DNA from: Fodinibius sediminis
Lineage (GTDB): Bacteria; Bacteroidota; Rhodothermia; Balneolales; Balneolaceae
Assembly (NCBI RefSeq): GCF_900182555.1
Contig: NZ_FXTH01000004.1
Location: forward strand, 1-64,000
Direction: 5' to 3'
DNA length: 64,000 bases
The notes below the pieces were generated by a model, which saw nothing but the letters and a program-made list of their open reading frames with translations, was not told the origin of the DNA and did not search any database. Made by a program: the position numbers and the translations under genes. Below, piece by piece: positions 1-64,000 of the stretch (the first letter of the stretch is position 1; each line of letters opens with the position of its first letter).

Positions 1-93
1 CACCCCGAACATTCCGGCTATGCTGGCGGCCGCGCCGGCAAACAAGGATTTGATGATTGAACGTCGTGATCGTTTATCGTCTGTAAATTCCAT
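1..93 (-). CDS. N-terminus of a Tat-exported protein (partial)
   Basis: A reading frame starts at the ATG at 93 and runs off the left edge, giving 31 residues. It carries a twin-arginine leader: SRRSIIKSL at residues 9-17, then an Ala/Gly-rich hydrophobic stretch. The mature domain lies outside the window, so the function cannot be read. It follows the SelA-like and amidohydrolase genes on the same strand but is separated from them by 180 bases containing a hairpin with a T-rich tail, so it may be a separate or attenuated unit. Similar leaders occur on exported TIM-barrel isomerases, oxidoreductases and RidA-like proteins; the choice is open. Confidence 0.6.
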   Translation of the reverse strand, partial: MEFTDDKRSRRSIIKSLFAGAAASIAGMFGV

Positions 94-124
94 AAAGTTA
101 TCTACTGTTGTATAATGATTATTT

Positions 125-160
125 AAAAAAGAAACTTCTGACGCCCTGTTGAGAGGGCGT
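125..160 (-). terminator. Candidate rho-independent terminator after the SelA-like gene
   Basis: A perfect 7-bp stem (ACGCCCT at 141-147, AGGGCGT at 154-160) with a 6-base loop is followed, on the minus strand, by a T-rich run at 125-131. About 9 bases lie between stem and T-run, so termination may be partial. It sits between the SelA-like gene and the Tat-leader gene. Confidence 0.45.
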
Positions 161-273
161 AGAAATTAAATAAAATCAAAAATAGGCAGAGAAGTAACTA
201 TAAAACCGATTTCACTGAAATTTTCAACGCCCCCTGCCCTTCCCCTGAGATGACCCTTTTCGCTGGGGCCCTC

Positions 274-1950
274 TCAGGTTGCCAGTGGCGGACCTTGAGG
301 CACCATAATTGGTTCTCGGTCGTTCGACTTTTCCTGGCGCTTAGCCTCAAATTTGGCTGTCAGGTATTCACCCAGGAAAACCTCACCCGAGATCTTATTG
401 CCGTCCCTTGATACAGTACCGGTAAAAATGTTCATCACACGATCGCCGGGACGCCGCTCGGTACTCAAGAGTTTCACCGTATTTCCCTCAATCGTGCCTG
501 CTATATCGCGCACAGAAAAGTCGCCCTGGTGAGCCCCTTCAACCCAGTTTTCATCCTGCTGTTCAATGTAAAAAACATGTTCACTCGTTCCGGCATAATA
601 TTGCATATCCACTTTCCAGCGCCCTGTCAAGGTTGCCGCAGGGGACTCCTTCTCTGTTGATTTGGGAGACCGCTTTTGAGACAGCAGCTCATGAATGCGA
701 TCAGCAACGACCTCGGCATCATCCGGCTGCATCATCCACGCAGTAATGGATATATAGGTCGAACCCGAATCGCTGTCGTTTCCACTGCCCACTACAATGC
801 GGGGCTTTGTACGAGCCATCTTTTCTGCCAGCTCCTGCCCGCCTATGTGAAAGCGATCAGGATCCCAGTGTATTTCAAGACGAGGACTGTGGTTGGATAT
901 GGGTGCAGTTTCTCCCGGATGAGACATCCCGGGTATCGTTGGTTCCTCAATGAGGGTATTAATTCCACTGATGTCAGAAACCCGGTTTTCTATGGTATCA
1001 AGCCACGACAGCCAGGTCTCCCATTCTTTCGTGTGATCAATCTTTACCCAGGCTTCAACGGCAGCCAACATACCCATCATCTCTTCGCGTCCCACCTTAT
1101 TATCGCGGCCGGGACCATGGTGGGGAGAACTGGCCTGCCAGGCGGCCTGCATCAGGTTTTTGGGGCCCAGCAGAAGACCGGCGCACTGAGGCCCCCGCAA
1201 CGCCTTTCCGCCACTGTAGCATACCATGGTAGCCCCGTCCCGGAGATGGGCATTGGGAACCGTAAGATCCTCTGCTGCGGCATCCACCAATACCGGCACC
1301 TCATAATCAGCGGCGATCTTAGCAACATTCTTAAGTCCGAGAGGCCCCGTACGGCCTGCCAGCAAGTAGATCATAGCGGTACGGGAACTAAGTGCAAGCT
1401 TGAATTCCTCTTCCGAGTCTACCGTAATCACATCTACGCCAATATTGCGCACCGCATGATCATAGGCGTTACGCGAGTGGCGGGGAATAATAACCTCGGT
1501 CTTGTTAAAACCGGTAAGATCAGGTATCCGAATTAATTTTTCAGGATTGCCGCCGGTTACGCAGGCTGCCGTCGCATGCTTCATAGCAGCAGCACATCCG
1601 GCCGACACCATGCCCCATTCAGCTCCGGTCAGCTCTCCCAGCCGTTCACCAATGCCTTCCGCCAGTTCATCATACTGAACATAGCTCTGAGAAGCCGCCT
1701 CCATCGCCTCCCGCACCTGGGGGCGTTCGAGCGAACCTCCTATGATAGTAAAGGTGCCCCGGCAATTGATCACCGGCTCCACCCCAATTCTGCGAAAAGC
1801 TTCGTCTCCCATTGCTCGGGTCGACAGGCCACTCGCCGAGAGTATTGACCCATCACCCTTCATACCTTCTCCTTTTGCTAACCGACTGCCTGCTGCAGCT
1901 CCCAGTGGAAGCACAGAAAGCATTTTCAACACTTCTTTTCTACTTGGCAT
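274..1950 (-). CDS. SelA-fold PLP-dependent enzyme, exported, with C-terminal beta domain
   Basis: This 558-residue protein belongs to the SelA/D-glucosaminate-6-phosphate ammonia-lyase-like branch of fold-type I PLP enzymes. The expected PLP lysine is K249 in YSGGKALRGPQ; an Asp at about 223 in LVDAAAED is the likely ring-nitrogen partner. The N-terminus (SRKEVLKML then a hydrophobic Ala/Gly stretch) resembles a Tat leader with RK in place of RR, which would suit a cofactor enzyme folded before export. Residues about 440-545 form an extra beta-rich domain (starting near LTGRWKV) not found in cytosolic SelA-like proteins. It lies 40 bases downstream of two exported amidohydrolases, so all three probably act on one extracytoplasmic N-substituted substrate. 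The reaction itself is inferred; no selenocysteine role is implied. Confidence 0.8.
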   Translation of the reverse strand: MPSRKEVLKMLSVLPLGAAAGSRLAKGEGMKGDGSILSASGLSTRAMGDEAFRRIGVEPVINCRGTFTIIGGSLERPQVREAMEAASQSYVQYDELAEGIGERLGELTGAEWGMVSAGCAAAMKHATAACVTGGNPEKLIRIPDLTGFNKTEVIIPRHSRNAYDHAVRNIGVDVITVDSEEEFKLALSSRTAMIYLLAGRTGPLGLKNVAKIAADYEVPVLVDAAAEDLTVPNAHLRDGATMVCYSGGKALRGPQCAGLLLGPKNLMQAAWQASSPHHGPGRDNKVGREEMMGMLAAVEAWVKIDHTKEWETWLSWLDTIENRVSDISGINTLIEEPTIPGMSHPGETAPISNHSPRLEIHWDPDRFHIGGQELAEKMARTKPRIVVGSGNDSDSGSTYISITAWMMQPDDAEVVADRIHELLSQKRSPKSTEKESPAATLTGRWKVDMQYYAGTSEHVFYIEQQDENWVEGAHQGDFSVRDIAGTIEGNTVKLLSTERRPGDRVMNIFTGTVSRDGNKISGEVFLGEYLTAKFEAKRQEKSNDREPIMVPQGPPLAT

Positions 1951-1990
1951 AACTACTTTTGATTAATCGTTGATATGTTAATAAATCTGT

Positions 1991-3286
1991 TTACTGATTT
2001 TCTTGCCACCTCTTGGCAGACAACCCATTCTGGTCCCACACAATTTCACCTTCGCGAATGGTTAATTCCGCATTAAGCTTTTTGTTTCCGTCAATCCTGT
2101 TTCCTCCGGAATCTACATAGCCGAAATTTCCCTTCTCTACCTTCAACACGGCTATATCAGCAACTCCGCCCTCATCCAGATGGCCCAGATCGCTGCGCTG
2201 GATAGCCTTAGCAGCCTTCCAGCTTCCTCCTGCAATCACCTCTTTCAAACGCTGGCCGAGGGTTAAATAGGTAGACATGATGTTGAGCATATCCTTCATC
2301 CCCCCGTTCATACTATAACGGTGCAGATCCGTACCAAAAGTATCGGGAAAGAGTCCCTGCTCTGAAGCGGGAACAGCAAGGCTGTAATGGAAACTTCCCC
2401 CGCCGTGCCCCACATCAAAAACAATACCCTGTTCCCTGGCCTCGAGTACATACGACTGAATCTTGTCCTCCTCATCAAGAATGGATAGCCGGTCATTCAC
2501 CGCCCCGAAGGCATGTGTAAAAATATCACCGGGACGCATGCGTTCCAGCAGTTCATCCAGAGACAACTCAGGGGTATGACATTCCAGCAGCAACGGACGA
2601 TTGCTCTGCTGAGCCGACTTCAACGCCGCCTCAAACGGGACCCAGCTTTTCCCCAGAAAATGACCGATACGCACACCTACAATGTCATCAGGATACCGCC
2701 GAACCATTGACAGTGTGCTATCGATGTCTATATCATCCATCTTATAAATACCGGAACCGGATGTCAACCCGTGACCAAAAATATTTATAAAGGCCAACAC
2801 CCGTGTGTCGGACTGCTCAATGACCTGTTTTCTGAAGTCCGGGAAATTACGCCATCCTGCATCCCCGGCATCTACGATTGTTGTAATCCCCGAACGAAAC
2901 GAAAAAGCGTCCGGCGACACGCTGGAGGCTCCGCCGTTGAACCCCTTTTCAGGATCACTGCCAAAAAACACATGTGCATGAGGATCAATAAGTCCCGGAA
3001 CCACATAAAGCCCGCTGACATCGATTACTTTCAAAGCCTCCCCGGGTGGTATATCGCGGGCAACTCGGGCAATGGTCTTTCCCTTGATCCCAAGGTCCAT
3101 CGACTGGTCGATTCCATTTTTCGGATCAATCACATGCCCCCCCTTGAGCAGCAGATCGTACGACTGGGCCCCGGCACACACGGGCAACAAGCATACCAAT
3201 ATTGCCGGCAGCGCCGCCTTTGCTGCATCATAGGTCACTTTAAACAAAATATTACGCATCTCCGACCAACAGGATACCATCGTCAT
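1991..3286 (-). CDS. Exported amidohydrolase/deacetylase-family metallohydrolase, paralogue 1
   Basis: The 431-residue protein is of the dihydroorotase-like amidohydrolase/deacetylase family. A hydrophobic signal ends at about residue 40 (CAGAQ). Metal-site elements: HAH at 103-105, His258 in IFTHAF, Asp320 in GTDLHR. At the position where the family usually has the carboxylated lysine (VGIK in the paralogue) this copy has Arg206 (VGVRIGHF). It is closely related to the next gene, 18 bases upstream, and shares the DVGHGGGS and SMNGGMK motifs, so the two look like a tandem duplication. The substrate is unknown; N-acyl amino acids or N-acyl amino sugars are plausible given the SelA-like neighbour. 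Confidence 0.8.
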   Translation of the reverse strand: MTMVSCWSEMRNILFKVTYDAAKAALPAILVCLLPVCAGAQSYDLLLKGGHVIDPKNGIDQSMDLGIKGKTIARVARDIPPGEALKVIDVSGLYVVPGLIDPHAHVFFGSDPEKGFNGGASSVSPDAFSFRSGITTIVDAGDAGWRNFPDFRKQVIEQSDTRVLAFINIFGHGLTSGSGIYKMDDIDIDSTLSMVRRYPDDIVGVRIGHFLGKSWVPFEAALKSAQQSNRPLLLECHTPELSLDELLERMRPGDIFTHAFGAVNDRLSILDEEDKIQSYVLEAREQGIVFDVGHGGGSFHYSLAVPASEQGLFPDTFGTDLHRYSMNGGMKDMLNIMSTYLTLGQRLKEVIAGGSWKAAKAIQRSDLGHLDEGGVADIAVLKVEKGNFGYVDSGGNRIDGNKKLNAELTIREGEIVWDQNGLSAKRWQENQ

Positions 3287-3304
3287 AGCTGTCTATTGCA
3301 TTTA

Positions 3305-4612
3305 TTAATACCGTCTGGGTTCTTCATCCCACAGGGGGACCGCACGACCATTAAGATCCCAGACGATACGTCCGTCGCGAATTGTTAATTCCGCCTCAAG
3401 TTTCTCGTTTCCTTTCATGGTGCGTCCCCGGGCATCGAGGAAGCCGAACTCGCCTTCTTTCACGTTAAATACCGCTACATCCGCCACTCCGCCCTCGCTG
3501 AGATGCCCCAGGTCTTCACGTCCGATAACCTGTGCCGGCGTCCAGGTGGAGCGCAGAATCACCTCCTCCAGGGGCATATCCATATTCAAAAATTTTGACA
3601 TCAGGTTAGCCATATTTTTCATCCCTCCGTTCATGCTGGAGGTATGCAGGTCACTGCTGATCACATCCGGATAGAACCCCTGTTCCATGGAGGGAATAAC
3701 CTGGTGCCAGATCAGGCTTCCGCCCCCGTGCCCGACATCAAAAACAATCCCCCTGTCCTGGGCATCGAAGATATATGGCTTCACCTTAAAATTTTCATCC
3801 ACAACGGCCTCACGTCCCCTGGTGTAGGAATAGGTATGGGTAAAGATATCTCCCGGACGGAGCTTGTCCATAAGCAGCGTTTCCAGCGACAAGGGGGGAT
3901 CGTGCTCACCAAAATCAACCATCACCGGTACATCGGCCTGCCGCCCCGCCTCCACCGCCTTTTCGACCTGGGTGAAATCTCCCCAGTAGTGGGCCGACTT
4001 GATGCCGACGATGAGATCCGGAAACAGCTCCCTGATCATGAGGGTCGTCATTTTGGGATTCATATCCGCTACGTTCTGCTCCTCGTAGCGCCCGAGCATA
4101 CCAACTCCCACAATATTCAAAAAAGCCAGCACGCGGGTCTTGGCCCGGTCAATGGTCTGCTCTTTGAAGGTCCGGAAGTTTTTCCAGCCGGCCGAACCCG
4201 CATCAACGACCGTGGTAACCCCTGCACGAAAGGTGAAGCCATCGGGAGGCAGGCTGACATAGGCATCCGCGATATAGGACTGTGCATTGGTACCGTGAAA
4301 AACGTGGGCATGCATGTCGATGATCCCGGGCGTGACATAGAGCCCACTGACATCCACAACACGTCCGGCTGAGGAGGCGGGGATATCTTCGCTGACTCTC
4401 GCAATACTGTCACCGGCAATGGCCACGTCCATGCGTCCGTCGATGCCATTTTTGGGATCAATAACGTGTCCGTTGTCAAGCAGCAGGTCAAACTGCTGTG
4501 CCATGGCTGCCGGTACCAAACAGCCAGACATCAAGAGAAATAACATCCCCAGTGTTAAAGAACCACGAAGTTTGCTTACAGCGTTTAGCCACCAACCCTT
4601 TATCATAATCAT
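3305..4612 (-). CDS. Exported amidohydrolase/deacetylase-family metallohydrolase, paralogue 2
   Basis: First gene of the three-gene operon. The 435-residue protein has a signal segment cleaved near AMAQQ (residue 39). It keeps the usual metal set: HAH at 101-103, candidate carboxylated Lys205 (VGIKSAHY), His259 (FTHTY) and Asp321 (SSDLHT). Asp233 (VDFGEH) stands where many relatives have His, a variant I believe recurs in one subfamily. A second ATG two codons downstream (4606) is an equally good start. The paralogue downstream lacks the lysine, so this copy is the better candidate for the catalytic enzyme. Confidence 0.8.
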   Translation of the reverse strand: MIMIKGWWLNAVSKLRGSLTLGMLFLLMSGCLVPAAMAQQFDLLLDNGHVIDPKNGIDGRMDVAIAGDSIARVSEDIPASSAGRVVDVSGLYVTPGIIDMHAHVFHGTNAQSYIADAYVSLPPDGFTFRAGVTTVVDAGSAGWKNFRTFKEQTIDRAKTRVLAFLNIVGVGMLGRYEEQNVADMNPKMTTLMIRELFPDLIVGIKSAHYWGDFTQVEKAVEAGRQADVPVMVDFGEHDPPLSLETLLMDKLRPGDIFTHTYSYTRGREAVVDENFKVKPYIFDAQDRGIVFDVGHGGGSLIWHQVIPSMEQGFYPDVISSDLHTSSMNGGMKNMANLMSKFLNMDMPLEEVILRSTWTPAQVIGREDLGHLSEGGVADVAVFNVKEGEFGFLDARGRTMKGNEKLEAELTIRDGRIVWDLNGRAVPLWDEEPRRY

Positions 4613-4964
4613 ACTTTTATTTGTGATTTCCCTTAGCCTGTTTTTTCGGTGCTATTATTACCGGATAACAAAAGTACAAACATTCACAAAAGAAAAAATA
4701 CTCATATCACAACACAAAAAAACCTGAATGCTTTTGTTTTGCCTCTTTTTATTTAATAATAACTTTTCTTATAAACAAAAAATATCTCCGGCAAACCAAA
4801 GGAAAACAAGACAACTTTCCCCGGGCTTCATCGCTGCATCTCACAGGGCCGGTCCGCAGACTCCCTACCATCCTTCCAGCTGTACCAGATCGGGGTTGGT
4901 ATCTATCTTCATTCAGGACGAAACGTCTTGGATACCGGCTATGATAACAAAGGAGGAGGGCATT
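4613..4964. other. Intergenic region between alginate-lyase-family gene and amidohydrolase operon
   Basis: About 350 bases without a convincing gene. The half nearest 4613 is AT-rich and probably holds the promoter of the amidohydrolase operon. The half nearest 4965 is the 3' region of the alginate-lyase-family gene; I see no clear hairpin terminator in it. Confidence 0.5.
4669..4676 (-). promoter_or_regulatory. Candidate -7 element for the amidohydrolase operon
   Basis: On the minus strand the sequence reads TACTTTTG, an exact match to the Bacteroidota -7 consensus TAnnTTTG, about 57 bases before the ATG at 4612. No TTG -33 element lies at the expected 19-21 base spacing, so support is partial. 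Confidence 0.3.
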
Positions 4965-6164
4965 TCAGTGCTGCTCGATCCATAGAATGGGCTGGCGGAT
5001 GGGAAAATTTCGAACAATTTCAGGGAATTCGGGATCAGGATTAAGAGAATTCCATAGTGCAATATAACGGGGGCGATCCAAGGCAAGACCGCCAAATAAA
5101 AGAGCAGGATGTCTGACCGGCCACTGATCGTAGTACATGACATCCTCCCTGTACGGCCATTCACTCTTATCCTCGATATAGGGATACATGAACTCGAGAA
5201 CTTTTCCAATGGATTTACCATCTTCGGTCTGGTACGTCCAAAGATCATGATTGTCATCGGAAATTATATGTACCAGGGAGGTCATGACATCCAGGTTAAA
5301 CAGCGAATACCCATAGGGTTTGGTCCGGTCCAATTCCCTGGGAAAGCTCCCGTCTTCTGCCACCTGTTCTGGAAGCAGCGTACCTTTGTACAGAGAGCGG
5401 CACGCTTCCAATATTTCCTGATTTCCCACCAACCGTGCAAAAGCACTGGCCTGTAGTGCCCAGGCTGTACTGTGATTGTTACCATGCATTTTTTCTTCAA
5501 TGCCGAATTTACTGGTCGTTAACCAATCCAGATAGGCTGAAAACCAACCCAGCAGAGCCGATTGGTTCTCTCCTGAGAGATATCCCATGCTGTTCAATAC
5601 CCTGACAGCCTGGGCCACCTCCACCAAATGTATGGTATCGATAATACCGATACTCCGCCCCTCATTTCTCCCCATGATGGCCTGTGAATACTGCAGGTTG
5701 GGATTCATCATGGTCTTTTCATCAATAAACCAGGCATGCAGGTGCCTGATCGCTTCATCAGCGTATCTCTCTTTTCCCGTAAGTTTGAAAGCGGACACCA
5801 GTGTTGGCACTATTTTGCTTAATCTTCGCATTGCCTGCCTGTGGGCCAGAAAATTATCCGGGTTGCTCCGGCCGTCGCGTCGAATATAGGGACCGCCCGG
5901 GTTTTCAGGATCGGGCCACCAATAGTCGCCTTCAGAATAATAGTCGTGGGGGCCGCCCGCACTGCGCGGTGAGACAGTATCCGTAACCGTCACCACAGCA
6001 GTCCCCAGATAACGATCGGCAGCCTGAGATACCCGGTCATATTCGATTTCCTTCAGATCAAGAGTGGATGCGGCCCGATGCTCAGCCCCACATGCCATAC
6101 CCAGGAGTGCCGTTATCCACAGGAGTATTACTGCCGTCCAATTATATGGAAATATGGCGGACAT
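4965..6164 (-). CDS. Alginate-lyase-family (helical toroid) lipoprotein
   Basis: A 399-residue secreted protein of the alginate_lyase helical family. The hallmark is the stretch around DYWWPDPENPGGPY. The family folds as an alpha/alpha barrel and cleaves uronic-acid polysaccharides by beta-elimination; conserved HNNHS-like (GNNHST) and YWWP segments are visible. The start at 6164 is chosen because AAGGA lies about 6 bases upstream and it gives a clean lipoprotein signal (LLGMAC); the frame is open further upstream but that part is not signal-like. It is the last gene of the sigma/FecR/SusC/SusD unit, so it probably degrades the glycan taken up there. Alginate or glucuronan are the main substrate guesses; a PL38-like assignment needs a profile search. 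Confidence 0.75.
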   Translation of the reverse strand: MSAIFPYNWTAVILLWITALLGMACGAEHRAASTLDLKEIEYDRVSQAADRYLGTAVVTVTDTVSPRSAGGPHDYYSEGDYWWPDPENPGGPYIRRDGRSNPDNFLAHRQAMRRLSKIVPTLVSAFKLTGKERYADEAIRHLHAWFIDEKTMMNPNLQYSQAIMGRNEGRSIGIIDTIHLVEVAQAVRVLNSMGYLSGENQSALLGWFSAYLDWLTTSKFGIEEKMHGNNHSTAWALQASAFARLVGNQEILEACRSLYKGTLLPEQVAEDGSFPRELDRTKPYGYSLFNLDVMTSLVHIISDDNHDLWTYQTEDGKSIGKVLEFMYPYIEDKSEWPYREDVMYYDQWPVRHPALLFGGLALDRPRYIALWNSLNPDPEFPEIVRNFPIRQPILWIEQH

Positions 6165-6275
6165 AGGGGGTCCTTTTTTGGATATCACAGCCTGCGTGTG
6201 ATACCCGTTGTCGATTTCTAAACCTTGCTGATCAAAACTTTTCCCGAGCGTGATCAAACATTCATAACTTCCATA

Positions 6276-7937
6276 CTAGTATCCCGGATTCTGCTCATTA
6301 ATTTCTGAATTCTGATCCAGTTCATTTTGAGGTATTGGAAATAAGACAAGATCACCCGGATAATTGTCCAGGTTTGGATTATCAAACCTGTCACTGTGAT
6401 CCAGGGGCAGATAATCGGAGTAAAAATGCCTTTTCACCCGGGTGCCGTCACCAAAAATATTCTTCATTTCCCCCCACCTGACTAGATCCCACAGTCGTTG
6501 TCCTTCCAGGGCAAGCTCAACCCGGCGTTCGTGCCTGACAAGCTCAACCAGTGATCCATCAGCCGCCGTTTTGGGAGGCATGTCGACCGAGGGTCGGGCC
6601 CGCACTTTATTCACCCAAACCAGAGCTTCATTATTGCCCTGTTCAGCCAGCGCTTCCGCCAGAATAAGATATAGATCCGCCATTCGCATCAGGGGAACGT
6701 CTTTCCCGGCCCATCGCTCGTTGGGGAGATGCCCGATATTGTAGATATCCTTCCTAACATTCATTCCAGTCGGCGACCATCGATAATCGTATGCCACCGT
6801 ATCCCCCGCTGTATATGTAGAGTCATAGGTTACGAGTTCTCCGGAATCGTTGTATCTCTCGTGGGTATACGTTAAGGGTTCCCCGGCATTGTAGACCCCA
6901 AAGGCGTCTCCTGTAGAAAAGATGGTATACTCCCGTCGCGGGTCGCCTTCTTCATAGGCCTCGTACAAGTCGCGTTGGGGGAGGTGATATCCCCAGCCTG
7001 AAACGCCCCAGATATGAGATAATTCCGGGGGAAGATCACGCGACAGCCGCTGCACCATATAATTAGCACCATAGTCGTCAGCTTCGATGTAGGGAATATA
7101 GAACAACAGTTCCGGGTTCGCTTCATTGTTGATATCAAATATAGACATATAGTCGTCTACCAGGTGGTATCCCGTATTTTCCGCAATTTCAATCGCACTG
7201 CGTGCGGCGGTCTCAGCAGCAGTAAAGTCTTCCCTGTAAAGCTGTGTCTTGGCAAGGTAAGCCGCTGCCGTTGCTTTTGTTGCACTTCCGGTATACGAAG
7301 TTGGCCATTCTTCCGGCAGTTTTTCCCTGGCAAGGGTGAAATCGTTAATAATCCTCTCGTAAATCTGATCCGTAGAAGACTTGGGCTGTTCAAATTCTGC
7401 CATCGAGGAGAGCGGAGATTCTATTAGCGGTACTTCCCCAAAGAAATTAACCAGAAACAGATAAGAGAAACCGCGCACAAAATGTGCCTCGGCAATATAG
7501 GGATCCAGCTCTTCCTGGGTCATTCCCTTCTCAAGCAGAGTCGGGATCTTTTCAATAGCGTAATTGGCTGCGTTAACACTTTGGTAGGCATACCGCCAGT
7601 AGTTTCTGATCGTCCCGTGCTCGGGAGTGATATTCCACTCCGACTGCTGGATGGAGGCACCCCGTGATGGTCTCCAGTGCCCGTCATCGCTCATACCGTC
7701 GAACATAATCACAAGATCCCGCTGATACATGGATGAACTCCGGGTCCATGGCTGGTAAGCAGCTGCTACCGCTGCCTTGGCCGAAGATTCATCGACAAAA
7801 AAGATATTGGGGGCCGGTTCATCTTTAGGATACCGGTCTAGGAATTCCTCTTCACTCATAAGATCGCAAGCCGAAACAAGTAGAACTCCTCCTAAAAATA
7901 ATACTGTGTACAAACAATAGTTTCTGAAATTCTTCAT
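6276..7937 (-). CDS. RagB/SusD-family glycan-binding lipoprotein
   Basis: 553 residues with a lipoprotein signal (LLVSAC, Cys24) and the RagB/SusD architecture: TPR-like helices, motifs such as EAHFVRGFSYLFLVNFFGEVPL and MRMADLYLILAEALAE, and the C-terminal NELDQN-type ending. SusD proteins sit on the outer membrane over the SusC channel and capture oligosaccharide. It lies 34 bases after the susC gene and before the alginate-lyase-family gene. Because its partner SusC has an internal stop, this protein may be made but unable to function unless readthrough occurs. Confidence 0.92.
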   Translation of the reverse strand: MKNFRNYCLYTVLFLGGVLLVSACDLMSEEEFLDRYPKDEPAPNIFFVDESSAKAAVAAAYQPWTRSSSMYQRDLVIMFDGMSDDGHWRPSRGASIQQSEWNITPEHGTIRNYWRYAYQSVNAANYAIEKIPTLLEKGMTQEELDPYIAEAHFVRGFSYLFLVNFFGEVPLIESPLSSMAEFEQPKSSTDQIYERIINDFTLAREKLPEEWPTSYTGSATKATAAAYLAKTQLYREDFTAAETAARSAIEIAENTGYHLVDDYMSIFDINNEANPELLFYIPYIEADDYGANYMVQRLSRDLPPELSHIWGVSGWGYHLPQRDLYEAYEEGDPRREYTIFSTGDAFGVYNAGEPLTYTHERYNDSGELVTYDSTYTAGDTVAYDYRWSPTGMNVRKDIYNIGHLPNERWAGKDVPLMRMADLYLILAEALAEQGNNEALVWVNKVRARPSVDMPPKTAADGSLVELVRHERRVELALEGQRLWDLVRWGEMKNIFGDGTRVKRHFYSDYLPLDHSDRFDNPNLDNYPGDLVLFPIPQNELDQNSEINEQNPGY

Positions 7938-7971
7938 TTTTATAGAATTTTTAATTAAAAACTTATCCCTT

Positions 7972-10900
7972 TTAGAAACCTACTTTCAGACCCAGTGTCC
8001 ACGTCCGTGGCTGAGGCACACCCGTCAGGACATCCGCATTCGAGTCAACCTCGGGACCGTAAAAATCGGTGAATGTATAGAGGTTTTGCACACTGACATA
8101 TGCCCCAAGATTACCAACCCCAATTTTTTCAACAAAGTTGCTGGTGAAATCGTAACTCAGATTCACATTGCTTATCCGGAGATAGGATGCATCGGAAAGC
8201 CAGAAATCCGAAAACAGCAGGTTGCTGCCCGCATCGTTTGCCGTAACCCTTGGATACTTCCCGTCAGGATTTTTCTCCGGGTGGTAGCGATCCAAAATCA
8301 GACGGTCATGATTCTTGGCCCACTGGGTAAAATAGTGCAGGGCGCCCAGATTCGTTCCACCGCGAATATCCCTGCTCAGTCCCTGCAATCCCTGCAACTG
8401 AACCTGAAGGGTCAACTGCCTGTAGCCCAGGGTTCCTGTGGCACCATACTGGATATTGGGCAAATCGTTGCCCAGCAGAGCCCGATCCGCTGCATTCACG
8501 GTCCCATCCGGTTCTCCGGTCAAATTACCCTCCTCATCATAACCGTTGATATCTTTGAGCCAAATATCTCCTATCTCTTTACCGGGGTAATGAGGATAAT
8601 TCTCCAGCTCTTCCTGTGTCCTTATGATACCATTGGATACATAGCCAAAATGCGACTTCAGCGTATGTCCCTCTACAATACCCTCCGTGCGGAGATCGCG
8701 CCCTTCCAGGTCCAGCACCTCATTCTTAAAATGAGACATATTCACATTGAAGCTGTATTGCCAGTCATCCACGGTCTGCCTGTAGCCGAGTTCCAGTTCA
8801 ACACCGGTATTGCGTATTTTTCCCGCATTGATATAGGGACTACCGGATAGTCCCGTAGACATGGGAATCGGCTGCCGGAACAGCAGGTCATAGGTGTCTT
8901 CTATAAAGAAGTCCGTTATCAGATATATCCTGTTTTGCAGCATTTCGATATCCAGACCGATGTTCTTCTTTTCGGTAGTTTCCCATTTCAAATCCGTATT
9001 TATTGCGCTTGTCAGAGTATACCCAAGGGCTGGTTCCTGTGGCTGACCTAGAATATAATTGCGATTATTCAGGCTGGTTTTGGTTCCATAGGTACCGATG
9101 CTCAGTACATTGCCAACCGTACCCCAGCTCGCGCGCAGTTTAAGTTCGCTAAGCCAGTCAACATCTTGCATGAAGTTCTCTCTGCTTACCCTCCAGGCAG
9201 CAGATACCGATGGAAATACCCCATAGCGATAATTTTCAGCCAGTCGGGAAGTGCCGTCTCTCCTGACGGTGGCATTCAGAATATACTTTTCCTTGAATGT
9301 GTAGCCCAGACGACCAAACATACCGGTGAAGGCCCAGTCGGAAAAGTCATTATCCGTACGCAAAGAGGTCGGGTCAGCTGCATTGAGGTATCGTATGGCA
9401 TTACTGGGGGTTCCATTTCCGTAACCACTCAGGCTCTCAAATGTCTGTTCCTCGCGTGAATACCCAAGAACACCAGTGAGATAATGGTCTTCCCCCAATG
9501 ATCCCTCGTAATTAAGTAAAAAGTCCGTTTGCCAATAAAGACTTTCCCCGTTTATCTTCCTTAGCTCATTGACATTGCTTCCTTCCCATCCCAGGGATTG
9601 ATCAACCCCATTGGTAAACAGCGACGTATAATTGTTGGTCCACCGGGCACTGCTCCGTGCTGTAAACTCCAGTCCCTGTAAAATATCAATGGTCAAATAA
9701 AGATTACCCATGACGCCCTTTTCATTGCGCTTGTTGATGTTCTCGGAAAGAAAAAGGGGGCTCTGGTGCATATGCTCAAGCTGCGTATTTCGGATCCTCC
9801 CGTAACTGCCATCTTCTTCATAGATCCGGGTGATCGGAACTTTCTGAATAGCTCCGGTATACTACCCATTCAGGCGATTGCGCTTGGATGAAAAAAGATT
9901 TAGAGAATTGCCAAAAGTAAGCCAGTCTCTAATCTGGTGATCAGTATTTAGCCGCAGGTTGATTTCATCATAGTCGGTTCCCATGACCATCCCTTGGTGG
10001 TTGGTATAGTTTGTCGAGACAAAATAGGTTGACTTGTCGGAACCGCCGGAAACAGATAAATTTGAGTTTGATAGGTATCCGGGACTTAGCATTTCACCAT
10101 ACCAGTCAGAATTGACCCCTTGATACTGTGCCAGATCTTCCTGGTCCCATGGGGTCGATACCCCCATATTGGTATAAGCTTCTGTGTAGATCTCTAGAAA
10201 TTCGTCCGCATTCAGCAAATCCAGTTTTAGGTTGCTCTCCTCCTGTACAGCCCCGTAGGTGTGAAAAGTAATCGCAGGCTGGGCGTCATTCGAACCCCGC
10301 TTTGTATTAACCAGTATAACACCATTAGCCCCTCTTGAACCGTAGATCGCTACGGCTGATGCATCTTTCAGCACCGAGACCGACTCAATATCCTGATGAT
10401 TTATATGATCAATGTTATTGGTGATATTTCCGTCCACCACAAATATGGGAGAATTGCTCCCCCTTATTGACTGCTCCCCACGGACGCGGATACTTGCCGA
10501 GGCCCCGGGCAGCCCGGAATTTGATACAATACGCAAACCGGCAGACCGTCCCTGCAGCGACATCAGCGGATTTGTGGTTGGCACCCGCTCAAATTCTTCT
10601 TCATTGACAGTGGACACAGCTCCTGCAAGATCGGTTTTCCTCATAGTCCCATATCCCACCACTACCAACTCCTCTCCTGCAATGGCCTGCGGCTGCAGGG
10701 CAACATCAAGCTCTGTTCGTCCACCGATAGGCACCTCCTGACGCTGATAACCGATGTACGTAAATACCAGGGTATCCTGTAGTGAAGGCACCGTCAATTG
10801 ATAATCTCCGTTGCTATCCGTAGAAGCACCTCTTGACGTTCCCTTCACCAGGATATTTACCCCCGGCAGCGTCTCCCCAGATTCGACATCTGTCACCGTG

Positions 10901-11301
10901 CCTGCCACCTGCTCCTGGACAGGCAGGATATCTTCCCGATTTACCTCTTCCTGCACCTCATAGATTCCATAGGTCTTGGGATTCAAATACTTGTACTGGA
11001 GTCCTTGGCCTTCCAGCAGCTTATTGAGTGCCTTTTCAACATTGCTGGATAATATTTTGGTACTGCCAATCTTCTTACCACTCATGGTATCCGTGCGATA
11101 TAGAAATACCACATTGTATTGCCGTTCCATTTCCTTCAGTGCCTGCCCCAGATTCATCCCCCCTTCAATCGTAAATCCATTGGTATGGACAGGAGTCAAA
11201 TGCAGCGAACCCAGGGTCTGAGCTTGACTGAAACTGCTCATCAGGAATAAGCAAAGAACTGGTAATATTACTTTAAAAAAACACCGTTTAACATATTTCA
11301 T
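7972..11301 (-). pseudogene. STN-type SusC/RagA outer-membrane transporter split by an in-frame amber stop
   Basis: The gene reads as one 1,109-codon frame with a single TAG at 9862-9864. The first 479 residues hold a signal peptide, an STN domain (about 40-115), a carboxypeptidase-regulatory-like domain (about 130-215) and the TonB plug (GYGTMRKTDLAGAV onward). After the TAG the same frame continues for 30 codons (YTGAIQKVPITRIYEEDG...) into the 599-residue barrel part ending GLKVGF. No frameshift is needed, so this is one substitution from an intact gene. The STN domain means it normally signals to FecR (the gene just upstream) and the ECF sigma factor. Either a recent loss, a sequencing error, or amber readthrough would explain it. 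Confidence 0.85.
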
Positions 11302-11357
11302 GATTTCATCCCATTTTCTATTAAGAAGTGTTCTCTGTTAATGTTGGTTGGTAATGG

Positions 11358-12422
11358 TTAAAAGTTATCCCCTATATAGACAGTTTCGCGATCTGCTGAC
11401 TGGTAGACCGGTATGAGGGCTACTTCCGAAACCGATCGAACCAGTTCCTCCAGGGATCTGAAATAAACCCCTCCGTCTATTTTGATATCGGTCAGCCGGG
11501 GATCTGTGAGCTGTACCTGTACCCTAAATCGTTGTTCAACATACTGAGCAAACTCCTGGATGGTTGTCTCGTCAAACTGCATGAATCCCGTTGCCCAGGA
11601 TGTATAGAAAGTAGCGTTGACCGTCTTTCTGCTTATGACCTCTGACTCATCAAACGCCAGCATTTCTCCTTTTTTGAGAGCAACGGCAGGTTCATCATTT
11701 CCCTTCCCCCCCGGATTGATTTGCACTTCTCCTTCCTGCAGTACCACCCTCGAATAATCCTCACTAACGGTTACCAGAAATTCGGTACCAATATCCCGTA
11801 TATCCCCGTCCGGGGTATGAATGGCAAACATGGGCTCTTTTCGTGAAGAATCACTCTCCGCATCAAAATAGGCCTCCCCTTCAAGCACAACCTCAATCGT
11901 CTGGTTGTGAAGCAGGCCCAACCGATAGGTCAATGCCGAATTACTGTTCACAATAATTCTTGAGCCATTTGAAAATTTAATCGTCTTGTGTTCCCCCTGA
12001 TCCGTCCTGACCGTTCGTTCCTGTGTAATCTGCTCAACCCGGGTGGAAGATGAATCATCCTGACCGTAAAAAAAGAGACCAAAGCCGATCATTCCTCCTA
12101 CAATCAATATCGATGCTACCCGCAAGATCCATGACACTGAAGAAGTCCTGCTGCGCACAGAACGAAATGCCCCCCCCTTTTTCCCAACAGTGGACCCATG
12201 CAGCCGTATCCATTCCGCCTGCACATCCACCTCCCCGGGATCATCAAATCCAAAGCCTGCAATCTCGGCAATAGCCTCTTTGGCTATTGCCCTATTTTGA
12301 TCGGTGGCTTCCATCCACTGGTTCCAGCGTCTTATTTCCCCCGGGCCTGCAGTCCCTTTCACCATCCGCCGAAAGGATTGATTTTGTATAAGTTCTGGAA
12401 CGGTATAATGCTCTTTCTGCAC
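11358..12422 (-). CDS. FecR-family anti-sigma factor
   Basis: 354 residues with an N-terminal cytoplasmic sigma-binding part, one membrane helix at about 92-112, a FecR domain (EQITQERTVRTDQGEHKTI to about 240) and a C-terminal DUF4974-like domain. It should hold the neighbouring ECF sigma factor inactive until the STN domain of the SusC protein reports ligand. The frame starts at GTG (12422); the next ATG would remove 19 residues of the sigma-binding region. It sits 56 bases before susC and 196 bases after the sigma gene. Confidence 0.9.
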   Translation of the reverse strand: MQKEHYTVPELIQNQSFRRMVKGTAGPGEIRRWNQWMEATDQNRAIAKEAIAEIAGFGFDDPGEVDVQAEWIRLHGSTVGKKGGAFRSVRSRTSSVSWILRVASILIVGGMIGFGLFFYGQDDSSSTRVEQITQERTVRTDQGEHKTIKFSNGSRIIVNSNSALTYRLGLLHNQTIEVVLEGEAYFDAESDSSRKEPMFAIHTPDGDIRDIGTEFLVTVSEDYSRVVLQEGEVQINPGGKGNDEPAVALKKGEMLAFDESEVISRKTVNATFYTSWATGFMQFDETTIQEFAQYVEQRFRVQVQLTDPRLTDIKIDGGVYFRSLEELVRSVSEVALIPVYQSADRETVYIGDNF

Positions 12423-12618
12423 GATTTAAAAGATATTTTACGGTTACTTCGGCAGAGGAGAGTCACGAAAACCTTCAGCGTACTCATTTTTTTATGAAAA
12501 AATCGAAATTTTATTGCATCGGCTCTACAGACCACCGCTCATGCAGGAGGATATTTTCCTGTAGAATTGCAAGGATACTGCATAGGAAGGGCACGGGACC
12601 AGCATGGCAACCCAGCCA

Positions 12619-13242
12619 TCATAAAAACAAAAGAAAGGAGATAAACAGGGAGATAACCAGCCTCATGATTTCCGTATCCAACAGGCTTCGCAGGGTTTGC
12701 ATCGCACGGTACATGTGATTGCGGACCGACTGGCGGTTGATGGATAGTATCTGTTCAATTTCAGCGTAGCTCATCCCATTGTAGTAATGCAGGTAAATCA
12801 CTTCTTTTTGACGGTTGGATAACTGGTTCAGGGCATGCTGAAGCTCCCTCTGTTGATGAAATTTTACTTCATCTCTGATTATCAGCTCCTCCTTGTCAAA
12901 CTGGATGGAAATGTGTTCATCCAGTTCCTCCATCTCACAGTTTCTTTTCCTGCATCTTTTTAATCTTTTCAGGATCATTCGCCGCAGGGATACGAAGAGA
13001 TATACATTGGGCGACTCTACGTGCCCAAGTTTATCCCGCCGTTCCCATAGCGTTCTGAATAATTCCTGTATACAATCCTTCACCAGTTCGGGACGGTTGC
13101 ACAACTTTAACCCATAGCCGTACATCGACGTATAATAGCAGTGGAACACCCGCTTGAAACTACCTTCATCCCCCTGGATGAAGTGCTTCCATGCTGTACT
13201 CCTGTCGCCTGTATTTCCCGTTTCGTTATGTTTTGATGCCAT
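12619..13242 (-). CDS. ECF RNA polymerase sigma-70 factor
   Basis: 207 residues with sigma region 2 (about 28-95, VKDCIQELFRTLWERRDKL) and region 4 (about 135-185, LSNRQKEVIYLHYYNGMSYAEIEQIL). This is the Bacteroidota-type ECF factor encoded with a FecR and a SusC carrying an STN domain. It should drive the susC-susD-lyase genes downstream. A short hydrophobic tail (LVISLFISFLLFL) follows region 4; it is unusual for a soluble sigma factor and could tether the protein to the membrane. Confidence 0.9.
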   Translation of the reverse strand: MASKHNETGNTGDRSTAWKHFIQGDEGSFKRVFHCYYTSMYGYGLKLCNRPELVKDCIQELFRTLWERRDKLGHVESPNVYLFVSLRRMILKRLKRCRKRNCEMEELDEHISIQFDKEELIIRDEVKFHQQRELQHALNQLSNRQKEVIYLHYYNGMSYAEIEQILSINRQSVRNHMYRAMQTLRSLLDTEIMRLVISLFISFLLFL

Positions 13243-13440
13243 AGGCTTGATACTGAAAACTATCCCCTATCTCGAAAACAGTATGCTGTTCCCAAAGGCC
13301 TTTAATCGAAGGGTAATAAAAATCCCTAATCTCCATCCCATTTTGAAAAGCCCGTTACCAACCTATAAAAATAAAAAGGGAAGTCAAATTAATTTCACGA
13401 AAATGGAACCATATTGGTTCTTACCTGTTGGCTGAAATCA

Positions 13441-14805
13441 TCAGCGTTCATCGTCCTGTATCCATTTTCCATTGAGCATTACGCGGTCGATCTTCTTCAT
13501 CACCGCGATATCTTCAACCGGGTTTCCATCGACCATGATAAGATCGGCCAGTTTACCGGCTTCAATACTGCCCAGCCGCTGCCCGGTTCGAAAATACCGG
13601 GCATTCCCCGTCGTACTGCTCACGAGCACATCCATCGGCTTCATTCCAGCTTTAACCAGCAATTCCATTTCGTGCTGATAATCCAGCCCGGCCTCAGCAT
13701 GTGGGATCCGCGCATGCGAACCTATTGAAATTTTCATCCCGGACTTGTAGGCCTGCTCAACAAAGCGGACCATATTCCGGTATCCTGTCAAGTGGAACTC
13801 TTCCACCCCTTCATCCCCCTTTTGACGCTCATAGACACCCAGCGTGGGCGTGAAAAAAATATCATGTGCAACCGCCAGATCAATAACCTCCCGCAGCCGT
13901 TCTGATTCCATATCAATTTTCGACCACAACCTGAACCGCTCCTCGCGCCGGGCACTGTAATCGGCACGCACCGCTGCTTTAAACCTCTGTACATCCTCCG
14001 GATCAGCCAGAGCCGTACCAAAGGAGGTCACATGTTCGATTCCGTCAATACCTGCCCGAATGGCATCATCAGCATCCACCAGTTCCAGGTGGGCCATCAC
14101 TGGAATGCCCACTCCCGAGGCCGCATTCGTAATAGTCTCGTAGTATTCCAGTGGAAGCCGAAAGTACAGCTTGATACCGGTAGCTCCTTTTTCGAATTGA
14201 TCATAGACAGCCCGGCGGGCATGGGCGGCATCTCTGACGACAATCGCCTGCTGACTCCAGACCGGGGGAAAGCCATCGAGATGCCCCCCGGTCAAGAATA
14301 CCCGGGGCAGCGGACGCTTCGCAAAATGCAGCGACTGGTAGAAGCGAAAGGGGTGCCCGGGGTCGCGCATCGTAGTGACGCCATGACGAAGATAGTTGTG
14401 AATCCAGTCGTTGTTCATCACCGAATGCAGGTGGGCGTCGATCAATCCCGGCATCAGGGTCTTGCCTGTGGCATCAAGGCGATCAGCATGAGCCGGGATG
14501 TCAACCTCCTCACGCGGTCCGGCAGCGACAATTCTGTTTCCTTCCACCACAACCACGGCATCCTCGACCGGCTCTCCACCGCGACCGTCTATCAGCCGGC
14601 CCCCGACAATAGCCAATGGCTTTCGGACAGTCGGCACTGCCGGTGGATTAACCTCTATTAGGGGCTCCACGTGCTTTGTGTCCTGCCAGCGCGCAGTGAC
14701 CTGCTGGGCGACCACATTGGCAGCAAACAGGAGAATGAATACAAGACATCCTGCTATTAAGAAATATTGATTGAAAAGATGCTCCCTCACACTCATCCTC
14801 TGCAT
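13441..14805 (-). CDS. Secreted amidohydrolase (imidazolonepropionase-like)
   Basis: 454 residues after the chosen start. The signal anchor (YFLIAGCLVFILLFAANVVAQQ) is followed by an amidohydrolase domain: HLH in DAHLHSV, candidate carboxylated Lys in GIKLYF, His in MAHLE and IEHVTSF. The last ligand region reads IGSHA where most relatives have G(T/S)DA, so His replaces Asp. The frame is open upstream to 14988 but that part overlaps fucI and is not signal-like; ATGs at 14805 and 14796 are the realistic starts. It ends the symporter-DapA-fold-fucI operon, 49 bases after fucI. The role may be release or recycling of an amide or lactone in that pathway; the substrate is unknown. Confidence 0.8.
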   Translation of the reverse strand: MQRMSVREHLFNQYFLIAGCLVFILLFAANVVAQQVTARWQDTKHVEPLIEVNPPAVPTVRKPLAIVGGRLIDGRGGEPVEDAVVVVEGNRIVAAGPREEVDIPAHADRLDATGKTLMPGLIDAHLHSVMNNDWIHNYLRHGVTTMRDPGHPFRFYQSLHFAKRPLPRVFLTGGHLDGFPPVWSQQAIVVRDAAHARRAVYDQFEKGATGIKLYFRLPLEYYETITNAASGVGIPVMAHLELVDADDAIRAGIDGIEHVTSFGTALADPEDVQRFKAAVRADYSARREERFRLWSKIDMESERLREVIDLAVAHDIFFTPTLGVYERQKGDEGVEEFHLTGYRNMVRFVEQAYKSGMKISIGSHARIPHAEAGLDYQHEMELLVKAGMKPMDVLVSSTTGNARYFRTGQRLGSIEAGKLADLIMVDGNPVEDIAVMKKIDRVMLNGKWIQDDER

Positions 14806-14854
14806 ATTTAACGTTAGTAACCTGATATGATGTAGATCGAGATCCCCTCCCGGG

Positions 14855-16684
14855 TCAACCATTTTTGCCGTAAAGCGGCCCGTAGTTTTGGCACGCCCTG
14901 AAGTCGGCGGCCTCCAGATCTTTGGTTCCAAAAGCCCCCCAGGCGCTGGGACGAAAAATTCGCTCCCGGGGAATATTATGCATCGCAACCGGGATACGCA
15001 ACATCGAAGCCAGTGTCACAAATTTATCTCCAATATGGCCGTAGCTCAGTACCCCGTGGTTCGATCCCCAGTTGTCCATGACGGAATAGACATCCCTGAA
15101 TACATCCCTGCCTGTCAATCGGGGAGCAAACCAGGTGGTCGGCCAGGTAGGATCAGTACGACGATTTAATATCTGATGCACTTCACCTGGAATATTTACC
15201 GTGAATCCTTCAGCAATTTGCAGAACAGGTCCCAGGCCCTTGATCATGTTAATGCGAGTCATCGTCACCGGCATATTTCCCCGGGTCAGAAACTGAGAAG
15301 AGAACCCACCTCCCCGGAAATATTCAAGGTTGGCCGGGCACCATCGCGTCGCCTCAAGACAGGCCTTGGCCTCCTCTTCTTCTATCTCCCAAAAAGGCTT
15401 CATCACAGGTTGATTGTTTCTGGTCTGCCGACCGGTCCCATCCAGTGCCGCCGATCCTGAATTCAGAAAATGAATAATCCCGTCGGCAGCTTTGCCTGTT
15501 AACTCGTAGCCGGTGACCCTCTTCACCGATTCGGCACTCCAGTAGGTACGAATATCGCCAAAAATCTGGGCACTGTTCGTTATCTGGTGGCCCAGCAGCA
15601 TACAGGCGGCATTCAGCGTATCATTTTCAGTCGCGATAATATAGGGCTCGCGTATTCCATTCCAGTCAAAAGAGGAATTGAGAACAGCCTCGGAAAAATC
15701 ACCATTGGGAAAATAATCGGTCCACTGTCGTTGTCCCTGAAACCCTGCCGCTATGGCATTGCGTCCCAGAGCCTCCTCCCCGTAACCGATATCATCAAGC
15801 CGTGGATTACCGGTCATTAAATCACGCATTATAAACGTCATTTTCACTACCGTCTCCCAATTCTGATCCTTTTCCTCCCGGCCAAGCTGTTTGCTTTCGG
15901 GATTAACATCCTCTCCTTCCGTGCAATAGGTCTCCACCCATTGCAAAGCGTTGTGGAATTCCTTCTCATCATATATTTTTTCTTCCATACGCCTCGTAAT
16001 CTCAGACATATCTACTGCTTCACAGCGCATACCAAAATAATCCTCAAAAAAATCTTCCTGGATCATCGATCCTGCAATACCCATCGAGACCGACCCGATT
16101 GAAAGGTATGACTTGTTCCGAATGGTTGCTACAGCCAGACCCGCATTGACAAATCGAAGGATCATCTCCCCTACGTCATCTGTAATTTTGTAATCCTCAA
16201 TATCCTGTACCCCGGCCCCGTATATTGTAAATACCGGCAGCCCTTTTTGGTCGTGGGCAGCTTTGGTTGCTGCCAGGTATACTGCACCGGGACGGTCACT
16301 AAAATTCAATCCCCAGATAGCTTTTGGATACCAGGGATGCATATCCATCGTCTCAGCGCCATAGCACCAGCATGGCGTGACCGTTAGCGACAGTCCGACA
16401 CCCTCTCGCTCGAACATTTCAGCTGCTTCTGCTGCCTCCGCAACCCCTCCGATACAGCTATCTGCCACCACACACTCCACAGGAGCACCGTGGGTATGCC
16501 GTACATTCGAAGAAATAAACGATGCTGCTCGGCGGGCCATATCCATTGTTTGAGCCTCCAGCGATTCCCTCACTCCCTGTCGCCTCCCGTCAATGACAGG
16601 CCGGATACCAACCTTTGGTGCCATGCCGATTGTTCGCGGCTCCTCTTGCGGCACTGCCCGTCTATATATCTTCCTGTTGCTCAT
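14855..16684 (-). CDS. fucI: L-fucose isomerase
   Basis: 609 residues, collinear with Escherichia coli FucI from [18 protein letters not shown] through GPVLQIAEG to the [10 protein letters not shown] ending. It interconverts L-fucose and L-fuculose (often also D-arabinose and ribulose) using Mn2+. The metal ligands correspond to E353 (ATENDT), D377 (GDIRT) and H543 (SNHG). The start at 16684 is supported by GAAGGGAGC about 8 bases upstream; an upstream ATG at 16738 lacks this. It is flanked by a DapA/NanA-fold lyase and an amidohydrolase, with no fuculokinase or fuculose-phosphate aldolase in the window. Confidence 0.96.
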
Positions 16685-16781
16685 AATAAAGCTCCCTTCT
16701 TTGTTACGGTTTATCGTGAACTTATCCGGCCCCAACATCTACCCGGCTGTATGCTGCGGCAATTCCCCAAAAATGGTTTTT

Positions 16782-17750
16782 CTAGCTTTTTATATCTGCT
16801 ATAAATTCCGGCCGGTCGATTCCCAGCTCCTCACGAATTTCCTTTGCGGAAATAAAAAGACTATCCATGATTCTTTCCTCCTCATTCGTCAAATGCTCCT
16901 GGGATGCCCTGAGTTTTAGTGTTAACGGTAACCCCCGTTTTCGTAAAAAAGCTTTAGCCATCAGGGGGTACTTATTCCGGGTAATCCCATCCAGGAGCGT
17001 AAGCATTCGCTGTAAATAATTAATTTTCCCCCTTTTTTCATCATCACTGAAAAATTCACACAGGTAGGAATATAATTCGGGATAAAAATTTGCTGATATC
17101 GGTGAAAGTCCATCGCCACCCAGCTGCAGCGATTCAAGTGCTGTCGGTGTGTTTGCATTGTAAAAATTCAGCCTCGAATCGCAGGTATAAGAAAGTTTTT
17201 CCCTGATGTCATCGATATTACAGGAGGTGTCCTTATGATAAAAAAACCGTCCTGAATCAACCAGCCACTCCATTATTTCCGGTGTTAAAAGTCGTTTGTA
17301 AGGGGACGGACACTCGTAGATTCCCAGCCGGATTTCACCGGTGGCACTGGAAATTTTTTCCAGCCTTGCCAGCAGCTTGTGATCCCCTTCATCTTCCCTG
17401 GCCAATATGCTCGTAACAAGTATTACTGCTGTCACCCCTTTGGCAGCCATTTTCTTTATGAACTCAATCTGCTCCCCGATATCGCCTCCGAATGTTCCCG
17501 TAGAAACAACGGGAACCCTGCCGGCCACCCGGTCTAAAACCCGCTCCGTCAAATGTAATCGTTCCTCAGGCGTCAGGTAATACATTTCGCTTGACAGGCA
17601 ATTAACAAAAAGGCCTGAAGAACCAGCGCTTATATAAAAGTCTGTAAGAATATCCAGGGCCTCGTGATCAATCGTCAGGTCCTCATTGAATGGGGTAATC
17701 ATTACAGGCCACAATCCCTGAGGAAGTGGTTTCAAATTATTAAGTGACAT
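16782..17750 (-). CDS. Dihydrodipicolinate synthase/N-acetylneuraminate lyase family protein
   Basis: 322 residues with a class I aldolase TIM barrel. The Schiff-base lysine is K173 (YHKDTS) and the catalytic tyrosine Y145 (IYECPSPYKR). The usual substrate loop is replaced by STGTFGG at 83-89, so the substrate is neither clearly pyruvate plus semialdehyde nor sialic acid. The start at 17750 overlaps the last 11 bases of the symporter gene (ATGTCACTTAA), pointing to translational coupling. Transport, an aldolase-fold lyase and FucI in one operon suggest a deoxy-sugar or 2-keto-sugar-acid route. Annotating it as dapA or nanA would over-reach. Confidence 0.85.
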   Translation of the reverse strand: MSLNNLKPLPQGLWPVMITPFNEDLTIDHEALDILTDFYISAGSSGLFVNCLSSEMYYLTPEERLHLTERVLDRVAGRVPVVSTGTFGGDIGEQIEFIKKMAAKGVTAVILVTSILAREDEGDHKLLARLEKISSATGEIRLGIYECPSPYKRLLTPEIMEWLVDSGRFFYHKDTSCNIDDIREKLSYTCDSRLNFYNANTPTALESLQLGGDGLSPISANFYPELYSYLCEFFSDDEKRGKINYLQRMLTLLDGITRNKYPLMAKAFLRKRGLPLTLKLRASQEHLTNEEERIMDSLFISAKEIREELGIDRPEFIADIKS

Positions 17751-19236
17751 TTTCTGATTTCTTTGATTCTGAACTCTTGTTGAGAAGTGAAATGAGGAAT
17801 CCAACCAGGAAAATTGCGGTGGTACCCAGAACTATGGTCATATAGGAGTGGATCTGGTAAACCAGGGTTTCTTCAAGCTGAAAAAGCTTGGTAAGACTCA
17901 GCCACGCAATCACAACTATGCCGCTCAGCACGCCCAGCACTGCCCCTGTTGAACTTCCTGCATTTGTAAAAATTCCGAGCAAAAATACCCCGAGCATGCC
18001 GCCGCTGAAAATAGACGATAATTTCCACCAGGCATCCAGGGCACTTGTTACATTCATAAGGGATAACCCTATGCCAATTCCCGTTAACCCGATTGAAAAG
18101 GTTGCTATATATAAAAAAGACATGGATTCCTTTTCCGTAGCACTCTTTTTAAAATAACGCTCATAGTAGTCCGTCAAAAATACGGTAGCCGAGCTATTCA
18201 AACTGGTGGAGATAGTACTCATGCCTGCAGCAAAAATTGAAGCAATGAGAAGACCGGTAATTCCGACAGGCAGCTCCTGTACAATAAAGTAGGGAAACAC
18301 GCGGTCACTTTGAGCAGCTTCCATAAGTTCAGCAGGAAGTCCCGCAGCAGCACTGTTATAAAACACAAAAAGGGCCGTTCCTATGAATAAAAACAGCATG
18401 GAAACCGGTATATACAACAATCCTCCGTACAATGCTGACCGTTTAGCCTCTTTTTCCGACCGGGCAGCCACATACCGCTGAACATAGTTCTGATCTATAC
18501 CATAGTTCTGCAGGTTTATAAAAATTCCATATATAAAAACAACCCAGAATGTTGACTCAACCATATTTAAATTAAAACTTCCGAGACTGAACTTGTTTTC
18601 CGAGGATGCAACGGCAAACAGCTGGCCGGGACCTCCCGGAAGGTCAAATAAAATATAGCCCGTACAAAACAGCGCCCCGGCAATTAATATTATTCCCTGG
18701 ATTGCATCCGTCCATACGACTGCCTGTATACCTCCTAAAACAGAGTAAATAATAACGGTAATTCCCGTCACGATGATGATAGCTGCAATACTCCAGCCAA
18801 ATACGGCATGGATGGCCAACGCCAGCAGATATAAAATAATGCCAATACGCATCAGCTGTGTAAGCAGATAACAGGTTGATACATAAATCCTGGCCCAGGA
18901 ACCAAACCTGTCTTCCAAATAGGTATAGGCAGAGGGACTGTTAATTTTTCGGTAATGAGGAACAAAAAATTTTACCGCGACTATTATCGCAAAAGGAATA
19001 GAAAGGCTGAAAACAAAAGCATTCCAGTTTGACATGAAAGCCTGACCGGGAAGCGCCAGATAACTGATACTGCTTACGAAAGTAGCAAAGATCGACATAC
19101 CTATAACCCATCCCGGAATTGAATTGCTGCCGGTCGTAAAGGCCGACGAGGTTTTATTCCGGCGGTAAAAGGAACTCCCAAAAATGGTAATGCCAATCAG
19201 GTAACCGAAAAATATAATGACATCAATATTTGACAT
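17740..19236 (-). CDS. Sodium:solute symporter (SSS family)
   Basis: 498 residues with about 13-14 membrane helices and SSS/SGLT hallmarks: GWVIGMSIFATFVSSISYLALPG near the N-terminus and the AAGMSTISTSLNSSATVF segment around helix 8-9. It imports a sugar or sugar acid with Na+. The start at 19236 (MSNIDV) is used because the family begins just before the first helix; an ATG 11 codons earlier is less likely. It is the first gene of the fucI operon, divergent from the AraC regulator. Confidence 0.9.
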   Translation of the reverse strand: MSNIDVIIFFGYLIGITIFGSSFYRRNKTSSAFTTGSNSIPGWVIGMSIFATFVSSISYLALPGQAFMSNWNAFVFSLSIPFAIIVAVKFFVPHYRKINSPSAYTYLEDRFGSWARIYVSTCYLLTQLMRIGIILYLLALAIHAVFGWSIAAIIIVTGITVIIYSVLGGIQAVVWTDAIQGIILIAGALFCTGYILFDLPGGPGQLFAVASSENKFSLGSFNLNMVESTFWVVFIYGIFINLQNYGIDQNYVQRYVAARSEKEAKRSALYGGLLYIPVSMLFLFIGTALFVFYNSAAAGLPAELMEAAQSDRVFPYFIVQELPVGITGLLIASIFAAGMSTISTSLNSSATVFLTDYYERYFKKSATEKESMSFLYIATFSIGLTGIGIGLSLMNVTSALDAWWKLSSIFSGGMLGVFLLGIFTNAGSSTGAVLGVLSGIVVIAWLSLTKLFQLEETLVYQIHSYMTIVLGTTAIFLVGFLISLLNKSSESKKSENVT

Positions 19237-19799
19237 ATTAAATCGAAATGTAATACCCCAAGATTCCATTTCCCAACTTTTCCTGGTGAATGCGACAGGC
19301 AGCCATCACTGGGAAACCACGAATTTCAGTACCCAATTACTCAATCAGTACAGACAAAAGCCATGTGAAAATTATCCCATACATAAAGTATTTTCACTAT
19401 CCGTGCCGTGTCCAACCACTTGAAATCGGGATGCTATCCCCTCCTTACACATTTTGCTGATCCCCTGGGACTACCGCCAATCCCATTCCACCCGGAAAAG
19501 TAAAAAAATCACCCAGAACCAGGCCTGTCACTATCATGCCACTATTTTGCAATCATTCTCTCCGGTAATAATTTAATTAATTTGCTTAATTGTTAACTTT
19601 ATTTTAAATATCAAACATATTAAAGGGATAAACTTATAAATATTACCCTAAAACTAAAGTATATTCACACTTGACTATTTATTCCGGGGCTACACCTAAT
19701 TCGCATTATCACTTGTAAGATGGTCATCCAACACAACGGCGTGATGGTACATTGAATATCGACCAGTAAAATCCCAACATTAAAACTTCGGGGTCGCAT
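19237..19799. promoter_or_regulatory. Divergent regulatory region between symporter operon and araC-type gene
   Basis: About 560 gene-free bases between two divergent genes. The part from 19560 to 19680 is very AT-rich and the likely site of both promoters and of AraC-type binding. I could not define a clear repeated operator by eye. Confidence 0.5.
19612..19619 (-). promoter_or_regulatory. Candidate -7 element for the symporter-fucI operon
   Basis: On the minus strand the sequence is TATGTTTG, an exact TAnnTTTG match. It implies a leader of roughly 370 bases before the ATG at 19236. No good TTG -33 element is seen at the right spacing, which would fit a promoter that needs the AraC-type activator. 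Confidence 0.3.
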
Positions 19800-20669
19800 A
19801 TGGATTTTTTTGTCGAAAAAATAATGGTTCCTGACAAGCATTCCTTTCTCGTTAGCGAACATGAGCTGGGTGCACATACATCCAAAATTCATTCGCATGG
19901 CAATTATGAACTGAATTTTATTACACATGGATGGGGACGACGATATGTCGGGGACAATATCTCAAGTTTTCAGGCTGGTGACCTGGTATTGATGGGACCG
20001 GATCTTCCCCATTGCTGGGAAGTGAAAGGAACCTATTCCAAGGAGTCACCCAGATGTATTGTCATTCATTTCCAGGAAGATTTTCTGGGATCGGACTTCA
20101 TAAATACGCCTGAACTCAAACCCGTATTGGAACTATTGAGGGATTCACCCCAGGGGCTGCATTTCAAAGGCACTCACATTACCGATGTGCGAAAGCAGTT
20201 GGAAATGATGCTTGAATCGGATGGCCTTAAAAGCCTGGTTGGGCTGTTGGAAATCTTCCGGCTCCTTCTTGAATTCAAGGAATACAGTTATTTGTCGACA
20301 CCAGGATACATTCAACAGTCGCATCAATCCGATTTTAAGAAGATTAATAAGATATACGAATACATCTTCGTAAATTTTCAACAGGATATTACACTGGAAG
20401 AAGTAGCTGATTTGGTAAATATAACCCCGGGAGCCCTGTGCAGATATTTTAAAAACAAAACCGGTAAAACCCTTTTTAGTTTTTTGAAAGAAGTACGCAT
20501 TGGATATGCATGTAAATTACTCAATGTCACCAATAAAACGGTAACTGAAATATGCTATGAAAGTGGTTATAATACCCTGGCACATTTCAATACGCAGTTC
20601 AAGGAGATAAAAGGAACAACGCCCGGCAGGTACCGAAAGAGGACAAAAAATGTGTTGGCTACTGCATAA
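19800..20669 (+). CDS. AraC-family transcriptional regulator
   Basis: 289 residues. The N-terminal cupin (about 15-90: SHGNYELNFITHGWGRR, FQAGDLVLMGPDLPHCW) should bind a sugar ligand. The C-terminal double helix-turn-helix (about 180-280) shows ITLEEVADLVNITPGALCRYFKN and VTEICYESGYNTLAHFNTQFKE. It is the only plus-strand gene in this island and is divergent from the symporter-fucI operon, which it most likely activates. Confidence 0.92.
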   Translation: MDFFVEKIMVPDKHSFLVSEHELGAHTSKIHSHGNYELNFITHGWGRRYVGDNISSFQAGDLVLMGPDLPHCWEVKGTYSKESPRCIVIHFQEDFLGSDFINTPELKPVLELLRDSPQGLHFKGTHITDVRKQLEMMLESDGLKSLVGLLEIFRLLLEFKEYSYLSTPGYIQQSHQSDFKKINKIYEYIFVNFQQDITLEEVADLVNITPGALCRYFKNKTGKTLFSFLKEVRIGYACKLLNVTNKTVTEICYESGYNTLAHFNTQFKEIKGTTPGRYRKRTKNVLATA

Positions 20670-20697
20670 TGCCCTGCAGATAACAACTCCAAACACA

Positions 20698-22677
20698 TTA
20701 TCTGGGTATGAGGGCTACCTTGATATCCGAATGTAACATCACCCACCAGCTGCTGCTGTTGCTGTCATAACCGACCACAGGCTCCTCCCTGCAGCTTTCA
20801 CTGCGTTTCTGTAATAACTGTGTTACCATTTTGGATTCATAACGGTTATTTATCACACACTCTTGAGGGGAGAACGGCTTCCAGTGGCCACCTTCATAGT
20901 AGCCTATAGTGACGTCGTATTTACTCTCCAATTCTTTCGTAAACTCCAGAACATAGGTGTCGGACTCCGCCGATGAGATCTCCCAGCTTTTGGTCGCTGA
21001 TTCCGGCAATGGGTGGGGCTCTTTAGCAGAACCGTCGGGCTGACTTCTTTTTATCCCTCCATCTTTCTCAAGATCTTTCTCCATCCCATAGGCACTGCTG
21101 TACACGCCGGTTTGAATCTGGGTTCCACTGACCACCAATATATCGGATAGGGTTTCATCTGTTCCTGACATCCAGCTAAGAGTTAGATGCTCTTTCAAAT
21201 CAATGGTAGTCGCCGGAACGTTAACCTGTTGTCGATTATCTGAGAGAACAAGCCTTTTGTCGCTATTGAGATTTGGAGTCCAGGGTTCATGAGCCTGAAA
21301 CAGATATTGGTAGGCCAGCCGCATCAGATCCATCTGGTTTTCCGCACGGCTGAATCCCTCCTCCAGGCTTAATATCTGTGACGTACTTTCCACTCGATTA
21401 AACGTATTATTGATTCCGGCCAGAATTTTGACGGCGGATTCATCGGGGGCAATACACTCATTTGTCCGGTAGAACATGTCATGGGATAAAACGGGACGGG
21501 TGGCTGTCGGTATAGAATTTGGGTATACAATGCGTTCGCAGCGATCTTTCGTTCTCTCAAACCGATCCATCAGTATCCAGTCCGGGTTCTCAAGCTCTTT
21601 CTTTCCTTCCTCATTATCTGCAACGGTATGCGATGCGTAATAAGCCTCAAAATCAACCTGCTTCTCATTAAATGACAGTAGGGCCGCATTGACATCAAAT
21701 GCCTCAGAACCATTTTTACGGGTATTCATCTTCTGTTGAATAATCGCCTGTACTTTTTCTCGTTCACCATACCGGAATTCATATCCCTTGTAGGAGGCAT
21801 TTCCTGCAATAATCTGGGTGTATTGAGGTAATCGGTAATTCCGGTCGGAAGTGCTCCAGGAAACCGGATCCCTGTAAATCGGGGCTGATATGACAGAGCG
21901 CTGGTACATATGCTCATGGCCCTGTACCCAGATCACATCATGCTTGGAAAAAAAAGACCTTATTTCATCCCACTGGTTCAGCAATAGATTATCTCCCTTT
22001 GTCCCTTCAACAATCATCTCCCTGGTCTCTCCATACTTAGCGCCAATGAGTCCGTCATGACTTGCAATAACAATGTGATCGACTTCTTCCTTATGTTCAT
22101 TCACGACCTCTTTTACCCACTGGAAGGCGACAGGCAGATTATAATACCTTAGTATTACAATCAGTACATTTTCTCTGACTATATAATAGTTCTGATACTG
22201 CGCGCCCCCCATATGAACTGCATCCTGCGGAATATAGTCTTTCATATAATTGACCCACTCAACCGTATAGGCGAAACTGGTTTCATGGTTTCCCATCAGC
22301 GGGAGAAACGCCATGCCCGCATCCCGGTATTTTTCGGCAATGGCCGTCCACTGCTGAAATTCAAATGCGGTCCCTTTGTTTGTTAGATCACCGACCGGGA
22401 TAACAATATCTGCCCCCAGCGCCTGCAGTTTGTCCAAGACCGCCTCCATCGGATAGATGGAAACGGAAGCCCCGTGTCCCTGCGTATCGGGCAGTATTCC
22501 GATACGCAGGGTTCCGGATTTTTTCTTCTCCTTATTCCCCGCCTGCCTGCTCTCCAGGGCCGATGTGCCCTTGCAGGAGAGCATAATCGAGAACATCAAC
22601 AGCAGCAGCCATCCCTGGTTTACCTTACTGAATGCATAGCTGCAATCTGAATCGACATACCCTTCTTTTTTCCTCAT
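20698..22677 (-). CDS. Calcineurin-like metallophosphoesterase lipoprotein
   Basis: 659 residues with a lipoprotein signal (FSIMLSC, near residue 35). The N-terminal half is a metallophosphoesterase: PDTQ (motif 1), VGDLTNKG, MGNHET, IASHDG and GHEHMYQR give the dinuclear metal site. The last 250 residues are a separate region with beta-rich character (TIDLKEHLTLSWMSG, YDVTIGYYEGGHWKPF) and no family I recognise. It is last in the glycan-processing run on this strand, 209 bases after the membrane protein. An exported phosphomonoesterase or phosphodiesterase removing phosphate from glycans is plausible. Confidence 0.85.
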   Translation of the reverse strand: MRKKEGYVDSDCSYAFSKVNQGWLLLLMFSIMLSCKGTSALESRQAGNKEKKKSGTLRIGILPDTQGHGASVSIYPMEAVLDKLQALGADIVIPVGDLTNKGTAFEFQQWTAIAEKYRDAGMAFLPLMGNHETSFAYTVEWVNYMKDYIPQDAVHMGGAQYQNYYIVRENVLIVILRYYNLPVAFQWVKEVVNEHKEEVDHIVIASHDGLIGAKYGETREMIVEGTKGDNLLLNQWDEIRSFFSKHDVIWVQGHEHMYQRSVISAPIYRDPVSWSTSDRNYRLPQYTQIIAGNASYKGYEFRYGEREKVQAIIQQKMNTRKNGSEAFDVNAALLSFNEKQVDFEAYYASHTVADNEEGKKELENPDWILMDRFERTKDRCERIVYPNSIPTATRPVLSHDMFYRTNECIAPDESAVKILAGINNTFNRVESTSQILSLEEGFSRAENQMDLMRLAYQYLFQAHEPWTPNLNSDKRLVLSDNRQQVNVPATTIDLKEHLTLSWMSGTDETLSDILVVSGTQIQTGVYSSAYGMEKDLEKDGGIKRSQPDGSAKEPHPLPESATKSWEISSAESDTYVLEFTKELESKYDVTIGYYEGGHWKPFSPQECVINNRYESKMVTQLLQKRSESCREEPVVGYDSNSSSWWVMLHSDIKVALIPR

Positions 22678-22886
22678 TATGTTCTGACTATAATCACGTA
22701 TTATATCCTGTTATCAAGAGCTTATTTCTACAGAGAGTTGCAGCATACCATCACACCGGAAACACTGCCCGAATTCACTGAACTAAATCAATTCGACAGG
22801 AATACCGCCGAAGTTCAGAACCGGAAAAAGCTGCAAAAAGTATTATAACGTCATAGCGATACTGCTGGTGCACGACAATCCTCCCT

Positions 22887-24200
22887 TCATTTTACAGTCT
22901 CGGTTTTCACATCAAATCGCTGCTGTTCTCCGGGTAGTTCACCATGTATATTCATTGCGATACCAGATAAAGCCAGCAGTAACAACACAATGCCGACAGA
23001 TATCCGGATCAGTTTCGCGTTAAAGGTACGATTTCCAACAGCATGATGGACGGGGACATTGCCTTTTAGAAAGGTCCACCCTACCGCCACTGTTACAATA
23101 TTAAGAATAGCAAAATCATCGGATGAGAAATGATACTCATACAGCGTGCCCGCAAGAATAAGCTGTAAAAGCTTATACCAGATCCAGGTTGTAAAAAAGG
23201 CCATTAGAACCTTTTTCCGGATGTCTGTACCGGCCCGTAATGTTCTAAACTGAACCGCAATTGTCCCAACTGCCGCCAAGCTGATGCCTGTAACCATCAG
23301 CCATTGATCAACATAGAATTGCATCGGGTTGGCTATGGATAGTTGCTCCCCCAGCCCACTAATTTTATCATATGAGAAAGAACTTGTGATGGTTACCAGG
23401 GGCACCAACAGAAACACAAAAGCCCCCGCCCAGTAGTGAGTTTTTTTTGATAGCAATGCCATGGTGGGCCAGCTTCGGTGAAATAGGCCGTACGCCATTC
23501 CGAGCCCCCCAAAAAAGCCAATAGCGTATTCCATCACATTCCACCAGTTGAATGCAATGCCAGTCGTATTTCCCAGCACCTGAACAAAATTCCCGAAAGC
23601 AAATCCAAACCCCGCACCCAGCATCGTCGATAAAGCTAGATACCAGGCATTTTTTAAATTGTGCCGCTTCATAAACCATCCCAGGGCCAGTGCCGCTCCC
23701 AAGCAGGCGGCCCATAATTCTGAGCGAGGGGGTGTCATATACCATTCCAGCTGGTAAATGAGATATCCCCAGAGGATGTATCCCCCGGCCACCATCTGGG
23801 TGACCAACGCCGCCCAATCAGGTTTCCTGGTCCTGGATCTCTCCAGCATCACTCCGGTTAGTCCACCGCCCAGGAATCCAAACAAGCCGCCGATTAAAAA
23901 CAGGCTCAGCAACCCGTACGAAACGTTGAGAAAATCCGTACTTTTGCCGTACCCTACTACTTGACCGTAGCTAATCATACCCGTCATTCCCCAGCCAATA
24001 GCGCCCATTGCCGTTATCGCCGGCCAGTTCCTCAACCAGTCTTCCCGCCCGGAAACCACCAACAGGGAAAGAACCCCAACAGCACCTGCCCAGGCAGCCC
24101 CGTATTCATGGCCAAAACTGCCCCGGATGGCCCAGGCCGTGCCCATAGTCAGCATGACAATAGCTGTCGCCAGAAGATTATTTCTCAGCTGAAACACCAT
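22887..24200 (-). CDS. Polytopic membrane protein of unknown function
   Basis: 437 residues with about 11-12 predicted membrane helices and Gly-rich packing motifs (GGLFGFLGGGLTG, GAGFGFAFGNF). A conserved-looking polar start reads AWAIRGSFGHEYGAAWAG; the Arg and Glu in an otherwise hydrophobic region may form a binding site. I do not recognise a transporter family with confidence. It begins only 6 bases after the sialidase-like gene, so tight coupling suggests uptake of, or membrane chemistry on, the sugar released by that enzyme. Confidence 0.7.
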   Translation of the reverse strand: MVFQLRNNLLATAIVMLTMGTAWAIRGSFGHEYGAAWAGAVGVLSLLVVSGREDWLRNWPAITAMGAIGWGMTGMISYGQVVGYGKSTDFLNVSYGLLSLFLIGGLFGFLGGGLTGVMLERSRTRKPDWAALVTQMVAGGYILWGYLIYQLEWYMTPPRSELWAACLGAALALGWFMKRHNLKNAWYLALSTMLGAGFGFAFGNFVQVLGNTTGIAFNWWNVMEYAIGFFGGLGMAYGLFHRSWPTMALLSKKTHYWAGAFVFLLVPLVTITSSFSYDKISGLGEQLSIANPMQFYVDQWLMVTGISLAAVGTIAVQFRTLRAGTDIRKKVLMAFFTTWIWYKLLQLILAGTLYEYHFSSDDFAILNIVTVAVGWTFLKGNVPVHHAVGNRTFNAKLIRISVGIVLLLLALSGIAMNIHGELPGEQQRFDVKTETVK

Positions 24201-24206
24201 TTCCCA

Positions 24207-25328
24207 TCAGTCCTCAGTTGCCAGTTTTCTCAGCTGCCTTGCCGTACCCGACCAGAAGGCCACCCTTTCTCGCTGCCAGGTATAGACCACCGCTGCTGTA
24301 TCGCCCCAGGAAATAATAGAAGGGTAGGAAAACTCATCTTCGTCGGTTCCCGTCTCAACATCATAGGTGTAATCCCAGGTCTTTCCATTGTCTTCAGAAA
24401 GGGCCAGCCTGAGCGGTGCCCGAGCCCCCCAGTTTTCATCATCCGGGTTATAGGCCAGGATCAGGGTCCCATCCGCAAGCCGGGCCAGATCAATGCCACT
24501 GTTGGGATTGGGCAGGGATGTCTTGTAGAGCGGGGACCACGTCTTCCCGTAGTCATCGGAATCGCTCCTTCCTATGACCCCGTCGGACGTTCGAACCAGC
24601 ATATGGACCTTCCCCGGCTCCGACTCCCAGAGGGTGGGCTGTATGGCTCCCTTGCCCTCGAACCTGCTGGTGTCGATGGGCACATAGTCGCTCGCCTTCC
24701 AGCTCTGCCCGCCGTCCCTACTGCGGTCTACAAAAACCTTCCAGCGTTCGTCTTCATGCGAGGCCGGTGCCAACCAGTCGCCATTGGATAACACAATCGG
24801 CTTATTCTTTACAGGACCCCGTCCGCCCCGGTCTCCGGGGACCAGCTCCCGGGGCTCACTCCAGGTCGCTCCCCCGTTGGGTGAGCTCGTCACCCAGGTC
24901 TCCCAATCCGGGATTTCCTCTCCCACTTTAAAAAAAAGCATCATATCCCCGTCCGGAGCACTGAACAGCACGGGATTCCAGTGGGGATCCTCCCGTACTT
25001 TCGCCAATTCCCGGGGAGGCGACCAATTCCCGGGCATGCCCCTGGAAATCCAAATCCCCACGTCATCATGTTTCTCGTGCGTACCGCCAAACCAGGCGAC
25101 CACAAACACCCCATCCTCGGCTCTGGCAATGGTTGACGCATGCGCCTGTGCAAACTGATCGCTCTGTTCAAATACAAAATCCTTGACCGGCAGCGGTTCC
25201 TTGTCCTTCGGCTCCGATGACCGGCAGCCGGAGAGGGCCAGTGAGGCCGACAGCAGCATAAAACCGACTGTTACCATATACCTGCAACAGTCCCAGCGCT
25301 TGTATCCATCATTTATATTTCCAATCAT
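24207..25328 (-). CDS. Sialidase-like six-bladed propeller lipoprotein (BNR repeats)
   Basis: 373 residues with a lipoprotein signal (SLALSGC, Cys about 35). Four Asp-box-like motifs are visible: SPNGGATW, SRDGGQSW, SDDYGKTW and SEDNGKTW. The fold is the BNR_2 sialidase-like propeller, with NSGIDLARLADGTLILAYN near the active-site face. The FRIP motif of classical GH33 sialidases is absent, so another exo-glycosidase specificity, such as release of terminal rhamnose or uronic acid, is possible. AGAGG lies 3-4 bases before the ATG at 25328. It sits between the YdjC deacetylase and the orphan membrane protein. Confidence 0.8.
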   Translation of the reverse strand: MIGNINDGYKRWDCCRYMVTVGFMLLSASLALSGCRSSEPKDKEPLPVKDFVFEQSDQFAQAHASTIARAEDGVFVVAWFGGTHEKHDDVGIWISRGMPGNWSPPRELAKVREDPHWNPVLFSAPDGDMMLFFKVGEEIPDWETWVTSSPNGGATWSEPRELVPGDRGGRGPVKNKPIVLSNGDWLAPASHEDERWKVFVDRSRDGGQSWKASDYVPIDTSRFEGKGAIQPTLWESEPGKVHMLVRTSDGVIGRSDSDDYGKTWSPLYKTSLPNPNSGIDLARLADGTLILAYNPDDENWGARAPLRLALSEDNGKTWDYTYDVETGTDEDEFSYPSIISWGDTAAVVYTWQRERVAFWSGTARQLRKLATED

Positions 25329-25446
25329 AATCCTCTTTTTTATTAAATATATAGTTACTCACAGCCTAGTATCCCCCCACGGGTCTCAATATGCTGTCAA
25401 TCCTGATTAAAATATCTTCGAATTGCGCCTGTACATCGTACTTCCC

Positions 25447-26505
25447 CTACTCGTCGACTTGCCGCCGCCGTTCCATCACTTCCCGCCAGGTCGTTAAGAT
25501 GATATCTTCCTCCTCCAGGTATTCCTTCAGTCTGGGATCCGTCATCGCCAGCAAGTCGCCCTTTCGCCGCAGCCCCGACGTGGAGATGCTGCCAAATATT
25601 TCCGACGGGTCGGTACAGTGCATGATGACCATTGTCAGGCCGGGCTTCAGCCGGCCGATGGTATCGATATACTTCTGCGTATAAAACTGCTGGAGCTCTT
25701 TATCACTGGGATCCTCACCACCCGGGAATTCCCAGCCATAACTAACATTGTGAAGATCGTCCAGTACCGGAAGCCCAAGCGACCAGATCCTTTGCCCAAC
25801 TTCGGGGGCACGTTCTACCAGCTCCGGAGTTGGTACCTCCATCCCCTCTTCCCATTTTCCCTGTCTCTTCAGATTTTGAATGGCCTCCCGGCGATACTGC
25901 TCACTCAAAAAGGAAATATGTCCGCCAGGAAACATGACAGGAATATCGTAGTCCGCTCCCACATTGATATAGCGCTCCAGGAAGTCTTCATCCGCAAACA
26001 GTGTTCCCATGTGCGAGTCAAGGTGGGTGGGACGAAATCCCATGGTCAGTGCCCGCTCAACCTGCGCCCTTATTTCCGCTTCAACCTCATCAGCTGAGGC
26101 ATGTTTGACCACCTCCTCTACCGACCCCCAGAAACATCCCTCCCTGTCGACCAGCCCCGGAACTGAAGGTTTTCCCATCAGGGGACCCCAGCGGTAATCA
26201 TCCCACTCGGAGGTGAGCGTAAGGTGTAGGCCCGCATCCAGCCGGGGATTTGCCTTGACATAATCGGCTATGCCGGGCACCCAGGCGCAGGGCATCATGA
26301 TACTGAACGAATTGGCCACGCCCTGTTCAACAGCGGCCCTGGTTCCCTTGTTGGAACCCCACGACATACCCGCGTCATCCACATGTAAAATCAATACTTT
26401 TGCATCTTCAGGGTAGCCCAGGCGTTCGGCATAGGTTTCCGACTGGGCGTAAACCGGCCCGGCTGCTGCAAAAACCAGTAAAGCTATTCCACTCAAATAA
26501 TACAT
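25447..26505 (-). CDS. Exported ChbG/YdjC-family carbohydrate deacetylase
   Basis: 352 residues with a signal peptide (LLVFAAAGPVYAQ, cleaved near residue 20). YdjC-family metal and catalytic motifs are present: HVDDAG at about 40-45, GLHLTLTSEW, and THLDSHMGTL. The family removes N-acetyl groups from amino-sugar oligosaccharides such as chitobiose. Its neighbours, a glucosaminide-acetyltransferase-like membrane protein and a sialidase-like propeller, support an acetylated amino-sugar glycan as substrate. Unlike ChbG it is exported. Confidence 0.88.
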   Translation of the reverse strand: MYYLSGIALLVFAAAGPVYAQSETYAERLGYPEDAKVLILHVDDAGMSWGSNKGTRAAVEQGVANSFSIMMPCAWVPGIADYVKANPRLDAGLHLTLTSEWDDYRWGPLMGKPSVPGLVDREGCFWGSVEEVVKHASADEVEAEIRAQVERALTMGFRPTHLDSHMGTLFADEDFLERYINVGADYDIPVMFPGGHISFLSEQYRREAIQNLKRQGKWEEGMEVPTPELVERAPEVGQRIWSLGLPVLDDLHNVSYGWEFPGGEDPSDKELQQFYTQKYIDTIGRLKPGLTMVIMHCTDPSEIFGSISTSGLRRKGDLLAMTDPRLKEYLEEEDIILTTWREVMERRRQVDE

Positions 26506-26623
26506 CTGTTAAAAGATCACTTATTTATATTGGTAATTTTATGCTGCAAATATCCCCTGCAGTGGTATCCCGCCCTGCAACCACCCTGGCGCCTGAACAG
26601 GGCAAATGACAAATCATTGCGGT

Positions 26624-27727
26624 TCATACTTTTATGAAAATCTTATTCTTGTACAAGAAATAGACCGGAATATAGCAAAGGAAGCAAAAGAACAGCGCCC
26701 ACAGCAGGGAAACGACAAATGGATTGATCCCTGCTGAAACGCCTCCGTTCATGAACAACGACCGCAGGCTTTCATCCCCCAGCCAGTCCGAATGGGTGAC
26801 GATGGGAAGGATCCCGGAAATAACATAAGCCGTTATGGCATTCGTCCCAAAAACCACACCGGCAAAAGTGCCATTGGATTTTCCCAGTACATCGATCCAG
26901 TAATAACAAGCTCCCAGCACCATAGACGCCAGCCCGGAGGTATGGAGCACATAAGAGCTGGTCCACAGGTGTTTGTTGATGGGGAAAAACCAGTTCCACA
27001 CATTGCCAAGGACAAAGGCCACAAAGCCTCCCACCATCAGCCCCACCACCTTCTGTTCGCGTGTTCGATCACTTACAATCAGGTATCCGGCAATCATTCC
27101 TGTCATGCCCGTAGCGATGGCCGGCAGCGTGCTAAGGATACCCTCCGGATCCCAGGTTCCCTGATACAACCTTCCCGGGATGAAGGTACTGTCGATCCAT
27201 GCCGCAATATTTTTGCCCGGCTCGGCCAGCGAAAGACCTTCTCCCGGATGGGGGATCAGGACAATCATCAGCCAGTATCCTACCAGCAGCGCGCCGCCAA
27301 GCCACCACTGCGTTCTTCTGGAGGTATACAAGAACAGGAGCGCACAGGCAAAGAAAACGATGGCAATACGCTGCAGGACCCCGGGAATGCGGATATTGGC
27401 AAAATCAAATTCGGGAAATACATTCAGAAAGAGGCCCAGCCCAAAAATAATAAGCGACCGTTTGATGATTTTAGGAACCATCGCTCCCCGCTCCCGTCCC
27501 TTCGAAAGATACTTGGTATAGGCCAGGACAATAGAAACCCCTACAATGAAAATAAAGAAGGGAAACACATAATCCGTAGGTGTTGCCCCGTTCCATTCCG
27601 CATGTTTCAGGGGCGCAAAGGTATACTGGTACGCTCCCGGCGTATTAACAATGATCATCCCGATGATAGTCAGTCCACGGAAAAAATCCAGGGAGATCAA
27701 CCGTTTTGATAGTGGTTTGTCTGCCAT
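26624..27727 (-). CDS. Heparan-alpha-glucosaminide N-acetyltransferase-like membrane protein (NagX/DUF5009 type)
   Basis: 367 residues and about 10-11 membrane helices. The N-terminal signature SLDFFRGLTIIGMIIVN is followed by His42 in KHAEWNG and by DYVFPFFIFIVGVS, the hallmark of the HGSNAT/NagX family; that His is the proposed acetyl carrier. The human relative transfers acetyl from cytosolic acetyl-CoA across the membrane to glucosamine ends. Here it is paired with an exported deacetylase, so acetylation state of an amino sugar seems to be handled in the periplasm. Only 3 bases separate it from the gene upstream. Confidence 0.85.
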   Translation of the reverse strand: MADKPLSKRLISLDFFRGLTIIGMIIVNTPGAYQYTFAPLKHAEWNGATPTDYVFPFFIFIVGVSIVLAYTKYLSKGRERGAMVPKIIKRSLIIFGLGLFLNVFPEFDFANIRIPGVLQRIAIVFFACALLFLYTSRRTQWWLGGALLVGYWLMIVLIPHPGEGLSLAEPGKNIAAWIDSTFIPGRLYQGTWDPEGILSTLPAIATGMTGMIAGYLIVSDRTREQKVVGLMVGGFVAFVLGNVWNWFFPINKHLWTSSYVLHTSGLASMVLGACYYWIDVLGKSNGTFAGVVFGTNAITAYVISGILPIVTHSDWLGDESLRSLFMNGGVSAGINPFVVSLLWALFFCFLCYIPVYFLYKNKIFIKV

Positions 27728-27730
27728 AGG

Positions 27731-29908
27731 TTACTTTTTGTCTGATGTTGGAACAATTATATTTAAATACCTGCCCAGCCAGTACGGTAACAGATATTCG
27801 TCCCCTGCCAGTGACCGCAGACCACCGTGGCCGGCGTCCAGTTTAAATGGATTAGCATTATGCCTGGCGGTCTCCCTTTCTCCCGGGGGTAACAATTCTT
27901 TGGTCGTTTGAGCCCGGAAGTTGGGTTCAAGGTACTCCAGATCCTTCCGATGAGCGTTCTTAATGTCCCATCGTACCATATCAAGCTGAAATTCTCTGAG
28001 GTGCCATTTTACTGATTCAAGATCAATATTGCCAGCCGTTCCACGGGTAATTAAATTCCACAAGGCATTCCGCTCCGGTTTTTCTATAGCCCAGTGATCG
28101 GCAATCACTTTACCATAGGCTTGCTTGAGCTCATCATTCAATGCATAATGGTACAGTACCCAGTAAGTCAGAAATGCCATCTCATCGTCGGAGTGGTTCC
28201 ACCCTCCCTCTCCCATATTATGGCCTTTGTAGATATATCCCGGCGTTGAACCAATCTTTTCGAGTGGTATTTTGATGTTATCCAGGTAACCGTGGTCATT
28301 GAACAAACGGTACATCTCCCTTTTATAGCGCTCCTTTCCGGTAAGCGTATAAGCCAGCTGAAGTCCTGCTGTTATGGTGGTACTGCCCAGTTTACGGTCT
28401 ACAATGGTCTCCGGGTACCAGTTGATGTATTCCGGATTCCACCGCCCCCATAATGTAGGCTCGCCGTGGATGTCCACGAAATAATAATCATTATCAATGA
28501 TGTGCGTCATAATCTGGTCGATAAACCGGGCGACCCGTCTTTTTTCCTCCCGGTCCAGGTCAAGCAGTTGATTCATGATACCGGCCACCCAGATATAGGC
28601 CACAAACTCATCACTGCTGGTGGTCCCCTTCCATTCCCACTCCCCGTCGACACCGGGACGCCAGTCATCCGGACCTCCCGACAGGCGAAACCCCTTCCGT
28701 TCAAAGGTTCTCGCCGGAAAACCATCCAGTGGATTTATCGAGATCAACCGCTCGAAAGCTTCAAAGGATTCCAGGGCATTCCGCCGGGCTTCCGGATCCC
28801 CGGTAACAGCATATCGGAAAACCTCGCTCCCCAGGTAGAACGAAGTCCACAGCCCGTCATTATCAGTGTCTGTCATCTCCATTGTGGAATAATCGCCCGG
28901 CTCACGCATCCTCACCTCGCCGATCAGTCCATATCTCAAATGTCTTTTCCGAATTCGTTCATAAAAATGATCGGCTTTGTCTTTCAACGTCATTGACCTA
29001 AAATGCACTTCTGAGATCCCCTTCTCTGTCAAGGCGTACGCATTTCCCTCAGAATCCAGGGTCACATCCACTACCAGGTCATCCTGCAGCCACCTGCGCG
29101 AGGCGTAATACCGGTAGTCTTCAAAGTCCCGGGTGGAATACATTCCCATAGCCGAACCGCCCCACAGTTTTCCATTGTGATAAGTCAGGGAAGTGGCCGG
29201 GATGACGGGAAGTGCTGTCCGCAGCCCTTCTGCTTCTTTCCAGTTTCCAGTTGACAAGGCGTAATACCCTTCCTGATTGGCAATAAACAGCTTATCATCA
29301 CCGAAGGTCCATGCTGTGATAGCCGGATCATCAACCACCTGTTTGATCTCATCCCCCCGGAGCCTGTAGATGCCGGTTTCCGTCAACAAGAAGAAATCAT
29401 TCCCATGGCTTTTTATTCCGCGAACCGGCTCCTCCAGCATATGCGTATACTGCTGGTTATCCCCCACAATCGTGCAATAGTTTTCTCCGGACAGCAAGAC
29501 CGCCCCGCTCCTGTTAACAGCTATGCGGCTGTATTTTCGGCTCTCAAAGGTCCCATAGGGCTTGCCGGCATAGGCATTCGACAGGTAGTGATCCTCATAC
29601 AGGTAATACAGAATACCCGTCTCGCTCTGAAGGGTTATATCAACCGGCTTCCGGTCGGCCAGCGGGCGATACCGTTGGTCGGGGACCAGCTCATCCTCAA
29701 TGATAATGTACAGTCCCTGATTCGTGAGGGCCAGGACATTGTCATTTCTATCAACGACCATCTTCTGCATCTGCAGGCCCGCCCCTGTACTCTCCACAGG
29801 GTATTTTATGGATACGGGCTGCCGAAAGCTCTGATCCGCAAAAGATTGGGCATACAGAATATTAGTACTTAACAACAGAATTACCAGAGTCCATCGTGAC
29901 ATAGTCAT
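27731..29908 (-). CDS. Exported two-domain protein: beta-propeller plus alpha/alpha toroid, unknown function
   Basis: 725 residues with a signal peptide (LVILLLSTNILYAQ). Residues about 30-310 read as repeated beta blades (short repeats like DRNDNVLALTNQGLY and DSEGNAYALTEKGI). Residues about 320-700 are helical with glycoside-hydrolase-toroid character: DTDNDGLWTSFYLGSEVFRYAVTG, WNPEYINWYPE and HNMGEGGWNHSDDEM. I cannot assign a CAZy family. It is the first gene of the glycan-processing run and overlaps no other gene. An ATG two codons downstream is an alternative start. A role in cleaving or sensing the glycan is inference from context. Confidence 0.7.
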   Translation of the reverse strand: MTMSRWTLVILLLSTNILYAQSFADQSFRQPVSIKYPVESTGAGLQMQKMVVDRNDNVLALTNQGLYIIIEDELVPDQRYRPLADRKPVDITLQSETGILYYLYEDHYLSNAYAGKPYGTFESRKYSRIAVNRSGAVLLSGENYCTIVGDNQQYTHMLEEPVRGIKSHGNDFFLLTETGIYRLRGDEIKQVVDDPAITAWTFGDDKLFIANQEGYYALSTGNWKEAEGLRTALPVIPATSLTYHNGKLWGGSAMGMYSTRDFEDYRYYASRRWLQDDLVVDVTLDSEGNAYALTEKGISEVHFRSMTLKDKADHFYERIRKRHLRYGLIGEVRMREPGDYSTMEMTDTDNDGLWTSFYLGSEVFRYAVTGDPEARRNALESFEAFERLISINPLDGFPARTFERKGFRLSGGPDDWRPGVDGEWEWKGTTSSDEFVAYIWVAGIMNQLLDLDREEKRRVARFIDQIMTHIIDNDYYFVDIHGEPTLWGRWNPEYINWYPETIVDRKLGSTTITAGLQLAYTLTGKERYKREMYRLFNDHGYLDNIKIPLEKIGSTPGYIYKGHNMGEGGWNHSDDEMAFLTYWVLYHYALNDELKQAYGKVIADHWAIEKPERNALWNLITRGTAGNIDLESVKWHLREFQLDMVRWDIKNAHRKDLEYLEPNFRAQTTKELLPPGERETARHNANPFKLDAGHGGLRSLAGDEYLLPYWLGRYLNIIVPTSDKK

Positions 29909-30009
29909 ACGTCATTTTTTTAATTAGCCATATTTCATTTAATATCACCCGCATCATGCACCGTTATTTTCCAGCTATTTTGTCCCTCCATACCTGAAAC
30001 ACAATTTAT

Positions 30010-30052
30010 AAAAAAAGCCCTGCTGGCTGAATAACATTCAAATCAGCCAGCA
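30010..30052 (-). terminator. Rho-independent terminator after the SusC/SusD/PqaA operon
   Basis: A perfect 10-bp stem (TGCTGGCTGA at 30021-30030, TCAGCCAGCA at 30043-30052) with a 12-base loop. On the minus strand it is followed by GGGC and seven T residues. It lies 140 bases after the stop of the PqaA-like gene and separates it from the next operon. Confidence 0.85.
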
Positions 30053-30192
30053 ATCGCTTCTGTTATCACCATTGTAAAAAGAGAACCGGCGGTCATGCCG
30101 ATACTCTTCAGATAGCTTGTCTCATTCTCTCGACTTTCAGGTATTAATCCCTACTATTGGTTGCTGTATGGACACTTAACTTACCTTGTAAT

Positions 30193-31569
30193 CTATTCCA
30201 TCTTATCCAGGTATACGGAATCTTTACCAGCGACAAACGTCCGGGTACTCAATGGGTATCGCGAGCGGACATCTCCCTCATAGACCACATTCCAGTAGAT
30301 TGCCAGGAAACCCTTCTCAGGGTGGGCAACAGTGGTCGAAAACCTGCCCGTTTCGTCAGGAGAAGCCGGTACCATAGTCCACTGGTCATCTCTGAAATCA
30401 CGGTCTGTAGAATGAGCAACCCATTGTTCAATCTGTTTCACCGGCTGCTCCGAGGATATTGAAATGCGCAGCCCTTCTTCATCCCTGTCATATTCATACG
30501 TAAATACCGGATAGGCCGAATCATCGATCATATCGCCAAAGAACTCACTGAGCACCGGTGTGGCTTCCTCCCCATCCCTCAGGCCGTGGCCGGCATTCGG
30601 GGTATAGAAGATATAGTTCTCACCCGGAAGCTGATCGAAATAATTCTTAACCGCATCAACCAGCCAATACGGATCATTTGTCCCTATAAAAATTAATTTG
30701 GGCATATCCAATGCCTCCCGGTACGAGAAAGGGTCAATCATGGTAACCAGCTCTTTTCCGGACGGAGAATTTATATCCTGGGCAATGCCAAGACGTACAT
30801 AATCCTGAATTTCAATACTGTAATCGCCCCACGTCTGTACCTGGTAGTCCACATTCAATGGCATGTTCAGCACATCTATTACACTCGGAGCAATAGCTTT
30901 TACCCGTTCATCACTGGCTCCCGTCAACCACGTAGTCCACCCGCGCTTGGAATAACCGGTCAGCAAAAAATCATTGACTGGCCGCCCCACCTGGCTCTCT
31001 GCGAAATCCTGTACTGCATCCATCGCTTTAACCACACTCTTGACCATTGGAAAAAGAAGCGGCCAGCTGAGATCCCCATCCTTTTTATAATTGTGCAACG
31101 TATAGGAGATAATTTCATCCTCTGTCCTACCCTCAAAAAGCGGCTGATTAGGCACTTGTTTAATTAAAGCCGTAATGGCCTTGTTTTCCCGGGCTATTGC
31201 ATCAACAGCCTGCAACGTCTCATCATCCATAACGGGATGAAGACTCGTGCCGCTGTTGCTCCCTCCCGAAATAAAGAGCAGGGCATCATCCGCTGCAATC
31301 TCCCGGGGGACCACAATACTAAGGGAGTGTTTCCAGATGAAGTCTCTCCATGTTTGTGATATCAGCTCAATCTGATAAATCATATTCCCATTATGTTCAG
31401 ACGTATGCTCCAGCTCCCAGCTGAACGACGCATCCGAATTATCCAGGTAAGCCCGCAGTGCATTAGCCGGGACAACCTCTTCCGCTGTGCGGGTCTTCTT
31501 TCTGCTCTCCCCGCATTGCATATTTGTTGCCAGGAAAACGAGTGCAATCAACCAACCGATTCTATTCAT
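30193..31569 (-). CDS. PhoPQ-activated-pathogenicity-related (PqaA-like) alpha/beta hydrolase lipoprotein
   Basis: 458 residues with a lipoprotein signal (LATNMQC). The PqaA family is marked by the N-terminal ALRAYLDNSDASFSWE region, the nucleophile elbow GYSKRGWTTW, Asp in IGTNDPYWLVD and His in PNAGHGL. The family is an alpha/beta hydrolase of uncertain substrate. The frame is open to 31767 but that part overlaps the susD-like gene and has no signal, so the ATG at 31569 is used. It is last in the second SusC/SusD operon, where an esterase or peptidase acting on side groups would fit. Confidence 0.85.
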   Translation of the reverse strand: MNRIGWLIALVFLATNMQCGESRKKTRTAEEVVPANALRAYLDNSDASFSWELEHTSEHNGNMIYQIELISQTWRDFIWKHSLSIVVPREIAADDALLFISGGSNSGTSLHPVMDDETLQAVDAIARENKAITALIKQVPNQPLFEGRTEDEIISYTLHNYKKDGDLSWPLLFPMVKSVVKAMDAVQDFAESQVGRPVNDFLLTGYSKRGWTTWLTGASDERVKAIAPSVIDVLNMPLNVDYQVQTWGDYSIEIQDYVRLGIAQDINSPSGKELVTMIDPFSYREALDMPKLIFIGTNDPYWLVDAVKNYFDQLPGENYIFYTPNAGHGLRDGEEATPVLSEFFGDMIDDSAYPVFTYEYDRDEEGLRISISSEQPVKQIEQWVAHSTDRDFRDDQWTMVPASPDETGRFSTTVAHPEKGFLAIYWNVVYEGDVRSRYPLSTRTFVAGKDSVYLDKME

Positions 31570-31733
31570 TACGTACTGTTTGTAAACATTAATCTTGTTT
31601 AGGTTGTCTATGATATACGTTGATGCTGTACCCAACTCGATCACATTCCAATAACTTTTACTATTCAGTTCATAAGAGTGATACCGGAAACCCAGTCGCC
31701 TTCCACCTGATGGCCAGTACGCATCTGCTGCAA

Positions 31734-33359
31734 TTAATAGGGTTCGTCCGTACCAGCCAGTATCCATGTTTTATCCCACTGGCTGTTGACTTCTCCCTGG
31801 GAAAACGCTGTTGATACCAGCCGCTCTATCGCCTCGTTAACGTTTTGGGGATTGAAGTTCAGCTCATTACTGCCGTACTGAAATCTCAGCGGCAGGCCTT
31901 CTCTTGGAGCGGCCGGGCCCGTTTCCATGGCTGGCAATCCGGTTCGCCTGTAATCAAACCAGGCCTCCTGGGCGGCGGTCCAGCTGGCAATCCACTTCTG
32001 TCTCATAATACGCTCCAGGGTACCATCATACGTCACATTGACCCGGCTTAAATAGGTTTCGGCATGTTCGCCCACGCCCCATTCCTCCAATGAAGCCCGC
32101 ACCCCGGCATTATAGTAGCCCTCGGCATCAGCGAGCCATCCTTTGTGAGCAGCTTCAGCAAGGATAAAATTTAACTCGGCATAGGTCATCAACCTGGCAT
32201 TGAGCAAAGGCCCGCTGGCATTGCGGTACCGGTCATGTAGATAGGAGACAAACCGGTTATTGGACGTCTGGCCCGGTGTGGGATTTAAATTATAACCAGA
32301 GGGAGTCGTCATCTGGGTGGGCACACCGACATAGTCCGGATTGGTATTGACCTGGCTTTCATCTACCTGGTCAGCATGCAGATAACGAACTCCATCTACT
32401 ATTTCGTTATGCGGATATTCATCGCTTATCCTGGTAGGGACTTCGACATTGGCAAACCAGACCCCCATGCGCGGATCATTACGCTCACGCAGCGCTTCCA
32501 CTAATGTTTCAGCAGGTCGGATACGCCGGAAGTTACTCCCGTCGGTCCCGTCAAATACGGTGTTATTGGGCCAGGCCGACCGTTCATTGGAACCCGGAAA
32601 ATTCATCAGGGCATGATCCTCATTGCTCTCAAATATGGGCTGGCTTTGAACAATATTTACAAACTCCGATTGCACATCCATCTTCTCAGAAACCCGCATC
32701 AGGTATCGCAGCAGAAGCGAGTTGGCAAACTTTTGCCATTTAGCCGGATCACCGTTGTATATTATGTCGGCCTTCTCGGTCTCGGCAAATATTTCCGGGT
32801 ATGAATTCTTACCTTTTGAGAGTAGCTGATCGGCCTCTTTCAGGTCTGCAATGATCCCCTGGTAGATGGCTTTCTGGGTATCGTAGGTGGGACTGATATT
32901 CTCCGCTCCCCCCAAATTGCCCTTCAAGGCATCGGAGTAGGGAGCATCTCCCCACAAGTCGGTAATCTGGGCGTAGATAAAGGATTTCATCACAAGGGAA
33001 ACCCCCTGGTGGAAAGCCATCTCATTTTCCACAGCTTTTTCGTACACCGTTTGATTGTTCCTCAGCATACTGTAGTAGTTCCCCCAGTCCCTGGGGCCCC
33101 AGTCATAATTATTGTGACCGCTGAACCAGGCGTCTTTCTGGGTGTGTTGCATAACCCCCGCCGCATCCTGGTAGCCCAGGTGCGTATAGGTTGCAGCCGC
33201 ATCTGTCAATACCGTGGACAGGATCAAATCCGCATTGGCCTTCCCCTCGGGAACCCCATTTGGATTTTCATTGAGTTCCGTCAGGTCCTTGCAGGATGGT
33301 ACCGATAAACCGAGAACTAATGCCAGAACAACAAATAGTATGTTATTGAAATATTTCAT
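31734..33359 (-). CDS. SusD/RagB-family lipoprotein (SusD-like_2 type)
   Basis: 541 residues with a lipoprotein signal (LGLSVPSC, Cys23) and the SusD-like_2 opening KDLTELNENPNGV. Helical repeats and MTYAELNFILAEAAHKGW near residue 400 fit the family. It pairs with the SusC gene 13 bases upstream. This is a different SusD subfamily from the one at 6276-7937, so the two loci were probably acquired or evolved separately and bind different ligands. Confidence 0.92.
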   Translation of the reverse strand: MKYFNNILFVVLALVLGLSVPSCKDLTELNENPNGVPEGKANADLILSTVLTDAAATYTHLGYQDAAGVMQHTQKDAWFSGHNNYDWGPRDWGNYYSMLRNNQTVYEKAVENEMAFHQGVSLVMKSFIYAQITDLWGDAPYSDALKGNLGGAENISPTYDTQKAIYQGIIADLKEADQLLSKGKNSYPEIFAETEKADIIYNGDPAKWQKFANSLLLRYLMRVSEKMDVQSEFVNIVQSQPIFESNEDHALMNFPGSNERSAWPNNTVFDGTDGSNFRRIRPAETLVEALRERNDPRMGVWFANVEVPTRISDEYPHNEIVDGVRYLHADQVDESQVNTNPDYVGVPTQMTTPSGYNLNPTPGQTSNNRFVSYLHDRYRNASGPLLNARLMTYAELNFILAEAAHKGWLADAEGYYNAGVRASLEEWGVGEHAETYLSRVNVTYDGTLERIMRQKWIASWTAAQEAWFDYRRTGLPAMETGPAAPREGLPLRFQYGSNELNFNPQNVNEAIERLVSTAFSQGEVNSQWDKTWILAGTDEPY

Positions 33360-33371
33360 GATTCCGTAGAC

Positions 33372-36300
33372 TTAGAAATTTGCTGATAGTTTAACTCCGA
33401 CAGGCAACACAAAGGGCATGACGTTATATCGTTCAATACCCTGTTTAAAGAAGCCATTGCCTTCCGGCTGGAACGCCCGTTCCGGGTCTATTCCAATTTT
33501 CGCTTTGGTCCACAAGATGATATTACGACTGTAGAGGGTCAGCGCCATGTCATTCATCCCGATATTCAGGCGCTCCGTCCAGTTTTGAGGCAGCCGATAG
33601 GTCATGGATACCTCTCTGAGCTTCACAAACGATGCATCAAACATGGCCGTTTTGGTAAAGTCCCAGGGATAGTTATCAGCCATGGGAATATACCGCGTCC
33701 CCGGACCTCCTAAATTTTCGGTATATCCGATCAGGTTCCCCTCTTCGTCGTACTCGGCAATGACACCGGGATTAAATGTGCCGCTGCCCACCGGTATGCC
33801 CTCATAGTTAAATTCATAGCCTCCCATCTCAGGCGTCGGCCCGCCCACTCTCGGCGTTTGACCCACAATGATTGCACCGGCGTTATTTTTAAGATACTCC
33901 GCCATATCCCCGCTAATGTCATCGGGATTAATAATTTCATCCAGCTGCCGCTGGGTTGACCAGTCAGACTCCTGGTAGCGATAGGTCTGAGACACAAACT
34001 CTCCCCCCTGGCGCCAGTCGACATTCGCCGAGAAGGTGAAATTTTGGTAGGAAAAAGAGGTCTGCAGGCCGATCGTAAAATCGGGATTGAAGTTCCCGAT
34101 CTTGACCAGGTCATTGACGCCGCTCCGGCTCTGCCAGCTCCCCGACTCATCCAGCACCGGCCACCCGTAATAGGGCGAGTTGGGATCCTCCACTGTCACC
34201 AGCTCACGGTCATAGATATTTCCTATGTCTTCACCAACCCAGGAAAAAGCCCCGCCCTTGGCATCGGTCCAGAACTTGTAATAATCGATTCCTTCCGCCA
34301 GCTCCTCGATACGGGCCCGGTTATAGGTATAGTTCAGGTCGACATCGAAGCGGGAATCCCGGCTGGATAGCACAGTTGACCCAACCGATAGCTCTACGCC
34401 CCTGCTCGACACCAGCCCTGCATTGATGAGCTTGCTTCCATAGCCCGAGGACTGCGGAAGACTCAGGGGCAGGATCTGATTTTCATTGTCTGTTTCATAG
34501 TAGGTTCCCTCAAAACGGAACCGGTCGCCAAACAAGACCCATTCGGTACCTACTTCAACGGAGGTGATTATTTCGGGCTTCAGATCCGGGGTCAGGAGCG
34601 TACCGGGCGTTCCCAGCCGGGTCACATCGCCCCAGGCGCCCGCATTGTACAATGTCTGCTCCAGCCGGTAGGGATCCGTATCATTCCCAACCTGGGCCCA
34701 GCCGGCACGCAGCTTTATCATATCCACCTGGCCTCCCATATTGAACATATTGCTCAGTATTGCACTCGTGGATACAGAGGGATAAAAGTACGACCTGTTA
34801 TCAACTGGCAGCGTACTCGACCAGTCGTTTCGGGCCGTTACATCCACATACAGCATATTCTTGTATCCCAGACTCGCCAGGCCATAGGCGCTGTATATGG
34901 CCTTCTGGCTCCAGCTGCTTCCATAGTCCAGATCTTCGGGAGCGATATTTGACAGATTGTACAGCCCGGGAATCGTCAAGCCGCCACTGCTTGATGAGTT
35001 CGACGTACTGGAATTATAGCGATACAGGTAATTGCCGCCCGCGGATGCCCTCAGGGAAAAATTCGTAAAATCCTGATTATAATCCAGAGAGACGGAGGTA
35101 TTGTGCTCGGTCCGGTTTATCTTCTGGATTCCGTACGTACCCTGTGGATTGCGCGTATAGCTGTAGGGAATTTCTGTTTCTCGCTGCTCATTGAATCGAT
35201 CCAGCGAATAGCTGGCAGTCACAGATACGGTGGGAGAAATTTTCCAGTCGGCCCCGGCACGGCCAAATACCCGGTCCCGGATGAAGGCATTATTCACCTC
35301 ATGGGCCATAAAATAGGGATTGTTGTGATCCGGTACTGCAACCTGCTGGATACCCTCCTGGCCTTCTACCCAGTAATCTTTGTAATCCAGAATATTGATG
35401 TGCGAAGAAACCTCATAGGCCGCCTGCAGCGGATTGGTGCCCCGGTTGTTTGCCGGGATGTTATTGGAATTCGTCCGTCCGACATTCACATTCGTATTAA
35501 AGCTCAAGCTTGGACTGACAAAGTAAGTGCCATTCACATTCAGGGAATTGCGAAACAAATCGGAGCCGGGAATGATGCCCCTGTTGTTCATATTTGTGTA
35601 GGAAACCCGGAAAGCGCTGTTATCCGTACCCCCGCTGATAGCCATGTTATTGGTATTCGTGATACCCGTCTGTACAAAGTTCTCAATATTATCGGGATGT
35701 GAAACCAGTGATGTAGGGACGGGATCCCCGTTTTCATCCATCGGACTGTTCCACTGTACCGCCTTTTGCCCGATATCCAGCTGTGGGCCGAGCCGTGCCG
35801 CACTCCCTTCATCAATGATCAGCGGTCCTCCGGTCAGCTCCTGCCACTGGGCCTCGGTAAAGGGTGTCACGCCTGTAGCAAAAGTGTTGTGCATTTTTAA
35901 ATATTCGTAGGGCCTGTCAAAAACCGTACTTGTACTTATTGAAACCAGCATATCCTGGTTGCGGTCACCCGATTTGGTAGTAATCAGGACAACACCGTTG
36001 CCCGCCCGCGACCCATATAATGCCGCAGCACTGGCCCCTTTCAAAACGGAAACACTTTCGATGTCCGAAGCATTTAAATCGGAAATGGCATTCCCGTAGT
36101 CCACCACGTTGCGGTCACCAAACTGGTTTGAATTGCCCGACAGCGAATTGCTAACCGGGACCCCGTCAATGACGAACAGGGGCTGATCGTCGCCGGTCAA
36201 TGATGTTGCTCCCCGGATAACCATACTCACCGAAGAGCTTGCCGTACCACCGGTAGCATTAATGCTCACACCCGACATCTTTCCGGAAAGGGAATTGAGA

Positions 36301-36788
36301 ACATTTTCCTGGGTCACCTGGTTCAGCTCATCACCGCTCACTTCCTCCACGGCGTATCCCAGCGACTGCTGCTCCCTTGAAATACCCAGGGCTGTTACTA
36401 CCACCTGGTCCAGTGCCTCGGAACTGGGCTCCATCTGAATATCAATAACCGTCCTCCCATCAACGCTTATCTCCCGGGTGGCATAACCTATATAAGAGAC
36501 CACCAGTATTGCATCCGATGAGGGCAATTCAAGGACGTAGTCGCCATCAGCGTTCGTTGAGGTGCCGATGGTGGTTCCCTCCACCATGATATTCACTCCA
36601 ATGAGAGAGTCCCCATTGGAGGCATCGGTAACCGTACCCTGCACCGTCACGTTCTGTCCTGCCTGCTGTGCCCGGGCGTGTTCTGTCATGAAAAATACCA
36701 GCATCACAATTAAAACACGGCCCATGTTGATCGCTTGTTGTCCACTATACACTCCTCCTGTATAACTCTTTCTATATCCCTTTTTCAT
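33372..36788 (-). CDS. SusC/RagA-family TonB-linked outer-membrane transporter
   Basis: 1,138 residues, full length for the family. After the signal (ending near HARAQQ) come a carboxypeptidase-regulatory-like domain (about 48-130: VQGTVTDASNGDSLIGVNI), the TonB plug (ALDQVVVTALGI, then SVLKGASAAALYGSRAGNGVVLITTK) and the 22-strand barrel ending PVGVKLSANF. It has no STN domain, so unlike the other SusC it should not signal to an anti-sigma factor. It heads the operon with SusD and PqaA-like genes. A second possible start is the Met at residue 22. Confidence 0.93.
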   Translation of the reverse strand: MKKGYRKSYTGGVYSGQQAINMGRVLIVMLVFFMTEHARAQQAGQNVTVQGTVTDASNGDSLIGVNIMVEGTTIGTSTNADGDYVLELPSSDAILVVSYIGYATREISVDGRTVIDIQMEPSSEALDQVVVTALGISREQQSLGYAVEEVSGDELNQVTQENVLNSLSGKMSGVSINATGGTASSSVSMVIRGATSLTGDDQPLFVIDGVPVSNSLSGNSNQFGDRNVVDYGNAISDLNASDIESVSVLKGASAAALYGSRAGNGVVLITTKSGDRNQDMLVSISTSTVFDRPYEYLKMHNTFATGVTPFTEAQWQELTGGPLIIDEGSAARLGPQLDIGQKAVQWNSPMDENGDPVPTSLVSHPDNIENFVQTGITNTNNMAISGGTDNSAFRVSYTNMNNRGIIPGSDLFRNSLNVNGTYFVSPSLSFNTNVNVGRTNSNNIPANNRGTNPLQAAYEVSSHINILDYKDYWVEGQEGIQQVAVPDHNNPYFMAHEVNNAFIRDRVFGRAGADWKISPTVSVTASYSLDRFNEQRETEIPYSYTRNPQGTYGIQKINRTEHNTSVSLDYNQDFTNFSLRASAGGNYLYRYNSSTSNSSSSGGLTIPGLYNLSNIAPEDLDYGSSWSQKAIYSAYGLASLGYKNMLYVDVTARNDWSSTLPVDNRSYFYPSVSTSAILSNMFNMGGQVDMIKLRAGWAQVGNDTDPYRLEQTLYNAGAWGDVTRLGTPGTLLTPDLKPEIITSVEVGTEWVLFGDRFRFEGTYYETDNENQILPLSLPQSSGYGSKLINAGLVSSRGVELSVGSTVLSSRDSRFDVDLNYTYNRARIEELAEGIDYYKFWTDAKGGAFSWVGEDIGNIYDRELVTVEDPNSPYYGWPVLDESGSWQSRSGVNDLVKIGNFNPDFTIGLQTSFSYQNFTFSANVDWRQGGEFVSQTYRYQESDWSTQRQLDEIINPDDISGDMAEYLKNNAGAIIVGQTPRVGGPTPEMGGYEFNYEGIPVGSGTFNPGVIAEYDEEGNLIGYTENLGGPGTRYIPMADNYPWDFTKTAMFDASFVKLREVSMTYRLPQNWTERLNIGMNDMALTLYSRNIILWTKAKIGIDPERAFQPEGNGFFKQGIERYNVMPFVLPVGVKLSANF

Positions 36789-37210
36789 AATCCCCGTCGA
36801 TTTGGTTACTTACCATTAGTAGTCAGCTCATCAAGTATTTTGATATACAAGATGAGGTTAAAATGTTAAGCATCTTTGATGTTACGTTTATATATACGTT
36901 AAGCTTCGACGGAATGGCTACTTGAAAATTCCCCGTTTTCTAAACTATTTTCACAGCAGTCGGCAAAGCGTCAGAAAGGCTTTGGAGCCGCCGTGACGCC
37001 GTCCTCAGTCTTACTTTCCCTGTATTTTGCCTGACTACCCGGGTCATGCACCTTCTAATCCTTCGTTATGCGCGCCGCAATCCAGCCTGTTCTCCATCTC
37101 CCATGCTGATTGCAACAGTCTGCTGCTCTGCCTCTTCTGCATGATGTATCGCTCGTTTTCTATCCCTGACATTGACAGCAGACTGCTACAGAAGCAGGAA
37201 AACTCTCCCC
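36789..37210. other. Intergenic region upstream of the second susC gene
   Basis: About 420 bases between the pgk terminator and the susC start. It should hold the susC promoter, but I see no exact TAnnTTTG on the minus strand. A small plus-strand frame at 37027-37215 runs into the terminator and lacks coding signs. Confidence 0.4.
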
Positions 37211-37248
37211 AATAAAAAATCCCCGGCGCTGCCCGAGCACCGGGGATT
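37211..37248 (-). terminator. Rho-independent terminator of pgk
   Basis: A strong stem (AATCCCCGG at 37240-37248 read on the minus strand, CCGGGGATT at 37218-37226), extended by a small inner GCT/AGC stem, is followed by a run of six T residues on the minus strand. It starts 40 bases after the pgk stop codon. Confidence 0.92.
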
Positions 37249-37288
37249 GAAATGCATCACTATTTGACCTAAGAACGCTCTTAACAGA

Positions 37289-38482
37289 TTATTTGTCTGT
37301 CAGCGCAACGACACCGGGCAGGTCTTTGCCTTCCAGGAACATCAGGCTGGCCCCGCCGCCGGTCGATACGTGCGATACTTGTTCTTCCAGACCGGCCTGT
37401 TTGATGGCTGCCGCCGAGTCGCCGCCCCCAATGATGGTGGTGGCTCCCAGCTGGGTGGCCTCCGCCAGGGCCTCGGCTACCGCATTGGTACCATCCGCAA
37501 AATTCTCCATCTCGAAAACCCCCATGGGGCCGTTCCAGACAACCGTCCGGGCATTCTTGATAATGTTGCCAAAAGAGATGGCCGACTGCGGACCAATGTC
37601 GAGGGCCATCCAGCCGTCTTCAATACCTTCCTCGTCTACAACCTTGTGCTCGGCATCATTCTCAAACGCCCTGGCTACCACGGAATCTACGGGCAGCATG
37701 AATTTCACACCCTGTTCGTCCGCTTTCTGCATAAGCTCAGACGCCAGCTCCACTTTTCCATCCTCGACCAGCGAGTCGCCGATGGGCCAGCCTTTGGCTT
37801 TGTAAAAAGTGTAAGTCATACCGCCGCCCACGATAATAGTATCCACTTTGCCCAGCAGGTTCTCAATAACGCCGATCTTGTCGGATACCTTGGCCCCGCC
37901 CAGTATAGCCACAAAAGGGCGATCCGGGTTGTTGACCGAACCGTCGAGATACTTGATTTCTTTTTCCAGCAGGAAGCCCGAGACAGCCGGCTGCAGGTAG
38001 CGGGTCACGCCGGCCACCGAAGAATGAGCCCGGTGGCTGCTCCCAAAGGCATCATTGCAAAACAGGTCGCCGTGGGCCGCAAGCTGCTTGCTGAATTCTT
38101 CATCATTGGCCTTCTCGCCCTCGTGGAAACGCACATTCTCCAGCAGGACGATGTCCCCTTCCCCGGCCTCGCTGATCACGAAAGCCGCGGTGTCTCCAAT
38201 ACAATCTTCCGCAAAATTAACGTCGGCATCCACCAGCGTCTTCAGGTGTTCGGCTACAGGCTGCAGACTCAGCGACTTGTCGACAGATCCGCCTGGTCGC
38301 CCCAGGTGACTCATCAGCACCAGCTTGCCTCCCTGTTCAATCACATAATTGATGGAGGGCAGGGCCTGCACCATCCGGTTATCGTCGCCGATGGCCCCGT
38401 CTTTTATCGGCACGTTGAAATCCACGCGCATAAGCACTGTTTTACCTTCAATATCTACATCCTTCAGCGTCATCTTGTCCAT
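37289..38482 (-). CDS. pgk: Phosphoglycerate kinase
   Basis: 397 residues, the usual length. It transfers phosphate between 1,3-bisphosphoglycerate and ADP in glycolysis. Hallmarks are RVDFNVPIKDG, SHLGRPGG, the substrate-binding ENVRFHEGE, GGAKVSDKIGV and the ATP-site GGGDSAAA. The start at 38482 (MDKMTLKDV) matches family length; an upstream extension to 38542 has no support. It is a single-gene unit with its own terminator, divergent from the cysteine desulfurase gene. Confidence 0.97.
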   Translation of the reverse strand: MDKMTLKDVDIEGKTVLMRVDFNVPIKDGAIGDDNRMVQALPSINYVIEQGGKLVLMSHLGRPGGSVDKSLSLQPVAEHLKTLVDADVNFAEDCIGDTAAFVISEAGEGDIVLLENVRFHEGEKANDEEFSKQLAAHGDLFCNDAFGSSHRAHSSVAGVTRYLQPAVSGFLLEKEIKYLDGSVNNPDRPFVAILGGAKVSDKIGVIENLLGKVDTIIVGGGMTYTFYKAKGWPIGDSLVEDGKVELASELMQKADEQGVKFMLPVDSVVARAFENDAEHKVVDEEGIEDGWMALDIGPQSAISFGNIIKNARTVVWNGPMGVFEMENFADGTNAVAEALAEATQLGATTIIGGGDSAAAIKQAGLEEQVSHVSTGGGASLMFLEGKDLPGVVALTDK

Positions 38483-38652
38483 AATTATATACCGTTGCAT
38501 TAAAATTCGCCTCAAAATACGGTTGTAATATACATTGGTCAATGTAAAATGGATACATTTTTATCCCCCGCCTGCACGGTCTCTCCCGAAACAGCCCGGA
38601 GTTGAGGCTGTTTTTCTGTCCTTTTTTGGATATATTTCTACAATGATTTTTA

Positions 38653-39837
38653 ATGACAAAAGAACAAGACATGGAAGCCGTTTATTTCGATCATGCTGCC
38701 ACAACCCCCCTGGATGAGCGGGTGCTGGAGGCGATGAAGCCATATTTTATCGAGCACTATGGGAATGCCAATTCCGCCCACCAGCGTGGAAACAAAACCA
38801 AAGTAGCGGTCGAAGAGGCGCGCGAGACCATTGCCGAACTCATCGGGGCTGAGCCTGCCGAAATTATTTTTACCAGCGGGGGTACCGAAAGCGACAATGC
38901 CGCCCTCAAGGGGGTGGTCGGAGCTACGGGCAAGACCGAAATTGTCACCTCTCCCCTGGAACATCATGCGGTCCTCCACACGGCCGAAGCCCTCAAACGC
39001 AGCGGGGTTCAGCCGGTCTACGTGGAACCCGATAAGCGCGGTGTCATCACGCCTAAAAAGGTGGCCGAAGCCATTACTGACGATACCGCCCTGGTGTCCC
39101 TGATGCATGTCAACAATGAAATCGGCATAATCAACCCGCTGCAAGAGATTGCCGAAGTATGCAAAGCCCATCAGGTGCCCCTTCATTCCGACACCGTACA
39201 GAGTATTGGCAAACTGCCGGTAGACGTGGATGACCTCGGCATCGACCTGCTTAGCATGAGCGGCCACAAAATATACGGTCCCAAAGGGATCGGCGTGCTC
39301 TATGTGCGCCATGCCACGCCCTGGCTTCCATCCATGCACGGTGGCTCCCAGGAGCGGCGCCGACGGGGTGGAACATTAAATGTACCCGGCATCGTGGGGC
39401 TCGCCAGGGCGCTGGAACTGTGCATCGATTCGATGGAAGAGCATACCACTCATTTTAAAAAGCTGCGGCAGCGGCTCATAGAGGATCTGGATGAGAAATT
39501 CGGCGATTGCTACCGGATCAACGGCTCCCCGGAACAGGGCGTACCCCATATCGTCAACCTTGCCTTCACCGGCAGCCAGGGAGGTCTTGACGGAGAGATG
39601 TTGCTGCTAAACCTGGATGTGGAAGGCATCTGCGTCTCCAACGGCTCCGCCTGTACCTCCGGCGCTGTAGAACCCTCGCATGTGCTCGACGGCATCGGGC
39701 TCGACACCGAAACCGCCAACTCCAGCATCCGCATCAGCATGGGCAAGGACAATACGGTCGAAGACATCGACTACCTGGTCGATCAGCTGGACGTGGTAGT
39801 CCGCCGCATGACCAAGACCACTCACGCAAGTCCCTGA
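38653..39837 (+). CDS. Cysteine desulfurase (IscS/NifS type)
   Basis: 394 residues. It releases sulfur from cysteine as an enzyme persulfide for Fe-S clusters or tRNA thiolation. Motifs: YFDHAATTPLDERV, FTSGGTESDN, the PLP lysine in SGHKIYGPKG and the active cysteine in NGSACTSGAVEPSH. The short extended loop around that cysteine is that of group I enzymes. The ATG at 38671 is an alternative start six codons in. No iscU or iscA lies beside it, so I leave out a firm iscS or nifS symbol. Confidence 0.93.
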   Translation: MTKEQDMEAVYFDHAATTPLDERVLEAMKPYFIEHYGNANSAHQRGNKTKVAVEEARETIAELIGAEPAEIIFTSGGTESDNAALKGVVGATGKTEIVTSPLEHHAVLHTAEALKRSGVQPVYVEPDKRGVITPKKVAEAITDDTALVSLMHVNNEIGIINPLQEIAEVCKAHQVPLHSDTVQSIGKLPVDVDDLGIDLLSMSGHKIYGPKGIGVLYVRHATPWLPSMHGGSQERRRRGGTLNVPGIVGLARALELCIDSMEEHTTHFKKLRQRLIEDLDEKFGDCYRINGSPEQGVPHIVNLAFTGSQGGLDGEMLLLNLDVEGICVSNGSACTSGAVEPSHVLDGIGLDTETANSSIRISMGKDNTVEDIDYLVDQLDVVVRRMTKTTHASP

Positions 39838-39847
39838 TTTGGGGTCC

Positions 39848-40324
39848 CTAAAATGGCTTGACCAGTCCCAGAAAGGTATTAATCAGCACCAGCATATACA
39901 CCAGCAGCGACAGCCGGTAGGCTGCATTCCATTTCCGGGCTGTTTTGTCACTCGGCTGTGTTTCCTCCCTGTTTAATTCCTTTCTGAAGGCCCGGTTTCG
40001 CCTGATGGAGAAGCCAATCAATACCAGGATGACGGCAAAAAATGACTGCTTGATGGCCAGCCAGGGATACAACTGCATGTTAAACCAGCCCCATTGCGGT
40101 CCGCCGGGCATACCCGCCATCATACTCCCGGAGATCAAGATGCCGATTGCCCCGAGATGCCCCCCCAGGTTCGTTGCCAGACGTTCCCGTTTCATGTAGG
40201 TTCGCTTCCTCGACGGCTCACGCTCGCCCCTGACCCGGGAAGCAAAAAACAGGCTCCCCGCAAAGGCTAAGAGCCACAAAAGATAGGAACAGATATGAAT
40301 CCAGTAGAATGTGGAATACAGCAT
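39848..40324 (-). CDS. Small four-helix membrane protein (CopD/DUF2269-like)
   Basis: 158 residues with four predicted membrane helices (about 5-28, 52-72, 85-105, 132-155). WIHICSYLLWLLAFAGSLFFASRV and the GHLGAIGILISGSMM segment resemble the CopD/DUF2269/HemJ-like group of small integral proteins, some of which bind haem through helix histidines. It is convergent with the cysteine desulfurase, with only 10 bases between the two genes, and follows the acyl-CoA ligase by 26 bases on the same strand. Function unknown. Confidence 0.7.
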   Translation of the reverse strand: MLYSTFYWIHICSYLLWLLAFAGSLFFASRVRGEREPSRKRTYMKRERLATNLGGHLGAIGILISGSMMAGMPGGPQWGWFNMQLYPWLAIKQSFFAVILVLIGFSIRRNRAFRKELNREETQPSDKTARKWNAAYRLSLLVYMLVLINTFLGLVKPF

Positions 40325-40350
40325 GCAAAATTTCTTTTTATCACCGGCTC

Positions 40351-42234
40351 CTACGATTCCCCGTCGTCATAAATATCGTTGATCAGGTAACCGTACTTGT
40401 CTTCCACAATACGCCTTTTGACCTTCAGGGTGGGCGTCAGTTCGCCCGTCTCGACCGTAAACTCATTGGGTATCAGCCGAAAATCACGGATCTTCTCGTG
40501 GGAGGCCAGCTCGCGCGAGTGACTGCGGATCTCTTGGCGGTAAATCTTCTGCACTTCCTCTTTGCCGATCAGCTCCTCGAAGGAGGAGTAGGCGATATCG
40601 TCTTTTTGGGCAAAAGATTCCAGCGCTTCAAAATCCGGGACAATGAGCGCTGCCATGTAGGCCCGGCGTTCCCCCACCATCACCAGCTGTTCAATCCACT
40701 TGCTGGTCTTGAACAGGTCTTCGATAGGACCCGGATAAATATTCTTTCCGCCGGCGTTCACAATCATATGCTTGATCCGATCCGTGATCTGCAAGTTGCC
40801 TTTTACAAATCGCCCCACATCGCCGGTATGCAGAAAACCCTCCTCATCGATCATCTCGCGGGTGGCCTGGTCATTCTTCCAGTAGCCCTCCATCACATTG
40901 GGTCCCTTGCACAAAATCTCGCCCTGTTCGGAATCCAGCTCAGTCGGGTAATCTTCCCCGCTCACTTCGGCAGCAATGCTGCTGTCCTCCAGGCGCTGGA
41001 TGGCCACCGTCACGCCCGGCAGCACCTTGCCAACTGTCCCCATCCGCTCGTCGCCATAGGTGTTGCAGCATATCACCGGTGAGGTCTCTGTCAGTCCATA
41101 TCCTTCAATGATATGAAGGCCGGCCGCCATAAAAAATTTCCCAATCTCGGCCGGAAGCGCCGCCCCGCCCGATACAAAGAAGCGGATGCGTCCACCTGTC
41201 CGCTCTTTCAGCTTGTCAAAGACGAGTCTGTCTGCCAGCTTTTTCTGCATCGCCACCAGTCCCCGTTCACCGCTGGCATAGCGGTCACCCACCGACTGTG
41301 CCCATTCGAAAATTTTCTTTTTTACCGCTGAGCCCTCATCCACGCTCTTGGTAACAAGGTTGTAGATCTTCTCAAACAGGCGCGGCACGCTCATGATGAT
41401 GGTGGGATGTGCCTCGGTCATATTCTTCGCCACCGTATCCACGCTTTCGGCATAGTAGATTTCCGCCCCGCCCGCCAGCATTGCATAGTAACCCGCAGTC
41501 CGTTCAAAAGAGTGACAGAGCGGCAAAAAGGAAAGACAGCGGTCCTCTTCACTGATCTCTATCTGCTGATGAGCGGCCTTGATGTTGCTGACGATATTTC
41601 GGTGGGTCAGCATCGCCCCTTTCGGCTTTCCGGTGGTGCCGGAGGTATAGATGAGGGTTGCCAGGTCTTCGGGCTCAACAGCCTTTGTCCGGCGGTGGAT
41701 CTCCTCACGCTGCCCCGGGTAGGCCTTCAGCCCCTCGGCCATAACTTCATCAAACATCACCACATGCGGATCTTCCAGGTAGCTCTCAATATTGGGTTTG
41801 TCGAAAGCGATGACCCGGTGCAGGTATTCACAGTCCCCAAACACCTCCCGCGCCTTCTTCAACTGAATGCCGGTAGACACAAAGAACATCTTCGCCTCTG
41901 AATTCTGCAGGATATACTTGCACTGTCCTGCTGGCAGAGAGGTGTAGAGCGATACATTCACGCCCCCGATCAGCTGAAGCGCCAGGTCGAAGACCGCCCA
42001 CTCATATCGGTTCTCACTGAGGATGGCCACCCGGTCGCCGGCTTCGATGCCATGCTTTACCAGGTAGGCGGCCAGGGCATTCACATCGTCGCCCACCTCA
42101 CCCCAGGTGATGGTCTCATAATCGGCATCCGTGGACGGTTTACGGGCAAAGGCTGTTTTGGCGCTCCCCTCGTATTTCTTCTTCAGATTCAGAAATAGTT
42201 CCGTCAGCGTCTCAAAGGCTACAACAGTTGGCAT
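40351..42234 (-). CDS. Long-chain fatty acid-CoA ligase (AMP-forming)
   Basis: 627 residues of the ANL superfamily, closest in form to the FadD15-type long-chain ligases. The P-loop-like motif is YTSGTTGKPKGAML (near residue 190); also seen are GYGLTETSPV, the adenylate-binding TGDVGRFV and the hinge DRIKHMIVNAGGKNIYPG. It activates fatty acids with ATP and CoA. It is divergent from the Fur-family gene, which might link its expression to that regulator, though no operator was recognised. Confidence 0.93.
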   Translation of the reverse strand: MPTVVAFETLTELFLNLKKKYEGSAKTAFARKPSTDADYETITWGEVGDDVNALAAYLVKHGIEAGDRVAILSENRYEWAVFDLALQLIGGVNVSLYTSLPAGQCKYILQNSEAKMFFVSTGIQLKKAREVFGDCEYLHRVIAFDKPNIESYLEDPHVVMFDEVMAEGLKAYPGQREEIHRRTKAVEPEDLATLIYTSGTTGKPKGAMLTHRNIVSNIKAAHQQIEISEEDRCLSFLPLCHSFERTAGYYAMLAGGAEIYYAESVDTVAKNMTEAHPTIIMSVPRLFEKIYNLVTKSVDEGSAVKKKIFEWAQSVGDRYASGERGLVAMQKKLADRLVFDKLKERTGGRIRFFVSGGAALPAEIGKFFMAAGLHIIEGYGLTETSPVICCNTYGDERMGTVGKVLPGVTVAIQRLEDSSIAAEVSGEDYPTELDSEQGEILCKGPNVMEGYWKNDQATREMIDEEGFLHTGDVGRFVKGNLQITDRIKHMIVNAGGKNIYPGPIEDLFKTSKWIEQLVMVGERRAYMAALIVPDFEALESFAQKDDIAYSSFEELIGKEEVQKIYRQEIRSHSRELASHEKIRDFRLIPNEFTVETGELTPTLKVKRRIVEDKYGYLINDIYDDGES

Positions 42235-42427
42235 AAGCAGCTACCTTCCCATTCATTTCATTGCGATTTAGCGTGTTCTTTGCTTCTCCTGCATAGGGAA
42301 CACAGACCGAATATAACATTCTGAAAGGAAAGTTCAGCACATTTGCCCGTATAGGTACCAACGCCGGTCCACGATCGTTTTTTATAAGCAGCACCAATTC
42401 CTTATATTAAAAGAAAAATTTACTCAC

Positions 42428-42937
42428 ATGGCTCATCCAGCAAAAGAAGAAACTATTGACCTGGTAAAGGAGATTTTCAGCTCCTACCTGAAGGAACATA
42501 ACCAGCGGCAGACACCGGAACGGTTTATGGTGCTCGGGGAAATCTATCGTGCCGACGGGCATTTTGATGCCGACGACATCTTCTTCAACATGAAGAACGC
42601 CGGCACCCGCGTATCCCGCGCCACTGTTTACAATACCCTGGACCTGCTCGTGGAGTGCGGTCTGGTACAGCGCCAGCAGTTCGGTGAAAACCAGTATTAC
42701 TACGAACGCGCCTACGCCTACCAGCAGCACGACCACATCATCTGCAAAGAGTGCGGGGCCGTCATCGAATTCTGTGACCCGCGGATCCAGGAGATCAAGA
42801 CGATGATGGAGAAGATCCATGATTTCAATATTTCAGGCCATTCCCTGCATTTTTTCGGGGCCTGCGAGGATATTGAAAACTGCAGTCGTCGTGAAGAGAT
42901 CAAGGACAAGCGAAAGGCCAAAGCCAAAAAGAAGTAA
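42428..42937 (+). CDS. Fur-family metal-responsive transcriptional repressor
   Basis: 169 residues with the winged-helix DNA-binding part (about 10-85: RQTPERFMVLGEIYRADGHFDADDIFF, VSRATVYNTLDLLVECGLV) and the dimerisation/metal part (HDHIICKECGAVIEF; CEDIENC near 145-151). The CxxC and CX5C cysteines suggest a structural Zn site. The tail is Lys-rich (KDKRKAKAKKK). It could be Fur, PerR or Zur; the cysteine pattern alone does not decide. Confidence 0.92.
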   Translation: MAHPAKEETIDLVKEIFSSYLKEHNQRQTPERFMVLGEIYRADGHFDADDIFFNMKNAGTRVSRATVYNTLDLLVECGLVQRQQFGENQYYYERAYAYQQHDHIICKECGAVIEFCDPRIQEIKTMMEKIHDFNISGHSLHFFGACEDIENCSRREEIKDKRKAKAKKK

Positions 42938-43087
42938 GCCGGAGGGACCGGGCCCTGAGCCAGGCATCCCTTCCTGATCAGCCTTTCTCCCCCCCTGTCA
43001 CTTCATCCCATAGAAAATAATGCGGCACCAGGCTGGCACTATCTCCTTTCCTTTCTTTTTCCGCTGCAACGGCCCGGCCGCGCGGAC

Positions 43088-46000
43088 CTACTCCGCCAGG
43101 TAGGCCGGCTGATAGCCGCAGCTGCACTGGATGAGGCTGTGCCCGTCGGTCTGCGCGTGCCACTCGAACTGTGCCGGGTATCCCTCCTCTTCCCACCAGA
43201 ACGGCTGCCGCTCCTGCTGCACCGGGGCCACCTGATTCATCGTGGCAGAGTCATACAGCCTTCCGTTGATCATGGTGTGAGTCACCTGTTCGGTCACCCG
43301 GATATCCTCCAGCGGATTACCATCGATCACGATCAAGTCGGCCAGTTTGCCCTCCTCGATCGACCCGAGAGCGTGATCCATGCCCAGGTACCGCGCACCG
43401 TTGATGGTGGCCACCTTCAGCGCCTCCAGTTCCGTCATGCCACCCTGATGCATCATCCACAGCTCCCAGTGGGCCCCAAGCCCCTGCAGCTGCCCGTGCG
43501 CCCCGAGATTCACATTCACACCCTCCCGAAGCAGGTTTTTGGCTGTGGCAGCACTCAGGATATGTCCGTTTTCATACTCTTCCTGCGGAATCATTTTGCG
43601 ATGTCGCGACCGTGAATCCACGATACTGCGCGGGGTGAACGTGAGCAGTCGTTCCTTTTCCCATACCTTTGTATTCTGATACCAGTAGTACTCCCCGCTA
43701 ACACTGCCGTAGTTCACTACCAGCGTAGGCGTGTAGCCCGTGCCGCTGTTGCTCCACAGCTCCTTTACATCCTTGTATACCGGGAAGATGGGGATGTTAT
43801 GCTCAATGCCCGTATGCCCGTCCATGATCATGCTCACGTTGTGAGTGAAGGTGGAGCCCCCTTCCGGCATCACCATCACCTCCAACTCGCGTGCCGCCTT
43901 GATCACCTGCTGGCGCTGGTTGCGCCGCGGCTGGTTGTAGCTCTTCACCGAGAAGGCGCCAAACGCCTTGGTGCGCTCTATGGCCGACCGAGCGTCCTCA
44001 TAATCATTGATAACAGCCTTGATCTCGCCCTCGGCCCCGTAGAGAATACGGCCTGTGGAGAAGATGCGCGGCCCCACCATGTGCCCCGCCTTCACGGCTT
44101 CGGAATGCGAAAACACCATCTCCGTATTGGATGAGGGATCGTGTGCGGTGGTCACCCCGTAGGCAAGATTGGCAAAGTACTCCCACTGCTGCTGGGGACT
44201 CAATCCCTCCCGGAAGTTGCCTATATGGGCATGCACATCCACAATTCCGGGCATCACGGTCTTGCCTTCCACATCAATGACCCTGGCACCGGCAGGCACA
44301 TCAACCTCGTCCGCCGGACCCACGGCTTCAATGCGGTTTTCACGAACCACCACGGTGCCGTTCTCTATGACGCGCTCCCCGTCCACGGTGATAATGCGCC
44401 CGTTGGTCAGCGCGATGGTGCCCTCCGGCTTGTCGTGGGTCAACTCGAGGCCGATATCCAGGCCGTTTTTGGCATCCAGGGGCAGCTCCTTATCCGCCTC
44501 ACCGGCCAGGAAATCGAAGGCCTCCTGCAGTTCCACGGAAAAATATTCCTGCCCCAGCGTCCAGTGCAGATTCCGCCCGTCGTCGGACCAGTGCAGGTTG
44601 ATGCCTGCATCCTCGGCCACCTGTGCCACGGGAATGGCCTTCGTACTGGCACTCAGATCGATGCCGGTACCCGCCCGGGGCATGGGCGCTATGTACACTT
44701 TGAACAGATGGTTGAAAGCCACCCACTTGTTATCAGGACTGGGTACAAAGTTGTTTCCGTACTTGGAGGTAAAGTGCACGCGCTTGTCGTTACCGGAGCG
44801 GTCCACGCTCTCGTAGGAATTGTCCAGGTAGCTGCCGCCCAAGTAGAAAATACGGCTGCCGTCGGCACTGAACAGCGGCTTCGTTCCATGGTCAATCAGA
44901 CGCTCCCCCTCTCCACCCGAAGCCGGCATGGTGTAGATGCCCGACCGGGTGGTATAGGCAAAGCCCATCTGGTTGTTGCCGTCCCCGCGCCGGTACACAA
45001 TCGTACTTCCATCCGGCGAATAGGAAGGATTGCGGTAGATCCCCTTGCGGGTCGTGATCGTCTGGGGCGCGGCCCCGGGACGCTCCATATCCAGTGTCTT
45101 GATGGCCCCGAGTTCGGTATCGCTCCAGCTCACGTAGACAAGGGTGCTGCCGTCAGGCGAGAAGGCCGGCTCAAATTCAAAATTCTGCTCTTCGGTCAGG
45201 CGCTCCGCCTCCCCGCCGGGCAGCTCCTTCTTCCAAAGGTAGCCCGCAGCGTTGAATACCATGTAATCCCCTCCGGGGGCGGTTACCGCGTGCCGGATCG
45301 CCCTGGCGGTAAAGGTGTCGGGTGCGGGATTCTGCCTGAAGCGCAGCGCCTTGTAAATCTTCTGCTGTATCTCCGCCTCAAAAGGAATCACTTCCGTTTC
45401 CCGGGAGACCACATTCAGCTTGTGAATCTTCCCTTCGGACCAGAACACCAGATGCCGGCTGTCAGGTGTCCAGTCAAGGTTGGTATACGGCCCGAAGATC
45501 GCCCATGCCTCCTGCTGGTCTTTGCTGAGCTCATCGTAGACAGGCCGTTCGATGCCGGATTCCAGGTCCCGGATGTAAAGCACGCTCTTGGTTCGCACCC
45601 GCCTGATAAAGGCCATCTTCGTACCGTCTGGCGAGAGCGTGGGACTGATGGCGCCGCCGGGTCCGCCCGTGATGCGTTTGATTTCTCCCGTTTCGCGATC
45701 GTAGCGGTTGATAACATAGATCTGGCTGTTGGGATCCTTGTTGTACTGGAAGTAGCCTCCCGGATAGACACTCTGGCTGTAGTAGATGTACCGGCCGTCT
45801 GGCGACACATACGGCTGCCCCAAATCCTGCTGCTTATTGGCTTTCTCCACCAGCTGAATGCCCGATCCACCCGACCGGTGATACATCCAGAGCTCCCCGG
45901 CTCCCAGCGAACGCGTGGACGTATAGTGCTTGCGTGCGATCAGGTAATCTCCGCTGGGTGCCCAAACAGCATTATTTAATAGTCGGAATTCTTCGTCGGT

Positions 46001-46381
46001 TACCTGGTGGGCACCGGTTCCGTCGGCATTCATCACCCAGATGTTGTCCCCACCCCCGGCATCGCTCGTGAAGGAGATCCGGCGGCCGTCGGGACTGAAA
46101 CGCGGCTGCACCTCGTAGGCCAGGTTCTCGCGCAGCACCCGGGCTTCCCCGCCCGCGGCCGGCATAATATAGATGTCGCCCAGCAGGTCGAAGACGATCT
46201 GACTGCCGTCGGGACTTACATCCAGGTTCATCCAGGTGCCCTCGGTGGTGCTAAAATTTATTTCCTTGTGGGGCCCGCCCGGATTGTTGACATCCCACTC
46301 CTTATCCCTGTCATTCTGGTCCTGTGCCTGGACGGTAATGCTTAACAGGGTAATAAGTAAAAGTGAACACAATTTCTTCAT
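43088..46381 (-). CDS. Secreted PD40-propeller amidohydrolase
   Basis: 1,097 residues: signal peptide (LLLITLLSITVQAQ), a long TolB-like propeller of PD40 repeats (about 45-640: SPDGSQIVFDL, SPDGRRISFTS, SADGSRIFYLGG and others), then an amidohydrolase domain (about 660-1060). Metal-site elements are DVHAHIG, Lys in FSVKSYNQ, GIEHNIPIF and GAHGQ, the last with His where many relatives have Asp. The tail QCSCGYQPAYLAE holds two cysteines that could bind metal or form a disulphide. Single gene. Substrate unknown; relatives are called amidohydrolases or peptidase-like. Confidence 0.88.
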   Translation of the reverse strand: MKKLCSLLLITLLSITVQAQDQNDRDKEWDVNNPGGPHKEINFSTTEGTWMNLDVSPDGSQIVFDLLGDIYIMPAAGGEARVLRENLAYEVQPRFSPDGRRISFTSDAGGGDNIWVMNADGTGAHQVTDEEFRLLNNAVWAPSGDYLIARKHYTSTRSLGAGELWMYHRSGGSGIQLVEKANKQQDLGQPYVSPDGRYIYYSQSVYPGGYFQYNKDPNSQIYVINRYDRETGEIKRITGGPGGAISPTLSPDGTKMAFIRRVRTKSVLYIRDLESGIERPVYDELSKDQQEAWAIFGPYTNLDWTPDSRHLVFWSEGKIHKLNVVSRETEVIPFEAEIQQKIYKALRFRQNPAPDTFTARAIRHAVTAPGGDYMVFNAAGYLWKKELPGGEAERLTEEQNFEFEPAFSPDGSTLVYVSWSDTELGAIKTLDMERPGAAPQTITTRKGIYRNPSYSPDGSTIVYRRGDGNNQMGFAYTTRSGIYTMPASGGEGERLIDHGTKPLFSADGSRIFYLGGSYLDNSYESVDRSGNDKRVHFTSKYGNNFVPSPDNKWVAFNHLFKVYIAPMPRAGTGIDLSASTKAIPVAQVAEDAGINLHWSDDGRNLHWTLGQEYFSVELQEAFDFLAGEADKELPLDAKNGLDIGLELTHDKPEGTIALTNGRIITVDGERVIENGTVVVRENRIEAVGPADEVDVPAGARVIDVEGKTVMPGIVDVHAHIGNFREGLSPQQQWEYFANLAYGVTTAHDPSSNTEMVFSHSEAVKAGHMVGPRIFSTGRILYGAEGEIKAVINDYEDARSAIERTKAFGAFSVKSYNQPRRNQRQQVIKAARELEVMVMPEGGSTFTHNVSMIMDGHTGIEHNIPIFPVYKDVKELWSNSGTGYTPTLVVNYGSVSGEYYWYQNTKVWEKERLLTFTPRSIVDSRSRHRKMIPQEEYENGHILSAATAKNLLREGVNVNLGAHGQLQGLGAHWELWMMHQGGMTELEALKVATINGARYLGMDHALGSIEEGKLADLIVIDGNPLEDIRVTEQVTHTMINGRLYDSATMNQVAPVQQERQPFWWEEEGYPAQFEWHAQTDGHSLIQCSCGYQPAYLAE

Positions 46382-46534
46382 AATCGGGTAATTTGGTTTT
46401 GGGAATATTCATTTCACGCCTTGTGTGGTTAAAACGGAAAGCAAAATTCCAGCATCTGAAGTTCAATCTTCCTAGATTCTCTTCTCCTAGAGGGGCTTTT
46501 GCATCTGCCTCCAACATTAATAAAGGCGTTCCTC

Positions 46535-46552
46535 TCCCGATAGTTTTCGGGA
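46535..46552. repeat. Short CCCGA/TCGGG palindrome
   Basis: TCCCGA, six bases, TCGGGA: a small hairpin of a kind often scattered between Bacteroidota genes. A related one is at 46853-46867. Not followed by a T-run, so not a clear terminator. Confidence 0.4.
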
Positions 46553-47007
46553 CAAGCTCTGGCGAAGAGAAACAGGTGGTTGATTCATGATTCAATTCAA
46601 ATCATTTTTAAACAGGATGATTTCTTCTCCTTCCCCGCAACACGTTAGTATCACATGTAATAAGTAACTGCGCTAAAGCTAAGAAAATAACGACTGTCTT
46701 GTAGCCGTTTTGCAATTTTTAAAAATCTTGTTTTATGCTGGCGGCGTTGCAGACATCTTTCCTGTCCTCAATTTAGCAGATCAGCATTTTCTTTCCCTTT
46801 GGCTTGTCGCTACGAAACCCCGGAACCAGTAAATCAGGGCTCGTAAAAGCTCACCCGATTATTCGGGATAACTCCTCGGTGCTGATGACTGTATCAACGC
46901 TGATCAAGACTTGCCGCCCGCCCCTTGTCAGACAGAAATTCTTCCGGTGGGTTTTGTCGCTTTTATTACAGAATAATCCAGGTTTAGTAAAAAATATGGA
47001 CCATATA

Positions 47008-47072
47008 TTTCCACGCCTCATCCGCTTGGGCCGGCTGTTGGGGGAACCTTGATTCACAACCTATAACCTTTA
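47008..47072 (+). repeat. Dispersed repeat, copy A
   Basis: Begins TTTCCACGCCTCATCCGCTT, then GGGCCGGC, TTGGGGG and TTGATTCACAACCT. It matches copies at 47468-47534 and 49557-49620 in the same orientation. Confidence 0.6.
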
Positions 47073-47132
47073 ACATATAACCTGTAACAACGTGGGCTTT
47101 CAACTCGAAATAACTTCCTGCCTTATGGGGAC

Positions 47133-47252
47133 ACAGAGCGTCCGCTCTGTTCATCCGCGGCGCAACTGAACGGAGATAGGAGTGGCATTTAAATGAAAAT
47201 ATTACTTGGTACCAATGCTCTGCGTTGGTACCCGCACTACGCTCCGCGTACC
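47133..47252. repeat. REP-like cluster of palindromes
   Basis: Three inverted motifs lie together: ACAGAGCG-TC-CGCTCTGT (47133-47150), GGTACCAA-9 bases-TTGGTACC (47208-47232), and a GCTCCGCGTACC end (47241-47252) complementary to parts of the second. Such paired palindromes look like REP elements mobilised by RAYT/IS200-type transposases; no such transposase is in the window. Confidence 0.5.
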
Positions 47253-47277
47253 TTCATAAGCCCCTTTTAAATGTAGA

Positions 47278-47301
47278 CCACTTTTGGATGGCCAAAAGTG
47301 G
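47278..47301. repeat. Perfect 10-bp-stem palindrome
   Basis: CCACTTTTGG, four bases, CCAAAAGTGG. It starts a roughly 260-base block that ends in dispersed-repeat copy B, and may be the left end of the same element. Confidence 0.6.
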
Positions 47302-47467
47302 AACAAAAACCACCGGCTGAACCTGCTTCGGCGCCCGGGACCGCTCGCTGCGGAAATAAATGCAGATGTTGTTTTTTCTATAGCTTCAACACATCAGTTG
47401 CTCTGGAACACTTACTGCTTTTGTCACTGCTTTCTCCATTTATTTCTTTTTCGCAGCTCCCGCTCCC

Positions 47468-47534
47468 TTTCCACACCTCACCAGCTTAGGCCGGCTGGTT
47501 GGGGGACTTTAATTCACAACCTTTAACCTTCAAC
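47468..47534 (+). repeat. Dispersed repeat, copy B
   Basis: TTTCCACACCTCACCAGCTT then AGGCCGGC, TTGGGGG, TTAATTCACAACCTTTAACC. Closest of the three copies to copy A at the 3' end, including the shared TTCACAACCT. Confidence 0.6.
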
Positions 47535-47854
47535 AGACATTTATCCATATGGGGCTTATCATTTCAAATAAGGTGTAAGCAAGGGCTTGGGGAAGAGCCG
47601 GGAAATACTATTGAGCATAAATACTCATGTGGAAAAGCTATCCCCGACCGAAAAGCTTTAACCATCACAATATCTTGTTCTTCCCCAACACTTTTTTTCG
47701 TCCCAGCTTGCTGGCCCCAAGCATTCGAAATGCATGGTTCAGCTTCAACAGTCAGGAATGCAGGCTGAGTACAAGGTAGTTATACCGCCGCCTGTATCAA
47801 CATAATAGTCAATGCAATTTTTATGAGTGTATCTATGAAAAAAGGGAATGATCT

Positions 47855-48247
47855 ATGCGGCAACTTAAGTTTATTTTTCTGATAATAACTATTACAATCT
47901 TAAATGCTTGTTCAATTATAGGTAGCGACTCAAATTCATCTAAAATTGCAGGTAAATGGCAGTGGTTTCGTACTGCTGGCGGATTTACAGGTCAAACAAT
48001 CACCCCTGATTCAGCAGATATTAACCATCGGTATCTAATTTTACCTTTTCCTTTTATCATGCAGATACGTTAGCGAAATCAGGTAGCTATTCGTTTAGTA
48101 AAAGAGGGGCAAGACTATGATTGCTATGAAACCGGAAACACAAATTTCTTTTTTGATCAACATGTCCAATTTCAAGGGAGTGATACTCTGATATTAGCCG
48201 ATGAGTGTTACGACTGTTATATTAATTACTATGTCCGAACTAAATAG
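47855..48247 (+). pseudogene. Small lipoprotein gene with two compensating frameshifts
   Basis: The frame begins with a lipoprotein signal (ITILNAC, Cys about 19) and IAGKWQWFRTAGGFTGQTITPDSA, as in lipocalin-like small lipoproteins, and stops at 48071-48073. The sequence FYHADTLAKSGSYSFSK continues in a second frame (about 48040-48110), and GQDYDCYETGNTNFFF to YYVRTK returns to the first frame and stops at 48245-48247. Two indels that cancel would give an intact protein of about 130 residues. The original function is unknown; the family is found as small surface lipoproteins. Either true decay or two assembly errors are possible. Confidence 0.7.
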
Positions 48248-48341
48248 ATTTTAGCGGCATAATATACTTATTAAAAGTCTCTTACATACAGAGGGGATTA
48301 TGCTCCAATCATACTACTTTATTCTTAGATGGAGGTTCAGG

Positions 48342-49112
48342 ATGTGGCATAAAAAAAACTTAATTCGGCCATTAGTGTTTATGGTGCTATTATGTACGGC
48401 AGCACCGGCTATTTTAGCGCAAGACGTTTCAAAATTTGTAGTTGATCTTGAGTCAGGACCGGTATGGCAGAGCCGTAATGATGTACAGATTCCAAATACC
48501 GAGGCAGGTACGAGGTTTTCGCTGGTCGATCTTGCCGGAGAGGGTCCCAGTCCGGCCGTACGGCTGTATCTTACATGGAATATAAGCGAACGACACAGTT
48601 TGCGCAGCCTGCTTGCACCACTCGCTTATACCAAAACGGGTTCATTTTCAAGTCAAGTGGACTTCGCGGGTGAATCCTATCTGCCCGGAGATCCGGTTGA
48701 TGCCACCTACAAGTTCAATTCCTGGAGGCTTGGCTACCGCTATCGCTTTCTGGACAATGAGCGGTTGAAACTGTCGGTCGGCTTCACAGCAAAAATCCGC
48801 GATGCAAAGATCAAGCTGACACAGGGAAGTACAACCAGTGAAAAAACGGATGTAGGGTTTGTACCCCTTATTTACCTCGGAAATGACTGGCGATTCGCCA
48901 AACAATGGCATCTGTTGTTTGACTTTGAGGGGCTGGCCGGTGGACCGGGACGTGCGTTTGATGTTGCTCTCAAGTTGTATTACGCAATCAATGACCGCTG
49001 GGGGGGCCTGAGCGCCGGTTACCGAACTCTTGAGGGCGGTGCTGACGTCGAGTCGGTTTATAACTTCGCTTGGCTGCACTACGCACTGATATCGGGCACC
49101 TATCGATTCTGA
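48342..49112 (+). CDS. Outer-membrane beta-barrel protein, unknown function
   Basis: 256 residues with a signal peptide (VFMVLLCTAAPAILAQ) and alternating strands ending in Phe (ISGTYRF), typical of small outer-membrane barrels. Segments such as SWRLGYRYRFLDNERLKLSVGFTAKIRDAKI read like barrel strands with tight turns. The start at 48342 has GGAGG 6 bases upstream, stronger than most genes here; a frame start at 48300 is not used. It stands alone in the decayed region and looks intact. Confidence 0.75.
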   Translation: MWHKKNLIRPLVFMVLLCTAAPAILAQDVSKFVVDLESGPVWQSRNDVQIPNTEAGTRFSLVDLAGEGPSPAVRLYLTWNISERHSLRSLLAPLAYTKTGSFSSQVDFAGESYLPGDPVDATYKFNSWRLGYRYRFLDNERLKLSVGFTAKIRDAKIKLTQGSTTSEKTDVGFVPLIYLGNDWRFAKQWHLLFDFEGLAGGPGRAFDVALKLYYAINDRWGGLSAGYRTLEGGADVESVYNFAWLHYALISGTYRF

Positions 49113-49212
49113 ATTAGATTACTCTAACCAACCACCGATCCTAGCATGCAAGAGGTTACGAAAAGGAATAAAAGGAACCCGCCAACAGCAGCATGGCCGT
49201 ATTTGACGTTGT

Positions 49213-49503
49213 TTATTTGCTATGAACTCTGTTCAACTGCCTGATAATAGCATCAACCATAATTTCCTGCTGTCTTTTGCGCGGGATGTCGGCCGGTCCA
49301 TCCCCTATTTGATAACCGTAATAGGAAATTTGACGGTAATTTCCACCGGCAATTCTAACACAATGCGTATTAGCTGTAAGGTTTACAGCAAACTGGTATA
49401 TTTCCTTTTTACTGGCCAGCCCATCATTGGAACCATAAATCCTTGTCACTTCAATATCCAGGTCAGAAAGGCCCAGCTCCCTGGGATGTGACCGTTCCCA
49501 CAA
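49213..49503 (-). pseudogene. C-terminal remnant of an alpha/beta hydrolase
   Basis: A 96-residue frame whose residues about 14-90 match the end of an alpha/beta hydrolase: the acid loop IYGSNDGLAS, then IAGGNYRQISYYGYQIGDGPADIPRKRQQ. In the family the latter reads GGNH, so the catalytic His is Tyr here. The nucleophile half is absent, and dispersed-repeat copy C lies 54 bases beyond the frame start. It looks like a truncated, inactivated gene. Confidence 0.65.
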
Positions 49504-49556
49504 GCATCAATCCCCCGGGAGCATTACTGTGCTGATAGATAAATACAGAAGCAAGC

Positions 49557-49620
49557 TTTCCACCCCTCACCCGCTTAGGCCGGCCATTGGGGGGAGTTGT
49601 GTCACAACGTTCAACCTTTA
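49557..49620 (+). repeat. Dispersed repeat, copy C
   Basis: TTTCCACCCCTCACCCGCTT, AGGCCGGC, TTGGGGGG, then GTCACAACGTTCAACC. Same orientation as copies A and B, and next to the truncated hydrolase. Confidence 0.6.
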
Positions 49621-49756
49621 GAACACAAAACCCACAGAATAGATAACCGCCTGCTCCCCCCAACCTTGATCTAGTCTCAGCTCCAATACTCCCTGATTTT
49701 CATTAATCCTTACATTTCCTATATTCCAAGTCTATAATTGCGAATGGAATAACCCG

Positions 49757-50227
49757 ATGCGGCATCTTCGATCCACATACCGGCAAGGCATCCAGCGGCT
49801 CACGGTGCTGTTACTGTTGCTCTTCGGACTTCACTTCCTGAGCGTCCATGGCTTTGCCAGTGCCCTGGTGCTCTGTTTTGAAGATAACGGCCAGATTAAC
49901 ATTGAATCCGAGGCAGGCGCCCTTTTCAGCATCCCTTCGGAGGATACGCTTCATGCCAACACGGAGCACGACCACGCGGAGCCGACCTTTGATTCCGCGA
50001 GTGGCGGCCACCACGATGTGAATCTCTCAGTCATCTGTTCCAAGGAGCAGCAAACCACTCGTTTTGACCAAGAGAACATGCTCCAATTTCTTGACGGCAT
50101 TCTCAATAGCAGGGTCGAAGACCTCCCGCCTTCACGGGTCTTTCAATTTGTCTCCTACACGCCTCCCTTGATTGAGGATACGATTACAGCTTCGCTCAAA
50201 ACGGTTGTTCGCATCCTCTACAACTAA
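49757..50227 (+). CDS. His-rich exported protein leading the metal-efflux locus
   Basis: 156 residues with one N-terminal membrane or signal helix (LTVLLLLLFGLHFLSVHGFASA). The middle carries a His/Asp/Glu-rich stretch (HANTEHDHAE, SGGHHDV) and two cysteines (CFED, ICSK), all possible metal ligands. I do not recognise the family. It lies 119 bases before the efflux channel gene, same strand. A periplasmic metal buffer or sensor for the pump is a fair guess. Confidence 0.7.
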   Translation: MRHLRSTYRQGIQRLTVLLLLLFGLHFLSVHGFASALVLCFEDNGQINIESEAGALFSIPSEDTLHANTEHDHAEPTFDSASGGHHDVNLSVICSKEQQTTRFDQENMLQFLDGILNSRVEDLPPSRVFQFVSYTPPLIEDTITASLKTVVRILYN

Positions 50228-50346
50228 GTAGTTCCAGCCCTTTCCATATCGCTATTTCACTTGCAAGTAATGTAATCAGGTAAGGAACAGTTATATCCTG
50301 CCGGTTCTGCTTGCCCCTCTATAACAGCAAAAATTGGCTGGAATAC

Positions 50347-51714
50347 ATGAAATTATTCAGAACCTTGCTGGCCCTCGGCATGCTCGTGCTTGCTGCCGGT
50401 TGCGCCACAGAAGAAACCCTTATCGAACCACCTTCAGAAAGCACACTGGGAGAACAAACCTATGAGGCCTCTCCCGCACTAAATCAGAATCTATCTCAAC
50501 AGGATACGGCATCCCGGGTCACTATTTCAGATACACTGACCTTTTCGGATGCGCTGTCCAAAGCCCTGCTCGAAAATCCCCGGCTGCAAAGCTACGGCTG
50601 GCAGGTGCGCGTCAAGGAAGCCGAACGCATTCAGGCTTCCCTGCTTCCGAATCCAACGCTTAACAGCGAAATGGAAAACTTTGGCGGGACGGGTCCCTTT
50701 GAAGGCTACGACGCCAGAGAAGTGACCGTCAAATTGGGACAGAAAATCCTGCTGGGCGCTGATCGTCTCAAGCGAAAGCGATTGGCCGGTGCCACCAAAG
50801 AACTAGCTGGATGGGACTATGAAGCCCAACGGCTGGACGTGCTAACCGGCGTTACCAAAGCTTATATATCAGCGCTGGAAGCTCAGCGCCAGTGGCAGCA
50901 GCAAAAAGAGCTGGTTGATGTGGCGCAAAACCTGTACAACTCTATCTCTGCCCAGGTGAAGGCCGGTAAAGTCTCCAAACTGGCACAGACCAAAGCACAG
51001 GTTGAGCTTTCCCGCGCAAAAATTGATCTGGAAAATGCCCGCAACCAATGGGCGTCTGCTCGTAGCTCGCTGGCTGCCTATTGGGGAAGCGATCAACCCC
51101 AGTTCAAGCAATTAAAAGGTCAGCTGAGTATGCCTTCGGTCATCCCCGAGTACGCCAAGGTGCAAACCTATATCCAGCGAAATCCAGATGTGGCGCGTTG
51201 GGCTGCCGAATTGCAGCAGCGCGAATCGGCCCTTGATCTTGAACAGGCAAAAGGCATTCCCGACCTCACCGTGAGCGGCGGATACAAACGCGCGGAGGAT
51301 GTAGGCGCCAGTGCCGCCATTGTAGGCATTTCTATTCCGCTGCCGTTCTTTGATCGCAATCAGGGGAATATCAAGGCAGCTAAGTATGAGCTCAGTCGTG
51401 TGAAAACCCAACGGGAAGCGGCCGTTTCCCAAACCTACAAGGACCTGCAAACGGCATACAATAAGCTCGATGCAGCTACTCATGAAGTCAATCAGCTGCA
51501 AGAGCAGGTATTGCCCGGCGCCAAGACGGCTTTTGAAGCGGCCCAAATCGGTTACCGGCAGGGTAAGTTTGATTACCTGGAAGTGCTGGATGCCCAGCGT
51601 ACGCTGTTTTCGACGCGCACCCGCTATATCCAGGCCCTGGCCGAATACAACCGGGCCGTAGCCGAAGTCGAACGACTCATCGGCACGCCCCTCTCTGAAA
51701 TTTCAGAAAACTAA
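50347..51714 (+). CDS. TolC-family outer-membrane channel (CusC/CzcC type)
   Basis: 455 residues after the chosen start, with a lipoprotein signal (MLVLAAGC). The TolC-like duplicated helical architecture is visible: LTFSDALSKALLENPRL near residue 70, PNPTLNSEMENFGG, and AAQIGYRQGKFDYLEVLDAQRTLFSTR in the second half. It forms the outer-membrane exit of the efflux complex with the adaptor and RND pump downstream. The frame opens at 50311, but only the ATG at 50347 gives a proper lipoprotein signal. Confidence 0.9.
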   Translation: MKLFRTLLALGMLVLAAGCATEETLIEPPSESTLGEQTYEASPALNQNLSQQDTASRVTISDTLTFSDALSKALLENPRLQSYGWQVRVKEAERIQASLLPNPTLNSEMENFGGTGPFEGYDAREVTVKLGQKILLGADRLKRKRLAGATKELAGWDYEAQRLDVLTGVTKAYISALEAQRQWQQQKELVDVAQNLYNSISAQVKAGKVSKLAQTKAQVELSRAKIDLENARNQWASARSSLAAYWGSDQPQFKQLKGQLSMPSVIPEYAKVQTYIQRNPDVARWAAELQQRESALDLEQAKGIPDLTVSGGYKRAEDVGASAAIVGISIPLPFFDRNQGNIKAAKYELSRVKTQREAAVSQTYKDLQTAYNKLDAATHEVNQLQEQVLPGAKTAFEAAQIGYRQGKFDYLEVLDAQRTLFSTRTRYIQALAEYNRAVAEVERLIGTPLSEISEN

Positions 51715-51728
51715 TTTTTTGAACGAAT

Positions 51729-53003
51729 ATGGAATCACCAGTCATGAAGAATCTAACAATCTTAACACTTACCGGACTTCTATTAGGAAGTTTTTTGACA
51801 GGCTGTGGACCTGAATCAGCTTCCCAAGCCAACACGCAAACCGAACAGCATCAACCCGAATCACAACACAGCGAAGAAACCGAGCAGCATACCGAGGAAG
51901 CTGGACAACACAATGAAGAAGCCGGACAGCATGCCCGTGAAGTGCATCTGACCGAGAAGCAAGAAAATAACCTGGGTATCAAGGTGGAAACGCTGTCTGA
52001 AGGAAATGCCTCCTCGACTATTTCACGTCCGGCCAGCGTCGGATATGATCTGGATCAAATTGCAAAAGTTGGTCCCCGTATCGAAGCCAAGGTTGTGAGA
52101 GTGATAAAAGACTTGGGAGAACAGGTCAGAATAGACGAACCGATTGCACTCATGAGCAGCGTGGGCTTGGGGAAAGCCAAAGCCGAATATATTCGGCTGA
52201 AAACCGAGCTAAAAGCGGAAAAGGCACATTATGAACGCGAAAAATCTCTTTACGAACAGGAGATATCGAGTCGTGCCGAAAAATTGCAAGCCGAAGCCCA
52301 CTACCAGGAAGCAAAGGCTGCTTATAATGCGGCAGCCGAATCGCTGCGTCTTTATAGTCTAAGTAAAAAAGATGTTCAAAATATCGAAGCAGGCAGCGAT
52401 AAACCCTTATCCCATTTCTACCTGACGAGTCCCCTCAATGGGGTAATCCAGGAGCGGGATATTTCGCCCGGACAAACCATTAGTCCCAGTGAGACGCCCA
52501 TCCACGTAGCCAACCTCTCCAAAATGTGGGTAATGATTGATGCCTACGAGCAGGATATCCGGTATCTGGAGAAAGGACAAAGCGTAAGCCTTTCGGTTCG
52601 AAGCATACCCCGGGAAACCTTTGAGGGAAAAACAGACTGGGTCTCTTATAGCCTGGAAAAGAAGACGCGCACCATGCCGGTTCGAGCGGTTGTTGAAAAC
52701 CCGAACCGGAAGCTACGAGCCGGAATGTTCGGTACCGCTCGCATATCAACTGGAAAAAAACCCAACGTTGCGATGATTCCCATTGACGCCGTTCAGACTA
52801 TCGAGGATGAACAGGTGGTCTTTGTGCCCGGCAAAGAGGATGGCAGCTATAAGCCGGTTGAAGTGATGCTGGGCAGTGAGAATGAGGGCTATGTAGAAAT
52901 TGCCTCGGGCCTGAAACCCGGCCAACAAGCCGTTATTGCCGGAGCCTTTGATCTGAAGTCGGCTCTTACCGCTCAGGGTCGTAGCGCATCCCACGGACAT
53001 TAA
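51729..53003 (+). CDS. RND efflux periplasmic adaptor with His-rich N-terminus (CusB/CzcB type)
   Basis: 424 residues with a lipoprotein signal (GSFLTGC). Residues about 35-75 contain a tandem His/Glu repeat (EEAGQHNEEAGQHAREVH), a likely metal-capturing segment. Then come the adaptor domains: barrel-sandwich (VGPRIEAKVVRVIKDLGEQV), helical hairpin (about 150-205) and beta-barrel (SPLNGVIQERDISPGQTI). An ATG at 51744 is an alternative start. It links the channel to the CusA-type pump and follows the channel gene by 14 bases. Confidence 0.9.
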   Translation: MESPVMKNLTILTLTGLLLGSFLTGCGPESASQANTQTEQHQPESQHSEETEQHTEEAGQHNEEAGQHAREVHLTEKQENNLGIKVETLSEGNASSTISRPASVGYDLDQIAKVGPRIEAKVVRVIKDLGEQVRIDEPIALMSSVGLGKAKAEYIRLKTELKAEKAHYEREKSLYEQEISSRAEKLQAEAHYQEAKAAYNAAAESLRLYSLSKKDVQNIEAGSDKPLSHFYLTSPLNGVIQERDISPGQTISPSETPIHVANLSKMWVMIDAYEQDIRYLEKGQSVSLSVRSIPRETFEGKTDWVSYSLEKKTRTMPVRAVVENPNRKLRAGMFGTARISTGKKPNVAMIPIDAVQTIEDEQVVFVPGKEDGSYKPVEVMLGSENEGYVEIASGLKPGQQAVIAGAFDLKSALTAQGRSASHGH

Positions 53004-53270
53004 GGTACTTACTATAACACTCCTGAGCACTGCTAGAAATTCATATGCAACTGTAATTAGATTCTATCAATCACCTGACCTCCTTCTCCAAGGAGGAACG
53101 CTAAGGCTAAATAAACCGGCCCTTCAAGCACTTAAGTCTCTCTTGAAGAAGTGGGATTTAGGGAGATTGATTTAACAGAGTTGTTATAGTCAATTGCTCA
53201 GGATGAATGCGCCCAATATGGGAATAACAATTGATCTAAATGATATTCAACGACTAAAGAATTTTGACTT
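53004..53270. repeat. Intergenic stretch with short inverted repeats
   Basis: 267 gene-free bases inside the efflux operon. It has CCTCCTT-4-AAGGAGG (53079-53096) and TTCAAG-13-CTTGAA (53123-53147). The text resembles fragments of repeats common between Bacteroidota genes; it may reduce or separate pump expression. Confidence 0.45.
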
Positions 53271-56200
53271 ATGCTTCAACAGATAATAGACAACGTATTA
53301 AAGAACCGCTTGACGATCCTCATTTTGGTGGCGGCCGTTGGCGTCTATGGATACTTCTCCTTCGAGGATGTTCCCATCGACTCCTTCCCAGACGTATCGC
53401 CCACCATGGTGCAGGTGTTTACTTCCAGCCCGGGCCTGTCACCGGTGGATGTGGAGACGCAGATCAGCTACCCCATTGAAATCTCGATGTATGGGCTGCC
53501 CAAGCTGGATCGCGTGCAAAGTACCTCTATCTTCGGGCTTTCGCGCGTAAATATATACTTCGAGGACGGCACCGACATCTATTTTGCCCGTCGGCTGGTT
53601 ATGGAACGGCTGTCCAAAGCCAGGGAATCTATCCCTGATGGCCTGGGACAACCGCAACTGGGTCCCATTACTACAGGACTCGGAACCATCATGATGTACG
53701 AAGTAACCAACACCGATACGGCCGACCACTCCCTGATGGAACTTCGTACGGCCCAGGACTGGATCGTGAAGCCCCAACTGCGAACGGTGCCCGGGGTTAC
53801 TGGCGTCCTTTCTCTCGGTGGGGATGTCCGCCAGTTCCAGGTCAATGCGGATATGAACGCCCTGATATCACGCGGGCTTACGCTGGAAGATCTGGAAAAA
53901 GCCATCAACAGCAACAATCGTAATGTGGGTGCTTCTTTTCTGGAGCGAGGCGGTGAAGAATATCTCGTCCGCGGCTACGGCTGGATTAAACCGGACAAGC
54001 AGGGCTTAGAAGACATCTGCAATATCATCGTAAAGAACTCTGGTGGCACGCCCATTTACGTCAAGGATGTCGCCACGGTGGAATTCGGTTCCGAGATTAA
54101 GCGAGGTACTCTTATTAAAGACCGAGAGGAATCGGTAGGTGGCTTTGTGCTCAAGCTCATTGGCACGAACACGCAAGACCTGCTGGCCCAGGTGGATCAA
54201 AAGATCGATGCCATTAATAAAGCACTGCCTGACGGCATGGTAATGAAACCCTTCTACTCGCAGGGGCAGCTCGTCAGCAAAGCCGTAGGTACGGTAAGCA
54301 ATGCCCTGTATATCGGGGCTATTCTCGTGCTGGTCATCCTCTACTTTTTTATGGGCGATGTCCGCTCGACGCTTATCATCATCTCGACTGTTCCCATTGC
54401 GTTTCTCATCGCCTTCATTGGTATGAACCTGATGGGGATATCAGCGAATCTCATGAGTCTGGGGGGCTTGGCGATCAGTATTGGTATGATCGGGGACAGT
54501 GCCACCGTGATCGTGGAAAACACCTACCGCTTGCTGGAAGAACGGGATACTGAGAACGTATCCCTGGTGCGGGTGGTAGGTGAGGCCGCTCGGGAAGTCA
54601 TCCGTCCGGTAATCTTTGCGACCAGCATTATTATTATCGTATTTATCCCACTCTTTTCGCTGGAAGGCGTCGAGGGTAAAATGTTTAAGCCGCTGGCCTA
54701 TACGATTACCTTTGCCTTGGCCGGAGCCATCTTTCTGGCCCTGACCTATATCCCGGTCATTTCCAGTTTTATCTTGCCGGATAAAGGGATGGACAAAGAG
54801 CCGTGGTTGGTCCGCAAGGTGAAAGGATTCAGCCGACCGCTGATTGAAAAAGCAACCCAGTTCCCCAAGATGGTCTTTGGTGGGGCCTTGGTGCTGTTTG
54901 CTGCAAGTATGGCGGTATTCCCCTTCCTGGGAACCGAGTTTCAGCCGACCTTGCGGGAAGGTACGTTTGCCGTACGTTCTGTGCTACCTCCGGGCGCTAA
55001 CCTCCCCACCACCAAGGAATACACGAAGCGTATTCAGGAGTCGATGCAGACCTTCCCCGAAGTGCAAGGGATCTTTTCCCGTGTGGGACGTGCCGAAGTG
55101 GGCGGTGACCCCGAGCCGGTAAACGTGGTATTTAACGTAGTGAACCTCAAGCCGCTTGATGAGTGGGAAGCCGGACGTAGCTATGAAGAACTGCAGTCGG
55201 CCATGGCGCAAAAACTGCAGGAAGATCTGCCGGGCGTGGCTTCCAACTTTTCGCAGCCGATTCAACTGCGTACCGATGAGCTCCTGAGCGGCGTTCGCGC
55301 CCAGGTAGTCGCCAGTCTCTATGGGGATGACCTGGATACCCTGGCTCAAAAAGCGCAGGAGATTGCAGAGGTTGCCAAAAGCGTAGAAGGAGCTGTGGAT
55401 GTCCGCGCCCAGCAACAGGGCGGCAAACCGCAAATCCTCGTGCGACCTGATCGCGAGCAGCTGGCGCGACTGGGCATCAGCATTGACGACTTCCTGAATA
55501 CCGTTGAAACTGGTATTGGAGGCTCGGTAACCGGTCAGGTCTTCGAGGGCATTCGCCGCTTCGATATCTTCGTGCGCCTGCAGGAAAACCAGCGCAAGCG
55601 CATTGAACAGGTTCGGGAGTTGCCCGTACGTACTGCTAAGGCCTCCTTGGTACCGCTCTCCCAAATTGCGGATGTGGACGTCTTTACCGGTCCCAAGCAA
55701 ATATCTCGTAATAAAGCGAGTCGGAGAACTTACGTGCAGCTTAATGTTCGAGGTAGAGATATGGGAAGCGTCGTGAACGAAATCCGCCAAAAAGTAGAAC
55801 AGCAAGTAGATCTGCCTGCCGGTTACTTTACCGAATACGGCGGACAGTTTGAAAACCAGCAGCGGGCCATGAACCGCCTTATGGTGGTCGTACCCATTAC
55901 CCTGGGACTGATCTTCTTCATGCTGTTTTCCACCTTTGGCAGCTGGCGCTATGCGGTGCTCATCTTCCTGAACATCCCCTTTGCCACCATCGGGGGTATT
56001 TTTGCTCTCTGGATATCCGGGCTGTACCTGTCAGTACCGGCTGCGGTGGGCTTTATCGCGATATTTGGTATTGCCGTGCTCAACGGGCTGGTGATTGTAT
56101 CCTACATCAATCAGCTGCGGGAGGAAGGCATGTCCACCGAGCAGTCGGTCGTACAGGCTTCCTTGCTACGCCTGCGTCCTGTACTGATGACTGCGCTAAC

Positions 56201-56375
56201 CACCGGCCTAGGGCTGCTGCCCCTGCTGCTGGCTAATGATATCGGCTCCAACGTACAGCGCCCGCTGGCAGCCGTGGTTGTAGGTGGACTGTTTACCTCC
56301 ACCCTGCTTACGCTGGTGGTGCTGCCAACCATCTACACCTGGTTTGCCGAACCGGTCAAACACGCCGAACTTTAA
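53271..56375 (+). CDS. CusA/CzcA-family heavy-metal RND efflux pump
   Basis: 1,034 residues with 12 membrane helices and two large periplasmic loops. The HME-RND opening (FEDVPIDSFPDVSPTMVQVFT) and the helix-4 proton-relay segment AISIGMIGDSATVIVEN (Asp409, Glu near 416) are present. The relay has Ser where CzcA has its first Asp, as in CusA, which leans towards Cu+/Ag+ rather than Zn2+/Co2+/Cd2+. This is a pattern-based guess; the methionine ladder was not mapped. It works with the channel and adaptor upstream and is followed by a P-II-like gene. Confidence 0.93.
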   Translation: MLQQIIDNVLKNRLTILILVAAVGVYGYFSFEDVPIDSFPDVSPTMVQVFTSSPGLSPVDVETQISYPIEISMYGLPKLDRVQSTSIFGLSRVNIYFEDGTDIYFARRLVMERLSKARESIPDGLGQPQLGPITTGLGTIMMYEVTNTDTADHSLMELRTAQDWIVKPQLRTVPGVTGVLSLGGDVRQFQVNADMNALISRGLTLEDLEKAINSNNRNVGASFLERGGEEYLVRGYGWIKPDKQGLEDICNIIVKNSGGTPIYVKDVATVEFGSEIKRGTLIKDREESVGGFVLKLIGTNTQDLLAQVDQKIDAINKALPDGMVMKPFYSQGQLVSKAVGTVSNALYIGAILVLVILYFFMGDVRSTLIIISTVPIAFLIAFIGMNLMGISANLMSLGGLAISIGMIGDSATVIVENTYRLLEERDTENVSLVRVVGEAAREVIRPVIFATSIIIIVFIPLFSLEGVEGKMFKPLAYTITFALAGAIFLALTYIPVISSFILPDKGMDKEPWLVRKVKGFSRPLIEKATQFPKMVFGGALVLFAASMAVFPFLGTEFQPTLREGTFAVRSVLPPGANLPTTKEYTKRIQESMQTFPEVQGIFSRVGRAEVGGDPEPVNVVFNVVNLKPLDEWEAGRSYEELQSAMAQKLQEDLPGVASNFSQPIQLRTDELLSGVRAQVVASLYGDDLDTLAQKAQEIAEVAKSVEGAVDVRAQQQGGKPQILVRPDREQLARLGISIDDFLNTVETGIGGSVTGQVFEGIRRFDIFVRLQENQRKRIEQVRELPVRTAKASLVPLSQIADVDVFTGPKQISRNKASRRTYVQLNVRGRDMGSVVNEIRQKVEQQVDLPAGYFTEYGGQFENQQRAMNRLMVVVPITLGLIFFMLFSTFGSWRYAVLIFLNIPFATIGGIFALWISGLYLSVPAAVGFIAIFGIAVLNGLVIVSYINQLREEGMSTEQSVVQASLLRLRPVLMTALTTGLGLLPLLLANDIGSNVQRPLAAVVVGGLFTSTLLTLVVLPTIYTWFAEPVKHAEL

Positions 56376-56388
56376 TTTTTAAATAACA

Positions 56389-56419
56389 GACCTGTTAGGT
56401 TTTTGAGACCTGACAGGTC
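56389..56419. repeat. 12-bp hairpin between the RND pump and P-II genes
   Basis: GACCTGTTAGGT, seven bases, ACCTGACAGGTC: a 12-bp stem with one G-T pair. No T-run follows on the plus strand, so it is more likely a dispersed intergenic repeat or an mRNA-processing hairpin than a terminator. Confidence 0.55.
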
Positions 56420-56440
56420 TCAATTCAACTATTAACTATT

Positions 56441-56761
56441 ATGAAAGAGATCAAAGCTTTTATTCGAATAAACATGATCGATTATGTTATTGACGCCCTT
56501 GAAAGCATGGACGATGCCCCCGGCATTTCGTTAAGTGAGGTGCGCGGCTGGGGTCATGCCGAGGAAAAAGAAGCAGCCCAACTGGTCCAGCGCATTAAGT
56601 TGGAAACGGTCGTTCCTACTTACCGGGTAGATGAAATTATCTCCGTGATTGTTGAAAAGGGACAGACCGGTAACTACGGGGACGGCAAAATTTTTGTATC
56701 TAACGTAGAAAAAGCCGTACGAATCCGAACCGGGGAAACCGATGATGATGTGATACGGTAA
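56441..56761 (+). CDS. P-II-family protein associated with metal efflux (PII-NG-like)
   Basis: 106 residues with the P-II ferredoxin-like fold: MKEIKAFIRINMIDYVIDALE at the start and GQTGNYGDGKIFVSNVEKAVRIRTGE at the end, the latter being the nucleotide-binding region. The T-loop (about 35-52) reads SEVRGWGHAEEKEAA and lacks the Tyr51 uridylylation site and the usual KGH motif. Such divergent P-II proteins encoded after CusA/CzcA pumps form the group known as PII-NG. A role in sensing for the pump is inferred from position; no nitrogen genes are nearby. Confidence 0.88.
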   Translation: MKEIKAFIRINMIDYVIDALESMDDAPGISLSEVRGWGHAEEKEAAQLVQRIKLETVVPTYRVDEIISVIVEKGQTGNYGDGKIFVSNVEKAVRIRTGETDDDVIR

Positions 56762-57080
56762 CCAACCATTGTTATACTGAAACTGCAACACAGATTGAGA
56801 TACTGCTCCCTGGATGTGGCCGTTCATGTAATCCGGAGAAACAAAATAATGTTACCGCCCCCCTTGGCTTGCCTCTGACCGGTACAAATGGTATCCTTTT
56901 GATACTGTGGCCCATTAAGCACTTCGCTTGTGAAAAGCAACGGTACAACAGGGATTATAGACAAGAGAAATAGAGATAAAATAAATAAACAGGGATTAAG
57001 AGCCTTTCCTTACGGATTCATTGATTCACCCGTGTCGCCATGGGAGGCATTTCCAAAAACAAAAAGAAAGAGGACCAGTC
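56762..57080. other. Intergenic region after the P-II gene
   Basis: About 320 bases with no convincing gene. The end near 57080 is A-rich with AGAGG 8 bases before the next ATG. No clear terminator or promoter was found. Confidence 0.4.
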
Positions 57081-57737
57081 ATGAATACCAAAACCATCAT
57101 TTCCGTAACAGCATTAGCCGTGTTATGCATGGCAGGAGCCCAAAGCCTATGGATGTCTTCGGACAGCCACATGAGCTTTTTTATTACCAGTGAAGGTCCA
57201 GGAAGCGGAGCCGACCTCGGAGGGCTCGAGGGAGCCGACCAACACTGCCAGATGCTTGCCGAAGAGGCAGGCGCCGGTGACCGCACCTGGCATGCCTATC
57301 TCAGCACCGACGGCTCCGGGGGGGACGAATCAATCGATGCCCGGGACCGTATCGGACAGGGTCCATGGTACAACGCTAACGGCGAGGAGATAGCCAGCGA
57401 CGTTGAGCACCTGCACGGAGACAACAACCTCAACAAGGAGACTGCCCTTGATGAAAACGGCCAGATGGTCAACGGACGGGGAGATGACCCCAACATGCAC
57501 GACATCCTGACCGGCTCACAGCTGGACGGCACCGCCTTCGGCAGTGAAGAGGACAAAACATGCAGCGACTGGACGAGCAGCGGTGAGGGAAGCGCACAGG
57601 TGGGCCACCATGATCGCGAGGGCGGGGGCGAGAACCCAACCTCGTGGAATTCTGCTCATGGCTCCGCAGGATGCAGCCAGCAGGACCTCCAGGGCACCGG
57701 CGGCAATGGCCTGTTCTACTGCTTCGCCATCAATTAA
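57081..57737 (+). CDS. Secreted lectin-like protein
   Basis: 218 residues after the chosen start, with a signal peptide (VTALAVLCMAGAQS). The body has four or more cysteines and a pattern typical of secreted lectin-like folds: DQHCQMLAEEAGAGDRTWHAYLST, then IGQGPWYN, LHGDNN and a final LFYCFAIN. Related domains bind carbohydrate or sit on cell surfaces. The start at 57081 has AGAGG 8 bases upstream; an upstream frame start at 57021 lacks a signal. It lies 72 bases before the haem-c/propeller gene, and the two may work together. Confidence 0.7.
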   Translation: MNTKTIISVTALAVLCMAGAQSLWMSSDSHMSFFITSEGPGSGADLGGLEGADQHCQMLAEEAGAGDRTWHAYLSTDGSGGDESIDARDRIGQGPWYNANGEEIASDVEHLHGDNNLNKETALDENGQMVNGRGDDPNMHDILTGSQLDGTAFGSEEDKTCSDWTSSGEGSAQVGHHDREGGGENPTSWNSAHGSAGCSQQDLQGTGGNGLFYCFAIN

Positions 57738-57809
57738 CCAAAACAGGAGCCTTCAGCGGCCGGCGGCCAATTTTGCCACATATTCTCCACAGCTAAAAAA
57801 CCAACTGTT

Positions 57810-60035
57810 ATGCAACCGTATCCCTCTTTTTCATTCCCAGACGATGCACCAACTCATAATGAAAACGCCTTTCAGCTACCGAAGCAGTTATTAGCCGTGC
57901 TTGCTGCAGTGGTGTTGCTCACGGGACTGATTGCCTGCGACCCCGCTGCCGAATCCAAACCGATCCAGGTAAACAGCGATGACCTGGGCGGCGTGGTGAC
58001 AGGTCCGGACGGTCCGGAAGCGGGCGTCTGGGTCATCGCCGAGACGTATGACCTGCCCACCCGCTTTGCCCGGATTGTAGTCACCAATGAGGAGGGGCGC
58101 TACCTCATTCCCGATCTCCCCGACGCCAACTACCACGTCTGGGTGCGCGGCTACGGGCTGGTGGATTCACCCAAACAGGAGGCCACGCCCGGGCGGCAGC
58201 TGAACCTGGAAGCGACAAAGGCACCCGACCAGCAGGCTGCGGCGCAGTACTACCCGGCCGGCTACTGGTTTTCGCTCATCGAAATGCCCGGTGAAGAGGA
58301 ATTCCCGGGCAGCGGCCCCGACGGCAACGGCCTTTCTCCCAACCTCAAAACCCAGGCCGACTTTGTCCGTAATATCAAGTCGGGCAACTGCATGGCCTGC
58401 CATCAGCTGGGCAGCCGGGGAACACGGGAATTTCACGAGTCTTTCGCGGCCGATACCTTCGCCTCCACCGAAGATGCCTGGGAACGCCGGGTGCAGTCGG
58501 GGCAGGCCGGCGGCTCCATGATTTCCAGCATCCATCGGCTGGGGCGTGAAGCCACCCTCGAGATGTTTGCCGACTGGACTGATCGTATTGCCGAGGGTGC
58601 CGTACCTGAGCAGCCGCCGCGTCCTGAGGGCCTGGAACGCAATGTCGTCATCACGCAGTGGGACTGGGCCGACCCGAAGGCGTACCTGCACGACCTGGTG
58701 TCCACCGACCGGCGAGATCCCACCGTCAACGCCAATGGACCCCTCTACGGCGCCCTGGAACTCAGCGCTGATTACCTGCCCGTGCTGAACCCCGAATCAA
58801 ACGATAGCAGCCGGGTACCCCTGATCGTACGCAACCCGGAGACCGAGGCGGCCGCCGCAGCCTCGGTACTGAAGCCTTCGCCCTACTGGGGAGAAGAGGT
58901 GCTGTGGGACAGCAAGGCCAATGTCCACAATCCCATGATCGACGGCGAAGGCCGCGTATGGATTACCGCCGCCGTGCGTCCCCCTGCCAATCCCGACTTC
59001 TGCCGGGAAGGATCGGACCACCCCTCAGCCCGGGTATTTCCCGTCGATGGGGCTTACCGGCATCTCGGTGTCTATGATCCGGAAAGTGACGAATATACCA
59101 CTATCAGCACCTGTTTCAGCACCCACCACCTGATGTTCGCCGAAGACGAGAACAACACGCTGTGGACGAGCGGGGGCGGTGAAGTGGTGGGCTGGCTGGA
59201 TACAGAGCAGTTCCTCGAAACCCGTGACGAACAGGCCTCCCAGGGATGGACGCCGATCATCCTCGACACCAACGGGAACGGCCGGCGCGACGAGTACGTA
59301 GACCCCGGCGAGCCCGTCGATTCCACCATGGACAAGCGCATCACCAACGGGCTGTATGCCGTAGCACCGGCCCCGGACGGTTCAGTCTGGGGCTCCTCGC
59401 TGGGCTATCCCGGGGCAATCGTCAGACTTGTGCCCGGCGACAATCCATCGGAGACGGCCCTGGCGGAGCTTTATGAGCTCCCCCTCAACGAGGAGGGCAA
59501 GCCGGTTGAGGGCTTCTCCCCCCGCGGCATGGATATCGATCGCAACGGTGTGGCCTGGGTGGCCCTGGCAAGCGGACATATGGCCAGCTTCGACCGCGAG
59601 AAGTGCAAGGGCCCGCTCAATGGCCCGCAAGCGACAGGACAGCACTGCCCCGAGGGCTGGACCTTCTATACTGAACCCCTGCCCCAGGTTAAGGGCGTAG
59701 ACGGTTCCGGCAGCGCAGAATCCAGCTATTATACCTGGGTGGACCAGTTCAATACACTGGGCCTGGGCGAAAATATACCCATCAATACCGGCAATGAGTC
59801 GGAGGGACTGCTGGTACTGAAGGACGGTGAGTGGGTGGTCCTGCGCGTGCCCTATCCCATGGGCTTTTACACCAAGTGGATGGACGGCCGCATTGACGAT
59901 CCAGATGCCGGCTGGAAAGGACGCGGGATCTGGGCGACGGTCAGCACCCGGGCGCCTTTTCACATGGAGGGCGGCAAAGGGACAACCAGCAAGGTGTACA
60001 AGTTCCAGATGCGCCCTGACCCCCTGGCCCACTGA
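57810..60035 (+). CDS. Lipoprotein with regulatory-like, haem-c and propeller domains
   Basis: 741 residues. A lipoprotein signal (LLTGLIAC, Cys about 43) follows an unusually long 26-residue N-tail. Next come a carboxypeptidase-regulatory-like beta domain (about 55-130), a single haem-c site C194-M-A-C-H198 with nearby His and Met candidates for the sixth ligand, and a C-terminal propeller (about 350-735) with Vgb-lyase-like blades (PDGSVWGSSLG, DRNGVAWVALASGHMASF). The combination suggests an electron-transferring oxidoreductase on the periplasmic face. Substrate unknown. It is preceded by the lectin-like gene. Confidence 0.75.
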   Translation: MQPYPSFSFPDDAPTHNENAFQLPKQLLAVLAAVVLLTGLIACDPAAESKPIQVNSDDLGGVVTGPDGPEAGVWVIAETYDLPTRFARIVVTNEEGRYLIPDLPDANYHVWVRGYGLVDSPKQEATPGRQLNLEATKAPDQQAAAQYYPAGYWFSLIEMPGEEEFPGSGPDGNGLSPNLKTQADFVRNIKSGNCMACHQLGSRGTREFHESFAADTFASTEDAWERRVQSGQAGGSMISSIHRLGREATLEMFADWTDRIAEGAVPEQPPRPEGLERNVVITQWDWADPKAYLHDLVSTDRRDPTVNANGPLYGALELSADYLPVLNPESNDSSRVPLIVRNPETEAAAAASVLKPSPYWGEEVLWDSKANVHNPMIDGEGRVWITAAVRPPANPDFCREGSDHPSARVFPVDGAYRHLGVYDPESDEYTTISTCFSTHHLMFAEDENNTLWTSGGGEVVGWLDTEQFLETRDEQASQGWTPIILDTNGNGRRDEYVDPGEPVDSTMDKRITNGLYAVAPAPDGSVWGSSLGYPGAIVRLVPGDNPSETALAELYELPLNEEGKPVEGFSPRGMDIDRNGVAWVALASGHMASFDREKCKGPLNGPQATGQHCPEGWTFYTEPLPQVKGVDGSGSAESSYYTWVDQFNTLGLGENIPINTGNESEGLLVLKDGEWVVLRVPYPMGFYTKWMDGRIDDPDAGWKGRGIWATVSTRAPFHMEGGKGTTSKVYKFQMRPDPLAH

Positions 60036-60090
60036 CGGAAAGCCGGAAAGGTCTTTACTCTCTTGCGAATAAATGTTATTTACTTTTCAT

Positions 60091-60109
60091 TTCAGGGAGT
60101 TACCCTGAA
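60091..60109. repeat. 7-bp inverted repeat upstream of the ATP-grasp gene
   Basis: TTCAGGG, five bases, CCCTGAA. It lies 34 bases before the ATG and 56 bases after the previous stop. It could be a weak terminator or an operator; nothing decides. Confidence 0.3.
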
Positions 60110-60143
60110 TAACCTGTAATCACTTAATCATATCGCAAGATTG

Positions 60144-61010
60144 ATGAAGAAGTGCGCGTTCCTGTCCATGGACAGCCTTGAGGATTTTGTATGTTATGAT
60201 CACCTTTTAAATGAACCGCTCGCCCGGCGGGGTTGGCAGGTGCGGGAAATTTCATGGCGTGCCGAACAGGTCGACTGGAACCAGTTTGAGGCAGTCATCA
60301 TCCGCAGCCCGTGGGATTACCAGCAAGACCCGAACGCCTTTTTCAAGACCCTCGAGGACATCAACCGCTCATCCGCCCGTCTTGAGAACAAGCTGGAGCT
60401 GGTGGAGTGGAATATCGACAAGACCTACCTCCGGGATCTCGAACAGCAGGGCATTGAGATCGTACCGAGCCTCTGGCGAGCCAAATTCGACCGGCAGGAA
60501 TGGGAGCTTTTTTTTGAGGAGCTGGGAACTGATGAGATCATCATCAAGCCCACCATCAGTGCAGGAGCGGATGACACGTACCGGCTGACCAGGGAGGACA
60601 AGGCCGACTATGCTGAGAAACTGACAGCAATATTTGCCGATCGCCCCTTTATCGTACAGCCGTTCATGCCGAACATACTCTCGGAAGGGGAATTCTCGCT
60701 CTTCTATTTTGGCGACAGCTACAGCCATACCATTCTGAAGACACCGAAAAAGGATGACTTTCGCGTACAGGAAGAACACGGCGGCCGGCTTCAGCTGGTG
60801 GAGCCCGAAAAGAAACTGCTGGCAACGGGCCAGGAGATTCTCGAGCTCATTCACCCGGATCCGCTGTACACCCGCATTGACCTGGTGCGTACTGCACAAA
60901 ACACCTTCGCCCTCATGGAGCTGGAGCTCATCGAACCCTCCCTCTATTTCAACATGGACCCGGAATCACCCGAACGGTTTGCCAGGGTCTTCGACGAGTG
61001 GATGAATTAA
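60144..61010 (+). CDS. ATP-grasp-domain protein (RimK/glutathione-synthetase-like)
   Basis: 288 residues. The N-terminal preATP-grasp part (DHLLNEPLARRGWQVREISW, IIRSPWDYQQDP) and the ATP-grasp core are visible: Lys and Glu contacts in IIKPTISAGADDTYRL, VQPFMPNILSEGEFSLFYF and the Mg2+-binding ALMELELIEPSLYF. The family forms amide or ester bonds from carboxylates with ATP; relatives act in cycloserine-type and small-peptide pathways. The exact product is unknown. The ATG at 60144 is used; a TTG just before it is less likely. It is convergent with dnaJ. Confidence 0.82.
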   Translation: MKKCAFLSMDSLEDFVCYDHLLNEPLARRGWQVREISWRAEQVDWNQFEAVIIRSPWDYQQDPNAFFKTLEDINRSSARLENKLELVEWNIDKTYLRDLEQQGIEIVPSLWRAKFDRQEWELFFEELGTDEIIIKPTISAGADDTYRLTREDKADYAEKLTAIFADRPFIVQPFMPNILSEGEFSLFYFGDSYSHTILKTPKKDDFRVQEEHGGRLQLVEPEKKLLATGQEILELIHPDPLYTRIDLVRTAQNTFALMELELIEPSLYFNMDPESPERFARVFDEWMN

Positions 61011-61029
61011 GAGTATCAAGTCTTCGGGA

Positions 61030-62184
61030 TTAAGCAAAGACGTCCTTGATCTTGGAGAAGAAACCCTTGCCGTCGTCTTCTTTATTGGAAGCCTCGAAAT
61101 GATCGCTCTCCTTCAGGGCTTCAATATGCTTTCGCTCTTCTGATGTGAGATTCTTCGGAATATAGACATTCACACGTACATACTGGTCGCCGATGCCCGA
61201 TCGCTTCAGCCCGTGAATACCTTTTTCCTTCATGCGCAATAGCTTCCCGGGCTGTATGCCTTCTTCAATCTTGATCTTGGCCTGCCCTTTGAGCGTAGGC
61301 ACCTTCACTTCTGTGCCCAGAATCGCATCGGGGACACTCAGCACCAGGTCATAATAGATATCGTTGCCGTCGCGCTCAAAATATTCATGCTCTTTTTCTT
61401 CGATAAGCACAACCAGATCTCCGGCTTCACCCCCGCGCTTGCCGGCGTTCCCCTTGCCGCGCATAGTGATATAATTTCCTTCGGAGACGCCGGAAGGCAC
61501 TCGCACCTTGACAGTCTCCTCGCCCCGGTATCGGCCTTCTCCATGGCACTTAGAGCACTTCTTCTTGATAATGCGGCCCTCGCCCCGGCACTCGGGACAC
61601 GGCTGGACATTCACCATCTGTCCCAGCATGGTTTTGCGCACCTGCCGCACTTGTCCCATGCCATTGCAGGTACTGCAGGTTTCAAAGTCGTCTTCGGTCT
61701 CTGCACCGATACCGTTGCAGGCATCGCACTTGATCTGCTTCTTGACCTTGAGCTTCTTCTCGGTTCCAAAAGCGATCTCTTCCAGGTTCAGTTCAATACG
61801 GAGTTTCATATCCGACCCCGGCTGACCGGGCGAACGGCGGCCGCGCGATTGTCCCCCGCCGAAGGGGTCGCCTCCACCGAAGATATCACTGAATCGGCTG
61901 AAGATATCCTCGAAGCCCATATCCTCGAACCCGGCGCCTCCACGGCCGCCGAAACCTCCATTGACCCCCTGGTGACCAAACTGGTCGTATCGCTGTCGCT
62001 TCTGGGAATCGCTCAATACCTCATAGGCTTCCGAGGCTTCCTTGAACTTCTGTTCTGCTTCCGGATCGTCCGTATTGCGGTCGGGGTGAAATTTCATGGC
62101 CCGTTTCCGGTAAGCCTTCTTAATTTCGGATTCCGACGCATCCTTACTTACTCCGAGTATATCGTAATAGTCTTTCTTAGACAT
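61030..62184 (-). CDS. dnaJ: Chaperone DnaJ
   Basis: 384 residues with all three type I parts: J domain with the HPD motif (MKFHPDRN), a Gly/Phe-rich linker (about 75-115) and four zinc-binding repeats ([32 protein letters not shown]). It presents substrates to DnaK and stimulates its ATPase. It lies 28 bases after grpE in the same operon; dnaK is not in the window. Confidence 0.97.
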
Positions 62185-62212
62185 GAAAAAACGTACTTAA
62201 CCTTAAATCAAA

Positions 62213-62809
62213 TTATTCACTTACAATTACTTTGGCATGGCGGATGGTCCGGTCGCCCATGCGGTATCCGTTTTCTACAACTTCAAGAACGACGTCACTG
62301 CCGACCTCCTCATCCTCAGCTTTATGGCGCATCATGGCATCGTGGTAATCCACGTTGAACGGCACACCCACTTCGTCGATACGCTCCACATCGTACTTTT
62401 TAAGAATCTCCTCGAACTTGTTGGCTACCATCAGAACACCATCCATGAATGTATCGTTGACATCGAGGTCTTCGGCCGCCTTGAGCGTCCGCCGCAGGTC
62501 GTCATTGACGTCGAGAAAATCCTCCAGTGCATTGGCCTTGGCGGTTTCATAGATTTGGCCACGCTCGCGCTGCACCCGCTTGCGATAGTTCTCCAGCTCC
62601 GCGGCCTTGCGCAGGTGCATATTTTTGGTTTCTGAAAGCTCCTTTTCCAATTCCTCAATCTTTTGCTCGCGGGCCACCAGCAATTCCCGCAGCTCCTCGG
62701 CCTCCAGTCCCTCGTAGCCGTTATCCTGTTCGTGTACCTCTTCCGCCGCTTGCTGTTTCTGCTCTTCAGCGGTCTGTTCGTTAATTTCTTGTTCTTTTGA
62801 TTCGCTCAT
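62213..62809 (-). CDS. grpE: Nucleotide exchange factor GrpE
   Basis: 198 residues. An acidic, Gln-rich N-tail (about 1-40) leads into the long coiled-coil helix (ELLVAREQKIEELEKELSETKNMHLRKAAELENYRKRVQRE) and the C-terminal beta domain with the FNVDYHDAMM and NGYRMGDRTIRHAKVIVSE motifs. It exchanges ADP for ATP on DnaK. First gene of the grpE-dnaJ pair. No CIRCE operator was found upstream. Confidence 0.96.
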   Translation of the reverse strand: MSESKEQEINEQTAEEQKQQAAEEVHEQDNGYEGLEAEELRELLVAREQKIEELEKELSETKNMHLRKAAELENYRKRVQRERGQIYETAKANALEDFLDVNDDLRRTLKAAEDLDVNDTFMDGVLMVANKFEEILKKYDVERIDEVGVPFNVDYHDAMMRHKAEDEEVGSDVVLEVVENGYRMGDRTIRHAKVIVSE

Positions 62810-62991
62810 TTGTAATAAATCTATCTGTTAAACACCATTTTATTCTTTCGGGATGGTTATATGCAAATAACATGCCATCCAAACAGCCCTCGTTTTCTGC
62901 TGACAAAGTTACGCAGCCCCCCCGCTCCGGCGGAAAAAACGATCCAGACTGTCAGTATTTTTATAAAATACGAATTATATTGATAGGTCCC

Positions 62992-63384
62992 TTAATCTTC
63001 GTCCTCTTCATAGAAAAACTCAATCATATTGCCATCAGGATCGGAGGCAAAGACAAAACGACCCCGTTTTCGGTTGGCTGGACCACTGAGCACCGTCACT
63101 TCCTTCTCCCGCAGGTATTCTGCCATTTCATCCACCTGCTCGGGTGAGTCCAGGAAGAATCCGAAATGATCAACCCGGTAATCGCGCGAGGAGGGGTCAT
63201 AGCTTGTCTCCGCTTCAACCAGCACCAGGGTATCCTCGCTTCCTATGCGATAGACCGCCATGCTTTTCCCCATCTTGCGGACAAGCTCAAATCCCAGGAC
63301 ATCGCCGTAGAATTCTTCTGCACGCTCAATGTCATTTACTCGAATGGTTATGTGATTAATGCCTGATGGACTAAAATCTGTCAT
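62992..63384 (-). CDS. VOC-superfamily (glyoxalase/bleomycin-resistance fold) protein
   Basis: 130 residues with the two beta-alpha-beta-beta-beta modules of the vicinal-oxygen-chelate fold. Metal-binding residues are visible: His in INHITIRV, His in VDHFGFFLD and Glu in NMIEFFYEE. Family members are lyases, dioxygenases or binding proteins, so the substrate is open. The start at 63384 is chosen because the upstream frame (to 63492) has no family similarity. Single gene. Confidence 0.85.
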   Translation of the reverse strand: MTDFSPSGINHITIRVNDIERAEEFYGDVLGFELVRKMGKSMAVYRIGSEDTLVLVEAETSYDPSSRDYRVDHFGFFLDSPEQVDEMAEYLREKEVTVLSGPANRKRGRFVFASDPDGNMIEFFYEEDED

Positions 63385-63541
63385 AATTAATGCTCTGTTC
63401 ACTGTTGGTTGACGGTTATACTGACCCTGTCTGTCGGGGCAGCTTAGTATAGCCTTTTTGCAGCTAAACTTCACCCACAGACCTGCGGGCACTGCCAGAC
63501 GGTGCTGTGCCTCTCTCCTGCCAGCCGGCTCAGATTACGTC

Positions 63542-63570
63542 AAAAGATAAGACGAATTCCCTTATCTTTT
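63542..63570. repeat. 10-bp-stem palindrome between VOC gene and rsmI
   Basis: AAAAGATAAG, nine bases, CTTATCTTTT: a perfect inverted repeat, AT-rich, within the 294-base gap between two divergent genes. It may be an operator or a hairpin in either leader. No other signal was recognised in this gap. Confidence 0.5.
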
Positions 63571-63678
63571 ATCATTTTAACATAACAACCTCCATCATAA
63601 TTTATTAATATATACGCGCGTTAATTCAGGCGGCAGGATAGTCGCCCCCTGACCTCCAAATCAAGTTTATTTTTCGTT

Positions 63679-64000
63679 TTGAGCACCCTCTACATTGTTG
63701 CAACCCCTATTGGAAATCTAAAAGACATTTCAGAACGAGCGGCTGAAGTGCTGGAATCGGTTTCCTATATCGCCTGTGAAGACACTCGCACCTCGGGTGT
63801 ACTGCTCAACCACCTGGGCATCAACACGCCCACTTTTGCCTTTCACCAGCACAACGAACATCAAAAGGTCAACCACCTGATAAATATTCTGGATGCCCGC
63901 CAGCAGGTCGCCCTCATTTCGGATGCAGGCATGCCCGGCATTTCCGATCCCGGCTTTCTGGCGGTTCGCGCCGCACACCAGGCCGGCCATTCGGTTTCCG
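63679..64000 (+). CDS. rsmI: 16S rRNA (cytidine1402-2'-O)-methyltransferase, N-terminal part
   Basis: The frame starts at TTG (63679) and runs off the right edge, giving 107 residues of about 230-280. The sequence STLYIVATPIGNLKDISERA, SYIACEDTRTSGVLL and VALISDAGMPGISDPG matches the SAM-binding core of RsmI, which methylates the 2'-OH of C1402 in the ribosomal decoding centre. No in-frame ATG occurs at the right place, so TTG is the likely start. It is divergent from the VOC gene. Confidence 0.9.
   Translation, partial: MSTLYIVATPIGNLKDISERAAEVLESVSYIACEDTRTSGVLLNHLGINTPTFAFHQHNEHQKVNHLINILDARQQVALISDAGMPGISDPGFLAVRAAHQAGHSVS

Follow-up and report, generated by a model that had tools for sequence, protein, structure and literature searches.

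A putative exported module of two COG3964-type amidohydrolases and a DgaE-like PLP enzyme in Fodinibius sediminis, probably acting on N-acyl amino sugars

PLP enzymes and RidA usually function inside the cell. PLP chemistry outside the cytoplasm is represented by PvdN, which is exported by Tat, and by the racemase BsrV; neither of these is a catabolic ammonia-lyase, and we know of no exported RidA partner for either. The PLP enzyme DgaE, the own substrate of which becomes phosphorylated during PTS uptake, acts on a 2-amino-3-hydroxy acid and eliminates its C3 hydroxyl according to the available part of PMC9529869, which assigns Arg-301, Arg-332, and Arg-346 to a phosphate site and the function of the proton donor to His-163, and which describes that the H163A variant releases an enamine, RidA's kind of substrate. 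For haloarchaea, a route for glucosaminate that involves a homologue of DgaE and an unidentified kinase has been predicted (available part of PMC12343721). In the Ong chitin-oxidation pathway of Pseudoalteromonas, N-acetylglucosaminate is deacetylated and subsequently deaminated by PLP chemistry to 2-keto-3-deoxygluconate without phosphorylation, and the cluster contains the RidA-family gene OngD, TonB-dependent receptors, and an inner-membrane symporter (available parts of PMC9537276 and PMC12017989). The sequence-only reading of the locus described here knew of no characterized pathway with its layout, exported deacylases next to an exported PLP enzyme. With respect to the location, no description of such an extracytoplasmic route was among the matches listed for the openly licensed literature (titles and abstract starts), which is weak evidence of absence; with respect to the chemistry, the cytoplasmic Ong pathway (PMC9537276) is a close precedent.

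The window, the whole stretch of 64,000 nucleotides of Fodinibius sediminis DNA that was analyzed, contains on its minus strand the three ORFs of the module as claimed before, encoding the amidohydrolases AH1 (3305 to 4612) and AH2 (1991 to 3286) and the PLP protein P0001 (274 to 1950). Compared to OngB and OngC, which are cytoplasmic and described as D-aminoacylase-like and as a putative D-amino acid deaminase, respectively (available parts of PMC9537276 and PMC12017989, the families being set apart by these descriptions), the module has export leaders, a COG3964-type amidohydrolase, a DgaE/SelA-fold enzyme, and, in its full-length versions, a sugar dehydrogenase plus lactonase alongside.

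AH1 and AH2 are indeed paralogues, 49% identical, with leaders that are Sec-type by inspection, and both precede the PLP gene. Both exceeded the cut-off of 371 of NF006689 (amidohydrolase/deacetylase metallohydrolase), with scores of 399.6 for P0002 and 435.3 for P0003. Family profile and alignment, for AH1 also a PDB sequence match, assigned them to the EF_0837-type amidohydrolases, for which we take COG3964 to be the family number. The known structures 2ogj, 2ics, and 8je0 match over nearly the full length and share HxH and the strand-8 Asp, whereas the module enzymes differ by the leader peptide and by the strand-5 His of the PDB relatives, in place of which 78 of 79 aligned family members have Asp or Glu. 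The metal-ligand set of the family is presumably HxH, Lys, His, His, and Asp; among the 79 members, HxH and Asp were conserved in all, the strand-6 His in 78, and the Lys in 76. AH2 has an Arg at the position of this conserved (metal-bridging) Lys, and because of this exchange and the replaced strand-5 His, amidohydrolase activity should not be assumed.

P0001 is a long-form SelA/DgaE-fold PLP enzyme of 558 amino acid residues, as judged from ORF, family models, fold, and tree. The SelA-fold assignment made earlier agrees with its matches to DgaE-family models and, by sequence and fold, to PDB entries 7lc0 and 8t7j. The profile scores were 129.7 bits for TIGR01437, below the cut-off of 385.3, and 127.6 bits for a second DgaE-family membership model with a cut-off of 600. 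Selenocysteine synthase (SelA) itself was rejected as identity, with 17.9 bits for TIGR00474 against a cut-off of 267.9. The module enzyme has the same PLP fold as DgaE, a mean identity of 27 to 28%, and the PLP lysine, which is K249 in the SGGK motif of P0001 (codon at 1204 to 1206, minus strand) and is retained in 78 of 78 aligned exported-type proteins, P0001 among them. The exported-type clade is supported by 100/98 in the tree. The additional C-terminal beta domain (residues 443 to 538, positions 337 to 624, minus strand) was likewise recovered, as an eight-strand barrel in AlphaFold models, and was present in 18 of 18 long-form PLP proteins, 14 of which had been used to build the profile. 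Compared to known structures, it resembled many small barrels, all weakly (best E value, 1.7e-4), among them 1jju, a quinohemoprotein amine dehydrogenase (TMq of 0.65), from which no function was drawn.

The further Tat-leader gene expected downstream does start with a Tat-type leader, but it comprises just 31 codons (93 to 1, minus strand) before the contig end cuts it. It is most likely the 5' end of an exported-type RidA gene: the best 8 matches to this fragment among 899 N-termini were all exported-type RidA leaders, and a chance match was rejected on these grounds. Bases 1 to 93 are also present at the start of contig C10. Homologues of the cut gene scored over the PF01042 cut-off, and 40 of 44 contained a PxRT-type motif by pattern, the other 4 PCRTT; the Arg of this motif is presumably the one with a role in RidA.

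The N-terminus of P0001 (MPSRKEVLKML; leader approximately residues 1 to 28, positions 1867 to 1950, minus strand, with its end estimated) is Tat-like but with RK instead of the RR found in most homologues. Among the 18 long-form leaders including that in the window, 14 were RR and 3 RK by the filter, while MIMKRRDHLKN has RR and failed it. By the same filter for RR or KR/RK, Tat-type leaders are present in 61 of 63 short-form and 17 of 18 long-form PLP proteins and in 37 of the 44 proteins most similar to the Tat RidA, compared to 50 of 434 ORFs without assignment (RR in 22); longest-ORF calling made some of the N-termini too long. TatC was present in 8 of 8 genomes searched. The Tat-type leaders of the PLP proteins are thus conserved across homologues, and the PLP protein, the amidohydrolases, and RidA are predicted from their sequences to be exported.

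The DgaE residues for its phosphorylated substrate are mostly lost in the exported-type clade. R301 was present in 6, R332 in 2, and R346 in 0 of 78 proteins, R301 being the one phosphate-site Arg of P0001, which has a Pro at the position of the DgaE carboxylate Arg-226. The proton donor His-163 remained in 2 of 78 and is Thr in P0001; His-162 occurred in 1, both together in none, and a His elsewhere in the same stretch in 12 more. Lacking the His by which DgaE avoids enamine release, the exported-type enzymes would allow a clear test of what makes some PLP lyases dependent on RidA. Loss of the His and presence of RidA are not coupled, however, because a Rhizobium homologue without leader keeps both His and yet adjoins a RidA gene.

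Conserved co-occurrence in other genomes, on which the earlier proposal depended, was found. In 395 genomes, the PLP gene occurred in 8 and the amidohydrolase in 12, including all 8 (Fisher p of 3.6e-14, own genome counted, relatedness uncorrected); the 4 genomes with only the amidohydrolase belong to one genus. The neighborhoods recur, too. Near 62 short-form anchors, which include fragments of at least 225 residues and share neighbors within one cluster, were an amidohydrolase in 57, RidA in 51, a GSDH-cytochrome c fusion in 41, an SMP-30 lactonase in 27, and an RraA aldolase and an SBF symporter in 23 cases each, the latter two each missing near 39. A RidA-family gene is therefore in the cluster as in the Ong pathway, in the window by its leader. 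Twenty control windows at round coordinates from 6 genomes contained a GSDH-cytochrome c fusion and an SBF symporter once each and none of the other four. These counts apply to loci selected for carrying the PLP gene, and the reference proteins were drawn from these loci themselves. Amidohydrolase and RidA were each found in 21 of 21 genera with short anchors, and CxxCH in 35 of 35 GSDH fusions. The places listed by three of the searches for loci were all inspected; a further search yielded 49 places, of which 11, all from genus g341, were left out, and the PLP gene of genome G976, hidden under a longer antisense ORF, is not among the anchors. A 490-residue neighbor ("PQQ490"), one protein of which was searched, had no Pfam match. 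Long-form anchors had an amidohydrolase in 11, RidA in 4, and GSDH in 5 of 18 cases. In Fodinibius roseus, the single locus matched by one protein query of named genomes, which reaches close relatives only, two FAD-oxidoreductase-like genes, the first PF12831, follow the long form, and RidA is not there. Among plasmids, 241 records matched, and three regions were examined: those of Rhizobium and a haloarchaeon lacked the module neighborhood, and that of Granulicella contained in one run RraA, both PLP forms, RidA, the amidohydrolase, a lactonase, and a BBE-type oxidase.

The module probably provides the core steps, deacylation and deamination, of an oxidative route for N-acyl amino sugars outside the cytoplasm. 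From the observed gene content, leaders, conservation, clades, and residues we infer reactions, location, and substrate, most likely N-acetylhexosamine-derived acids. An N-acetylhexosamine would be converted via lactone, aldonate, and aminoaldonate to a 2-keto-3-deoxyaldonate. In full-length versions of the module, a GSDH-family dehydrogenase (PQQ-type by family) fused to cytochrome c would oxidize C1 of the sugar, an exported lactonase would open the lactone to give the N-acetyl-aldonate, and an exported COG3964-type amidohydrolase would remove the acyl group. The Tat-exported DgaE-like enzyme would then act on the 2-amino-3-hydroxy acid and eliminate its C3 hydroxyl, and a Tat-exported or lipoprotein RidA would convert the released enamine or imine to the 2-keto-3-deoxyaldonate and ammonia. 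The carbon may finally be cleaved by an exported RraA aldolase and imported by the SBF symporter. The original proposal that an N-acyl compound is deacylated and the amine then handled by PLP chemistry outside the cytoplasm is supported at sequence level and fits the short-form loci, with a sugar oxidase and a lactonase added upstream and RidA, aldolase, and symporter added downstream. This would place PLP-dependent C-N cleavage with its own RidA into the envelope, allow oxidative deamination without ATP or phosphorylation, and give a joint function to recurrent genes now annotated piecemeal as "SelA-like," "deacetylase," or "RidA."

The window represents the long-form branch, with a barrel-bearing PLP enzyme, two amidohydrolases, and RidA, and the role of this branch is less certain. 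This branch may be for another, related acylamino sugar acid, with supply through the SusC/D-lyase genes. These are located upstream on the minus strand and encode an alginate-lyase-family protein (PF05426; 4965 to 6257, same direction as the module) and a SusD-family lipoprotein (6276 to 7937), both by family search, and a SusC-like receptor in two ORFs (7972 to 9771 and 9862 to 11301), by inspection, similar ORFs adjoining other SusD genes. Chitin supply is not general, since GH20 hexosaminidase genes are present in the own genome and none in G011. A bolder version, which we regard as doubtful, extends the route to complete extracytoplasmic catabolism of amino sugars to pyruvate: the proton donor would have been given up and the enamine freed in the periplasm, away from cytosolic PLP enzymes, with exported RidA finishing the reaction, RraA cleaving the keto-acid, and SBF importing pyruvate, and the long-form branch with two amidohydrolases would act on a sugar acid needing two acyl removals.

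The same exported core of deacylase, PLP lyase, and RidA might instead deacylate and dehydrate N-acyl beta-hydroxy (D-)amino acids outside the cytoplasm, for instance from peptides or cell walls. The reaction of DgaE, C3 hydroxyl elimination from a 2-amino-3-hydroxy acid (PMC9529869), would suit such substrates, and Ong-type deacetylases are a sister group of D-aminoacylases (PMC12017989; both in their available parts). We consider this improbable, since C1 sugar oxidases and lactonases recur (41 and 27 of 62 short anchors, BBE oxidase and lactonase in Granulicella) and the G643 locus encodes an N-acylglucosamine 2-epimerase over its cut-off plus a ROK-family kinase; this epimerase has no leader, so part of the G643 locus is cytosolic.

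Solo long-form loci in genus g341 (5 of 7 without an amidohydrolase nearby), the Lys-to-Arg exchange in AH2, the Pro for Arg-226 in P0001, and the split SusC gene could also mean a loose set of ordinary polysaccharide-locus accessories without joint chemistry, the PLP protein and AH2 of the window being diverged or inactive. This is quite improbable, because the PLP lysine and many other residues are invariant across 40 aligned sequences, the barrel-bearing long form exists also in Granulicella (Acidobacteriota), and in 9 of 10 genera an amidohydrolase is encoded no further than 8.5 kb from the long form. Least probable is a Cap15-like, oxygen-dependent oxidation outside the cytoplasm in place of an ammonia-lyase, with RidA hydrolyzing the imine: Cap15 (8t7j, titled oxygen- and PLP-dependent) was the top Foldseek match just ahead of DgaE (7lc0) and, as is the case for almost every member of the exported-type clade, has no His at either DgaE position, though one directly after, but it has all three phosphate-site Arg that are mostly absent from this clade, groups in the tree with DgaE on a long branch outside it, and is slightly behind DgaE in sequence scores (80.2 versus 96.8, 177.5 versus 199.6, and 105.3 versus 115 bits).

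Further upstream of the SusC-like ORFs, a putative anti-sigma factor (11358 to 12422) and an ECF-type sigma factor (12619 to 13242) form a pair on the minus strand, recognized by inspection, and similar pairs exist at related loci. Between the stop codon of the PLP gene and the RidA start, a hairpin-like repeat at positions 141 to 160, seen by eye and absent from the hairpin-scan output, is followed by a T-rich run; RidA may therefore be a separate transcript, and a single transcript running through RidA in the window is less plausible.

On the minus strand of the window, which covers the initial 64 kb of contig C4, sigma and anti-sigma genes are followed by a split SusC-like gene, SusD, a PF05426 protein, the COG3964-type amidohydrolases AH1 (3305-4612) and AH2 (1991-3286), the PLP protein P0001 (274-1950) and a 31-codon gene start, with AH1, AH2 and P0001 tightly spaced by 18 and 40 bases. 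The SusC-like receptor, which may be broken or misassembled, consists of two ORFs, 7972-9771 (599 aa) and 9862-11301 (479 aa). P0001 has the SelA fold, with DgaE and Cap15 as nearest relatives, and was modeled by AlphaFold with a mean pLDDT of 85; its C-terminal barrel, modeled alone, reached 88. The closest named relative found for the module was Fodinibius roseus (NCBI phylum Balneolota), with a PLP protein 85% identical to P0001. A conserved Lys is replaced by Arg in the AH2 of the window.

The PLP gene and the amidohydrolases, taken for one module in the sequence-only reading, recurred together in other genomes. A search for P0001 homologs gave eight genomes among the 92 of the family (E limit, 1e-20) and eight among the 395 of the phylum (1e-30), the latter group presumably being Bacteroidota in the wide GTDB sense. 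The amidohydrolase family (1e-60) occurred in 12 of the 395, including all 8 genomes with the PLP gene; the other 4, without a PLP-gene match, belonged to a single genus. In two further orders, a query with the short form, which lacks the barrel, matched 10 genomes out of 298 and 27 out of 291 (1e-40). At locus L114 (10038-11561), a same-family amidohydrolase adjoins a PF10282 lactonase; its genome gave no match to the PLP gene.

Genes within 8.5 kb were counted around 62 short-form PLP genes from 21 genera. An amidohydrolase was found at 57, the enamine/imine deaminase RidA at 51, a sugar dehydrogenase-cytochrome c fusion (GSDH-cyt c) at 41, SMP-30 lactonase at 27, SusC at 26, CBM9 at 25, and RraA aldolase and SBF symporter at 23 each. 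For the 44 PLP genes at least 6 kb from both ends of their stretch, the first three numbers were 43, 41 and 35. Twenty control windows contained SusC five times, GSDH and SBF once each, and no amidohydrolase, RidA, SMP-30, RraA or CBM9. Linkage of the long form was looser (amidohydrolase, 11/18; RidA, 4/18), and five long-form loci of one genus (g341; L103, L105, L106, L108 and L109) had neither within 8.5 kb. Full-length AH2-type paralogs were present at eight long-form loci, and three shorter pieces (92, 306 and 146 aa) at short-form loci scored nearest to AH2. Genome G985 has an AH1-AH2-GSDH run, with the PLP gene absent from the stretch examined. In an alignment of 79 amidohydrolases, 70 have Asp and 8 have Glu at the strand-5 position occupied by His in PDB relatives, possibly a clade signature.

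In DgaE, as described by Phillips and colleagues (PMC9529869), the phosphate lies near Arg-301, Arg-332 and Arg-346, and His-163 protonates C3, with the enamine released by H163A; Arg and His numbers match the PDB chain, and the PLP lysine is 213 in the chain and 217 in that paper. All 78 exported-type PLP proteins retained this lysine. R346 was present in none, R332 in 2 and R301 in 6, all six being long forms, P0001 included. His-163 occurred in 2 and His-162 in a single protein; no protein had both, and 12 others had a His elsewhere in this stretch. A leaderless Rhizobium relative possesses both His residues as well as R301 and R332; none of these is retained in a haloarchaeal relative. The exported-type proteins, including those of Granulicella, formed one group in the tree (100/98), separate from DgaE, Cap15, Rhizobium and the haloarchaeon, with one clade each for the long and the short form; long branches were flagged for these four and both Granulicella rows, making exact placement unsure.

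The further Tat-leader gene suspected beyond P0001 exists: the 31 residues at the contig end match leaders of exported-type RidA proteins of about 160 residues (25/31 identical to the homolog in genome G016; that in G011 matches PF01042). The rest of this gene is absent from the assembly. The window (1-95) and contig C10 of the genome (L040, G000:C10, 1-95) open with an identical stretch of 95 bases in which an exported-type RidA gene starts; on C10 a lactonase gene precedes it. The genome therefore carries at least two RidA copies identical across their first 93 bases. Such a repeat would explain an assembly break, and probably caused this one. The right end of contig C12 shows a RidA 3' end, then amidohydrolase, RraA and SBF. 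Arranged as in G011, C10 and C12 would form the full cluster that is uninterrupted there: SusC, SusD, RidA, GSDH-cyt c, short PLP protein, SMP-30, Tat RidA, amidohydrolase, RraA and SBF. In F. roseus (L009, 11743-15431), two FAD-oxidoreductase-like genes, the first a PF12831 member, follow the long-form PLP gene in the place of RidA.

The set also occurs beyond the phylum: on a Granulicella tundricola plasmid, the order is RraA, short PLP protein, RidA, second PLP protein, amidohydrolase/deacetylase, lactonase, BBE-domain oxidase, hypothetical protein and GH35, with no SBF in this run. The second PLP protein has the barrel and falls with the long form in the tree. RR leaders are present on the two PLP proteins, RidA and the lactonase, and a Sec-like leader on the amidohydrolase; none is clear for the BBE protein. 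The core is kept while sugar oxidase and lactonase swap families, which argues for a C1-oxidized sugar as input. Two findings point to N-acetylhexosamines: at the G643 locus, a leaderless N-acylglucosamine 2-epimerase over the cutoff, and at a G069 long-form locus, a weaker match with a Tat-like leader.

Exported deacylation followed by an exported PLP step, as proposed from the sequence, is the best account of the module and somewhat more likely than not. That the full pathway down to pyruvate runs outside the cytoplasm appears doubtful. The periplasm contains no ATP, so an unphosphorylated route would be expected, in agreement with a phosphate site that is mostly lost. Enamine release is to be expected of an elimination enzyme that has lost its proton donor, and exported RidA would be the natural partner. 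We infer that donor loss and RidA may be coupled in this way, but the Rhizobium relative has the His pair plus a neighboring RidA. Guessing from family chemistry, RraA would cleave a 2-keto-3-deoxyaldonate and SBF would import pyruvate or the keto-acid.

Elsewhere in the window, L-fucose isomerase, a DHDPS-family protein and, by inspection, a transporter-like protein form one run (14855-19269), possibly a sugar or sugar-acid island. Region 24207-27727 encodes a sialidase-like protein with BNR repeats, a leader-bearing carbohydrate deacetylase of the YdjC type, and a membrane protein, which we take to resemble a heparan N-acetyltransferase relative.
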